From contig KN832558.1 of NCBI GenBank assembly GCA_000827205.1, positions 1,607,942 through 1,671,941 on the forward strand: a DNA stretch of 64,000 nt. Reading direction: 5' to 3'. The notes beneath the pieces were generated by a model. The model made no database searches. It was not told where the DNA came from and saw only the letters and a list, made by a program, of their open reading frames with translations. Source of the DNA: Plicaturopsis crispa FD-325 SS-3 (lineage: Eukaryota; Basidiomycota; Agaricomycetes; Amylocorticiales; Amylocorticiaceae). Shown here piece by piece: positions 1 through 64,000 of this stretch (the first letter of the stretch is position 1; the number at the start of each line of letters is the position of its first letter). Made by a program: the position numbers and the translations under genes.

Positions 1-34
1 GTATCGACGAACTTTTACTGAGCTGTTATCATAG

Positions 35-2424
35 TCTGGATCTGGTGGAACATCAAACGCGAGATGCATCACTTTATGATCAAAAGACAAGAGTACCTCG
101 TTTCCCCCGAGCAATCTACCTCCGTGCAGGCGACCACTGTACTCATCACCGGCGTTCCTGATCGTTTCCTATCGGAGAAGATCCTACGCCGTACATACAA
201 CCATCTTCCCGGCGGCGTCAAAACCGTTTGGATCAACCGCAACCTCAAAGAGCTCCCGGACATGATGGACAGACGCGACGCCGCGTGCTTAAAGCTAGAG
301 GCTGCTGAGACCAAACTACTCGCCACTGCCGCCAAGATTCGTTCCAAGGAGGGTAGCACACCATCTTCCGATCCCGATGTGGAGAATGATACTTCGCTCG
401 CAGCACGCCTCGTCCCCGCCTCGCAGCGCCCTTCGCACCGCCTTCCCTTCGGTTTCCTGCCGTTCGCCTTGCCATTCATGGGTAAAAAGGTGGACACGAT
501 AGAGTGGTCGCGCTCTGAAATCTCTGAGGCAAACGCCGCTATCGAAGTAGGCCGTAACACCATCAGGCTGCAACGCGGCAACTCTGTTGCTCCCAAGTCC
601 AGCATTCTCAGCAAGATCCCCGTCGTCGGCAGTAAACTTTCTGGCAGTAACGCGAACGAGGGACCATTCGACAAAGCTGACGAGAAGGCTGATTACGACA
701 GAGCGATGGAAGAGGATCGCCGAGGCAGCGTGAGCTCGGAGCAACAAATCGGACAGGACTACCCCCCGTCAAGTTCAGCGTTCATCACATTCTATCAACA
801 AACCTCAGCGCATCTCGCGTGCCAGGCTTTGGCTCACCACGAGCCCTACAACATGTCCTCTCGCCACGTTGGCATAGCTCCTGAGGACGTCGTCTGGAGC
901 AACCTTGCCCTCAACCCCTATCAACAGAAGATGCGTGTGCTTATCGGGTATGCTGCTACCGCTGGACTTATTCTCCTATGGGCAATTCCTGTGGCTTTCG
1001 TCGGTATCGTGAGCAACGTTCACTCGCTGTGCCAGACCTACAGTTGGCTCTCTTGGCTATGCACGCTACCGTCGATCGTAGTCGGCATCATCTCTGGGAT
1101 CCTGCCTCCTATCCTCCTCGCGGTTCTGATGATGCTTCTTCCCATGATCCTACGCTCTTTGGCACGCTTCGAAGGCATCCCGCAACGTAGTGGTATAGAA
1201 CTTAGCCTTATGACCCGGTTCTTCATCTTCCAGGTCATCGTGAGTAGTCTGTCTAAATAGTCTGCACTTTGAACCTCGCTTACGCCCATTTTCGCGTTAC
1301 AGCACTCGTTCCTGATTGTCACAATCAGTTCTGGCATCATCGCCGCACTTCCTGGGCTAGTGAAGAGCCCGACGGGCGTCCCCTCTATTTTGGCGAACAA
1401 GCTCCCTGGCGCTTCTACCTTCTTCCTCACGTACATCATCCTGCAGGGTCTTTCGGTGACCGCCGGTGGATTCCTGCAAATCGTGACGCTCTTCATGTAT
1501 TACTTGAAACTCTTCGTCATGGGAAGTACGCCACGCTCGATCTACAACATCAAGTACGGTGCGCGCAGTGTTGCTTGGGGAACCCTGTTCCCCTCAATGA
1601 CGCTCCTGGTCGTTATTAGTGCGTTGTTTTCTGTCGAACGTTCTTTTTCATCAGTCTAATCATTTCTTTGCATAGCTCTGGGGTATTCCATCATCGCGCC
1701 CATCATCAACGGCCTCGCATGTGCCACGTTCTTCATGTTCTACATGCTATACAAGTACCAATTCCTGTGGGTGCTAAACCAACCGCGCTCCAGCGACACG
1801 GGCGGCCTATTCTTCCCGAAGGCGTTGCAGCACATCTTCGTGGGCCTGTACGTGCAGCAAATCTGCCTCTGTGCCCTCTTCTTCCTCGCCCAGAACGACA
1901 GCGGGAAGCAGAGTGCAATTCCGCAGGGTGCGCTCATGGTCGTCCTCATCATATGCACGGCCCTGTTCCACATGATGCTCAACAACTCGTACGGTCCTCT
2001 CATGCACTTCCTTCCGCTCAGCCTCGCCGACCGTACCGGCAGCGAGGCGACTTCACAGACAATCATCCCGCCGCCTGCGAACGTCTCCACGACCGGTGGT
2101 GCACTGGCCCCCGTCGGCACGAACAGTAGCACGAACGAAAAGGGGAAATCTGTCCGCTTCGACGACAGCGATCGGTCTTCATCTTCCAAGGCCCCGTCCC
2201 AGTCAGATATGGCGGACGCTGTGAACTATGGCTTCGCTCAGCCCGCAGCTTCGCGACCGCAGCCCGTCGTCTGGCTTCCCCGCGACAACCACGGACTTGC
2301 GGAAGGTGACATCGAAGCCAGCCGCGCATTTGGCATCGATGTGAGTATGGTGCGAGCGGAGATGAATGAGAAGGGAAGGGTGGATATCGCAGGGGCCCCA
2401 CCGGTGCAGGAGTTCACCAATTGA
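35..2424 (+). CDS. CSC1/OSCA-like calcium-permeable mechanosensitive channel, 5'-truncated by window edge
   Basis: Multi-pass channel of the CSC1/OSCA/TMEM63 (DUF221, RSN1_7TM) family, expected in the plasma or an internal membrane. Visible exons are 35-1239, 1303-1618 and 1676-2424; an upstream exon lies off the window and the acceptor AG is at 33-34. The first part is the cytosolic PHM7 domain (motif VLITGVPDRF, then a charged coiled stretch). The 7TM block starts at 'VWSNLALNPYQQKMR' and runs through helices on all three exons (e.g. GIISGILPPILLAVLMMLLP, SIIAPIINGLACATFFMFY). The tail of about 110 residues is hydrophilic and Ser/Thr-rich, normal for fungal members. Splice phases are consistent across both introns and no break is seen. 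Specific ion selectivity cannot be read from sequence. Confidence 0.93.
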
Positions 2425-3345
2425 TTCATTCGGGAACGGGTTGTGGTCTTGTTCGCACTTCGGACTTTTGTATATATAGTTGTATGAACGGAATTTACAA
2501 GTCGATATCCGACTTTGCCATAAGACTCGAACGTCCATCTCGAACGTCCATCCATCAACTCAAAACACCAAGTGCCTAGTTCGAGCAGCGGGAACTGTTA
2601 CATTTGTAGTGACGTAAAATTGAAATCGGAGGCGTTGTTTGGCAACGGCCTCGATGAACAAACAATCCATCAGGCAGGACCAAAGTCCTTTTTATTTTGT
2701 TTCTCGGTATCTTTCACTGCATCATCCAGGATCATCTACCAAGGCTCGAAATATGTCCATAGCCCAAGTCTGCATGATGAACCCGGCGTAGCCACTGCTC
2801 GGTCGCGCCACCCGTTTTTATCCCCTTGCAATACATGCCCGTAGTCTAAGGGCATCTTTGGAGGTCTTTTGTGGCATGCGGACAGCGGGAACGCACCGTG
2901 CAACTGTCTCCGCAACAGCATCTTGTGATCCACAAAAAATGAATCCCGCATAATACCACGTAAAGGTATTCAGCGAGCATACAGTCTGGTCTACTCACGG
3001 ATGTATGCTAACGAATAAAGCAGATATAAGAACTTCCAGATTTAACCTGACTCTGGTCGGTGAAGACCCAGTCGTACTGGTCTACACCACTTACGCGCTC
3101 TCAAGAACATTTATGTCATTGTCAGTGTCTTGGAAATAATGGGTTCCACGGGCTGACCGAGTGCATTTCCGAAGGTGGCCTGACCACGTTGGGTGAGTCG
3201 GATGTACTAGTTCTGATATTCTCGCGTCATGTCTGCCGGTCTGCCACGGTATATAACCTGGCCATCAGTGCGGAGCACTATGCCCAACAAACTGCACCCG
3301 CGGAATCAACGACCGCTTCCCAACGCATCTCTCCAAATTTCCACA
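2425..3345. other. intergenic region between the CSC1-like and OYE genes
   Basis: Holds the 3' flank of the channel gene and the upstream region of the OYE gene. Apart from the TATA-like box near 3250 no coding or repeat signal is recognised. Confidence 0.5.
3250..3256 (+). promoter_or_regulatory. TATA-like box of the OYE gene
   Basis: The heptamer tatataa lies 90 bp upstream of the ATG at 3346, a usual spacing for fungal TATA promoters. Position and motif are seen; function is inferred. Confidence 0.5.
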
Positions 3346-4636
<1,291 letters not shown>

Positions 4637-4808
4637 TGATGATGGCAATGTGGTAGCTTCTATTGCTATTCAATCTTAGCGGCTACTGACTTGACCTACA
4701 GCGTATATAGACGTACGTCAAGGCAACGAGAGGGAAAGAGGCGATGGCGGGCTTCAAGAGGGCGAAGTGATCATTACAGCGAGACTAGTGTTAGATGTGA
4801 CGCAGATC

Positions 4809-5463
4809 TCAAGATTTCATACGCATTCGCAATACAGGTTCTTCCTGATGAATGCGTCCCCTCCTGGTCCTTCCTGCGTAAATGAATGTTGTGACAATAT
4901 CGTCCAATATGGGCAAACCCTCTGGGGTAACGCTCAGGACCGACAAGCGGTTGGTGAGTATGCCCACGGAGCCGCTATATGTGGCAATAACCGCCTTCGA
5001 TTCATCGTTTCGCACTAGCTAAGTGCGTTCATGAAATGCGACATATCAGCAGAAGTCTATGCGGGATGAGCGGGCGCACTCACCTTGGGCACCCTGTCGC
5101 GACCCATCTTCCATTTGTACATCTCGCCGTCGGAGGCCATGAATATCTCGGACCTATGATCACAGTATCTTTTAGCGCAGTGCGAGGGAACTTATGCATA
5201 ACGACTACTCACGCGCTTAGCATATGACTTCGGTGCATTTGTACGTAGTGCCCACGAATCGTCACCGCGGCAGGTTTCGACAATGCGTACCATCGAATGC
5301 TTGCGAATGCGCGGTTTTCCTCATCTTCCACTCTAAAGATGGTAGAGTCGGGGTGGGTCAACAGTATCGTGGAGGGCGGCGTGTTGACTCTGTAGATTGG
5401 CGCGCCCTCTGCGTCCGTAAGAGTGGTGTTGCGCGTATCATGTTTGAACACCGTCAAGTCCAT
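4809..5463 (-). CDS. DUF6593 family protein
   Basis: Small protein of unknown function, family DUF6593, widespread in Agaricomycetes and usually present as many paralogs. Exons on the minus strand are 5463-5213, 5153-5084 and 5018-4809, 176 residues. Characteristic pattern: N-terminal YRVNTP strand, STIFRVEDEE, IRWYALSKPAAVTIRG, then SEIFMASDGEMYKWKMG, and a final beta-rich part ending in VTTFIYAGRTRRGR. Donor and acceptor phases (2, 0) fit throughout. No signal peptide or transmembrane segment. It is transcribed divergently from the cyclin gene starting at 5772; the 308 bp between them must hold both promoters. No function is known for the family. Confidence 0.85.
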
Positions 5464-5771
5464 GGCGAATCGATACAAGAGATCGACGCAGTTGCGGTGA
5501 TACCCTGGGTACAATCTGGTACTCACACATATGATTGGTGTAAGGCAAACGCCGGCGATATAAGTTAATGTCTATGTTTGCGAAATCTATAGTATACAGC
5601 CCACGTGGCACCGGAAAGGTACTTACGGCTATTCGTGCTTGCCACTTCGTGCATTCATACTTATCTGCTAAGTAGGTAAGTATAGGTTGCTGTGATCTTT
5701 TCTACCGGATATTCATTGGTATACTTTGAAGAGTAGGGACAACAAAAAGGCTCGAAGCGAAATATCACAAC

Positions 5772-7245
5772 ATGGACTTGAACCATCCAAAGGGCGTGTC
5801 CCCGTCCCAACTCCCAGCCTCCTCGTCCAAGTACCACCACCCGTACTTCACGCCTGCTGAGGTCGATTATCTTTCCGAAAAGCAGCGCGGAAAACTTTCT
5901 GCCACACAAGAGGAGCGGGTGCGGCAGCATGCATGTGCCTTCGCCGAGGCTGTTGGCGCAAAAATTGGTTTGTGAGTACGTTCGTGCGGCGAAGGCCGAT
6001 CAGCCTCTTATGCCTCACCAGCCCCCGGAGGACCATTGCGACGGCGCAAAACTTGTATCATAGGTTTCATCTATTCTTTCCGCGGAAGGATTTTGGGTAC
6101 CAGGTACGTTTCGACAAACTCATAAAGACCATCGTCGACTAATGACTCGACGTGTAGGACGTAGTTCTCGCATCATTGTATGTCTCGACGAAAATGCACG
6201 ACACGCTCAAGAAACCTCGTGAATTACTCTCTGTGGCATATGCAGTTCGCCCAGAGCTGGCTTCAAAAGTTAGGTCACATAATGGCGAAATCAATTTGGA
6301 ATCAGAGGTATGTCGATACTTCGTCTTATTCCTTCGTGATATCGAAATTCCCTGGCATGTAGGCAGTAGAGCATGATCGACAACGACTCCTCGCAGTCGA
6401 AAGGTTGATTTTGGAGACAATTTGCTTCAATTTCACTTCCCGGATGCCATTCCCCTACGTGATTAAAATCGGTCGGGCCTTTGGAGGTTCGTTCTGTGGT
6501 GTCCTTCATGAATCGGTGCTGCTTACTTAGTGATATAAATCCAGCATCGAAAAAATTGACAAAACTGGCATGGCGTTTAGCGGTCGATAGGTAGGCCCTT
6601 GCGTTCCTATAAAACATCCCAGTCTGGTTTTTTTATTGAACTCTGCTCTAGCTATCGCACCCTTACCCCGATAAAATATCCGCCACATGTGGTCGCACTG
6701 GGCGGTCTCTTCATCGCCTCGTTATTGTCCTCCTTCGAACAACCAAAAACGGACGAACCACCTGGCTATCGCAGCAGCCACGAGATCGCCGAAGAGCTCA
6801 GTATGCGCGGAAGCTGGGAAAGCAAGTTCCAAGCACAAATCGAGGACCTGGAAGGTATGTCTGCCATGCACTATCACCCGAAAACATCGACCATAACGCC
6901 ATTGCTGTCCACATAGAAATTGCCCACTGCGTGATCGATCTCCTCATCCAAGCCGCCGAGAACACGTCCGTCGATACCTCTCCGCGCACGCCGTCCTCTC
7001 CAGGCCCGCACCCAGCTCCGCGCGCACCCCTCGCCCCGCCGCCCGCGCCGTACAAGGCAGACCAGCTGATCCGGCTGAAAATCGCTATGCGCGAGCACGA
7101 GCATCTCGCCCGACCGCGGCAGCCGCTGGGAAATGCGGACCCGAGTGCGCTGTATGGAGGAGACAACGTTGCTATGGCTGGACGCAATGAGGGGACCGTG
7201 CGTTTTCTGTTTGGGCCTCCCAGTATCGTAGGGCAAGGCGTATGA
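5772..7245 (+). CDS. cyclin of the CTD-kinase/transcription type (Ctk2- or cyclin K/T-like)
   Basis: Regulatory cyclin expected to pair with a transcriptional CDK that phosphorylates the RNA polymerase II C-terminal domain. Seven exons (5772-5971, 6022-6103, 6158-6307, 6363-6486, 6545-6590, 6652-6854, 6917-7245) give 377 residues with every phase consistent. The first cyclin box runs from 'HPYFTPAEVDYLS' through TIATAQNLYHRFHLFFP and DVVLASLYVSTKMHDT, followed by the cyclin hallmark RLLAVERLILETICFNF. A second helical repeat contains LAWRLAVDSYRTL and YPPHVVALGGLFIASLL. The tail (after about residue 290) is Pro/Ser-rich then charged. Assignment to CTDK beta subunit rather than cyclin L/K is a judgement from overall pattern. 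Confidence 0.88.
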
Positions 7246-7488
7246 CATTGATATTATGATCGTGCTCTTCGGCTTGCGCCCATTCATTCGAAAGCAATGC
7301 TATAGATGTCGAAAGCGTACATAAATATGTATCTATGGATCCTTTCGTTATGCGAGATGTCGTGAGTATCGTGAATAAGTACATCTTGTCGAGAGCCATC
7401 ATGATTGAGTTATGCACACATGCCGTCCGTCCGTGTGGTATAGAGATACTACTGTGGTGAAGGTAATGGAGAAGGCGACGAGGGCATA

Positions 7489-8921
7489 TCAGTGGTTGAA
7501 GCGCTCTATAGCATACCCAAACAAGGGCCACAATATGCGTCGAGTTGGGCTGAGAGACGGAGGTATGATCATCGCTCCAGCGAGCCCCCGCATATGCCAC
7601 GCATCAACTAGGAGCAAAGGCAAAGTGTTAGCGTCTCGAAACATATGCAATGCAAAAGAAGCACATACCCATAGGCTGGCCCAGCACAACGATGCAGAAA
7701 TACACCCATAGCCTCCCGAACAGCCCACCCACCCTCCTCCCGGTGACCACCCTCCACGCTCGCTCCGCGATCAGAAGCGGACCCTGGAGTGTGAAGAATA
7801 CCGGTACCCGCCAATCGAAACCGCGGTTGAGCGCGTATACGGAGGCTTCATGATAAAACCCGGAGGCCGCGAAGGTCATGATCACGAGCCCGAAATGGCC
7901 TCCCAGCCAATATCCTGTGTGGCCGCCGAAGACAAAGAACGTCTGCCGGAGGAGCTGGTGCCAGCGCTTGCCCCAGAAGATATGCATGGAGTCCGAGATC
8001 CAGGGGTTTGCAAGGATGGGCGGCCAGACCGCAGGTGAATTATGGAAGAGGCCTACGCCAATGAGCGTCATGAGGTCGTAGACCATACCGAAGCCTTGTA
8101 TCAGTGCCGTCCCTGTTAGCACGTGGATGAATGTCGATACAGCATAGCGCTGTACAGGAGGTAGGTGGGAGTAGAATATGGTGCCTCCGTATGGCGAGCC
8201 GACTCCGGGAAAGAGTTTCAAGACCGACTCTAGGAAATCGAGGGCGAGGTAGTGGCATAGGAACGTGAGGAGCGTCGCGCGAAGGAATGGGACGCGTTCT
8301 TGCGAGCGCTTCTCCGGCGGTACGTAGACACCCTGCCCAAAGTCCCATCCTAGGCCGCGCATGGTGCACATCACCTCAATCGCATCACTGAACCAGCGGG
8401 GGTATATTCCAGGGGCAGACTTCTCAGCTGTCCCATGGCCGTATGTGGAACCTTTTGCTGGCTCTTCAATTTCTCCTGGACGAGTTTCGCCGACTTTCAA
8501 TCTGCCTTCCTTTGCAAAGGCAAATTCTAACGATTTCCCGATGGTGAACTCGATATAGAGACCTGTCAGCGGTCAACGTATTTTAGTGCTTATTTCCTAC
8601 GATCCAAGATGACGAGCCCTTACATTGGCCCCAGTTGTAACAATTTAGGGTTGGATCCGACCAATAGAACCCAAAACAGGCGTGCAATCCGGCTACGATG
8701 ACGGCAGGGAGGAGAAGGAGTCGTATGAGGTGTGTATCTGGCCGCCTCGCAAGGTAGCACATGAACAGGAACAAGCCAAAAGCAAGTAGATGGGATGCTA
8801 CTGCTTCCAGGGACCCGATGGGATGACGATCTTGCGGCTCGGGTATTAGGACACGGAAAGCCTTCCGTAAAGCCCAAACTGCCCTGTAAACCGCAAGAAA
8901 AGCGTCAGTGGCGCAGTCCAT
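7489..8921 (-). CDS. wax-synthase-like membrane-bound O-acyltransferase
   Basis: Polytopic membrane protein of the wax synthase-like MBOAT group common in Agaricomycetes, where members acylate alcohols or secondary metabolites. Exons (minus) 8921-8624, 8562-7669, 7607-7489; about 436 residues. Evidence: N-terminal helices after PEPQDRHPIGSLEAVASHLL, the conserved NWGQ block at the end of exon 1, RGLGWDFGQGVYVPP, the active-site region SDSMHIFWGKRWHQLLRQTF with the family's conserved FWGRRWHQ-like motif, and a downstream ASGFYHEA with the conserved His. The C-terminal helix LWPLFGYAIERF lies on the last exon. The start is uncertain: Met codons at 8930 and 8921 are both possible and an upstream exon cannot be excluded. 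Substrate unknown. Confidence 0.85.
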
Positions 8922-8930
8922 TGCGAGCAT

Positions 8931-10083
8931 GAAGTTGAATGACGACTGCTCACTCGGAATACAGAACTGACTGCGCCATGCTGGTCGGATGCAACTCTGG
9001 AGGATCCAGGCAAGTGTGATATCGATAGTGATCAAGTAGCAAGAGTGCTACGCGGCATGCAGACTGTAACCTGAGTTCGCCGTGACAAAGAGGAATGGAT
9101 TGTAGACGCCATAGGCGACGTAAGACAAACTTGAAATAAAGCAAAAATGCATGCACGCGCGTTTCAAGTTTGCGCAGTGCCTTCAAATGACGCTCTCTCA
9201 ATAAGCCGTCGGGCTCCGAATTGTTGCCGACGGTCCGCCAGGCACTTCCTGCTTGCTTGCTTGCTTGTTCCTTGCCATTAAATTTACAGCTCGATTACGA
9301 CGTCGACTACGGTGACCGCTCAGACACTCTACTTCATACCGAAACCTGCTTTAGACGATTGTGCGTGCCCACTCGACAAATTGGATGCCGACGTTGGAGC
9401 CATCGGCCTCACATCTCGCCTTACGAGCACGTTTGGTTCCATTCGCGGTTACGGTCATTGGGCTGACAGACAACCTCGTTAGGTGCAGGGACTCGGAGAG
9501 GTCATATAATGCGGTCAGCACAAATTGTACGCCTCATGCATATGTTTGGCCTGGAGTTAGCAAGCATCAGTGACAGCGCGTCAGCAGATTGACGACGCTG
9601 TCTTCTCATTGTCCATGTAGCCGCGAGGACAAAGTTCGATGTCCATTCTGCTCCAGCTCGTCCTGCGACTTCTCCAATGAAGCCTGCCCTACCCAACGTC
9701 TTTTCGGTGCTCATCACGCCCGACATAAGCTGCCCTGTATCAGCAGCCAAATCCATGACCAGGAGCCAGCCTTCTATCCGGCAGTTCAGGAGTAGGTGAC
9801 ACGAGTCCTCGACGGGTGAATACGTATGTCAAGATTTATACGGGATGGAGCTACACGCAACATCTATAACGCAACAGGAGGTGTGGGTCAGAGGTGAATG
9901 GACCAAGATTGGACCGGTCAAGATATCGACAGCGCCAGGATCTATCGTCGCCGGTGAGCCAGTGTTCCGCTCGTGAAAGCTGAATATATGCTTACCAAGA
10001 TTGCGTTGTGCAGTGCACTATGGTTTCCGAGGTTTATCGATTTTGCGTGGAGGCACGCCGATAAGGCAATGTGCCCTTCAAGT
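8931..10083. other. intergenic region, no gene seen
   Basis: About 1.15 kb without an open frame resembling a known protein and without conserved splice structure. Reading frames here are short and of low plausibility. Confidence 0.45.
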
Positions 10084-10311
10084 CTACATATCCTCGTCAA
10101 CTCCTTTCTCACAAACAATGCCGTTCCCACTGACCTGCGCGGTCGATGCCTGCGTTGGCGTCCTTTGGCCTTGGACCTTCGAAGAGGCCGTTACGGATGC
10201 TATCTTCCCCTTCTCCACCGTGTTGCGGAGCATGTTCCACTGGCGAGTAGTGTACGCAATAAGCTGCTCGGAATATAATCTTTTTTGTTCAGCGGTTGAC
10301 TGCGTGGACAT
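10084..10311 (-). CDS. small unrecognised protein, member 1 of a local paralogous pair
   Basis: A 75-residue intronless reading frame beginning MSTQSTAEQKRLYSEQL and containing RQWNMLRNTVEKG. Family not recognised. It is supported by a paralogous frame about 1.1 kb away (11189-11425) with the same start pattern M-x-TQ-x-x-E-x-K-x-x-Y-x-x-QL and the same RQWN motif, and by a TATA-like box 59 bp upstream. The first 35 residues look helical and amphipathic; the rest is polar and low in predicted structure. No signal peptide or membrane helix. A further 3' exon is possible but not evident. Confidence 0.5.
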   Translation of the reverse strand: MSTQSTAEQKRLYSEQLIAYTTRQWNMLRNTVEKGKIASVTASSKVQGQRTPTQASTAQVSGNGIVCEKGVDEDM

Positions 10312-10369
10312 CGTGAAGAGGGGGGTCAATGTACTCGATGAAGTGCATAGCCCTCGACCACAGAGCCCC

Positions 10370-10376
10370 TTTTATG
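10370..10376 (-). promoter_or_regulatory. TATA-like box upstream of the small ORF
   Basis: Reads cataaaa on the minus strand 59 bp before the ATG at 10311. Supports transcription of this short frame. Confidence 0.4.
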
Positions 10377-11188
10377 TACGGGCAGGGGGACCACTTAAGG
10401 CCTAATGACGTAGTGCGCAGGTCCTGGCCTATGAAGCTTACTATTACTATTAGGCCTCGATGTCGGATGGGCGATCATAAATGGCCGTGTACTGCGCACG
10501 CGGCGTGGCACGGTATTCTGCATACCGCATACCATTAAAGCATGGACCGCACGCGTTCGGTCGATTAGACTCACGATCTGAGCGCGCGGACGATGACACA
10601 ACCAGGACGCCTGAGGCCGGGGTATCATGATGTATGAGCCTGGTTCAAGTTTGAAGAGCGACGTCCGAGGCATATCGAAACGAGTCTACTATGTACAAGT
10701 GTGTCGGTGTGGCATGAGTCGATGCTAGCTTAAACGCATGGTTTTGTCGGAAACTTGAATGTGAAGCCAGGGTCAACTATGAAAATCGCATCAGCAGCTG
10801 CGTAGTAGGAGCCACACCCATGTAGCATATACATCGGTGGAGGACAACACACCTGTTCAACGCGCGGAGGGTCCGGTGGAGTCCGCAGTCCACCTCTCTT
10901 GGCTAGCTTGACCAGCATGCTAGCTGAAGCATCTTTAATGACGCAGATGACGCAAATCCCAGGCGTTGAGGTACAGTCGACTTCGGGAAGTGGATGACGG
11001 TCGGTATACGACGAAGACCTAAATCTGGATGATGATCAGCGAACAGGAATACAACACAGTCAAACGGCTAGTCACATAGTCATTGCTCTACGGCGGACAT
11101 TCTTCATAGATCGGCTTCTTCTGGAGTGTGCTTGCCGTGCCCTTTTAGTCCCTAGAATCTAATGAACACCGTGTCTCGTCAATCTTGA
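10377..11188. other. intergenic region, no gene seen
   Basis: About 0.8 kb between the two small paralogous frames with no recognised coding or repeat content. Confidence 0.4.
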
Positions 11189-11425
11189 TTACAATCGAGA
11201 AATGACCCCTCGATGCGAACCGTTAGTATGATTGCCCTTTGGCGTCCGATCCCCTGTGTCTTCGTCGCCTTTCTCGGAGTCGTATGGACGCGTTGGCTTG
11301 CTAGTCGTCGACGATCCATTCCGACGCTCGATCGCGTCACACAGAGCATTCCACTGACGCAACGTGTGCGCAGCCAGCTGCAGAGCGTAAGTCTTCTTCT
11401 TCTCCTCCACCGTCTGCGTAGTCAT
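11189..11425 (-). CDS. small unrecognised protein, member 2 of a local paralogous pair
   Basis: A 78-residue frame starting MTTQTVEEKKKTYALQL and carrying LRQWNALCDAIERRN, clearly related to the frame at 10084-10311 in its first 37 residues. The C-terminal half has diverged completely and is rich in Lys, Asp, Gly and Ser. The same strand, similar size and shared N-terminal motif argue for a tandem duplication of a real gene rather than chance frames. The frame is open further upstream, but the Met at 11425 aligns with the start of its paralog and was chosen for that reason. Function unknown. Confidence 0.5.
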   Translation of the reverse strand: MTTQTVEEKKKTYALQLAAHTLRQWNALCDAIERRNGSSTTSKPTRPYDSEKGDEDTGDRTPKGNHTNGSHRGVISRL

Positions 11426-12200
11426 GAGCGCCAGATTGTACGAAGGCGGGGGTGGATAGAGACAGGAGGATGCTGGGCTGCTGTTTGAAATAGATGTCGA
11501 CAAGAATATGCGAAACGACGCCCACCGGCAGGTCCTGTATTTGAGTTGAGTGCGGTGCTCCACCGCTGTCCCACGAGAGAAATGACGTCGACGATAATCC
11601 TGGCCGAATTCACGGACTCTGTCCCCCACCTGATCAAAACCGTTGAGGTTGAAAAGTAAAAAAAGGAGTGCAATGGCATACCAATTATCGATTGACTGGC
11701 AAGCTGACGGCTTGAAATGTTGAGGGTTAAAGTTGAAGAGGATATATGAGCTGACTGAGCGTTTTGACCCTCAAGCGTTCGGTCGACAATCTTTCGCCAA
11801 TATCGCCGCACCGTTTGCCGGGCCCCTGGCGCGAGGCGGGGTAAGTCAACCGATGGACTCATTCTACGAGTTACCAGCCACCTCGTCAGTGGTATCCACG
11901 TCGTACGTAGTGACCATAGCGGGCGAAGACTGTTATCTGCTAGCATGAAGCTCGTTGACGGCCAGACGAGACAGCATTCAGCGGACCGGCGCTATTCAAC
12001 GGTCCAATCTCTTCGCCAAGGCTGCGTAGGCGGCGCGCAGGGTTGATCGACTTAAGAGCATTTATACGGAGCAGGGAAGTGATATTCTAGGACAAAATAA
12101 ACCGTAGACGTCATGCAGTAGGCTCTTAAGGCTCACCGTTATTCAACATCGGCATTATTCCGACGGCTTCGACTTACTACACGAGAACGGAGGAGGAAGT
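11426..12200. other. intergenic region, no gene seen
   Basis: Upstream region of the second small frame and downstream flank of SDR1. No further coding signal recognised. Confidence 0.4.
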
Positions 12201-13573
12201 CTATAAGTTGCTAACTTGGTCTTCAAGCCAAGCCCACAGCTCTTTCCCGGTGTGAGGGTCTTGAGTATCCGCTCGCGGGTATCCAACTCGCGCCCATGGA
12301 ACAAGATACTGACGATGATGTAAGTAAACGCATCTCTCAAAGAAGTAGCTGCGTCGAGGGAAATACCTGGCCGTTGAGCTCGAGTGCGTCGGCAGATGTG
12401 CCTGCGTACAGCGGCGTAAGTGCACCGTATTTATTGACATCGTACATCACGAGCTTCTGTAGTATTGATCGATGAGGTTCACGTCCAGACATCTGCACGT
12501 AAACTCACAGCCAGGATTTGCATCAGTCTAGCGAGATGCCGCTGTAGCCCAGTCCCTAGATTGCCTGAACGAAATTGAGTTAACTTAGAGTCTTCCATTG
12601 TAAGGGGCGGCTCACTTACCAGGGTTAAACGCGATAGAGACGATCCCCAAGTCACCGTAGCGGCGCGCTAGCTCCTTCGCAAACACTATATTGGCCTGTT
12701 CACATCGACTTAGGTCGCCTTCAACCTGGAATTGACTACCTGTCACTCACATACTTGCTTTGAGCATATAGCGACTCGGTGGGAAATCTTCTTCTTGCAG
12801 GACCGTCCTTAAAGGTAGCGAAGTTGAGGCCGTAGAATATGTGGCCGAAAGAAGACGTAGTGATAATTCGCGCGACGTGTTGTGGAGATGTTTTGGCAGC
12901 CGCAAGTAAGGCGGGCATTAGAAGTTTCGTCAAGTAGAAATGACCTAGTGGAACTCGCAGATTAGCCGTATGCATAGACTTTTTTATATGGTGAACATAC
13001 CAAGCACATTAGTGCCAAATTGGAGGTCGTACCCGTCTACAGTAGTCTGTTCTACGGGCGGAGCCATCACACCGCTATTGCAAGAGAATCAGTGGATGCG
13101 AGGGGAAGGACGGCTTCAAACTTACGCATTATTGTAAAGGATATGCAACTGATTTTGTTTCCTATAAAGGCCCTGCGTTAGACACTCAAAACGTGTCTTG
13201 GAGAACTGCAAATCTTACGCAAAGAACTCCTCGGCAGCAGTTTTCACTGAGCTCAAATCCGCGAGGTCCAGCTTGAGGAAGTGCACCGACGCTTTCCCTG
13301 TCTCTGTTTTGAGATCTCGAAGTGCGCTCTCGCCCTGTTCTGTACTCCTAGCGGTAATATACACCGTAGCATTGTGTTCAAGTAGTGCCTTCACGAATAA
13401 ATCAGTTCGAGTCAATCTTACGCTCGAGTACTCACCTTCGCCGTAACTTTCCCGATGCCTGAGCTGCCACCCGTCACGATAACAATTTGACCAGATATAT
13501 CTGGGACATCCTCGAGCGAGAACTTGGGCTTGGGCGGTAGGTGTTCAGAAAGCCGTGAAATCAGAACACCCAT
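12201..13573 (-). CDS. short-chain dehydrogenase/reductase (SDR1)
   Basis: NAD(P)-dependent oxidoreductase of the classical-like SDR superfamily (retinol dehydrogenase/WWOX-like branch). Nine exons: 13573-13436, 13388-13219, 13161-13126, 13074-13001, 12944-12751, 12695-12620, 12564-12509, 12456-12367, 12308-12201; 313 residues. Rossmann glycine motif TGGSSGIGK at the end of exon 1, [34 protein letters not shown], catalytic Ser region ITTSSFGH and catalytic YAQSK at the end of exon 5, then FNPGNL. Exon lengths 2-4 and 6-7 and all phases match SDR2 and/or SDR3 in this window, so the model is mutually supported. Substrate unknown. It shares a 460-bp divergent upstream region with CDC37. Confidence 0.92.
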
Positions 13574-14033
13574 GTCAATGACGTAGCACAGTAAGTTGCA
13601 GTGGCTGTGTTTTCGAACTTTATCGCGCAGTCGCAGATGAATTTCCCGTAGGTCGTCTGTGTCGTTTGTCCTCGAGATCGCAACCGAAAGATTGAGTGGT
13701 ATGCATACTGACAACTTGGAAGCTCGAAGACAGATACATCAGAGATACATGCAGAATTTGTGGCGGTGGTGTACACAAGCAGCGGTTATGATCGCGGTAA
13801 AATAGCGTTCTGGAACTTTCTCCTCGCGTGCGACGTCGTATAAAATAAAAATGTAGCGCCCACGACATGATATTGCATCGAAATCGCCTTGCAACACAGG
13901 TAGCTGTGCAAATTTCAAGAGTCAAGACGATACGACCGACGGGCTAACCTCGACTCGGAGTCCCGGACGAACCGTGACGCTACCATCGATTACACGCGTA
14001 TTCGTCTACAAAGGTCCTTGACCAGTACCCACC
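13574..14033. promoter_or_regulatory. divergent upstream region SDR1 / CDC37
   Basis: 460 bp separate the two start codons. A plus-strand tataaaa lies at about 13839-13845, roughly 190 bp before the CDC37 ATG. No open frame of note. Confidence 0.4.
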
Positions 14034-15786
14034 ATGCCATTGAACTATTCAAAGTGGGATCAGTTGGAGGTGAGCAACAGAAGTGGTCGATCCGTGCCAT
14101 CGCAGCTCACGGTCATCTCCTACAGCTTTCTGACGATTCGGACATCGAAGGACATCCGAATGTCGACAAGAAATCTCTGATCGGGTGCGGGTTCTCTTAC
14201 CATGCCATGGATCTCAATGTGCTCATTCCTGTCGTACCAGCTGGAGGCAGCGCGACATACACGAAAAACGCGAGGCGCGCAAGCACAAAATCGCCCAGCT
14301 GAAGGCTGAGATCGCCTGCAATGACATCTTGATTCCCCGCATCACCGCCCTCACCGAATCCCTCAAATCGCCGCCTGAACCATACACTTCTACCACACAG
14401 TTCCTCAATGCGACCGTTGAGCAGCTACGCACGAATCCCTCGCCCGATGCGCCGCCGACCAAGGCCCCCGGGCAGCCCACGTACGACCAGATGGTGCTGA
14501 GTCTCCTGCTGCAAGTTGGCGAGGCAGCACGGGAAGCAGGTGGAGGGAAAGAAGACAACGATGCGGAGGTCGGGAAACGGGTCGTTACAGGGATAGAGTC
14601 GCACATAGGAAGGCTCCACGAGACGCAAAAGCAGATAAAGAAGGATCTGGAGGCCGAGGAGAAAGAGCAGAAGAAACACATCACGAGCGAGGACATCCAC
14701 GACGGATTCGACAGCAAGGTGAGCCTGCTATAAATGCTCGTGGAGAATCTGAAGCTGAAGCGATATGGTCACAGTACGTCCCTGCCCCACCGCCTCCTGA
14801 ACCTGTCAAAGGTATCAAATTCGACAAGCCAGTCACCAAGAAGAAGAAAACAACGAAGACAACCGAGATCGAAGTACTCAATCCCGGCGCAGCGTCTTCT
14901 TCTACTGCTACCCCCGCCGCTGACGACAGCGATGGCGAAGAGGATGAAGAGGATGACGATCTCGGAGACGAACTCCCCTCACTCACACCTGGTTTGGAAG
15001 CCTTTTCGCAACTTCCACTCGGCACATACGAGAAATCATGGGAGCTCATCCAGAAGCATCGTGATATCGTTATCCCGGGCGCCTACGACGCGCTCCTGGT
15101 CGCTGCCTTCCGCGCCCAGCATGCCGGCAAAAGTAAATACGCCAAGCAGTGTGTGCACCAGGGACTTCTCCTCCAGTACGCGGAAAAACTCGGTCGGGAT
15201 GGGGTGCGTGTCTTCTTCGGAAAGTGAGTCTCTCGTATAGCACATTTCCTCTCCGATCGATGCCAACGACTTTCGCAGGATGATTGCCCGCGACCAGCGC
15301 GCAGAAAACGCCTTTACTCAAGATGTCGAGGGCACCTACAACCACCTCGTCGAACGGGTGCGCATCTCCAAGGAAGAGGAGGAAGCAGCGGGCGGCCAGG
15401 AACAGATCCAGCTCGTTCCTGAAAACCCGTCGCAAACTATCGGATTCAACGTTCCTGACGGTCCGCCGCCGGAGGACCTGCGCCTTGAAGGACCCGGGAC
15501 GGAGGACCTCGATGTAGAAGAGGTCCGGAAGGCGCTGCAGCTGCGATGGGAGGTGTTCGAGGGCTTCAGCCCGGACTTGCAGGCTGCGCTGAAGGAGGGC
15601 ACGCTAGATGGCGTCAACAGAGTCCTTGGAGAGCTGCCCGTACCCGAGGCGGAGGAGGTCGTTCGCCTGCTGGACATCGCCGGGATCTTAAGCTTCGCAG
15701 ATGGTGGAGTGCGCGACGAGACGGGGAGAGGGGACAGTGGAAAGGGGAAGGGGAAGGAGGTGGAAGCATCAGATGTCCCTGTCTAG
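14034..15786 (+). CDS. CDC37: Hsp90 co-chaperone Cdc37
   Basis: Kinase-specific co-chaperone that loads client kinases onto Hsp90 in the cytosol. Exons 14034-14069, 14126-14184, 14241-14718, 14775-15223, 15279-15786; 509 residues. The diagnostic N-terminus is split over three exons: NYSKWDQLE / LSDDSDIEGHPNVDKKSLI / WRQRDIHEKREARKHKIAQL. The casein-kinase-2 target Ser (SDDSD) of the family is present. The middle domain includes FSQLPLGTYEKSWELIQKH and KQCVHQGLLLQYAEKLG; the C-terminal helical domain includes GFSPDLQAALKEGTLDGVN. Acidic and Lys-rich linkers (VTKKKKTTKT; DGEEDEEDDDLGDELPS) separate the domains. The second junction places Gly where most Cdc37 proteins have Arg before Trp (SLI-R-W); a different donor choice could change this single residue. 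Confidence 0.96.
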
Positions 15787-16095
15787 AATAAAGCGAAGCA
15801 TATTTATGAAGCTGTATTCAGTGTATTTCGTACGATGATGTTACAATGCTGAAACGTCGTGTTTGTACTTTCAGTCGCGGCGGACATTTGATCAGGGTAT
15901 GAATAGGGTATAAACGTAGTTGCCTAGCTTTCTACACTTCTAGTATACAAGACAGATGAGTAAACGATGGAGTGTCAGGATGGTGGGTTGGGAATGGGCA
16001 TGAATACAATGATCTAAAGGTATAAGATGATGAGTGGAAGCAGAATGTCCGTGGAGTGCAAGAGATACAACTAAAATACAATGGCCCATGCTGAA
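15787..16095. other. convergent intergenic region
   Basis: About 310 bp between the CDC37 stop and the stop of the minus-strand membrane-protein gene; only 3' flanks expected. Confidence 0.4.
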
Positions 16096-17026
16096 TCAAG
16101 GCAAGGTGTACTTTCGATATGCGGGAAGCGAGGGGTATTTGTCCGGGCTGGTATATACGCCGCGTTGGTCACGGTTGCGTGCGAGAGGAATAGGTGTCAA
16201 ACCATCGTCGGGGAGCAAGAATGGAGGATACGGGCCCGAATTGAGCGATCGACGCAACGAACGCTTCAACAGCGGAGGGGGCCCTTGAGCAAAGACGTCC
16301 TGGCTGAGGTTGGTGTGATCTTGCATTATGAACGACTTTGGTGGCTCGGTGACCTCGAGGAATGTCGGGTCAAGGTAGTCTACGCCCGGTTCTGGGCGAG
16401 GGAAAGATATCTTCCACTTTTCCGGAGGCATGAGCGATGGAGTCGAGGAAGTGTCGACATCCTTTAAGTCGGATGGCTCCTTGCGACTACGGTCTGCAAA
16501 GGGGCTTGTTCTGCAAGGGGGAGGACTGTTGAGCACGAGGTATCTTGTACGTCGAATTGGCGTCGTCACTGACCTCCAACACGCCCAAACAAGAAAAAGC
16601 ACGGCGAATACAGCTACGATGATTAGAAGGAGGGCGATGATCTGTGACAAATGTTTGGGCTTGAATATGATGAGAGGAGCATCTGCAAATTACCTTGCTT
16701 ATGTTCATGGACGTAGCGTTGAGATTGACATTGTGGGGGTCGCTGTCGGCTCGCTTTATATACGAACCGTGTGCAAGAGCCCCGCAAGTAGCGGTGAGGG
16801 ATGAGGGCGGCATAGGTCGGAGTGGTTGGTCGGTGGGGTGTGGCGGTGGAGGGGTATATTCGCTGTCGCAAGTACTTACGATTAAGTATGTGTGAGGACA
16901 GGGGTGCAGTAAGTAAGCACGCATAGGATCGATATTTCCGCCGTAGCCAAAGAATACCGAGAAGCGTGTGGTCTGTATTGCAACAATGCCTCTACCCGAA
17001 ATTGTATCCGGCGAACTGGATGGCAT
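16096..17026 (-). CDS. small single-pass membrane protein A (unrecognised, 68-nt TM exon)
   Basis: Not a recognised family. Exons (minus) 17026-16694, 16641-16574 and 16510-16096; 271 residues. The first exon encodes a Pro/Ser/Thr-rich segment with two N-glycosylation sequons, NAT and NIS, immediately before the membrane helix, suggesting an extracytoplasmic N-terminal part. Exon 2, exactly 68 nt, encodes only the helix (IIALLLIIVAVFAVLFLVWA, then CW). Exon 3 encodes a basic juxtamembrane RTSPFADRSRK and a long Pro-rich tail, presumably cytosolic. The gene resembles those at 20258-21074 and 21796-22605 in architecture and splice phase but hardly at all in sequence outside the helix. No clear cleavable signal peptide; an upstream exon is possible. 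Confidence 0.7.
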
Positions 17027-17700
17027 CGTACGTTGGGAAAACACTACACTGACAGTTCAAAGATAGGGATCATAAATCTGGAAAATTACTTACTGATTGG
17101 TTGTAGACAGAGCGCTTGACCATGAAGCCCTACAGCTCGGGCACTGTACTCGCTACAGTGCATACCTAGTTCGCAGCGAGTATCCTATCCGATAGAGGGA
17201 CATGTCGGCCCCCTGAGTGATCCGGCGCCATTGAAATAATTTCCGAGATCCGCATGGGCGCGGAAATTACAGATCCGACTAGTACTGAGCGGAATCAAAA
17301 GATAAGAATATTCCAAACGTTGACAGTTACAGGTACAGACGCACCCCCTAATCTGGGCTTGACGTCTGAGCACACTGGTTACATGATATATATGAGTACA
17401 ATGGGGTATCTTTGCGTCAGTCGGCGATGTGCATGAAAGTCCGATGTCCATTGCCCCAACGTCACATCGCGCAGTGATCGCTCGTGGGCAGACTCGATGA
17501 GGAGCGCATCAAGTGGGGAAGAGAATCTGGTGAACCTTGCTTCCCATTCGAAAACATCGAGCCATCCGAAGATCTCTCTCTATTCATCTGAAACGGAGTG
17601 AAGGTTGTCAGTTTAGCTCGACCGCAGTGCGAAATAAAGACCCTCACGTGTGCACTTGCTGAAGGCTTCGGGGGATCACTATTGTGGTCCTGTGTACCCG
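17027..17700. other. intergenic region, no gene seen
   Basis: 674 bp between the upstream end of membrane protein A and the stop of the DUF6534 gene. No coding signal recognised. Confidence 0.4.
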
Positions 17701-19512
17701 TCAGAGACGGTGTATGGGAATGGGAAAAAGTGCTGTTACCATATCTGCTGCTCTGTTGCGTTCGGTGGTTTCGCGTAGTAGAAGTCCACGACTAAAACTG
17801 GCGGCGAACGTTTGCGGAGCAGATGGCGTCTCTGCTTGCGGAGCATCCCGTAGTCGATTTCGGGTATTCAAACTGCAGGAAAGTTGTCAAGGTTTGTCAA
17901 TTATCGGAGAGCGCTAACGAGCGAGAAAAATGCGTACTTTGCCAGAACAGAGTTGGCATAGACTGTATAGATATGGATATCAGTAGGGAATATCGAGCGC
18001 AACATACGTCGAGTGCTCACGCTTGCTGATGGCGAATAGCACTGCCAGAAAAACGCGGTTGTCGGACATTGTCAACCACTAACGGATACATCAGCTTGAC
18101 TAGACCGACGACATTGAAGAAGGTGGCATCAACTCACACATATCATAGATATAATGCTCGTAACGCTAGTAGAAGGGTGAGCTTGCGACGAGGACTGGGC
18201 GTAGTCAGGCTCACCATGTCAGAGCGCCGCTTGCCATGGCGTATAGGATCAGCGTATCAAGAATGCGCCGTAGACTTTAAAGGACGTGAGTGACAAGATT
18301 GCTGGTGATGGATGTCGATTGGCTCACCGGGTTGAAGTGGATGATGTCCGACTTTCTCTGAGGAAATAACAAAGGAAAGCGGCAATCACAATGTCCAAGG
18401 CCGATGCTGAGGCCAGGAAAAAGGTGACCAGGTGCTGTGTGCGTAATGGCATGGTGAGTTACACTCCTGGCTTCGACCGTTATCTGATGACTCACTCCGT
18501 ATTTCAAAGTGAAAGCGGAGAGGGGCCGGACACGTATTCTGCGTACTATTGTGAGTCGTATGACGAAACGCAGCTGGAATGCGCTCACATTCCAATAGTG
18601 AAGACTGTACATGCCCTGTTGTTAGCTCAGATGCTCGTGCGCGGATACACGAGGTTTACGCACGCAGACCGGCACCTAAGAACAAGGATGGGATATCAAT
18701 ATACTGGATGCAGGACAACGAGCACTAAGAACTCACACAGTGGTACCAACGTGGCGATTCCCTGAGTTTCAATGAGTGTTATGATGCATAAGAGGGTGCT
18801 TTCTTACTCGACTTACGATTGGGACGGCAATATACCACTTTTCCTTGCTCACTTTGGTACCGTTAGTACGCGAGCACGATCAGAACTACGAGACGTAGCA
18901 ATTACTCACACCTGTATATTCTATGGGTGAGGAAGCTAAGGGTAATGTTAGTCAGTGCAGCAACGTGCGCGTTTTTTCGACTCGTACCAATGCACGGAGA
19001 ATGTAATAAGGGCGGTGAATGCCACAGAGAACTATGTTCACCATTAGTGATGAATATATAGGGTCGGTATGATCGAAAATCGTACCGCTAAGATCCTATA
19101 TGAGACATTTATCAGTAGAGCGTTGAAAATCAGGATCTGGTGACCTACCAGTTCACATTGGCGATGTTTTGTACGTGAGACGCGACGAAAAAATACCAAA
19201 GGGCCGCGCAGACCAGAGCAGAGTGGCATGTATCCATGAAATAAACTCCGAGAACCTAAAGCCCTGCAGAGTTAGCCGCGAGATCTTTCGCTGACAATAT
19301 GTGCTACGCACAAAGGCTTTCATACCGCGGGGGTCTTTGGGATACTGGTAGAAGTATACTACCACCTGGACAAACGCGATACCAGACAAACTGCCCGCCA
19401 GTCAGCCAGGACTGTGATAGGAGGTAGCTATAGAGCGACGAACGTACTATATAGCGACTAAACCGCCGACTTCCAGAGACGCATGATTGGACACCGATGA
19501 TGGTTTAGACAT
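17701..19512 (-). CDS. DUF6534-type seven-helix-like fungal membrane protein
   Basis: Multi-pass protein of the Agaricomycete family with C-terminal DUF6534; function unknown. About twelve short exons reconstructed by splice phase. In order: MSKPSSVSNHASLEVGGLV; SGIAFVQVVVYFYQYPKD; VYFMDTCHSALVCAALWYFF; a 10-nt micro-exon (W-ILA) near 19086-19095; FSVAFTALITFSVHCFLTHR; SKEKWYIAVPI; GIATLVPL; HLVTFFLASASALDIVIAAF with LCYFLRESRTSS; RRILDTLILYAMASGALTC; TMSDNRVFLAVLFAISK; LYANSVLAK; a hydrophilic tail ending PIPIHRL. The blocks SADIVIAAFLCYFLRESRT-like, N-x-GxLT-like and KLYANS(x)LA match the family pattern. No stop interrupts the spliced frame. The span between GIATLVPL and HLVTFF is the least certain part and may hold one more exon. 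Confidence 0.8.
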
Positions 19513-19585
19513 AATTTATCGAGCAGCGGGGGAGGCGATGTGAGGTTTATGAGACGTGGATGAATATTCTGATAGATGATTGCTG

Positions 19586-19594
19586 CTTTATATG
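19586..19594 (-). promoter_or_regulatory. TATA-like box of the DUF6534 gene
   Basis: Reads catataaag on the minus strand 73 bp upstream of the ATG at 19512. Confidence 0.45.
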
Positions 19595-20257
19595 AGTACA
19601 AGTGCAAATTGCCGACGAAAAGCGGAAGGGTGAGCATCGGGCATGGCGGGACCTGCTTCCGAAAAATCGGCGCCGCAGCGGTGCACTGTGTCTCACAACC
19701 GACAAGGAATCTCCCGCCCTTATGTAGTCTCGATCGAAATTGAGATCCGTGAGTAGGAGTAATCAGGAGCTATGAGAAACAGGGTGCTTACATTACATTC
19801 GAGTGCAGAAAGATATCGCCACGATGGCAGGGAAAGTGTCTAATTCGTGTCGGTGGGCGTAAGCCCTAGCAGGATGCATATGGTGCACTGTACTGCGTCT
19901 ATTGCACAAACTCCTTACTAGGTTCATCGAAAGCTTGCCAGAGAGGCAGCGGACTGCTTATGATCGGTGATGGGCGCGGAACGTAGACAATGTCGAGTCT
20001 TGACCAGAAGGAGGGCCTGTATGAAGTTCCGGATACCAGTGCCGAGGTTCCGGATACCATGCCACATGGCATGTTAAACTCCGCGAAACGTCTCGGAATG
20101 AGGATTATTCGGATGTTGATTCAGATTATTAAGTATGGGCAAAGTGTGGGTATGTAAATAATATGCAATGAAGGATTTTTCTAAATCTTTTTAAGTCCAT
20201 CGTGTCAAGCCTGAAGTCCTTGGTGGGAAATGTCCTTTCGCCCCACGATTAAATACG
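19595..20257. other. intergenic region, no gene seen
   Basis: About 0.66 kb between the DUF6534 promoter and the stop of membrane protein B; nothing recognised. Confidence 0.4.
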
Positions 20258-21074
20258 CTACTTATTCACCACAAACCAACCAGTGCGTTCCCGCGCGGAG
20301 TATTCCGACATTGCAAGTCTCGGAGAGCGCATGATGGACGGTGCGTAGTTTGAAAGAGTGTTCTTAAACGTCGGCCGTGAGGTTTCACAAGTGAAATCAT
20401 GGGGCCTGCAGCTAAGGAAGGCGGGTCTCGCCTCGGGGAAGAGGTTCTGCATCGAGGGGAGGTCCCATGGCTCGCCGCCAGCGCTTCTCAGGAAGATCTT
20501 TCCTGGGCCACGAAGCCTATTGCTGACCCTGAAAAGAGGAGTGAGGAGCAGCTCAGATTGGAGGCGCATGGTCTTGTACTAACCTCCAGAAGCGGAAGAA
20601 CAGAAAGAAAGCGGCGACTGTGCCCAGTATCGCCAATCCGCCGATAGCGGTCTATATTGGAGAGATGTTGAGCACGCAGGTCGAGACCGATTGAGAGGGG
20701 CTTACCTGAGACAAGCCGCCGCTGCCGTCGAGATGCGCCGAAGAAACTTCGACCCATTCCGAGAACTCTTCGCTGTCGTGGGCCGCGTGGAATTGGTCGC
20801 CATTTTCGTGTCCCTGACCGTGTTCATGTCCTTCGTCGTGTTCAACATGGTTGTGTCCATGCTCGGAGTCCTCTGCTGGATAGTCCTCATTCTCAAGAGA
20901 ATCCATCGAGTGTCCAGGATAGTCAAGGCCTTCTTCGGGCTCTTCGTGACCGTGACCGTCCTCTACAGACATATGCGAGTCGCTTAGAGGCTGACTGTCT
21001 GCGTAGTCATCTCCATATTCCACGGAATCCTCTTCGATAACTGCGTCCAAGCCGGTGTGATGAGAGCCGTCCAT
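20258..21074 (-). CDS. small single-pass membrane protein B with His/Glu-rich outer segment
   Basis: Unrecognised family. Exons (minus) 21074-20706, 20651-20584 (exactly 68 nt) and 20528-20258; 235 residues. The N-terminal 120 residues are extremely acidic and His-rich, with clusters such as HGHNHVEHDEGHEHGQGHE, which could bind divalent metals; this is inference from composition only. The middle exon is the membrane helix (TAIGGLAILGTVAAFFLFF ending RFWR) with the same phase-0/phase-2 borders as genes A and C. The tail is basic near the membrane (RVSNRLRGPGK) and then Ser/Pro-rich. The sequence before the ATG contains an in-place acceptor AG and a donor near 21126, so an untranslated first exon is likely, driven by the TATA box at 21228. 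Confidence 0.7.
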
Positions 21075-21227
21075 TCTAAAATGTTGGTCAATTCATGCGC
21101 GCTGTTCAAGTCACGGCGCCACATACGTGTGTGTGTCGTAGGGTAGTGCGAGGGGAGGTTTGATAGACGTGTTTGCTAGAAATAATTGTCGATTGAATGA
21201 CCCGTTAGAAAGCAGGCGTACAATGCT

Positions 21228-21234
21228 TATATAC
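21228..21234 (-). promoter_or_regulatory. TATA box of membrane protein B gene
   Basis: Reads tatataa on the minus strand about 155 bp upstream of the ATG; the distance fits a short untranslated exon plus a roughly 50-nt intron (gtatgt donor, ttttag acceptor). Confidence 0.5.
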
Positions 21235-21795
21235 GGCGCGAGGGATGTCCGCTGTATCTATTTTGCTTCCGCGGTCATTTGGTTCCGCAGGACTTCCAAG
21301 CGGTGGGCGATGTACACCGACTGGATAGCTCGCCGGGCGGAAGCTAATCAACGGAAAACATCAACGGAACTGTCGATCGTCAATCACTGCCGTTCCTGAT
21401 GGCTGCTTGGAGATGCTCTCACCTAGTAGCGACTTTGGGTGAGACACGGCCGACAGCCGACAGCAATTCGATGTGTCTCGGAAGTGATGAACGATTGTTC
21501 TCATCGTGTTCCTGCGAACAGGTGGTCGAATAGCGTCGAAGGGTGGACAGCTATGCATGCCACCGACCTGCGTTCAAGGACTCTTACCCAGTCTTAGCTG
21601 TACAGCAAGTTTAAGCGTACGAGGATGTGTGAGGAGATGCCAGATAAATTCATAATAAATACATTTACATAAACGTCCGATTGAGCTATTTTACAACGTG
21701 ATATGCTATACAGAGTCCATTTCGTCATGAGTATCGCACCTGTCCGTCCATTCGTAGCACCCAAAACCCCGAAAGTGAAGAGGAAAATATGGCCA
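21235..21795. other. intergenic region, no gene seen
   Basis: About 0.56 kb between the promoter of gene B and the stop of gene C. No coding signal recognised. Confidence 0.4.
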
Positions 21796-22605
21796 TCAAA
21801 CAATGAATGGAGTGTGAGCTCTGACGGACATGCCGCGCTCGCGGTTGTATGTGCGGGATACGGGCGAGAGACGCGGGGGAGGTGCGCCGCCTAAGGGGCC
21901 AGACGGTTGGAAAGAGAGGGATGGCAAGTCCTCTATCAAATTGTCCTCGGGGCTAAGCGATTGCACGAGGGGCGACGGTGTCGCAAATATGCTGAAGCTC
22001 GAGCGCCCGGAGGACATGGGTGACTTGTACGTCGACCCACTGCGCGGCCTTGTAGGGAAATTCAACGGTGTCGTGTCGGATATGCTAAAGCTCGAACGCT
22101 CTGAGGATATGGGGGGTTTGTACGTCGACCCGCTGCGTGCTCGTGTGTTGAAAGACAACGAGTCCTCGGGTTGATCCCTGAGGAACACCGGACGACCTGC
22201 ACGATATCTGCCAAACCGGCTGACTCTGGGAGAACAAGGCGAGTCAGATGAGCATGTCGATAATGTACCAAAATCAGCTCAACTGACCTCCAACAGCTAT
22301 ACACCAATGCGATACCAACTAATGAGGCCATGATGATGAGTGCAACCAGCGCACCCTGCATAACGTAGATTCCGTGAGATTGAGTCGTATGTGAAAGCGA
22401 CGAGGCAACGTACGTGAGAAAGCTTTACAACGCCGCCCGGGTGGTTAGGGTCCAAGTCTGGGCTCGTTATATCGCGGTATGTGTAGACGTTCCGTGCTAT
22501 CCAGTCTCTGACACCGTTACCGGGGTGGCCCTTGGTGGGGAATGTACAGGGTTTGTGCCTTCCAAATAGACACGGCATTTTGGGAGGGGAGTGAGGAATG
22601 GGCAT
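21796..22605 (-). CDS. small single-pass membrane protein C with internal tandem repeat
   Basis: Unrecognised family. Exons (minus) 22605-22414, 22355-22288 (exactly 68 nt) and 22177-21796; 213 residues from the Met at 22605 or 204 from the Met at 22578. Exon 2 is the membrane helix (GALVALIIMASLVGIALVYS then CWR), bordered like genes A and B. Exon 3 encodes a Ser-rich tail with two near-identical units, RSGSTYKPPISSERSSFSI and RSGSTYKSPMSSGRSSFSI, which is a DNA-level tandem duplication. The N-terminal part contains RNVYTYRDITSPDLDP, vaguely like the YIKRADSDP stretch of gene A just before its helix. Additional 5' exons are possible. Confidence 0.65.
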
Positions 22606-23689
22606 GATAGATGAGCGGATGTGTATTTAGCACAGGATGCAAGTCAACGTCGAATGTCTTTAAGCAAAAGTTGTGGGGGACGGCGAGAGGCGAGGAATTT
22701 GCTTCCGAGTTAGTGCCCACAGTGTGGCGTAGGCGCAATCAAAATTGAATGGCGGGGCGAATTTCGGAGATAGTTTGAATCCGTAAGATCGGCTAGCGCG
22801 CCATGACGAGGTCGCTCGACGCCCCCGATGGCCTGAGGTCTGTTTGCGACCCTTGCAGTAGAAGGGCTTGCATGTTAACTCTCCGAGAGCAACCGCTTCG
22901 ATGTCCAGCATAGGAAAACGCACAAAACACAATGCAGTAGTATGAATGTCGATCTCGATCGAGTGCAGCCTATCTGAGACATCGTCAGATCGGATAGACA
23001 GCGGGATTGAAAATAATTCAACCTTCCGGAAATACTGGATGCCACTTCTCTGCTGTGCGCGTGGAAATAGAGGCTACTCACTGCCTGCCCTGGCCAATCA
23101 ATGCCCGGGACTTTGTCATATATAACAAGACGCCAACTGCGGGTCGTGTCTTGACCGGGAAGCACCTGACGTTTGCACGCAGTTGGCTTGGAAATCTTTG
23201 CACTGGGCAATATGTGTATCAGAAGGACGCTGCAGGCGGGTTAAAAGTCGACGAAAGAGAGGTGCAACTCACTTTGCTGCTCAATGACCTCGATACACCC
23301 TCAGACAATGCGGGGCCGTGCTGCTGAGTATTAAGCATGGCTTGTGAGTGGCTTGTGTCAGACATTGAAGCAAGCACATAAAGTTGAAACCCGGGGATTC
23401 TATGACTCCACAAGTCGTAGGGAATACATAACGCAAGCTGCAGGGGTGTGGCGCCATGTACGGTCAATCCCTGATATACGCAGTCAGTCCTTTGCATCGT
23501 TGAACCTGATAGTAAGAGTCAGTAAAAAGCCAGGCATGCCAACTGGTGCGCACCGAAAGAACTTTGCCTTCTACCAGTGCGACTGTTTCCTATCGTCAGC
23601 CTTAGTGGAACCGTTGCCACCACGGCCGACATGTATCGGGAACGCTTAGACTGGCTCTGCATTTTGCAAGTACATGATACTAAAGCAAG
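22606..23689. other. region with no confident gene
   Basis: Several short frames with splice-like borders exist on the minus strand, but no family is recognised and no single consistent gene model emerges. May hold 3' exons of the tentative gene starting near 24,027. Confidence 0.3.
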
Positions 23690-24027
23690 TCATATTGAAA
23701 TGATCGTGCTTTCAGTGTCGCTTGAGCTTTGTGCAGAGGTGGACAGACAGGACAGAGCATACCACACGTGGACATCATCGAACGAACTTGAACCCAGGGC
23801 CATTTTCCTGGAGAGATCTATACAACTTGAGCTTACACCGATTTGGATAATCGTCAAGTACGTATCCCCAGCTGCAGGTATCGAGATCCTTCGCAGTATT
23901 GAAGAAGAGGTCGACCCACTTGGTGGGCTCAGGTACACTCTCGCTGCAGAGTAATAATGGCTATGTGTATCGACCACGATAAGTAAGTAACGTTTAACAA
24001 ACAATGGGGATGCGTAGACAAGGAGGC
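23690..24027 (-). CDS. tentative short multi-exon gene, unrecognised
   Basis: A candidate gene with weak support. ATG at about 24027 opens MSGHTISLPIGEI, followed by a gtatgc donor. After an acceptor (cacatag) the phase-0 exon reads through SESVPEPTKWVDLFF and DTCSWGYVLDDYPNR. A gtgtaa donor and ctccag acceptor then lead to DDVHVWYALS and a stop at 23690. Upstream of the ATG is a CT-rich stretch typical of fungal promoters. About 90 residues as modelled; the real gene may continue to lower coordinates. No family match recognised, and the frame could be chance. Confidence 0.3.
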
Positions 24028-24329
24028 ATACAATTTCGCCTATTGGCAGAGATATGGTGTGACCAGACATGTCCGATTGGTTTACTTATAGACATTTCAT
24101 GGTGTTACAAGCTACGGAAGAAACACGGGGGTAGAAAGGGATGAAAGGCCGGGCAAGAGATATAAAGACACGGAAATGGAAGAAGAAGCGAGACGAGAGC
24201 ATGGACATTGGAAAGCGGTCGTAGTTCCAAGAAAGGAAAAGAGCAGAATCAGGGAAGGATGCAGGTGGGAGAGTGGAAGGAGAAGGCGACCTGCATATCA
24301 GCGAGCAAGACGTGACACAACACAACCAT

Positions 24330-25545
24330 TCATCGTCTCCCACCATAACCACCTTGGCCCACTGGCGCAGGGGGCCCAGGTGCCCAGTGCCCGTGCTGTT
24401 GCGCGGCTGCAGCCGCTAGACCCCCTAGTTGCTGCTGCTGCCCACCCGGACCACCAGTAGGTGAGTACGAGTACGCGTTGGGAGGCGGCATCATGTGAGG
24501 GCCGCCGTACATGTTTGGGTCGCTCTGCTGTTGCTGGTGATGGCCGTACCCCTGGTACTGCGACGACGACGGCACCTGTTGGTGCTGCTGCTGGGGGCTG
24601 GGAGCGAGTGGCTGCTGAGGTTGCTGAGGGATGTTGAGAGGTGCGGGTGGTATCGCTGCATTCGCAGCGTGGGGAGATGTCTGAGGGCCAGATCCTCCGC
24701 CGCCACGGCTGTTGGAGGTAGAGCCACGGCGCTGACGTTTCTTGCCACGACCCTCGTGAGAAGCCTCTTCCTCGTCGGGCTCTCCACCTTCATCGTCTTT
24801 GGGGGCACCGCTGATAGAGAGGCCGCCCGGGAGGTTGCTGGGTGGCGTGCCGGAGGCGCCCAGGGGTGCCGAGGTGCGGCCGATGGGGGCGCCTATGGGC
24901 ATGGAAGAAGGAAGTTGGCCATGAGGAGAGTTTAGGCAGGCCTGGATAAGGTTCTTGCCCTCAGGCTGGGTGACGAGGGGCTGGAGCTTCGCGGTGGTGA
25001 ACGTATACACCAGCCCAGTCTCGGAAACGACGAGCAAGAGTACTTGTGTTCCCGTTAGCGTCGAGAGTTCGTATGCCTATGCAACAACAAAAGAATCGTG
25101 AGCAAGAGTCGACCTAGATGGATGATCGAGACCGTGCGCCATGACGACAAAAGAGTGGTAAATCACCTTTTTCATAATGCCTGAATAAGGCAACGAATGC
25201 GTAGTGAGACACGAGTCTTGGGATGCAAAGAGGAAGCAACGTACCAGCTTTCCTTTTGGAGAATGTTATATGACGTCTCGATTTATCCTGGATAAATTCG
25301 ATCTTGATCTTTCGTCTCCCAGCCTTCTTGTCTGTTTTCGGCTTGTCATCATCGTCGTCGTCTTCACCACCACTCTCGACCGCGTCGTTGTCTTGAATGA
25401 ACTGGTCGCCAGCTAACGGTGCTGGTGCGCCAGGTCCTGCACCTATCGGTGGGAGATGTTGTTGTTGCGGCTGATGCTGCTGCGGGTCGATAGATGCGGC
25501 GTTTCCGTTGTGCATGTCGAGACTCGTGCGCTGGCGCTTACGCAT
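24330..25545 (-). CDS. MADS-box transcription factor, SRF type (Mcm1/Umc1-like)
   Basis: DNA-binding regulator of the SRF/Mcm1 class that binds CArG-like boxes in the nucleus and partners with other factors in mating and cell-cycle control. Exons (minus) 25545-25245, 25180-25167 and 25076-24330; 353 residues. The MADS domain is spread over all three exons: GRRKIKIEFIQDKSRRHITF and SKRKAG on exon 1, IMKK on a 14-nt micro-exon, AYELSTLTGTQVLLLVVSET on exon 3, followed by the SAM-like extension GLVYTFTTAKLQPLV. An acidic stretch (GGEDDDDDDKP) precedes the domain. The C-terminal 200 residues are Gln/Pro/Gly-rich, typical of activation regions. The Met at 25545 is the first reasonable start. Confidence 0.94.
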
Positions 25546-26746
25546 GCTATGTGCAAGCGTGTTCGCCGAAGACTGAGAGGACGAAAGAGAGACGCGTTGA
25601 CGAGGAACCGGAGCAACGTTGAGCAAGCTGTACTGGGCGCAGGAGCGCACGGAAAAAAAAATTGAAAAACTCACGCGAAAAAGGGGGCCGTGCTAGGAGA
25701 CGGCGAGCAATATTATTTGAGGCTGCCTGGACGGAGTGGCGAAGTGGACTTGAGGGCAAATGCGGCGTCGAGGAGGGGTAGGAGGGGGGCAGCGTCCGGA
25801 AAAGGAATGCGCTGAAGATGGCAGGAGGAGGCGAAAGAGGATGTCTCAGTTGGGGGGTTGATCAAAAGGGTCTGCGCCGGAGTTCCAAACCCGCTTGCCT
25901 CGACTATATAAGGCCATTTCAGGTACAAAACTTTATATAAGCCGCTTTGTCCCGATATCCGACCACAACATGTGCAAATATCTTTTTATCTCCGCGGCTC
26001 CCCATTCAGCCAGACCGTTTCCCTCTCTCCCCAGATCTCACCGTGCGCCCCCGCGTTCGACCCTCGCTCTGCGTTTTATTTTGCAACACTTTTCTCTCTT
26101 CCTATTCCCCTTGTTGTTGTCCTTGTTTCCCATCGAGCCGGGCGTCGAGCCGACGGTGAGTCAGCCGAGTCAGCCAAGCCTGTCAAACGCCCATCATGGT
26201 GCCGAGATAAATTAAGAAACCCACGCACCACACTCCCCCTTTTGTCACATGCCGGCCGATTTGGCCCCCGCAGTCCATTGTCTCGCTTAGATAGTCCTCT
26301 CGAAGCGCCAGTCTCGAAAGCTAAACGCCACGCTGCGCGTACTTATGACAAAGTCGTGGTTTTCATAGCAGAGCACACAAGGAAGCATTCAACGACCACG
26401 ACCAATTGCTGGATACAGAGCATACACGTTGCTTGTTCTTTAATCCTAACACAACCAAGACAGTTCATAAGATGCAGCCGACACCGTGAAACCAGTAGCA
26501 GATCGAACGCGGACTCCGCATGGAACCCCGGCACAAGGACCACAAGCACACACATCACGAAACACAACCACCCCCCTGCACGAACGGACCGCTCGGCGCA
26601 AGTCCGTCCGCTGGCGCTACGCGCTCTTTGCTCCTCATCGTCATGATTTTGTCATTTGAATACGGTGCACCTGGACCGCCTCTTGGAGCACCACTTCTCT
26701 GTGTCGCGCCACCGCGTAAAAGGTCTACGAGGGCCCCGATCTTGAG
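25546..26746. other. 1.2-kb region with TATA boxes and CT-rich stretch, no gene assigned
   Basis: Contains the 5' flank of the MADS gene. On the plus strand it has tatataa-type boxes near 25913 and 25935 and a long pyrimidine-rich tract about 26000-26130, the usual look of a fungal promoter/5' UTR. No frame on either strand resembles a known protein. Could be a shared promoter or a non-coding transcript start; not decidable here. Confidence 0.4.
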
Positions 26747-29700
26747 TTAGCGCAAAGTAGCGAGCGCCGTTGAGACACGCTCGTCGAGGCTGCCGAGGTT
26801 GCTGGACGTGCGCGCAAGTGCTAATGCATGTCGGATATCCGAGATGCTAAACCGCGGCAGACAGTCATGAAGATATTCCGCGGTGGCGTCATCTATAAAA
26901 TGGAGGATATCAAAAGGCCGGAGAAGGGAGGGGTAGAATCGCATAAGCCAGCCCTCGTACAGATGTGCATATACGACGCACCACTTGGCTCTACGTTCAT
27001 ATCCCTCGAGAGGTGTACATCCTCGCACTGCTGGTCGCGGCACACGCCGCCACCCGGCACCTCATATCGACATATTCGCTTGTCCGGATCCATGGACTTG
27101 AGGATCGTCTGGTATTTGAGGGGCTTGAGGTCTGGAAGGGCTATCCTAGGGGGGAAACCGGGAATGGATGATGAAGATGATGAGTGAGAAGATTGATGGG
27201 ACGATGCAGATGTTGGAGGGACAGATACAACAGATGTAAAGGAAGATGTAGAGGATGCGGAAAAGGGCGGTGGCGTGTCTGGTAAAGGCAGTCGTGAGCG
27301 GTCACGCAATAGAGGGTAGGACTCAAGAGGCGATTCATAAGGGGACATGGTATTGTCTGGCAATCGGATCTAGAAAGGAGGAAGGCAATCATACGTCGTC
27401 AGCAACGGAAGAAACGGTGCGGGAAAACGTCGACCCCGAGGCGAGATGGGATGATGGTTTGAAGGACGCACCTGGGCCGACGACGATGCTAGATGGTCGA
27501 CGCCGACTGGATCTTGAGTATCGCGCGACTTGTCTTCTGTGTTTGGGTTGACCTGCATGGTAGACGTCCGAAAGAAGAAAAGCAGAAGCGCAGACCAGAT
27601 GTGGAGGGAAAGAACAGAAAATATGTACGTTAGGAATAGATAAGATAATGAGGGGAGGAAAGGAAAGTGATTCTTGCCCCTTGTTCTTGTCGTGCCTCGG
27701 CCGTAATGACTGCTATGCAGAACAAGGGGAAAGATGGAAGAAGTAAGAATCGGAAAGAATGCCGGGAATGAATGAACAGAAGGCAAGACGAAGGGCGTTA
27801 ATCAAAGGCAGAAGCAGCAGATGGATATGGGATGGGAAAATATCGGGTCATCAGGTCAGAGGCAACGCAGAGCCGCTAAATGGGCATGAGAGAAGATAGG
27901 GTACTCGCCTTGTTCGTGTGCTACTCGAGCCCCCTGTCCTTCTACATCGTTCGAAAGAATAACATCTATAACACACAGCACGTCGGAGTGTGTGCAAACA
28001 AACAGTGGTGACAAGAAATCAGCCGGCGGTCGTACTGGCGAGGAACCGGGAGAGAGAACCGATGGTGGGTGTCGCCGCTCCAGACGTGCTCGCGCTCGCG
28101 TTTACCGCGAGGTCCGGGATCGCCATGACAGCTGCTGAATGCATCATCGGTGCTCTATCTAAACGGGGGAGAAAGTCAGCTTAAGCTGGACAAACGATCC
28201 ATACGAGGCAGCAGAACAAGTGATAGCCATGCCATGTATAGAAAACGCTACGAACGTGTAACTTTGTCGTCTTCCTGCATTGGGCTGCCCTCTGCAGCAT
28301 CGTGGTACGTACGGTTGGATGCTTCATGGCCTAGCGAAGGGTTAATCCAAGACGACGGCGGATCAACCTCTTCCTGCTTGACAGATACAGGTGCGTCCGG
28401 TAGCGTCGAACTAGTAGCGAGTCCAGATTGGGCGATAGTCGACGAAGGATAATCAGATAGCACTCCGTTGGGTGTCGACCGGCCCGACATCTGGGACGAA
28501 ATAATGAGCAGCGTATCACCATAAGCGGGATTTAACGTACAGAGGCTAGTTTCTTGAGACGCGTCTCCTCGCGCTTCTTAGCGATGAGTTCGCGCATGTG
28601 TCGGATTTCTAGTTCCTTCTCGTGCAAGGCAGCCGGTGACATGGTCGACATTGTGCTTGGGGCGACAGTCTGGTAAGGGGGCGTTGATATTCGATACTGT
28701 GGCGTATCAGATCCCATCCTCGAGGGCTGAAGAACAGGATGTCGGGAATTGTGGCCTTGGTCGTCCACCTCCCCGCCCTCATCCTCACTATCGCTCAAAT
28801 CGATGACACATCTCCGCATCCCACTTACGCTCGCAAAGCTACCCGTTTTGCGCCTCGTGAGGGGATTGTTGTGGCCATTGGCGTAGCCATTGTGCGAAGG
28901 CGGCCGTGGTTCCAAATCCACAAAATCGGCGGCTACTGGCCGTTTCGTACCCCTACGAGGAACTTCGCTCGATCCAGCACCATTGCCGAGCAAAGATGGT
29001 TTCTCCCCAGTGCCATTTTGCGACGAATGTCCCGTTTCCACGGAGCTCGCCGTTAGTGGTGGAGGCTCTGCGGCGTTGGATTGTAACGAATCAGCTGATG
29101 TCGGAGTCCTGAGATCCTGGAGAGAATACTCCGGAACGGGCGGTGGACTGGAGGAGAGAGGCTTGTCGGAGGGTGGTCTCATATGAGTTACGAATCCTGG
29201 AATAGCATCGTCGACGTCCATTTGGTCGGAGGGACCAAAGATACGGTCTTTGAGGCGCTGGGCGACAGGACTCGGACGGTGCACATCAACACTCTTCCCT
29301 TTGCCGTTGTGAGTCTCGCCGACAGGACCGATGCTATTCAAAAAGTCATCGACGGTTTCGTTAGGCACAAGAGAGGCCATTGCGATGTCATGCTGAGCGT
29401 CAGAAAATGACGACGCAGGGGTTATGGAGGATGGTCCTGCCACAGCGTTTCCGTCGGATGCAGTCCCCGCCCGTTGTTTGCGCGAGGCTTGGACAGCTTT
29501 CCGTGCGAGCAGCTCGCGGCGTCGTTGCTGCTCCATATCGTGCAAGCTTGGGTTGCGGTCTAAAGTTGGGGGCGATACGGGGGAGGGATGAGACATGCCT
29601 GGCGTTGGCAGAGAGGAGGTGGGGGACACCGGAGTATCCACGGGTCTCGATGGGAGGCTCGGATGCCTTAATATGCGACTGCTCGAAGGGCTGTCGGCAA

Positions 29701-30683
29701 GGTCGTGGCGTAAAGGGGGTTGAGTTGGCGATTGGGTGCGACGGGCTATATGTGCAGAAGCTACGACTTCTGGTGTGTATAGAACTAATCCTGTTGTGTC
29801 GAGATTGGCAGGTAGACGCAGGTTTAGCTCGTGAAAGACGTAGAACACGATTTGGCGGCTCAAGCCACAATCAACCAAGTATTCCGGGGGGACGCCCCAG
29901 CCAAGAAGGTCCAAAATGATATCCTTGGCCGCGTTGTATTGATCCTGGTTCACTGAATTGCATATTGCGTGAGCGCGCAGGCGACAGATGAGGTGTAAGA
30001 CACGAACTGGCTAGGCCTGGTCTGACATGCTCACTGTCAAGCACATGTAAACCTTCCATGTTGGAATCGACCGTTCTTATTGTTGGAGCACGATGTTGCA
30101 CTGGACTAGGTACCACGGACGGCGCTAAGGGCAATGCGACCGGGCTACTAATCCTGTCGAGCAGGGGCTGCGCCGCCGGCTGCTTCTTTTTGATACTGGG
30201 CGATGCCGATGTAGGTCCCGCCACCTTGGCTGGGACATTCTTGGGCGATGCTGGATTTTTGCGAGGGGGAGCCGGCGTCTTGCTCTCTTCTGTGTCGCTA
30301 ATCTCACCTTCTTCTCGGACATGTGCATCTTCATTGTCCGAGGGACTGGGTTTTGTCGATGATGTCGAGGCCTCCGGAGCCACTTTCGGAGCGGTAAACA
30401 CAGCTTGTGGGGAGGTTTCCAAAGTATCATCTTGTCCATAGTCCAACTGAAAAGACGTATCGATTGGACGTGGAGGGACAGCAGGGGGTAAGTCGGTGGC
30501 GGGTTTGCGTCGTTTGGATTTGAGCGTCAAGAGAGCAGCAGCGCGTAGAGAGGAAGCAGGATCAGGTGCACTACCCGAGGCACCTCTGGATAGGTCCGAT
30601 GTCGATGCTTTTTGAACAGGCTGAGGGTCGTCCGATGGCCGATGGTCATTGTTGGTAGTCGCCAAACCCGGGATTTGGGACAT
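26747..30683 (-). CDS. zf-C3H1 domain protein (Red1/ZFC3H1-type RNA surveillance factor)
   Basis: Large nuclear protein like Red1/ZFC3H1, the scaffold that links the exosome helicase Mtl1/MTR4 to RNA targets. Exon 1, 30683-30035, is Ser/Pro-rich with KSKRRKP and the acidic REEGEISDTEES. Exon 2, 29952-28541, begins MNQDQYNAAKDIILDLLGWG, VPPEYLVDCGLSRQ and ends in the coiled coil HEKELEIRHMRELIAKKREE. Exon 3 starts at 28490. C-terminal exons 27558-27472, 27369-26982 and 26892-26747 carry PYESPLESYPLLR and the zinc motif ICRYEVPGGGVCRDQQCEDVHLS (Cys3His), then EYLHDCLPRFS. Junctions at both ends are phase-consistent. Between about 28250 and 27560 the model is unclear, and an ATG at 27558 after a CT-rich stretch could mark a separate downstream gene; related proteins carry both ends in one chain. 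Confidence 0.8.
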
Positions 30684-31145
30684 GGCCAATTCACAGAGAG
30701 AAACACAAGAAGTAAATCGACGATTGTGACACCGAGGGAGAATAGAGATACGGCGAAAAGGTTCAAGGTAGTGGTCAAGAGCAAGAAACAATTGCGAAGT
30801 GATGCATAATTCTGCTCAAAGTCGTATGCGTCGATGCGCACTTACGGACGACTTATGCCCACGCACGGACCACCTGGTGCGATCCACCCTCGCTTTGCCT
30901 AATAGATCTTTACTCGGACATTGGACTCGTTTTACTTATCATGCTCTTCTGTCCTATACCTGAATTACATCTGGATGGTTCCTTGCTGCTTGCAAGTCGG
31001 TGGCATGCCAATCAAACTACTCGCGGCAATCATGTGCGGCGCATTGGCAAGTCCTCGACGGCGGTCATCGCACGGCTATAAGTCTTGATAACGTTGAACA
31101 TGAGAGACGAAATCTTTCCCCTCCCGAGCCTTGCACACTCCTGCC
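30684..31145. promoter_or_regulatory. divergent upstream region zf-C3H1 gene / SDR2
   Basis: 462 bp between the two start codons, with the SDR2 TATA box near its right end. No open frame of note. Confidence 0.4.
31077..31082 (+). promoter_or_regulatory. TATA-like box of SDR2
   Basis: tataag 69 bp upstream of the ATG at 31146. Confidence 0.4.
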
Positions 31146-32530
31146 ATGGGCCTCTTTGAACAGATCCGCATATGGATGGACATATATGACCAGAGCATGC
31201 CACCGGACCCAAAATTTCACGCAGAAGATATCAATGATCTTACGGGCAAAGTCTACATCGTCACAGGCTCCAATACTGGGGTCGGGAAGGAGATCGTGAA
31301 GGTGAGCTGACGTTGTATTATGGAGTTTGTTACGACCGTCGGACTGATACAATACCTAGGGCTTACTGGCTAAAAATGCCAAAGTATACATGGCCGTACG
31401 AAGTCAGGATCGCGCTAAAACAGCTATCGACGACCTCTGGCAATCCACGGGGAAAACGGCGGTCTTCCTAAAATTGGATCTATCTGACCTGCACTCAGTC
31501 AAGGCAGCCGCGAAGGAATTTTTGAGGTCCTTTTTTAGCACATACTTTTTCACTTCATATCCTGACGTTGTGTCATAGCCAGGAGACGCGCTTGGACGCG
31601 CTCTTCAACAACGGGTAATGCGCGATTACTTCTCGTCAGTATTCTCTGCTGAAGCAAACCCTTAGTGGGGTGATGACGCCGCCTATGGAAGAGGTCACAG
31701 CGCAAGGATATGATCTACAGTTTGGCACGAACGTACTTGGTCTGTATCACCTCGCATCCGACCTGAATTCTGTTCTCATATCTTCTAGGCCATTTCTATT
31801 TGACGAAGCTGCTCTTGCCCGTTTTATTATCGACCACAAAAGTATCCCCCGATGGCAAGGCACGCGTGGTCAACACGTCTTCCTCTACACAAGTCTTCAC
31901 CGGTTTAGACTTCGCGACCTTTAAAGATGGATCCCACCGACGAAATAGCATTTCCACAAAAATGCTTTACGCACAAAGCAAACACGTATGTGTCACCCTC
32001 ACATCCGGTTATTGCCCGCTTCTGACATTGACCAGGGCAATGTCGTGTTCTCAAACGAGCTCGCCCACCGATATGGTGCTCAAGGCATTGTTTCGACAGC
32101 CCTGAATCCCGGTATGTGCACTGTCTTTCCCCGAAGCCGTTTGATCAATTGAAACCCTTTGCAAGGCAATCTCAAAAGCGATCTGCAGCGCCATGTTTGG
32201 CCGTTCACTAGGTTCCTCTTGGTGAGACTACTTTAATATCGCACTACGCGGGCGATACTCATGGCTACATGCTGCGCAGCATTTAATCTCATGGGAACCG
32301 TGGTACGGTGCACTCACACCCTTGTGGGCCGGGACGTCCCCAGAGGGTGCTAGCTTCAATGGAAAGGTGCACCCGACAGCTGTAATGCACCGCATGCTAT
32401 TCGCTGACTGCTACTACAGTACCTCATACCATGGGCCAGAATTGGAGCTGCGCGTGAGGATACACAAGATCCCCGAATTGGCAAGGCACTGTGGGAGTGG
32501 ATGGAAGAGCAGGTAGCGACCATAGAGTAA
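31146..32530 (+). CDS. short-chain dehydrogenase/reductase (SDR2)
   Basis: SDR oxidoreductase, paralog of SDR1 and SDR3. Exons 31146-31301, 31360-31526, 31579-31614, 31666-31739, 31789-31985, 32036-32111, 32166-32221, 32280-32366, 32420-32530; 319 residues. Rossmann motif [45 protein letters not shown], catalytic Ser in VNTSSSTQV and catalytic LYAQSKH. One oddity: the structural NNAG motif reads NNGG here (DALFNNGGVMTPP). Exons 3, 4, 6 and 7 have exactly the lengths found in SDR1 and SDR3. The last exon reads YLIPWARIGAARE and ends with WEWMEEQVATIE. Convergent with the aldo/keto reductase gene, whose stop lies 174 bp downstream. Substrate unknown. Confidence 0.92.
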
Positions 32531-32703
32531 TTGATAGGCAATGGAACCATTTGGGAACTATAGCTAGTTATCTGACGGATGTCGAGCCCCAATGACACTT
32601 GCATTTTGACCCGTTCGTCGGTTTTACACGTGTCAATTTTATTTCCTAGACACGCACATGCGGTTATTCAGACACTGGTCACTGGCATTTCGAGCCTCGT
32701 AGC

Positions 32704-34195
32704 TCATTTCAGCTCGGGGGTGTCGCCGAACAGTACTGGCATGAGGCCAGGATTGTACCTGTCCCCGTGTACAGCATCTGCGTTCTTCGCGATCACCCGT
32801 ACCTCCTCAACGTCCTCCGCAGATAACTGGACCTTGCCAGCCCCCAAGTTATCATCGAGGTACTGCAATCATAGACAATGAGTGATCGGTTGGACAGAGG
32901 ATAGTCACGAGAGGTAATGCGGACCTCAAGCTGTCGTGTCCCGGCCCTTGGGCGAGTAGCCAAGCTAGCGCGATTTGTCCCGCGGTAGCGTTGTACTTCT
33001 CTCCGAGCTTCTTTAGGCCATCCGCAAGCTTGAGGATGTTGGGGAAGTTCTCGTTGTTATACCTGATAAAGAATTGTAATGTTAAAGCAGGCAGGAACGG
33101 GAAGAGCGATTTAAGCACCTGGGAATAAGACGCCTGTAGTCGTTCTCCGGGAAATCATCTAGGGACCTCTGCAGCGGGGAATATTAGAATGATTAGATAG
33201 CCTTTCAAAAGCATCTGTCGAGGTCACTATCCCACTCACATACTGGCCAGTTATCAGACCTCTGCCTAAGGGCGAGTATGCGATGATGGCAACACCGAGC
33301 TCTCGTGCAGCCTTCAAGAGTCCAACCTTCTCGTCCTCGATATCAAGGGTGAACGGTGAGTACTCGACTTGAAGTGCGGAGATGGGGTACACTGCGTGGG
33401 CACGACGGAGGGTCTTCTCAGAGCACTCCGAGAGACCGAGATATTTCACTTTGCCCTCCCTAAACACAGCAGCAGTCAGACGCTTTGGCCAGCTGGCACC
33501 AACGAAGCTAGGACACGCACTTGACAAGTTCTGCCAAGGCTCCAATCGTAACCTACACATGATGTTACAGTGAGCTCTCGCGATTCCTTCGACGCCCGAG
33601 TTTCCTCACTTCGATGGGAGTTTTCGGGTCAGGCCTAGCATTTGTCAACGTGAACCGACTCAAAAGAGAACAAAACATAGTATGACGGACCTATGCAAGT
33701 AGTACAAGTCTACATAATCTGTCTGAAGCCTGGCAAGCGATTTGGCGAATTGTTGGCGCATATAGCTGGGCTCGCCATTGGCAGGCCGGTCAGCATCAGG
33801 CGCTAAAACTAGGCCAAACTTTGTCGCTAGGAATATCTGTTTGCGTTTGCCGGTTTTTATGAACCTGTTTACTCAACGATGTCAGCGACTGCGCACAGCG
33901 TGAACTCGACGTCGACTGGACACGATCATTTCTTTCGTCGCCAACTTACCACTTGCCGATCAGTTCCTCTGAGTTCCCATATATATCGGCGGTATCCCAG
34001 AAGGTGCATCCTCTGGAGTACACCTCGTCAAAGAACTATGCAGTCCGATTGGGACTGTTCAGCGTTGAACGCGACGGCGAAATGTGGCTTTACCGTCAAG
34101 AAGTCATCACTTGTGCCGACTTTGCCGTAAGGCATCGCGCCGTAACCTATGGCGCTGACATCGGTGTTGCCGATCTTACGAGTAGGAAAAGACAT
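32704..34195 (-). CDS. aldo/keto reductase (YakC-like)
   Basis: NADPH-dependent carbonyl reductase of the AKR superfamily, cytosolic. About nine exons. In order: [40 protein letters not shown] with the catalytic Asp and Tyr; FLATKFGLV with the catalytic Lys; [16 protein letters not shown] with the catalytic His; [100 protein letters not shown]. All junction phases agree. The segment after AWLLAQG, normally the cofactor-binding xIPIPGT motif, reads [12 protein letters not shown] instead, so cofactor binding may be altered. It sits between SDR2 and SDR3, suggesting but not proving a shared pathway. Confidence 0.9.
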
Positions 34196-34280
34196 GGTGA
34201 AGCCGGGTTGCAAGGACTGCGATCGATCCGACACGGGCGTGTGTAGACTGCTTCTGCTTAGCGGCTAGTGACCGATTGAC

Positions 34281-34288
34281 CTTTTATA
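34281..34288 (-). promoter_or_regulatory. TATA box of the aldo/keto reductase gene
   Basis: Reads tataaaag on the minus strand 85 bp upstream of the ATG at 34195. Confidence 0.5.
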
Positions 34289-34696
34289 CAGATGCGAAGT
34301 GCTTTATCCCAATCACAGACTATCATCCTGTGACAGGATCTTCCACTGATTATTGGTACCATGCCGCGGGGACGCGTACTAGACGCGCGTCGAGCCACAC
34401 CGGCATTGCGCCGCCTGTTGGCTGCCTGGTTTTACCTCCTAGCTCTCGGGTGTCGGGTGCGTGACTGGGAACTAGGTGGGAATATGACAATGCATATGTT
34501 CCACGCTGGTTTCACGCATATTTCTTGAAATTCACGAGGTATGTAATGCATTATCTACAGTTTGTTCATGCTCTGAGTCCAAGAAGCGTATAGGAAGTTC
34601 AAGGAATGTTCCTCTCAACCGCCAAACCCGGATTTCGGAACACGATACGTCGCCTACGAGGTCGATATTACACCCCGGCACCACGATCCAGACGAA

Positions 34697-34703
34697 TATA
34701 AAG
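34697..34703 (+). promoter_or_regulatory. TATA box of SDR3
   Basis: tataaag 85 bp upstream of the ATG at 34789. The AKR and SDR3 genes are divergent and share the roughly 590-bp region 34196-34788, which holds both boxes and no other recognised feature. Confidence 0.5.
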
Positions 34704-34788
34704 GAAGCATAATTATTGTGACGCTGTGAGAGCCAGTCTTACCCCACCAGCGTCTCCTCTTAACTTAGCTCCTCACCCGATCACCAGC

Positions 34789-36189
34789 ATGGGTTCGTTA
34801 TTGTCCATCTCCTCAGAGTTTTTTCCCGGAAAGCCGCGATTCTCCGAGGCAGATACACCAGACCTGTCCGGAAAGGTCGTTATCGTGACTGGCGGAAATT
34901 CTGGCGTGGGTAAAGTGACTGCAAGAGTGAGCACCACCATGGCTTTCAATCCTTCTCCCTCCACTAAATATCCTTTGCATACTAGGCCCTTCTCGCCCAC
35001 AACGCGAAAGTATACATCGCGGCCAGAAGTCCGTCCAAGGTCGAGACTGCTATTCAAGAGCTCAAAGCAGCAACGGGAAAAAACTCGGTTCACTTTCTCA
35101 AGTTAGACCTTGCCGACTTGAAGTCGGTCAAAGCTGCAGCAGAAGAATTTTCTAGGTACGGCCATATGTATCTGGATGTAATCGTATTCGCACCTGCTGA
35201 ATTTCATTGTGTAGCAAAGAGAGCCAGCTGCATTTCCTTTACAACAATGCGTGAGTTTAGCTCAGTGTGCCTTTTACCTCCCGCTGACTTGTGTATAGAG
35301 GTGTAATGGCATGTCCTGTAGATCAAATCACTGCGCAGGGGTATGATCTCCAGTTTGGCGTCAATGTTCTTGGTACGGCGAGTCAAAATTTTGAGTCCAT
35401 CGCCTTTCACTGACTTGCTCAAACGCTACAGGCCATTTTTATTTCACACAGCTCCTACTTCCTATCCTGACCTCAACGGCCCAGGCTTCGCCGCCTGGTA
35501 CTGTGCGGATCGTGAATACCTCCTCTCTGGTGCATTGGTACGGAAAGCTCGATTTCGCAACCTTCAAGGATGGTCCGAAGCGCAGGAAGGTCGACACCCA
35601 GATGCTTTACGCGCAGAGCAAGATTGTGAGTAGATTTATGAGCTCGGCAGATCAATTAGTATTGCGCCTCGACTCATCTCACTCTTCAGGGGAATGCTAT
35701 ATATTCGATGGAGTTTGCACGGCGGTATGCCGACAAAGGCATCATCACCTCAGTAATCAATCCTGGTATGCTCGTCTGTGCAAATGCATGCGCATGTACG
35801 TCGTGCTTATGATATACTTACAGGTAATCTGAAAACGGAACTACAGCGCGAGTTTCGTGGACTGCACGCCAAGATGGTGGTATGTCTGCTCCGCATCCCA
35901 TCGTTTAAGGCGTGATTGCTCAAATTGATTGAAGGACCTTTTACTGTACGATGTCAACACTTATGGCGCACTTTCGCCACTCTACGTAGGTGTCTCGCAG
36001 GAAGGCGCCGAATTGAACGGACAGGTCTGTCTTCCAGCTTCGATATACCGCGTGGATGCTAACATGTGCCTTTAGTACATCATGCCGTGGGCGCGAATCG
36101 GGCGTGGCAAAGACATAATCAGGAATCCCAAAATTGGACGCGATTTGTGGAACTGGCTCGAAGAGCAGGTTGCTCAGGCTGGTCTGTAA
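34789..36189 (+). CDS. short-chain dehydrogenase/reductase (SDR3)
   Basis: SDR oxidoreductase, paralog of SDR1 and SDR2. Exons 34789-34926, 34986-35155, 35215-35250, 35299-35372, 35432-35625, 35690-35765, 35824-35879, 35935-36024, 36076-36189; 315 residues. Eight of the nine exons have exactly the lengths of the SDR1 exons. Rossmann motif [63 protein letters not shown], catalytic Ser in [11 protein letters not shown], catalytic LYAQSKI, then [15 protein letters not shown]. The C-terminus is [13 protein letters not shown]. No signal peptide; likely soluble. Substrate unknown. Confidence 0.93.
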
Positions 36190-36425
36190 TAGGTTCATGA
36201 GCACAGTCACTGTTTGGCAGTGTTCTGCTCTCTACCTTCCAATGCGAGCGTATAATATCTTGAGGCCAGCGCCATGCTGTGAACACTAGTACTCTAAGCG
36301 CCACCGTAGCAAGAACAGCGTTCCGCTGCCATCCGCGGACTACGCGGAGATAAGGTCTAAACGCTGCATACGCATCGGCAAAATTTCTGGCGGGTTTCGG
36401 AACATGCACTTAGCTTTACACCAAG

Positions 36426-37456
36426 ATGCCGCTCGACGGACACTCGTATCTGGTCGCCCAAGGCTGGTCGGGAAAGGGGAACGGTCTCAGACAAGGCGCC
36501 ATCAGTAGACCCATCGCTATCCCGCAGAAGAAAAACCTAGCAGGGCTAGGCAAAAACCGCGACGAGGCGTTCCCGTTCTGGGACCAGTGAGTCCACACAA
36601 CTGATCTCGTTTTTATCCCCCCAAGTCTCTCATCCTGGCATATCTAGCCTGTTCTCCGCAGCTGCGAGTGCTATTCAGATTAAAGTGACGAGCAGTGATG
36701 AAGAAGACGATAGCGTATGTTCTGTTTGCGAAATACCACTGCAGTCCGATCTTATCGACGTTTTAGGACAACGGGGCCTCATCGTCCGCCACGCCCTTAA
36801 AACGAACAAGTACTGGCATACTTTCCAACCGACGGCCAGTCGTCAGCACGGCGGGAACTGCGACACCTGATGCAGAGGCCGTTGAAGGACCTCGTCTCAC
36901 CCTGCTTGCGAGTGCAAAACGCGATGCGGCCAAGAGAGGCCTTTACGCAAAGTTCTTTCGCGGGCCCGTACTGGGTCCTGACTTGGAATCTGAGGCGAAG
37001 CAAGTAGCCGCCACCTTTTCAGTAACCGCCGAACCAAGTGCTCAGCCTAGCGCGACGAAGCGGAAGGGAAAGAAAGAAAAGCGTGCAGCGGAGGAAAGCC
37101 CGGAAGAGAGGAGAGAAAGGAAACGACGGAAGCGAGAGGCCAAGGCGGCTGAAATTTCGGTGACGAAAGCAGCTGTGGCGGATGATTTGGAGGACCGTGA
37201 ACGACGGAAGCGGCGGAAGAAAATGAAGGCGGAAGGCATCACGGAGAATGGCGATGGCGATGGCGAAGATACGAAAGAGGACAGGCGCAAGCGGAAAGAA
37301 GAGCGCAGAAAGAGAAGGGAGGCGTTGGCGGCCATGAAGGTTCCTCCCGAGGTGGAGGAAGAGGACCAGAAGACTGATCACATCAGCGAGCCGCAGGTCA
37401 GTGCGGACAGAGAAACGCGTAAGAAGAAGGGGAAGCGGAAACGATCCTCGACGTAG
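36426..37456 (+). CDS. G-patch ribosome-biogenesis protein, TMA23-like
   Basis: Nucleolar-type small protein with an N-terminal G-patch, similar to yeast Tma23. Exons 36426-36586, 36648-36714, 36767-37456; 305 residues. N-terminus MPLDGHSYLVAQGWSGKGNG, then RQGAISRPIAIPQKK and LAGLGKNRDEAFPFWDHLF, a block conserved in the fungal family. The middle includes TPLKRTSTGILSNRRP and KRGLYAKFFRGPVLGP. The C-terminal third is almost entirely Lys/Arg/Glu with repeated KKEKR and ERRKRRKKMK runs, a probable nucleolar-targeting and RNA-binding tail. Splice phases (2, 0) agree. It would act in pre-rRNA processing by analogy only. Confidence 0.85.
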
Positions 37457-37718
37457 ACACTTGTACACCCTTTGCCGTCGATAATACCACTACTTTGCTT
37501 CAAACATCGAGTGTATTATCTGTGCTATGATTACAGAATCCAAGGCTCATGATAGTGGGACATGCGATTTGTTTCGCGGAAGTGGGGGTTACAATGGATG
37601 TTATATGATACCTAGGACGTGCGTCACTAACAGAAAGAAAGTGGGGATGAGAGGGTAATTCAAACAATTCAGTGAGATGGAGGAAATCCACGATGATGCT
37701 AGTCCGAGGTTCGTTGAA

Positions 37719-39439
37719 TCAGACACGAGCACTTCTCCATGCGCTCTGCATAGCGATGCGCCTCGCCTAGATGTCCGGTTAGATGGATACCCTCTACGCA
37801 AGAGTTTTCTACATACCTGTTCCAGCGAGATCGATCCCTCCATTAGTTCTACCCGCTGCCTGCCGTCATCGTCGTCTTCCTCCTCGTCATCAAGCATGCC
37901 TGCACCGCCTCCCGAGGCGTTGCGCATGCCCCCGAAGGCAGCCTTGCCGCCAGCCAAAGAGAATGGGGTAGAGGCCACTGCAGTCCCGAAGACGCTGGCA
38001 TTTTTCGGTGCGCCAAATGCGGCGAAATCGGTAACGACTTTTCGGGGCGGGGAATGTGGGGAGCCTACAGAGGCCTTGGGCGATTCAGGAGACGATGATC
38101 GTGTGGAATAGTCGGTGTAGCGGACAGGCAGCGCTGGTGCATACGCGTATGCACTGCGAGTGAATGATTGGCGGGCTTGTAGGTATTTATCTGTGAAACG
38201 TGTTCCGTGCACCTGGCAAAATTGTGACGGTTGAGATCTATCGAAAGTGAGGTATTGATTTGCATACCCTTTTTAGCAGTGGCCGCGCCTCGGTTAAAGA
38301 GGGTGCCTCGCTGAAAACAGCGACGTTGTGTTTTGCCTCCGGAGAGTCCTTGTAGATGCTCTCGATGACAACCTTCTTGATGCTTTCGTTCCGAAGGAGC
38401 AACTTCTCGTGTAACTCTCGCGCAACGTCATCGACACTCTCGTTGTTCCCTAGAATCCGTTGAGCGACTGCGTGCCCGACCTCGCGAACGAGTCGCTCCA
38501 TGTCTAGGTTCTCAAGGACGCTGCCGACGATAGCATGTGCCAGTAGATCGGCGGTTGTGAGTGGGAGCATTAATCCAGACGTAATCGTGGTGATCGCTTG
38601 GTAGAAATCCGTCGCATACTGAACAGAAAAATGAGGACGGCGGGCCGCACAATAACAGATGAACTTACGGAGTAGCCGCTCAGGGCAGGCTCGCAGGCGA
38701 CGAAGAACTGTAACGAACGTTCAATAGGATATACAACACGGTAAACTGATGCGGAACATACCAAGCATATTCCGCGGCCAGCCATTTCCCTTGCTATTTG
38801 CAGGGGGTCGTAGCCATCGGGTGAACCCTCATCAAAACCTGAAGAACGTATGATTTGTTGAACCATTGTTAAAGACCAGTGGACTCACCGTCTCCGTACT
38901 CGCCTATGCCATGTGGAGGTGCATCTGCAATGAGGATCACCATCTTGCTCGCATTGGGCCTCCATTCCATGGTAAGCGCTTCGTGCAGTGCTGCCGTGAC
39001 AGCCTCAGGTCCGTCGCCGCCTCCTGAGGCATACAGACCTGACAGATCCTTGTGAACCTTGCTGATGTCCGACGTAAATCCAAAATTCTTGACGATATAT
39101 GTATGGTCCTGGGGTGGATGGTCTCGGAACGCTACCAGTCCAACGCGTAGATCCTCCCGGCTTTGAAGCTTCCCGGACTCAAATATGTGCGCACAAATTT
39201 CCTCGATGTTCTTAGTTGCGGACGATATATAGCTGCCCTGACTGCCTGTGCAGTCTTGTATGAAGACGAGGTCACTGCGAAGAAGTTGACTTTAGTCACG
39301 TCTGCAAGGAGTAATCAGACAAGAGGACTGACAGCATCTTGCGGCCATCGTCAGGAACGTCCGCTGCATACTGCAGAGGCTGTTGTTCAAAAACTGGCGG
39401 CTGAGGGGCCCCAGCATCGAAATCCATATCTTCATCCAT
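37719..39439 (-). CDS. vWA (von Willebrand factor A) domain protein
   Basis: Intracellular vWA protein of a fungal family without defined function. Exon 1 39439-39333 starts MDEDMDFDAGAPQPPVFEQQ. The vWA fold starts on exon 2 (39274-38889): FIQDCTGSQGSYISSATKNI, with an intact metal-ion-dependent adhesion motif DxTxS, then VGLVAFRDHPPQD and MVILIADAPPHGIGEYGDG. Exon 3 (38838-38762) carries DGYDPLQIAREMAGRGIC, followed by FFVACEPALSGYS and YATDFYQAITTITSGLMLPL. The C-terminal region has a helical part (MERLVREVGHAVAQRILG) and a Ser/Pro/Gly-rich linker with an acidic EEEDDDDG stretch. The last exon reads ARRIAMQSAWRSARV. No signal peptide or membrane helix. Convergent with the TMA23-like gene, stops 262 bp apart. 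Confidence 0.85.
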
Positions 39440-39773
39440 AATGACTCCCTGTTACGCAGGTTCGCGTGAGATGTTGTTTAGCCTCCAACGTATAAATCGT
39501 AGGCGTAGATGTAGACGACAGTATAGGCAAACCAGTAGGATTAAGAAAGACGGAAACCCAGCAGTAATCGATGGATGGTGGTGGTTACAAAAAAGAAATC
39601 GACATCGTCGACCTCAAGTCAGCTAACCTGGTGAATACGGCGCTCAATGCGCTACCCACGTGTCCGGAACTAGGGTGCACGACGCAGCACGCCACTCATT
39701 GTTCGAAGGATCGATCCTGACTAGAATTATGTAGGACTTGCTCAGATATTATGCACTTCCACGGCGATATACA
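39440..39773. other. short intergenic region
   Basis: 334 bp between the vWA gene start and the GEM1 stop; both genes are on the minus strand. Nothing recognised beyond the expected flanks. Confidence 0.4.
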
Positions 39774-42427
<2,654 letters not shown>

Positions 42428-43335
42428 GTCCCAGTACCAGATATGTTTGGCGCACAGACGACAATGGTAGAGCGAGAAACGTGGTCAAATAGTAAGGTGT
42501 GTATAGCAGCGAAGTACGCGAATCTGCGCCTGGGATGCGTGCACCGTCGGCTGCCGGTCGCGGCATTTCCGAATCCGAAAAAGGATCGGAGTTGCGCGGA
42601 CGCGTTCCTCGACTCCGAGTCTCTTATAGAAACGGCCCTTCGGGCAATCCTGGACACTTATGTTGGCTCGTCGATGATTTGTGTGTCCCGCCACTACAGA
42701 ACTCACCCGCTAATATATTACCCTTGGAACTCCAGTCTCAGGCCGTAGTCAGACTAAATTTTCAGAAAAGGACACACTGATTTTAGTAGCAGATTCAAGG
42801 GATATACATCCTAAATTCGCCACCAGCTGAGAGTTCCTCGCTGGGCGCCAAGTAGCGAGTTTAGCAACATATACTACGAGACACGAAAGACTAGTACTAA
42901 TTCAACAAGAGGAATCATTATTTCACCTACTACGACTCTGAGTGGTAGCCAGACGCGCGAGGGCAGCGGCCCCCTACGTTGAAGGGTGGTTGCGACAATA
43001 TTGGAAACAACGATACAACTGCATCTCTCTCGCAATCTCAGAAAGAGTGTGTTTACAAGTTTACAAAGATGATATCCGCCTATGTATACGAGATACTAAG
43101 GTTGTGCCATGCGGCAGCCTCGACGGACCAATGAAGAAACGCCTGCGCACGAAACGGAGAGAAAAAACGCATATTGGACACATGAAGAAGTTGAAACCAG
43201 ACCGTCCAGCGACCATTCCCCTAAGACCTCCACGTCGAGCGGTTAAACACAAGAAAAAGAAAAGAAAAGGGTTGTCAACAGAGAAAAAGGAAGGCCCAGC
43301 CCATCCTACGATCCTTCCCTTTTGCAGGCCTCTGG
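42428..43335. other. intergenic region and 3' flank of the LINE
   Basis: Upstream of GEM1 and downstream of the LINE's last stop codon (43336). The LINE 3' untranslated end must lie here, but no poly-A tract or clear target duplication was found, so its border is not fixed. Confidence 0.4.
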
Positions 43336-45938
43336 CTATCCAGCGCGTCTCGCCATCTCGCGTTGAAGATCACCGAATATGCGGCCAGCAAGACGTATTG
43401 CAGATGTGTGCCAGTCCGCGGCGAGGTGGTGGAGCAGACGCTTGCGGGAAATATACGACATCTCCGTCTGTGGGAGGAGCGCCGGTAGAGGAGGTAGCTG
43501 GCCGTAGTAAAAGAGAGATTGATGAAATGGCCAGCACTCATCGTCGCAGAAAAGGGACTTAGCTGTGTGCAATAAGCGTTGTTGAGCCGGTTCTGGCACC
43601 TCCTGCTCAGCCAGTTTCATTCTCGTTCGTCCCACAACATCGTCGGCAGTCATCCGTCTCCATTCCGTGTACCTTGGGCATTCGACGAATATGTGGTGGG
43701 CGCTTTCCGAAGTTTCGCACCCGAAACGGCAGCGGTCGCCGATCAGCTTGTCACGGCGGAAAAGCACGTCGGCCGTGGGTAGCTGCCCAGACCGTGCATA
43801 GAGCTGTATTGTCGCGGAGTGTGCGGACTGCGCGTGTGTGTAAGGGTAGCTGGGCGGCGGATGGTTGTCGTGTAAGGGGCTGTACATGCGATAGGGGTGC
43901 GAGGACGCGAGCGAGAGTGCGGTTTGTTTGGCAAGGAAGAAATCCACAAAATGCCTGATGTTTGATTCGATCCAGCCGTCGCGCTCTCGATAGAATGTGT
44001 ACGTGTCCATGAAGAATGTGGGAGACGGGGCGACGGGGATGGTAAGCAGATGCCTCTGGGACTCTGAAGCATAGAAGTCAGCTTCAGAGTTCAACAGAGA
44101 AGGGATGGATACCTCGTCAGAGTGGCCCGGCGTGTAGATCATTTGCGCGCGACTACGTTCTCTTAACGATAATATCCATCGGTAGTACGATCTCCCATTC
44201 ATGTTCTTCAATCGGGCGTCCTGACTGATACGGCTCTTGGCGTCGTCGAGAAAGCGTGTCGCATTCATGTGATCTGAATAGATGCGAGGCACGTCTAATG
44301 TCGAGTCCGCTAAAACGAGTCCCGAAATCAGGCCCATGAGTTCTCCGTGAAGAATGTTAAGGTTACGGCCCTTCAGCTTCATGACCAATGTACATGGTCC
44401 TGTGATCGACGCGGTCACGGATTTATCGTCGCCTATACCAACCGATGCCGGGGTCATAGAGCCGTCTGAGCCCCATATTTGCTGTTGACCGCTGGTTGGT
44501 GAAGCGCGAAAGCCGCATACGCGAGAGAGGTAGGCGATGAGACGTTCCGCTTTCGTTTGACGAAGCGTTGGCGGAAGGAGCAAGTCGGCGGGGCCATTTA
44601 CGAGCCATGCTATGTCGAGGTTTGAAGCGACATTTGTGATTTTCGCGTAGTTCGTCAATGCTGCGGGTGACCATCCATTGACGTCGACGGGGATTTGTTT
44701 CGGAATGAACACGACATCGCCTGATTGTGAGACGGTCCATTGTCCGATGTCCGCGAGTGTGCGTACGCCCTTGCTTCTGAGGGATCTGATGGTGTTGCCG
44801 TCCGGACTATCTGGAAACTTCGGCATGTGGTGATTGTGTAACCTCGTTATGTGGGACAAGGAAACGTCACCTTGCGCGATCCATGACATGTCCGTAGCTC
44901 GGAGAGACAGCTTAGGAGCAAGCGACGCCATGGCTTTCTGCGCGAGGATCCATGCAGCGGGGATGCTCTTTGCAAAATGCGAAAAATCCTTGCGAAGGCC
45001 TTCGCCGTCGAGAGGATAGATGCACCCGTTCTTGTCACAAGTCCAATCTGCGAGAGTGATCCGGGCCATATCACGATATGCACGAATTTGATGATTGAGA
45101 TCGCGACCAAGTCCCTCTACCGCGATGGATTGATTTATTCGTGAGATAGACGGGAAGTCGAAGCCGCGGTCGCCGACAGGTTGGTTGGCGATGTTGCCGT
45201 TCATGCGGAAGGGTAAGCCCAGTATGTCGTGCACCTTCGTCATTATGTGATTGTCGAGATTTACAGCGTCGATCTGTTTGATTGGCTGCAGGGCGAGGAG
45301 GGCGCGCACGCGGGATATGATGTTCTGTGAGACGATTTTCCGAAGGAGCGTTACCGGAGGCCTTCCGTTCAACTTGGGGAATGTGAAGTCGTCAATGAAG
45401 TCGCGTAGTTCCTCGTATCGAGCAGTAGGGTCGTCAACCTTCGTGCGGAGGAACTCTAGCTCATTCAAGATCAGCGGTACTTCGTGCTCGGTGATTATGA
45501 GCGGGTCAACTCCCTTCTCATGTGTTATTGACGGCAGCGAAAGTTTGCTGGGATGGACGACTTTCGGATCGCCACTGAGTAAGTACGCAGCAGTTTTCGG
45601 CCAGTTTGTGCGCCATCCGTAGGCATATTGAAAGCGTTCCATAAGAAGGGTGTTGTTGCGGAGAGATGGATAGTGAAGATATACGAGTCATCGGTTGCTT
45701 CCGCCATCGTGATACGTGCCTGGATTTTATCGTCAGGTGTATGCGGATCGGCCGTCAGACAAGACTTGGTGGCGACCGTGAGTGATGATGGGTCGAGCGC
45801 CGCAATATCGTTGAGATACCGATGGCCCATGCTGGTCGTGAACGTCGATTTCAGCGGCGACATGGGGCCGCCTTGTTTCGCTACATCGGATACTCGTATA
45901 GGTTCGGTGAGGCCGTACGCGGTGCGGATGAAGCACCT
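43336..45938 (-). mobile_element. LINE, 3' half (end of reverse transcriptase, RNase H, zinc knuckle)
   Basis: 3' part of a non-LTR retrotransposon of the APE/RT/RNase H type. Reading on the minus strand from 45938: RCFIRTAYGLTEPI, the RT block KQGGPMSPLKSTF, and the catalytic MAEATDDSYIF (x-DD). Near 45640 the coding frame changes and continues in the long frame 45642-43336: MERFQYAYGWRTNW (thumb), RNase H residues in WGSDGSM, ILHGELMGL, IYSDHM and NSEADFY, then a C-x3-C-x7-H-x4-C knuckle (CRFGCETSESAHHIFVECP). The left-most sequence is the partner of the half at 58250-63110: both end on the same 8 bp, aagcacct. The frame change indicates decay. Confidence 0.9.
45931..45938. repeat. target-site duplication, left copy (aagcacct)
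   Basis: Eight bases directly left of the KDZ element, repeated exactly at 58250-58257. Removing the element and one copy restores the LINE reading frame across the site (Asp-Thr-Arg-Cys-Phe-Ile-Arg), which proves the interruption. Confidence 0.9.
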
Positions 45939-46921
45939 CACCCTTGGCAGTAGTTTATCATACCTTCTATTATCTTAAAGACTACCTTTGTATGCAGAGC
46001 ATAAAGGGCCTGCGAGACATCAATCCCCAAGATCCTTCCATGCCAGTTCCCAATGCAGCTATCCAGCATCTCGTCCATCTTCGCAGTCTCCATTATTTGG
46101 CTCTAACACATCGTAACGCTGCTCGGTGAGGCTCTGAATATGCATCTCTTCCTACCATCTCGCAGACTCCCCGGCCATTAGTATGCTGAGTGTTCAATGG
46201 TATGTACACCCACCAAGTTCATGAATCTGACATAGTTCTCACCAGCTTGGGTTTACAGTGACACTGCCCGGTCATTCTTGGTATGCATTTATGTTTTGCG
46301 CACCAGCCGCCTATGCATAGTCCACCTCATCGCTGGGATTTCACGTCAGGAACATCGATCTTACTGGCTTACAACAGCGTTAAAAGTTATTATTGACTTG
46401 CACCCGTAGTGCTTATACACAGTATGATGAGAACGAGGAAAGGCAACCGAGGCAATGCCTTGGGTGCACATCACATGCATATTATCTGGGCATATGTGGT
46501 TATCGCCTGCAGCTGTGATATGCAATGCGCATATGTGTATACACGTCAGATGGATCGTGCGAGTCATGCTTGTCTCATGTTGCATGCCTTGTCATAGATG
46601 CTTTCATCGAAATACAATCTATCTACCCGAGAATAAACAGTAGGTGACGCTATGACATGGTAGTAAATGCAGGCAGCGGAATCGTGGATGAAACATAGAG
46701 TCCGAATGGCACTGCCAAACGGGACGGCGGTAGTAGTAGGTAGCAGTGTGCGCAAGTGAAAGCAAGGGTGTGAATATTATACATTAGGGGAAAAGGAGAA
46801 TGGGGCAAGATGCGGACGTTATGTGCAAGGGGAGGGGAAGAGCGGGGGAGGAGCTGCGAGGCATGGCAAGATGGACAGTCACAAGAGCAAGAAAGTTCAA
46901 GAAAAGGAAACCCCCACAGTA
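45939..46921. other. left subterminal non-coding region of the KDZ element
   Basis: About 1 kb between the left terminal repeat and the stop of the large accessory gene. Short frames only; presumed 3' UTR and terminal cis sequences. Confidence 0.4.
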
Positions 46922-49900
46922 TTAAGCTGGCCGCTCCTCGTGCACCGACGACGGTGCATCATCCCCCGCAGCGCCGGGCAGTAGCATCTCCCGATCTAGA
47001 TGCCTTGGCGGGGCCCGAGGCAACATATTGTCTGGGAGGAACGACTGCTGCATGGACGGTCCGTGGTGCATGCTAGACTCGTACCGATGTTGGTTGGGCA
47101 TCATCCGAGTGTCTGTGTAGCTGTGCATATAACCTGGATATTGATCCTGATATCCTTGAGACGGCCCGCCTGCATTTGCGTATCCGGCGTGAGGACGAGC
47201 ATCCATGCTGACGTAGCCAGCGTGAGGCGATCGGTGGTCCCTGTCACCATAGGCGGAATACTGTGGTCGAGGGGCCCACTGCTGATCGTTATATCCTGGA
47301 TGATGAGGGCTCCGAGATGATGGTGGCCGATCATAATACGTGGATGGTGCAGGTGGACCAACATAAGAGCGGGGGTATTGGGGTTCGGAGAATCCCGTCG
47401 TATTGCGCACCTCGCGTGCATCGAATTGCGCTGGGCCACCGAGGGGTTGTTGAGCAGGATGCGCGCGTTCAGGCGGTAGTTGTCCGAAGGCAGCATTGGG
47501 CGTATTCAATGGCCGAGAGGGTTGCTGTTGCATCGCGGGAGACGGATGTCCCCATCCAGACTCCTCTTTGACAGCGTAGTCATAGGATTTATCACGAGGA
47601 CGGGGATCGGAGCCATCGGTGCCAGCCGGACTATGGCCAGGAATCCTCAGGGGTGGGCGCAACGCAGGCGCCCCATCGCGACGTACTCCATCTTGCCCAT
47701 TGCTGGTGAAGTCGTAACCACCAGTGCCTTTGCCCGTAGAGGGCGCTGGTGGAAGCGCCCCATCTGCCCGACTGTCTGAAGGTGACGTGTCTGGGAGGGA
47801 GGTCAAAGGAGACATAGACCCCAGGCCATGCACACTGCCGCCCGCAATGGGAGCAGTTTTGCCTGAGGTCTTATACGCTGGACGGGGTGCCGGCCGAGCT
47901 GCTTGATCGGGCTTTGCTGCTATTGAATCTAATCCTTAGCATGCTAAATGCGGCGAGTAGGGAAACAACGTACAAGGCACATTCCGACGTGCGACAGCTG
48001 CCGTCGATGGACTCGGAGCTTGACGCTGACGTTTCGCTATGATGCACTGTGTCAGGCTCACGAACGTGATAAAAACTTGGAGGAACTCACGCGAAGGGCT
48101 GCCAGGTACATCTTCATTCACTGGCAGTGACGGGACCCTGCTAGTGTTCCTCTTCAGAGGACTAGCATGAACACTGCTAGCACTGACGCTGCTGTTCACG
48201 CTGTGCGCTCGGGTTGACTTCTTGGTGGGCCTGGAGTTCTTCTCCGATGATTTCGACTTGCGCTTTCTATGACCGACAGCGGCATCCTCGTATTCGGAGT
48301 CGGACTCAGCATCGTCCTGGAGAGACTCGTCGGATAGAAGTTGGATTACTTCAGGGGACGGAGGTGGTAGCTTTGTGTCGCGCGTTGTCGGTACCTTCTT
48401 GCGCCTGGTCTTGAGTTTTGGCGCAACAGGGAGGACCACTTCGACACGTTTGCCGGAGGGTTTAGTAGAGGACGCCCCACGGGTTTGCCGAGATGGTGCG
48501 TCGTCAACTTGATTGTCGACATCCATTTCGTCGGCAGTATTATTGACAGATTCGACTTTTTTCGACTTTCCCTTCGAGGATTTAGGGACGTCGCTGGAGG
48601 ATATCGTTCCATCTGCGAACATATACCGGCGTGCGACTTTTGAGCCCGGTGTGGGGCGCACCGTGGTGATAACAGGCTTTTTACTGTCCTGGAGATCTGT
48701 ACAGCCGTTCAATACCATACCAAAAGAGAATCAAATATGATGGTATACCTTGTAATGTGCGTTTATCGGAACTCTTCATGAACTGCACCCTTCCGTCTCC
48801 AGTGGCCTGAAGGGCAGCGCGGAGGATGCCCTGCTCCGCGAGGGTGAGCGCTGCGATGCCTTTGTTTGCAGTCTTGCTCGACCCATCAGTCTCCCCAGGG
48901 AGTGGGACGTCGGCTGGATAGTTCAAGAGGACCATGCCCTGCTCGGCAAGGATCCTGCACAGAGACTTCCACGGAAGAAGATTCTTGCTCGGCCATTTGC
49001 CGCCTTGATCCACTAAGAAGGCACTATATCAGTTCCACCGTACCAATCGTTGAGCTACGCCATACATACTGAACATTTGGCGGATGAGCTCCCTCACGAT
49101 CTCCAAATCTGACACTTTGGAAGGTGTTTCGGCTCCATGCTCTGCTGAATTCTCAGCGGTGCCGTCGCTCGTCTCTTCTTTCCCGACCTGATCATGAAAC
49201 GCCTCCGCTACCACGGACAATGAGACCCTGTTGCTAGATGAAAATCAGCATAACGGTCAGGGAGCAATGGTGAACAACCAATTACTAGATATGTGATTTG
49301 AAATGGCCGATGAGGGTGTCATTGTTTGCGCGGCATCTTTGCTCGAAAAACTAAGATAGTCGTCAGGATTCCTGAGTAAAATTTCATGCGCGATGAACAA
49401 AACATACCCCAGTGGCCCCGCTTGTCTCGTATACCCTGGCCAGTGAGCCGTCCTGGTTTACAACATTTCCTGCTATCACGATTGCGACGTCCAGTGAGTG
49501 CTTGATTGAATTGACGTTGATCTACAAAACCTATCCGTTATTTGTAGTCACATACAGTGTTTGAAGGATACGTACGATGCGAATCATTTCCTCAACAACC
49601 TTATTAAAGTCCCGTGCATGCTTCGCAACTGTTTTGGACGTTGTGGAGTACAGGAGCATAGTCTCGAAGGTTTCGAGCATCTCCTCCCAGTGTTGCGGAT
49701 GGTCACGTTTGAACGCATCGTAGCAATTGGAACGTAACTCAACATCTAAGAGATAACGTTAAGGATGCGAATTGGAAGGGAACAAGGTATGATATGCTTA
49801 CTATCGGAGCCCTTGACAAGTTCTGCATTGTCGACACGCTTCAACTCTTGACCGAGATGTTCAACGAAATATTGTGCGTATATGTTCCAAGGGTTCCTAA

Positions 49901-51395
49901 TGAACCCTGCTCCCCGCTGATGCTTGCGATACCAATCCGCAACTTGAGATGGATCCATGTTGGTATCATCTGAGATGCGCCGGGCAATACGGTCCATTTC
50001 TTCAAATCCGGCATCAACGATCGCGCGTGTGGCGTTTGAAGGCCGACCACGGCGAGGCACAGAACCAGAACCAGACGCGTTTGGACTGGGACTTGAATCG
50101 TATGTGTATAGCTCTGGGTCGAAATCGTTTGTTTGAGTACGTGGAGAGGGTGCGTTGACCGTTGGGGACTTTGTTGGACTATTAGGAGCGTCATGACGAG
50201 CAGCTGGAGCTACGGGAGTTGGTGGAATGATATTTGTGACCGGAGGACGGCTTGGTGCTTGCGCACCGGCGATAGGATATGGCAAGGCTTCTTGAACGGC
50301 CGGAGGTATAGACACCACCGGGGGACCAGCCGGAGCGACGGGGCCGCTGTATGGGTTGTTGTCAGGTATATGGTGCAAATCTTGAAGTAGCGGACGGGGA
50401 TATGGATGGTTGGTGGACGCATGCAAGGCAGAGTGGTCTGGATAGCCCATCCAGCGACCATCCTGTGGATGTTCACGGGTGCGGAGATGGGCATTTGGCG
50501 GTGGTAAAGGGGACCGAGAACGCGACGATCTGGTGTGCTGGGCGTATGACTGTGCATGGTCGTGGTCGTGGATATATGGACTAGCGGCGTGTGACCCAGA
50601 AGGGTGGGATAAGGCGGGCTGGTTGTAGGGATGTGGTTGGAATTCCGCCTGACGTGTTGAACGCGACAGGTTAGGTTCTCGGTCCTGCATGACAGCGTGT
50701 CCGCGATGACCTTGCGGAGCAAGCGACGAGGAGCCCATCTCCCGTTGCTCATGGCGATCATCTGTTGCCAGATAACTTTGCGGGCCCTGCTCTCGACCAG
50801 AATATAAGTGGCGGTCATCAGGGTGTTGACCAGTGTTCAAACGCCAATTGTGGTCGTGCTCAGACGGCCCAGCAGGTAGCCCGATAGACTCAAAGCCTGC
50901 GTAGTCAAGATATTGCTTGAGCCCAGAATCATTAAATGCGGTCGCCGATGGAGTGGAGCCGGGAGGGTGTGATTGTCTGACGGTGGCAGGCGCGTCCATG
51001 GTGTGACTAGTGGGATGCAGGGGAATGGAGCGTGTAGACGGTGACGGTGTTTGTAAAGGGGATACCCTTGAGTCAGCCGTGCGTGTTGTTGCCGCGTTAG
51101 CGTCAGGTAGAAGCTGGGCGCGACGCTTCAACGCATCACCAATGAATCCATCGTCCTTTTTTGAAGGGGTAAGCGACGTCCGCAAGCGGGTAGGGGTCTC
51201 AAGGTTGGGTTCTGGTGGGCGAGTACGGCGACCGCCACCCCCAACCTGTTCAGGATGGCATGAAGAGCGGGTCGGCGAAGGAGAATGGGTATTGAAGCTG
51301 CCAGGGATTGGCAATTCCACATTGGCCATTCCCGGCGGCGTTGTGTACGCTGCCATTGCTTGCTCCGTGCCAGGACTAACTGCGTCTTCTTCCAT
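46922..51395 (-). CDS. KDZ-element accessory protein, large, unknown function
   Basis: Family not recognised by name. ATG at 51395 (MEEDAVSPGTEQAMAAYTTP). The first 480 residues are Pro/Ser/His/Tyr-rich and disordered. A conserved-looking block follows: ATRAIVDAGFEEMDRIARRI, DPSQVADWYRKHQ, FIRNPWNIYAQYFVEHLGQE. Later exons read RSNCYDAFKRDHPQHWEEML, HARDFNKVVEEMIRI, AIVIAGNVVNQDGSLARVYE, FFEQRCRANNDTLIGHFKS, VRELIRQMFSM, KWPSKNLLPWKSLCRILAEQ. The C-terminus is basic/acidic (KLKTRRKKVP, ESDSEYEDAAVGHRKRKSK), then a Tyr/Pro/Gly/His-rich tail ending at 46922. About eight exons; the last two junctions (48080-47920) are not fully resolved. Position between the terminal repeats implies a role in transposition, maintenance or host interaction; none is shown. 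Confidence 0.65.
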
Positions 51396-52653
51396 TTCTA
51401 GCGTGTAGTTGTCAGGATACAGGAGAAGTGTGATATGAAAGATAGACCACATACTGTGAAATTGGACCGAAGCAATTTTGGTGTCAAATACGGATCGCGT
51501 CAAAAAAACGTGCTAAGGTCGAAAGTTAAGGCAAGTTCGGGCAAATGGATGGGTCGACTCGCACACCTTGATAGGTTTACAATATGCTGTTTTATAGTTT
51601 TGGGTGGTCGAGGCGTCAAGAACGAGCTGAAAAGGGATGATGAGTCAATGTAGAGATACATTGTCACTGCACAAACCTAGTACGTTTTGCAAGATGAAGA
51701 TACAAGGGAATATATAGCCAGCACTGTGCTGATGAGTACCTGCAAATAGAATCTCTGGTCAGTCAACGCTAATGGGCGCCACGTATGACTTCAAATACCT
51801 GGTGTAGATAGCAAGATATGCAATAAAATAGGGCGATAATACGAGATGAGACGTTGAAATTTGTCAGTGTGTGGGTAGCAGAATGGGGGAGAAAGATGGA
51901 GGGCAAATTGGGACTCAAACTACTCGTACGGTTGATATAGCCCCGCCCATCGAAACGACCGTTGGAAGGGCCGCGGTAGCCCACGCATATTGAGACCTTC
52001 GAGGCAAGCAATCAAGATGTTAAATGGAAAGATTGAAAAGTTTAAGCTGCAGCATTGGATGCAGAACGATAGAGGTGAGTGGTAGAGTGCTGAAGCATCC
52101 CAAGCATCCCCAGTATCGCTGGCATATGAAGCTTTGTCAGCAAGTAGGATCCAGCCAATCAGAGATCGAATAAATGTCGCGCATATCTTGTATCTCACCT
52201 GCACAGTGCTATCCTTGACCGGAAAAAATAAGAAAAAATGTGGATATACTCTTGAAACATGCCTGAGTACTCTGATACAATATGCAAGGAATTGTGTCAG
52301 GTGTGAATGTTTTATGAAGGTCTGGCAAGAAAAGTACATGATTCAACGACTGAACGCCAAAGAATCCTACAGCGTTATTCAGACTCAACCATCGTTTACC
52401 AATGGGCCGTCGACCCAAGTACTCTTCCTCCAGCGAGCGTTACATGGCTATCCGTCTTCAAAAGGCTGCATATGCACGAAGTGACAAGTCCGTAGCACTA
52501 CAATCTGACATCGGTCACCACTGATTTCTTATATCTAGAGGCAAAGCAACTCGCAATGCGCGAAACCGCGCAGCGCGAAGCAATGAACACACCCACAGTG
52601 AATTTTCCCCATCCATAACCCGCCTAGCACCTCTGCCCAACTCTCTGGTCGAG
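51396..52653. promoter_or_regulatory. divergent non-coding region inside the KDZ element
   Basis: 1.26 kb between the start codons of the large minus-strand gene and the small plus-strand ORF, rich in A/T. Likely holds both promoters; no frame recognised. Confidence 0.4.
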
Positions 52654-53115
52654 ATGGCATTGCGTCCACTCCCCGAGTCTGCCCCCCTCTTTGTGGAAGC
52701 TCTGAGTAGCCCAGATGCTCTCGATGAAGGTGGTCTTGAACAGTGGGATGATGATCCACCGTATCTGTCACCACCTCCACCCGAGACACCATCCGAGGAT
52801 AACTACACGGCCCGCCTCGTTGAAGTTATGCATGGGCGGAGGCTTCGTATCGAGAGGGCCCGTGTTGCAGCTCGTTTGGCAGAGTTTAGCAGAGATGAAG
52901 ATGGGCTGAGGACGACACTTGCAAGTGAGCTCGAGGAGATGCTTGTGAAGTGGGAGGCACTAGAGCTTTTCACAGCAGGTGATAGTAGTTGTTCGAGGCA
53001 CCGTCGGATGGCTGAGCATTTGCTACAGTGGAGAGCAAGGCTAGTTTATAGTGCGCACCAAGAACTAGAACTACTTGGTAAAAAATGTACGGTTGACAAG
53101 AATGTTGGTTCATAG
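52654..53115 (+). CDS. KDZ-element small accessory protein
   Basis: Intronless 153-residue frame on the strand opposite the other two genes of the element. The N-terminal 55 residues are acidic and Pro-rich (EQWDDDPPYLSPPPPETPSE); the rest is strongly helical with heptad-like spacing (RRLRIERARVAARLAEF; LASELEEMLVKWEALELF) and ends with RRMAEHLLQWRARLVYSAHQ and ELELLGKKC. Its stop lies 42 bp from the stop of the transposase gene, convergent. Similar short helical frames are, from memory, common beside fungal KDZ transposases; that is not verified here. No enzymatic motif seen. Confidence 0.6.
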   Translation: MALRPLPESAPLFVEALSSPDALDEGGLEQWDDDPPYLSPPPPETPSEDNYTARLVEVMHGRRLRIERARVAARLAEFSRDEDGLRTTLASELEEMLVKWEALELFTAGDSSCSRHRRMAEHLLQWRARLVYSAHQELELLGKKCTVDKNVGS

Positions 53116-53157
53116 ATTTGTAGCTAGATTGTACGACCTTTTTGCGTGATTGTAGAC

Positions 53158-56100
53158 TTACGACGACAATGGTAGAGCAAGAATAGATGACAAAAGGTAA
53201 CTTCGAAACCAAACCATGTCCGCCTCGAGAAGTCCAGTAGCATGGTAGCCACGGAATATTGAGACTATGGAGGCCAGGACCCACAGGCCACAGTCATATC
53301 CGTTTGTTTGATGTGCACAGTCCTAGCATTATAGAGAATCCTCAGCAAGACATATCACGATGAAAAACATAGATGACCAACTGATACAGGATGCGCAGTC
53401 CATTCAGTGGCATTCACCGATAGCGGATAGCCGTGGTCATTTGCAAGTGTAGCCATCCGCTGGACTAATTCCATGATGGTCTATCGCATGTAACATGTAG
53501 GCTGTAAGCAACTATCCGTGAAGATAAACAGCACTTACCTCAACATCGCTAGACCATGCTCTCCGCCCGCACAGACTATCAAACAGAAATAACTCACTCC
53601 GACGAGGATATATTGTACATAGAACCCAGTGTCCTACTGGAGATGTACGGTGAATCGGAACTATCCAGATATCTTTGAGCCAGTATGAAGAGCGTCGAAT
53701 ATTCCTCCATAGAACATCATCTGTTGACTTGTCGCGGATGCGAACAAGTTCAAATGTCGACAGGATCGCACATCGGGAGGCATTTGGAGCACTTGAAAGG
53801 GAGTGGAGAAGCCGTGCTCCGCCGTTCATGCAGTTGTCGTTCAGTCGGGCCGTCGGCGATGCAAGGATCCGGAGGTCGCTTGGCTCAAAGCATGCCCCGC
53901 GCGAATTGTTGTCGGCTCCAAGGATCCGTGAAGAGCATAGCTCAAACGGTGTTGGACTAGCGGGTAGGTGTTGTGAGATATTTTGGAACGTGTCCACGGT
54001 CAGCACATCCTGAACATATAACTGAGTACAATGGGATAGTCCAATCAATATGGGTTTACCGGCAATTTCCATATAATCGATGCAGACAACATGGCGGCGC
54101 TCGGAACATGCGGAGGCACCTCGCCATCAGACATGTCATCCTCGTCGTCAGAGGAGTCAGCCAGATAGTAGTCGAGGACGGTCTCTTCAGGCTCAAGCGG
54201 CACAATTTCGCTGTCATCGACATCGACAGGGCCTTGCGATGCATCAGGGACAGTGAGCTGCACGGGTGTGATCCAGCGAAGCGGCATTGGAGGCAGACAC
54301 GCAGACCCATCTCCGCAAAGGGTATCTGCAATAGCTACAGAATTGGTGACGTGATGCTGAAAGCGAAGGAGGGATACAAATGGATTAGTCCAACGACTTC
54401 TGAGGAGTAGAAGTTGCTCGCGGCGTTGGCCAAGTAGAATAGCGAGTGATGAATCTATGTTCACAAGGTCAGCCAATCCTAGTGCGTAAAGACGGCACTA
54501 AGACGACATACTTGACTGTCTACGCAACGCAAGCTCAACAGCGGCAAGCTCTCGTCCAAACCATCTGCATAGATTGTCAGCTTCCAAACCAAGGCGGTGA
54601 CGCTCTTCGAGGCATCGATCCAGCTTGAGCATTGCTCGTATCCCATCACGGACATCAGCATCTTCTAGCCATCGCGGTGTCAGCCCCTCTGACGGGGCAA
54701 TCCACACATCCTCCATCAAGTTTGAGCCATCGCGAAGGTCGGCCAGCTTAGTCGGCAGAGGTTGCGGAAGAGGGATGGACCATTCGGGCTGGTGGAGTTC
54801 TTCAAGCTGTTGACAATATACATTGAATTTGCGGATTGCAGTCATCAAAGCTGGCTGCCTCTTAGCGATCGCCTTTCGTGTATGCTGGTGTAGTTTTGTG
54901 CCTGTTATACTTGTGAGAGAGAATGGGATACAATTTGATTTACGACTCACCAAGTGGCTGCTGCTTGCCGCCGATAGCCTGGTCTAGTTTGTCCCACTCA
55001 AAAAAACTCCCTATCGCCCGTTTACGAATATTAATCTTGAGGTCGCGAGCCATTAAAAGTATCCTCACAAACTCGAGATCGACATCCTGTAATTCTGGGA
55101 AGGACGTGTGGATGTTCAGCGACGCATAAAGTGATTCAACCTTTGATTTGAGTCGGTCGTGGGTGCGTTCAAGTCCAGCCATGACGTCTTGCGTGTCGTG
55201 AGATGCCGGACCCTTGGATATGATGGTTTTCGTGGCGTGTATTGCCTTTTCAGATGTATCCAGGTCCCCTTGAAGGACAAGCACGGTGTCGAGCTCCTTC
55301 TTGAGACGTTGTGGGGCATCTTCAAATTGTTTCAAGGTTACTATGGTCGCAATAATGGATTTGAGACACTCACGGGCACGCAAGGAGAGTTGTGACGCTT
55401 TTTGAAGAGCCCATTGTTCGCGTAGATCTGGTAAAGAGACTCCGCAGGCATCGATAGTCTTCTGTGCCTTAGCGCCTTGGACGTTGATGCCCCGGCCAAG
55501 TCGACGGAGAATCCAATCGCCTAGATCGTCCCGCAGTTCAAGGCCTATTGAGGACGCTTGGCGATCGAGAAGCCATATTCGTCGGGAGCGCTGTATAGGT
55601 GTGAGTTCTGTAGGCAAACGATGCAGGCGCACGACTTACACCAGATGAACGGGTGATGCCTATGAGTTTGCGAAGGCGTGACCACAATCGCTCAACGCCC
55701 TCACCATCCGTCAGTCCAAGACCTTTGCGCAGTCGCGGGTTGTATATGAGTTGGCAAGACCACTGATGCCCGTACGCATGCATCGCACTGGTCACAAACA
55801 CGAGACGACTAGTAATTGCATCTGAAAGAATGTCGTACTATGATGATATCAGTTACATTATCAATGATTGATAATGCTGGGGCTTACAAGGCAAAGACTT
55901 CGATCCAGAACGCATCCTACATCGTATAGACAAACAACTGTTGCCTGGGGAGGGAGGAGCGCGTAAAGATGTTCCAGCAGTGCGACGGAGTACTTTTGTT
56001 GCTCGCCAGGGGTGTCAATGTTCGCAAAGAAGAGGGGGATGTCATGACGGCAAACAAGGGCCATCCATCCACTATCGTCGAATGCATCCATGTTTGCCTT

Positions 56101-57684
56101 TTGCTTGTTACCATTGGCGGCAGCATGAGACTCTTCGCAATCGTCTACAGCCTCATCAGGAACCTGCGGAGAATACGCCCGGGGGGTCTTCTTTCGTGCC
56201 GCGTCAATGCGCTGCCCGACTGCATCCACTTGCGCTTTCGGAATAACATACTGTGGGTCATAGAAGTGTGGGCTGTCGCCCGCAGCACGGCGATGTCGGT
56301 GGTGAAAGTTGCCATCTGTAGCGACATGTACATCACCGCCCCTAAAAAGTATACGTTTAGCTGATGATACGATGCGCAAGCTGGTGAAGAACTCACACGT
56401 CAAAAGAGTGCCCAAATGCGAGCCCTCCAAAGCAAGCAGGGCATCGCTGCTGAAGTATTCGAGCGCATTGACCGGGTGTGGAAGACGGCGGAATCTTGGA
56501 TTGGGGAGATGCTGTAGACTCGGGTTGGGCAAGGGATGTCGGGGTGGCATTGCGCAGAGGTGGAAGCTCCGGTGAAAGCATTGGGTCGGGCTCCAGGTCA
56601 TGTCCGTGAGTCTTTGAGCGGGCATCTGCAATCTCTGTGTCGCAATCTCGGATCGCAGCATCTATGCGCTCTTGGACACGGAGTTGCAGTATGTCATGCC
56701 ATTGTATAGCGCTCCCTAAACTTCTGCGGAAGGGATCACTGATTCGTTCTCCCTGGGTTTGATATTAGTTTCCTCCCCTTCGAAGACAATATGGTGTATT
56801 TACCTTTTTGTTGATCGCGTGAAAGCCTCTCCGTGTATAGAATGAATGTAATGCTGACGCCATGGCATTCACTGCATCGCAGGAGCGCTCAAATAAGGCG
56901 TGGTAGAAGTCGAGGAGCTCAATGGAGACAGCCATGCGAGGCTGAGAGGGAGACGTGGGGAAGAGGCCGTGGCGTATGAGCACTTGGTGAGTTGTGTCGC
57001 ACTGGCAGCCATGCACATCGATAGTCTTGAAATCTATCCTGCAATCAATAAGTGGGCTAGACAGAACGTGCACGACAACTCACGGTCAAAGTATAGGCAG
57101 AGTATGTCGGAAGATTTGACTTCCATGCAACCCCGTAAGCATTCTCCGTAAATATGGTCCCCAACGGGAACGACAGCCTTGCTCATGGTTCGGTTTGTAT
57201 AGTGGAGGAGAGACTCGACTAAGGATGGTGTTAGCGATTTCCAACTAGCGTATAGTCGGTTGGCTTCCGCGTCAGGTAGAATACGCCTTTTCTGGGTTTT
57301 CTGGGGGGTTTCTTCGACGGTTTCGATGTGAGCAGGCGAAGACTCTTGGTCGGGCTGCACACCAGGTGCATTGTCGTCTACCCATTCGTCGTCAACATCC
57401 ATGGGGTGCTCTGCCTCTTCTTCACGTAGCGCCTGGAGCCATGGAGCAACGGCAGGTGCATGGTCATCAGTGGTGTCGTGGCTTTGAGCCTGGGCGTCTT
57501 TTTCATCCTGATGTCTCAGTTCTTCGAGCCGCTCTAGCAGACGCCGCCGTTTAGCATCATGGCCAGGTATTTCGAACTTTATGCTGGTCTTTTTCTTGTC
57601 ACGAGGCCTGCGAGGACTGGCAAAGTGCTTCCCTAGTCCAAAGGATACCGGGAGGTCACCGCGACTGCGTGGAGGCGATGACAT
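53158..57684 (-). CDS. CxC1-KDZ transposase with C-terminal Ulp1-like protease domain
   Basis: Transposase of the KDZ class. The N-terminal region is Arg/Ser-rich (LGKHFASPRRPRDKKKTSIK), then a CxC1-type cysteine cluster around VHGCQCDTTHQVLIRHGLFP with RCPACFGG. The RNase-H-like core keeps its acidic residues: ATDGNFHHRH, VCRHDIPLFFANIDTPGEQQ, CLYDVGC, MHAYGHQWSCQLIYNPRLRK and TDGEGVERLWSRL. A long coiled part follows (residues after LDRQASSIGLELRDD). The Ulp1 domain has LNDNCMNGG, catalytic His in GHWVLCTIYP, Asp in LFLFDSL, and Gln/Cys in QTNGYDCGLWVL. About ten introns with agreeing phases. One frame discontinuity lies near 54070, between the KDZ tail and GKPILIGLSH; an ATG at 54072 could start a separate protease frame. 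Confidence 0.88.
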
Positions 57685-58249
57685 GGACTTAGCAGCTGGG
57701 GCAGAGACAGGGAAAAAAGACACAGTTGGTATTCGAAGGAAGTGTACCGATACATTGATAGCATTTTAGAGCCATTGTAAGCATAGAGTTCGTCTGTCGC
57801 TGGTCTGTGGGATGGATATTCGAGATGATTGTTGGCGAGTGCATCCACCTCAACATGAGAGTGCTGCAAGTCGGTGGTGGTGAACATTGAGTCGGTAGAT
57901 GCCTTTAGATGCTTGTAGATGCATAAGTACAGGACACGTATGTCAGTAGAATGAGCGACAGCGTAGGAGTGCACGCAGGCGCCGTTCTGGTCTCATTTTT
58001 GCCATCATCTTAGTCAGCGGCAGAAATGAAACCATTCGGCTGAGTTTGAACTTTGAACAAGGATCCATCGATATCCATCCATGGCCAAGGATCAGGATGC
58101 ATTGTGGCGCATCGTACCAATCCTCAGAATATCTAGTTCTATTTATATGTGGGAGCATCGAGGATGTAGGCCTCGGAGAGCCTTTTCACTCAACATAAGA
58201 ACCCCGTCTCAAAGGATAAGAAAGAAGCAAGAAGGTCATGCCTTAGGTG
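57685..58249. other. right subterminal non-coding region of the KDZ element
   Basis: 565 bp between the transposase start and the right terminal repeat; expected promoter and transposase-binding sequences. Nothing further recognised. Confidence 0.4.
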
Positions 58250-58257
58250 AAGCACCT
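58250..58257. repeat. target-site duplication, right copy (aagcacct)
   Basis: Exact match to 45931-45938; marks the right border of the KDZ element. Confidence 0.9.
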
Positions 58258-59094
58258 AGTGTCCGATTGAGCAGCGCGATCGAGTAATGCGATTGAGTCG
58301 GGAAGTCCATAAGCTGCGATCGCATCGTAGAAGCCAGCAGGAGCCAAGTAGTCAAAACCCTTCATCTGGTCACGTTTGAGCGCGTAAACCGGTTGATGAT
58401 GACGATGAGCCCAGCATTTGAGTCCGGCTAGAAAGCTCATGAGGTCGCGGGTCTGAACGCCTTGTTGTGTCGCGACCTGCGTTTCGGGGATTATTCCGAG
58501 GCGAGTCGCATATGGGTTGAGCGAATAGTTGAGCCATGACATCGGCGAGTTGGCGAGGAAATTGGAAAGGAATAGTCCGCGCCAGTTCGAGAGGTCGGTG
58601 CGGATACCACGCTTATGAATCATGATAATGGTCATGTCCTTGAGATCACCAGGAAAATGTGCGTGCATCGCAACATAATTGTGGAGATCGAGAACTAGGA
58701 GCAAGGCATTATCTGAAAGCGATTTGACGCACCATTTCTCCCAGCCATCTGGCCCTGGGGACGGTCGTTGATTTCCGCGGCGCAGCATTGCTCGGAAATC
58801 GTCAACGGCGGCAGGCCTCGGCCAGACAAATGGGTCGTCCTGGACCTTGTCCCGAATCGCATTGACAGATGGAGTGGATAGCCATGGCTTCGGAATCGCA
58901 GGAGGAGGATCGTGGTGATAGAGTTTCGAGAAATACTCTCGCGTTGTCTCTTTCACCTCGTCTGGGTCTGTCGCCAGGTGATCTGATTGATCCAGTCGAT
59001 TCACAGCCAGGGGAAGAGCAATAAACGTGCTCTTGTCCATAAGCCGTTTAGTAGACTGTCCGCGCAACATCTGCAAAAAATTTAGGTTGCTGAG
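58258..59094 (-). CDS. LINE reverse transcriptase, N-terminal portion
   Basis: Frame from LSNLNFLQMLRGQSTKRL at about 59094 to the KDZ insertion. Contains the palm/fingers blocks PSPGPDGWEKWCVKS, MTIIMIHKRG, NWRGLFLSNFLANSP, ATQQGVQTRDLMSFLAGL and the first catalytic Asp region YALKRDQMKGFDYL, then YDAIAAYGLPDSIALLDR. It stops being LINE-coded at SDTRCF, exactly at the target duplication. The remaining RT motifs are on the other half at 45525-45938. The frame differs from that of the upstream endonuclease, so at least one indel or a frame shift lies between them. Confidence 0.88.
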
Positions 59095-59097
59095 AGC

Positions 59098-59515
59098 GTC
59101 TGACAACTCTCTCAGCGCTCTCAGGCTCTCCGCAACCTAACGCGATCTGAGAGGTGCTGACAGACGCTCTCAGAGCTCTCAGCATCTCTCAGACGCCACG
59201 TGCCCGCATCTGATCGCAAGCAAGACTATGTTCGCGTTTGACAACCTTTCCTACTACGAAACAGCATGTAGCTTGTTTTGTGGGCAAGCTGTCCCTCCGA
59301 TTTTTCTTCCTGTAGCGTGTAGGCATAGCTATACCATGGTGCTTTACCTTGAGATTATTTACACAGCGAGAGTCCAATTATTGAAGCAACAGGAACATTA
59401 TTACTGAATCCAATCGAGCCCCCCGCGCACGCTCGGCCCGAGGTTCTCAGATGTTCTCAGAAATGTGCCGAAACTGACAACTGCTGAGAGCGCTGAGACA
59501 CCTGAGAGTTACGCG
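59098..59515. mobile_element. MITE-like insert inside the LINE
   Basis: 418 bp without coding capacity, flanked by agc on both sides (59095-59097 and 59516-59518), a possible 3-bp target duplication. The ends contain an imperfect inverted repeat with the shared core tctcagcgctctcag near each terminus. Both terminal regions are crowded with the unit ctctcag or its complement. It interrupts the LINE between SSSFICKKGKC and LSNLNFLQML and supplies the stop codon of the upstream frame. Family not recognised; the 3-bp duplication would suit a PIF/Harbinger- or CACTA-derived non-autonomous element. Confidence 0.6.
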
Positions 59516-62500
59516 AGCATTTTCCCTTTTTGCAGATGAACGAAGAGGAAATAAGAAACTGGTTACGTTTGCGCGCTCGTGCGTTGATTTGTGCGAGTTT
59601 TGCCGCAAACAGTTCCTTGCGCAGCATCTTCTGTCGTTGGTGCAAGTAGTCAATAAGAGAGACACAGTCCGAGAGAGACGTATCTTCTTGGTACTGCTTC
59701 GCATAGTCGACATATGCGCACTGGGAAGCGAAAGAGACACGTATGTCCTGGTGCCCGATCGACTTCGCAATACGAATCGCACCGCTGACGTTGCGAACCG
59801 AGGCAATGAGGCCGCTAATCTTGGGCGTTAAGATGGATTTGTGAGACTTCGTGAAGCGCTTATTCCTCCCAAACGAGTCCTCCGCTGACGACACGATGAT
59901 ATGTGTGAGCATGTTGTAGCGCGAGAGGAAGGAGGCGTCGTCGATAACGGGGTGTCTCAGGCTAGGCTCCGCACGGATTTTCTTGTCCACGTTCTCACGG
60001 AACACGTCGAAGCGAGCTTTCTCGGCCTTGCATGGGTACTTGATGCGTGGCTCAGTGGTCCATTGACTTGGCGCATTGGCAGGCTCTGTCATGGGTAACG
60101 CTGTCCGAGAAGTAGCTGGTGCCTGGTAGTTTAAACGGGCAACAATTGCGCGATGGTCCGTGAAAGGGATCCAGTCATTGTAGCCGTCTGCGACCCCGAT
60201 TTCGCTGTCCAAGACTGTTGCCTTCGATGTGACGACGCGGTCAATAATGCTGCCGCCAGTAGAAGCTCCGCGAGCGCGACAAGTCCAGCTACGAGAGCGA
60301 TCCCTATCGGCATCAAGAGACCATAGATCAAGCGCATTAGCATGTTCAAGAAACTGGAGGAATTGGGAGCGCGCATCGAGGCCACCCGACGAGCGTTCGA
60401 GGGCAGATACAGTAGCGTTGAGGTCCCCGGATAGCGTCCATGAAGTAGTGGTTGCGCGACATAACTGAGTGACGTCAGACCAAAACGACCTTGTTTCGTT
60501 GGAGTCTCCGGGGTTCCACGGGGCGTAGGCACCGATGAAGCGATGGCGAAACCCTTGGCCGCTAGAGGACGTTAGAACCACATCAATGACAATGATTCTC
60601 CCCCGCAGCGAGGCCTTTGTTGTTACGACACGCTGCGATATCTGCAAGTCTTTCCGGATGCCGACAACTACACCCCACTTGAAAAAGCGGCTGTTTGTCT
60701 GTCGTACACCAGGCTCTTCAAATATGTTGTATTCGCAGTTAGGCAAAGTAGAACTCAGCTTCGAGTCTGTCTTCGTCTCCGTAAGCACGAAAACATGAGG
60801 TTTTCTTGCGTTTATAGCGGTGTTGACGTGGTGGACAGTACCCGGGCTGATAAGTCCATTTGCGTTCAAGGCGTAGACAGAAACAGGTGCGGCATGCGCT
60901 TGAGTTGGCAACGCGGAGGTTAGGTTGGCAAAGAAAAGAAAGCACAGAGCGATCATCAAGATTGATTTTGAGTTCAGTGACGGCGGGGGCTTGGATATAT
61001 GTTGTACAAGACGGACACATCGAGGTCTAGAAAAGGGACAAGAAAACACGCGACTCGTGATACTGCCAACCGCCTCTCTTATATTTCCGACTACGAGGTA
61101 ACAGGAGCACCCAGACTTGCGGTGGGGCTTGTGGTACTCGTGTTGCATCGTGGGCGTCAACGAGCGGGCTGGCGAAGCATCACGAGTCGCGCTTAGCGAG
61201 CTCGATGGGAACGAGCAAAACTGAAGGCTCACATTGTCTACTGCACCATCAGGGGAACGCATAAGCTGGTCGTGATCGATGACCTTGTTTCTGCTCGCAT
61301 CGGCGGGCCTGCTAGTAGACGTGCGAACGCGCTTCGCTGGCGTCTGGCCTTCGAATTGAGACTGATCATCTCTTTCACCGCTGCTGTGCTTATGGCGTGA
61401 GGTGGGAGTAGGCGATGTGGGATCGTGAGTGGCTGCGAGAGCTTTTCCGAATAAGCCCATGGGAGGAGCGGGGATTTGCGGACGAGGCAACACGTAAGTG
61501 CTTGCGTCGCGAGAGGGTTCGCAGGAGGGAGACGCAGGCGTAGAAGTGGTTGGGGACATGTGAGCGGGGGTATCCGTGAATCCAGAGGCAATGGGAGGAG
61601 CGGTGGTCGAGGGGACGGCGTTTGCAATAGTGCGACGTGGTGGTGCGCCGACGATGTCTCCTGTGGTGCCTCCGAGCATGGCGGAAAAGCCCGTGTCCGA
61701 TGCGCGAACTTCGAGACGCAACTTTGCCTCCTGATCTCTGAGCAATGCAATCTGCTCCTTGCATTCCCGGACTTCTTCCGCGGTATCGGCGTCCTTCAGG
61801 TCCCTCCGTGCAGCCATCAGGTCCATCGACACATGGTTGAGCATCGAGTTCAGCTGCTGGGTGTTGTTTAGTACAATGAGGGCTCTGTGGTTGCGTGCCT
61901 CGGCTTCCTGGATGCCTTCGATTGACGATACCATTTTAGTCATCGCCGTCTCGATGTTACCTACTCGCGCGGTGGTTGCGGCAACGTCGCGTCGCAGCTC
62001 CTTCAGAGACTCCGTGATACCGTTGAGGCCCTTTGCGAGCTCCTGACCACCCGTGTTGATCATCCTGTAGTTATCTTTCCTGTATATCCCTTTGCTGTTA
62101 CATGTCCACAGCAGCTGCGGAGGCGTGAGATTGGCCCAGCGTTTTCCGAATGCGTCCTCGAAAGCCGTTCCCGAGCGCAGAACACGAGCGGTTGACTGCC
62201 AGTCGCACATATGGAAGATGAGCGCGTCGGGATCGCCCGGTGGGAATCTGTACGTGACGATGTGCTGGCTGTCGGGGGGAAAGAGCGAGGCGATCCAGCA
62301 GAGAATGGGGGAGTCGATGCCGTCGTAAGAATTAATGCCGTTGATGATGATCTCGAAGGCATTGCAGATTTCGATTTGGCGGCCGCGTGCGACGATGAGG
62401 GGAGAGTCTGAGACTGAGCTGATCTTCAGCTCGCGCTGATCACAGATTTGATCGACATGGGATGGGTTGGCCATGGACAGGACAGCGCCACCCGCATTGA

Positions 62501-63110
62501 CGTATGAGTCCGCGACGTGGAGGCCCTTGCCGTCGAGGTAGGAACAGATTTTCTTCACTTTGTCCAGGATTGCCGGAGAGATTTCCACGCGTCTGCCTTG
62601 AGCCGAGGCGGGTAATTCGTCAGGTTTGAACAAGTTCGTGAAACGCACCCAGCTGCGCTTGTCCTTTCCGGTAGTGGTCGGGGACCATGCTACTTCCCAC
62701 GTTGGCTGGTCATTCCGCAATGCGTGAAGCCAGACCTCCAGCAGATCACAGCGTGGTTCTTCTTCGTCTGGGGAAGGCGAGCAAGGGAGGCGAACGTAAC
62801 ACGAGGTGGATGTGGGAGCTGATGTGCCGCGGTCGCGGGAGCTGTAGGGTCTGACCTCGACTGGTATGACTGAGAGATCTTTGATCGAGGCCGAGAGCCG
62901 GGTTATTACACCTTCGACAGTAGGCACGGGGTCTGCGAGAGTCGTTTTGGATGGGTCATATACGCCGCGGATGATGAGCTCCATGCCTGATGGGACAACA
63001 ATTTCCGAGCCGTCAGCTGCGGTCGTCGTCGGAGCAGGAGAGAATATGGGAAGTAACGTAGTCCGTGCTCGGAATGGAGGGGGTTTTGGGGTGGATGGGG
63101 TAGAGTTCAT
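59457..63110 (-). CDS. LINE ORF1 plus APE endonuclease, one continuous frame
   Basis: 1217-codon open frame from MNSTPSTPKPPPF. Residues 1-480: ORF1-like, with a coiled coil (ARRDLKDADTAEEVRECKEQ) and Ser/Pro-rich linker. Around residue 740 a hydrophobic stretch, ILMIALCFLFFANLTSALP, looks like a signal or membrane segment directly ahead of the endonuclease. Endonuclease motifs: VYALNANGLISPG, VFVLTETKTDS, WGVVVGIRKDLQI, IGAYAPWNPGDSN, LSGDLNATVS, GGSIIDRVVTS and PFTDHRAIVA, all catalytic residues of the APE fold present. The last 20 residues are coded by the MITE-like insert. A gtgagc donor-like site near 61,235 raises the option that ORF1 and endonuclease are joined by splicing in the intact element. 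Confidence 0.9.
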   Translation of the reverse strand: MNSTPSTPKPPPFRARTTLLPIFSPAPTTTAADGSEIVVPSGMELIIRGVYDPSKTTLADPVPTVEGVITRLSASIKDLSVIPVEVRPYSSRDRGTSAPTSTSCYVRLPCSPSPDEEEPRCDLLEVWLHALRNDQPTWEVAWSPTTTGKDKRSWVRFTNLFKPDELPASAQGRRVEISPAILDKVKKICSYLDGKGLHVADSYVNAGGAVLSMANPSHVDQICDQRELKISSVSDSPLIVARGRQIEICNAFEIIINGINSYDGIDSPILCWIASLFPPDSQHIVTYRFPPGDPDALIFHMCDWQSTARVLRSGTAFEDAFGKRWANLTPPQLLWTCNSKGIYRKDNYRMINTGGQELAKGLNGITESLKELRRDVAATTARVGNIETAMTKMVSSIEGIQEAEARNHRALIVLNNTQQLNSMLNHVSMDLMAARRDLKDADTAEEVRECKEQIALLRDQEAKLRLEVRASDTGFSAMLGGTTGDIVGAPPRRTIANAVPSTTAPPIASGFTDTPAHMSPTTSTPASPSCEPSRDASTYVLPRPQIPAPPMGLFGKALAATHDPTSPTPTSRHKHSSGERDDQSQFEGQTPAKRVRTSTSRPADASRNKVIDHDQLMRSPDGAVDNVSLQFCSFPSSSLSATRDASPARSLTPTMQHEYHKPHRKSGCSCYLVVGNIREAVGSITSRVFSCPFSRPRCVRLVQHISKPPPSLNSKSILMIALCFLFFANLTSALPTQAHAAPVSVYALNANGLISPGTVHHVNTAINARKPHVFVLTETKTDSKLSSTLPNCEYNIFEEPGVRQTNSRFFKWGVVVGIRKDLQISQRVVTTKASLRGRIIVIDVVLTSSSGQGFRHRFIGAYAPWNPGDSNETRSFWSDVTQLCRATTTSWTLSGDLNATVSALERSSGGLDARSQFLQFLEHANALDLWSLDADRDRSRSWTCRARGASTGGSIIDRVVTSKATVLDSEIGVADGYNDWIPFTDHRAIVARLNYQAPATSRTALPMTEPANAPSQWTTEPRIKYPCKAEKARFDVFRENVDKKIRAEPSLRHPVIDDASFLSRYNMLTHIIVSSAEDSFGRNKRFTKSHKSILTPKISGLIASVRNVSGAIRIAKSIGHQDIRVSFASQCAYVDYAKQYQEDTSLSDCVSLIDYLHQRQKMLRKELFAAKLAQINARARKRNQFLISSSFICKKGKCSRNSQVSQRSQQLSVSAHF

Positions 63111-64000
63111 TTTGGGTAGGTATTGAACAACAAGCAGACGGTGGAAGATTCAAGCAAGGCAAGGAAAAAACAAGATATCAGGCTGGTTAACGGTTAACGG
63201 TAAGTATTAGACGGGGAGTTATGGGAGAGTATAGAGCGTATATTCGTGCAAAAATGGAATGGAGTGGAGTGAGGTGAAAACAAGGAGCAAGACGCGTTTT
63301 TAACGAAGATTTGAGCCACGAATTAGAAAAAGGTGTTCAAGTGGGGGTTTTAGTGGGCTGGGAGTTGGATTTTTCAGAGTTTGAGTGCAGGTTTAGAAGT
63401 AGGAACGTGAGTAAAACGCAAGGATGTGGGTATGGGGCGCGTCGGTGGTGGTGGTTGTTGTTGTTATGGGTAGTTCATGAAAAGCTGCATAACCCGCGTG
63501 AACACCATGAACCGATTTCCGTGCCGGATTCAGTCACGAGGCGCAGCCGAGCGCCCGTCGCGCCTCGCGTCGCTGTCCTTTCATGCGCCCAGATGCCCAC
63601 CCTCCAAGTCGTTTCAGGCCCGCCGGCCTGATGGACTCGGATACGGGACCGCTATGCTAACGTACGTACCTAGGGAGAGGTGAGTGCACCGAAAGGATCA
63701 TTGACGACACCTCGACATGACATGCATGGTTCGGTTCTCCACCGTTAGCGCTCCGCGCTCTTGACGCCCGCCGCCGCCCACTGTGACAGCGTCGGTGACC
63801 ATAACCAGCATGTCTAGGGCTGCAGCTGCAGCACCATGTCAATCTGCGACGCCGACACCCGTGGTCTCCGCACCCGACCCTGCGCAATCCATCGTTCTCT
63901 GCAATCTGCCTCTGAAGCTCTGTGAAGAAGGGGAAACTTGAAGGGAGAACGCGGTTGGGAGTGTCAGGTGGCGTGGGAAAATGCTTTGACAGTGTCCCAA
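63111..64000. other. 5' flank of the LINE and window end, no gene assigned
   Basis: LINE 5' untranslated region and adjoining host DNA. A short plus-strand frame starting at 63810 (MSRAAAAAPCQSATPTP, 44 codons) could be the first exon of a gene beyond the window but is unsupported. Confidence 0.35.

Follow-up and report, generated by a model that had tools for sequence, protein, structure and literature searches.

A KDZ-superfamily DNA transposon, very probably complete in structure, inserted in a LINE-like retrotransposon of Plicaturopsis crispa

Can a large mobile element be defined to the base, together with the site into which it inserted, from a single locus? This question is raised by a stretch of the Plicaturopsis crispa genome that the initial annotation read as a complete KDZ transposon nested in a LINE. 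To address it we use the coordinates of the window, meaning the whole 64,000-nt stretch of DNA that was analysed, and designate other contigs of the same genome by C-numbers (C6, C17, C27 and so on). On re-reading of the sequence, the proposed coordinates, the 12,311-bp length and the exactness of the 8-bp repeat all proved correct, and the nesting itself is supported by the transposase, the ends, the 8-bp duplication and the LINE site. We consider it very likely that the locus holds a structurally complete KDZ-superfamily transposon, with a transposase long under selection, which inserted into a LINE with duplication of the 8-bp target AAGCACCT. The features on which the argument builds are the following.

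45939..58249, no strand assigned: KDZ DNA transposon, 12,311 bp, ends CACC...GGTG
45931..45938, no strand assigned: left copy of the 8-bp target-site duplication AAGCACCT
58250..58257, no strand assigned: right copy of the 8-bp target-site duplication AAGCACCT
45939..45953, plus strand: left terminus CACCCTTGGCAGTAG, an imperfect inverted repeat of the right end (9/15), with no second copy
58235..58249, minus strand: right terminus ...TGCCTTAGGTG, at whose last base the homology with the C17 relative stops
43336..45938, minus strand: LINE-like retrotransposon, portion that follows the insertion in the minus-strand direction, with the end of the reverse-transcriptase frame and a zf-RVT-like part
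58258..63149, minus strand: LINE-like retrotransposon, part upstream of the insertion, with an endonuclease-like frame (ORF 59457-63149) and the start of the reverse transcriptase (ORF 58243-59136); contains a 471-bp insert
53155..57684, minus strand: transposase gene model, 11 exons, 1,332 aa, with CxC1/CxC2 cluster, KDZ core and C-terminal Ulp1-like peptidase
57684-57084, 57033-56804, 56752-56397, 56341-55888, 55837-55640, 55590-54951, minus strand: transposase exons 1-6
54901-54512, 54454-54060, 54009-53539, 53480-53382, 53322-53158 and then the stop, minus strand: transposase exons 7-11
46919..51395, minus strand: cargo gene, modelled from 51395 to 46922 with nine exons and a product of 1,345 aa that has an AT-hook-like RRGRP and long Pro/Ser-rich stretches
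52402..53115, plus strand: small convergent gene model, two exons, the first ending at about 52487 or 52491 and the second starting at about 52539; basic N terminus

What had been described as inverted ends of the cacc...ggca type are indeed CACC/GGTG ends with CACCnnnGGCA common to left and right in inverted orientation, but the terminal repeat that they form is weak and imperfect (CACCCTTGGCA versus CACCTAAGGCA), with an inverted identity of 4/4, 8/11, 9/15 and 15/30 bases over increasing lengths. No long inverted repeats joining both ends were present among the 25 of 71 inverted repeats listed, and a genome search for a second copy of the left terminus returned only the window itself. If the TG before the left duplication copy is counted, the repeat shared at both borders grows to 10 bp, TGAAGCACCT. 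A 10-bp duplication is, however, disfavoured, since a relative of the element on C17 retains the terminal GGTG next to a different flank, CATAGATC, and for this reason the border TG most likely belongs to the element, leaving a duplication of 8 bp.

An 8-bp repeat next to 4-bp ends is not by itself decisive. The window contains 15,924 CACC/GGTG pairs spaced 5-20 kb apart, one of which has identical 8-bp flanks against 0.24 expected at 4^-8, and shuffling the partners gave a mean of 1.4 pairs with identical flanks, in a procedure that can redraw the true pair. The bare pattern is thus not rare enough, and further evidence was therefore sought. The longer motifs occur twice each in the window (CACCnnnGGCA at 5081 and 45939, TGCCnnnGGTG ending at 46466 and 58249), and 45939/58249 is their sole combination 5-20 kb apart; the similarity of the ends, 8/12, is equalled by the best chance pair in a scan of C27 (8/12 among 600 7-bp pairs; 170 8-bp pairs reached 7/12). 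What decides for the predicted borders is the LINE junction together with the right end of the C17 relative.

At the LINE, the reading frame is continuous once the insert and one duplicate are removed, and two paralogues (within C6:1775001-1785000 and C17:108501-118500) align with it ungapped over 368 aa across the junction, with no stops. The frame thus resumes in phase, as had been claimed, and the C6 and C17 paralogues are to be read as natural empty sites, so that the open junction frame and the paralogues together bear out the claim that the pre-insertion target is readable. The matches to known domains are weak: RVT_1 in the two paralogues reaches E 0.004, and the window copy gives Exo_endo_phos at 0.0011 and zf-RVT at 0.0024, all below the Pfam cut-offs. 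The LINE is not intact in other respects: its frame changes near 45.65 kb, and an independent insertion of 471 bp occupies 59068-59538. Copies of this 471-bp repeat are 99.4% (C25), 96.7% (C15) and 95.0% (C2) identical to it, in addition to older ones, and we take it to be a short element of young age; a search within 6 bp of its limits gave no target duplication of at least 5 bp.

The right end can be compared with a second copy. When 2.3 kb from the 5' part of the transposase region served as query, the genome gave the window itself, two short matches and, at C17:39777-41885, a relative of 73% identity. The C17 relative matches window 52355-57736 at 73% and the terminal 111 bp of the element (58139-58249) at 87%, ending exactly at 58249 with an unrelated flank beyond; for the interval between, 57737-58138, C17 offers next to no DNA match and has 1.4 kb in its place. 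Because the C17 locus consists of N from 24001 to 35914, the left end of this copy is invisible, and the 0.55 kb of C17 sequence that separate the homologous part from the N run show nothing of the cargo half. The C17 copy (C17:36468-43436) thus shares with the window element a transposase of 79.6% amino acid identity, the right end and the small gene, but differs in showing no cargo before the N run. On the point of whether other copies might end elsewhere, which the initial annotation had named as evidence against its reading, the one visible right end falls on the same base, but the left part is N in C17 and the left end is single-copy. Separately, a small repeat may sit in the right-end region, since window 57981-58059 has 78-91% matches on C3, C19, C24 and C9.

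The coding content identifies the superfamily. With splice sites in the transposase and cargo models picked by hand to hold the frame open, the transposase model has 10 introns of 49-59 bp, all GT-AG, and no internal stop. In a Pfam search with the spliced protein, the KDZ domain (PF18758) covers residues 400-625 at 172.6 bits (E 1.3e-50, cut-off 26.6), the cluster at residues 190-269 matches CxC1 at 29.7 bits (cut-off 26.9, E 7.3e-7) and CxC2 at 28.2 bits (cut-off 27, E 2.3e-6), and Peptidase_C48 at residues 1148-1321 also exceeds its cut-off (E 2.5e-10), so that the proposed identity as a KDZ transposase is well founded. No paper combining KDZ with C48 was found in the part of the literature consulted, and we do not present the fusion as undescribed. 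Of the 1,332 codons, 1,323 could be aligned to C17, and one, a stop in C17, was dropped; over the remaining 1,322 we obtained a dN of 0.13 and a dS of 1.47, the latter near saturation, giving a dN/dS of about 0.09. The C17 alignment includes, besides this one in-frame stop, a 1-base gap in one exon. The substitution pattern argues that the predicted transposase is kept by purifying selection over a long divergence. At this level of identity the genome holds one copy only, and present activity is therefore unproven.

Between the transposase and the left end lies the 1,345-aa cargo gene, whose model has 8 introns of 52-57 bp, all GT-AG. Nothing over the Pfam cut-off was found in the parts scanned, a 379-aa core and three long exons, and the best PDB match of the core has an E value of 0.63. 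At the DNA level the cargo half is single-copy in the genome. In genome searches that score the best candidates only, the only other match to the cargo protein is C27:59071-59277 (40% over 69 residues, E 2e-6), and C27 pieces used as queries in turn hit, besides their own locus, the window at 43% over 62 residues. This relative lies about 7.4 kb downstream of a KDZ domain at C27:66687-67388, on the same strand, with C48-part matches between the two in collinear order; the chance that one random hit would lie on the same strand as, and at most 8 kb downstream of, any of 31 KDZ loci is about 0.004. Because the sole relative found lies downstream of another KDZ transposase on the same strand, the cargo looks like an element gene that travels with this KDZ group. 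With its RRGRP motif and the residues that follow, the cargo product may be a DNA-binding protein, the labels AT-hook-like and HMG-like being our own reading from general knowledge. The C27 copy (about 58-69 kb) thus resembles the window element in a related transposase with C48-part matches and in the cargo relative, but differs in that searches there gave neither the small gene nor recognisable ends; a scan of 15 kb for 7-10-bp duplications gave no credible pair.

The small convergent gene shows third-position bias, and its second exon is 69% identical to C17, with a dN of 0.22 and a dS of 1.23 (near saturation), values from which we read purifying selection on this putative gene. A genome search found it only in the window and C17 copies, a third row at E 2 being taken as chance, and its protein has no Pfam match over the cut-off.

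How much of the 12.3 kb belongs to the element can be disputed. The KDZ unit might be the right half only (about 52.35-58.25 kb), the left 6.4 kb with the cargo being either another mobile unit or DNA taken up from the host: the DNA homology with C17 ends at about 52355, the cargo half is single-copy, and the left end lacks a second copy. However, the full 12.3 kb lie between the two duplication copies and the in-phase halves of the LINE, and hence within one insertion; moreover, the sole cargo relative found shows the same arrangement and strand with respect to another KDZ transposase, and CACCnnnGGCA is common to both ends. We regard the right-half reading as improbable, although a later capture of the left part inside the element is possible. 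Somewhat less doubtful, though still unlikely, is that the 1,345-aa gene is a normal gene of the host that was picked up by chance, as its open nine-exon model, together with the lack of a Pfam match over the cut-off and of a PDB match below E 0.6 for the core, would allow. No unlinked copy was found among the best-scoring candidates in the genome, however, and the one relative, at 40-43% identity over 62-69 aa, has another KDZ transposase in its vicinity, making a free-standing host gene the less likely reading of the sequence.

An assembly or recombination artefact joining two LINE copies would undo the junction argument, and can be weighed by comparing the LINE on either side of it. From the upstream 270 residues to the downstream 98, identity falls from 70% to 57% between window and C6, from 69% to 46% between window and C17, and from 69% to 56% between the two paralogues. 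Since the paralogues show the same drop as the window does against C6, this drop would be a general trait of the region; the larger one against C17, which exceeds that of the paralogues, speaks for an artefact, as does the fact that the right LINE half has DNA matches elsewhere in the genome whereas the left half has none. Against it stand the exact 8-bp repeat at the junction and a frame that runs on without a gap in both paralogues. The gap-free junction and the matching fall against C6 exclude, in our judgement, an origin of the halves from different LINE copies, a possibility that the initial annotation had itself raised; as far as this could be tested, the halves behave as one copy, with the steeper C17 fall as the one discordant value, and we consider an artefact extremely improbable. 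The preferred reading is thus a single insertion of the whole element into one LINE copy.

The genome as a whole holds further KDZ and TET/JBP domains. There are 43 KDZ matches at 31 loci (including two weak matches, one of them below the cut-off), which fall into several motif groups; the motif could be read at 26 of 30 loci examined, but not at the other 4. Ten KDZ copies carry the motif YDIGCQLHRSC (on C6, C36, C38, C17, C37, C22, C42, C21 and C24) with no stop inside the KDZ match, and several of these are on short contigs. Tet_JBP has six matches in the genome, five over the cut-off, and none in the window; three of them (C1:3185061, C28:22529 and C31:73867) are about 2-8 kb from KDZ copies of a different motif group (YDIMCQYG or YDVACQWF), in agreement with the published KDZ elements that carry TET.

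The locus displays the marks of the KDZ superfamily, namely PF18758 over its cut-off, a CxC cluster, and termini with a duplication, the left end being single-copy. In the accessible portion of PMC12730594, 8-bp duplications are reported for Zisupton and a Dileera element, and the KDZ families described carry a TET/JBP gene. Compared by described features, the window element shares with Zisupton and Dileera the KDZ transposase, the 8-bp duplication, an additional gene beside the transposase and occurrence in Basidiomycota, but has the 1,345-aa gene where those have TET/JBP (PMC12730594, in part); with no Tet_JBP match in the window, it does not belong to the TET/JBP-carrying group. Kyakuja, according to the same portion of that source, has 7-bp duplications, CA..TG termini and no terminal inverted repeats; the termini and the KDZ transposase are shared, whereas the window element has the weak CACCnnnGGCA repeat and a duplication of 8 bp, which excludes membership (PMC12730594). 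KDZ1 of Cryptococcus neoformans, of about 11 kb, likewise has CxC1 and KDZ and makes 8-bp duplications in new insertions, but has 241-bp inverted repeats in place of about 11 imperfect bp, and the accessible portion of PMC12810828 describes it without mention of a C48 domain or cargo gene. In Marasmius oreades, about half of the DNA elements are KDZ or Plavaka, and terminal motifs have been characterised (PMC8290104, in part). As KDZ elements have already been published with their ends and 8-bp duplications (PMC12730594 and PMC12810828, as far as accessible), the initial description of a base-exact KDZ element as rarely available was overstated. The window element is a clean new KDZ representative, with an accessory gene for which no name was found; it is not new in kind.

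A plausible course of events can be sketched, in which the remarks on protein function are assumptions that we take from general knowledge. The insertion hit the reverse-transcriptase frame of a LINE-like element that shows decay elsewhere as well, with the left end placed by the duplication and by its likeness to the right end. The CxC-KDZ-C48 protein would cut at CACC/GGTG and reinsert the element, while its C48 domain may trim the element's own protein or strip SUMO/ubiquitin-like tags. The products of the other two genes, the small basic protein and the cargo of 1,345 aa, would be accessory, probably DNA- or chromatin-binding, and might aid mobility or escape from silencing. More tentatively, and with the balance still against it, one could speculate that these two proteins without a Pfam name, the AT-hook-/HMG-like cargo common to distant KDZ elements and the small convergent basic protein, form a helper or anti-silencing module that is independent of TET.

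With its open gene models, confirmed right end and known pre-insertion site, the element can serve as a reference for annotating KDZ copies, of which this genome has 31 loci, and the shared cargo gene offers a testable candidate for an accessory factor in KDZ elements without TET/JBP.
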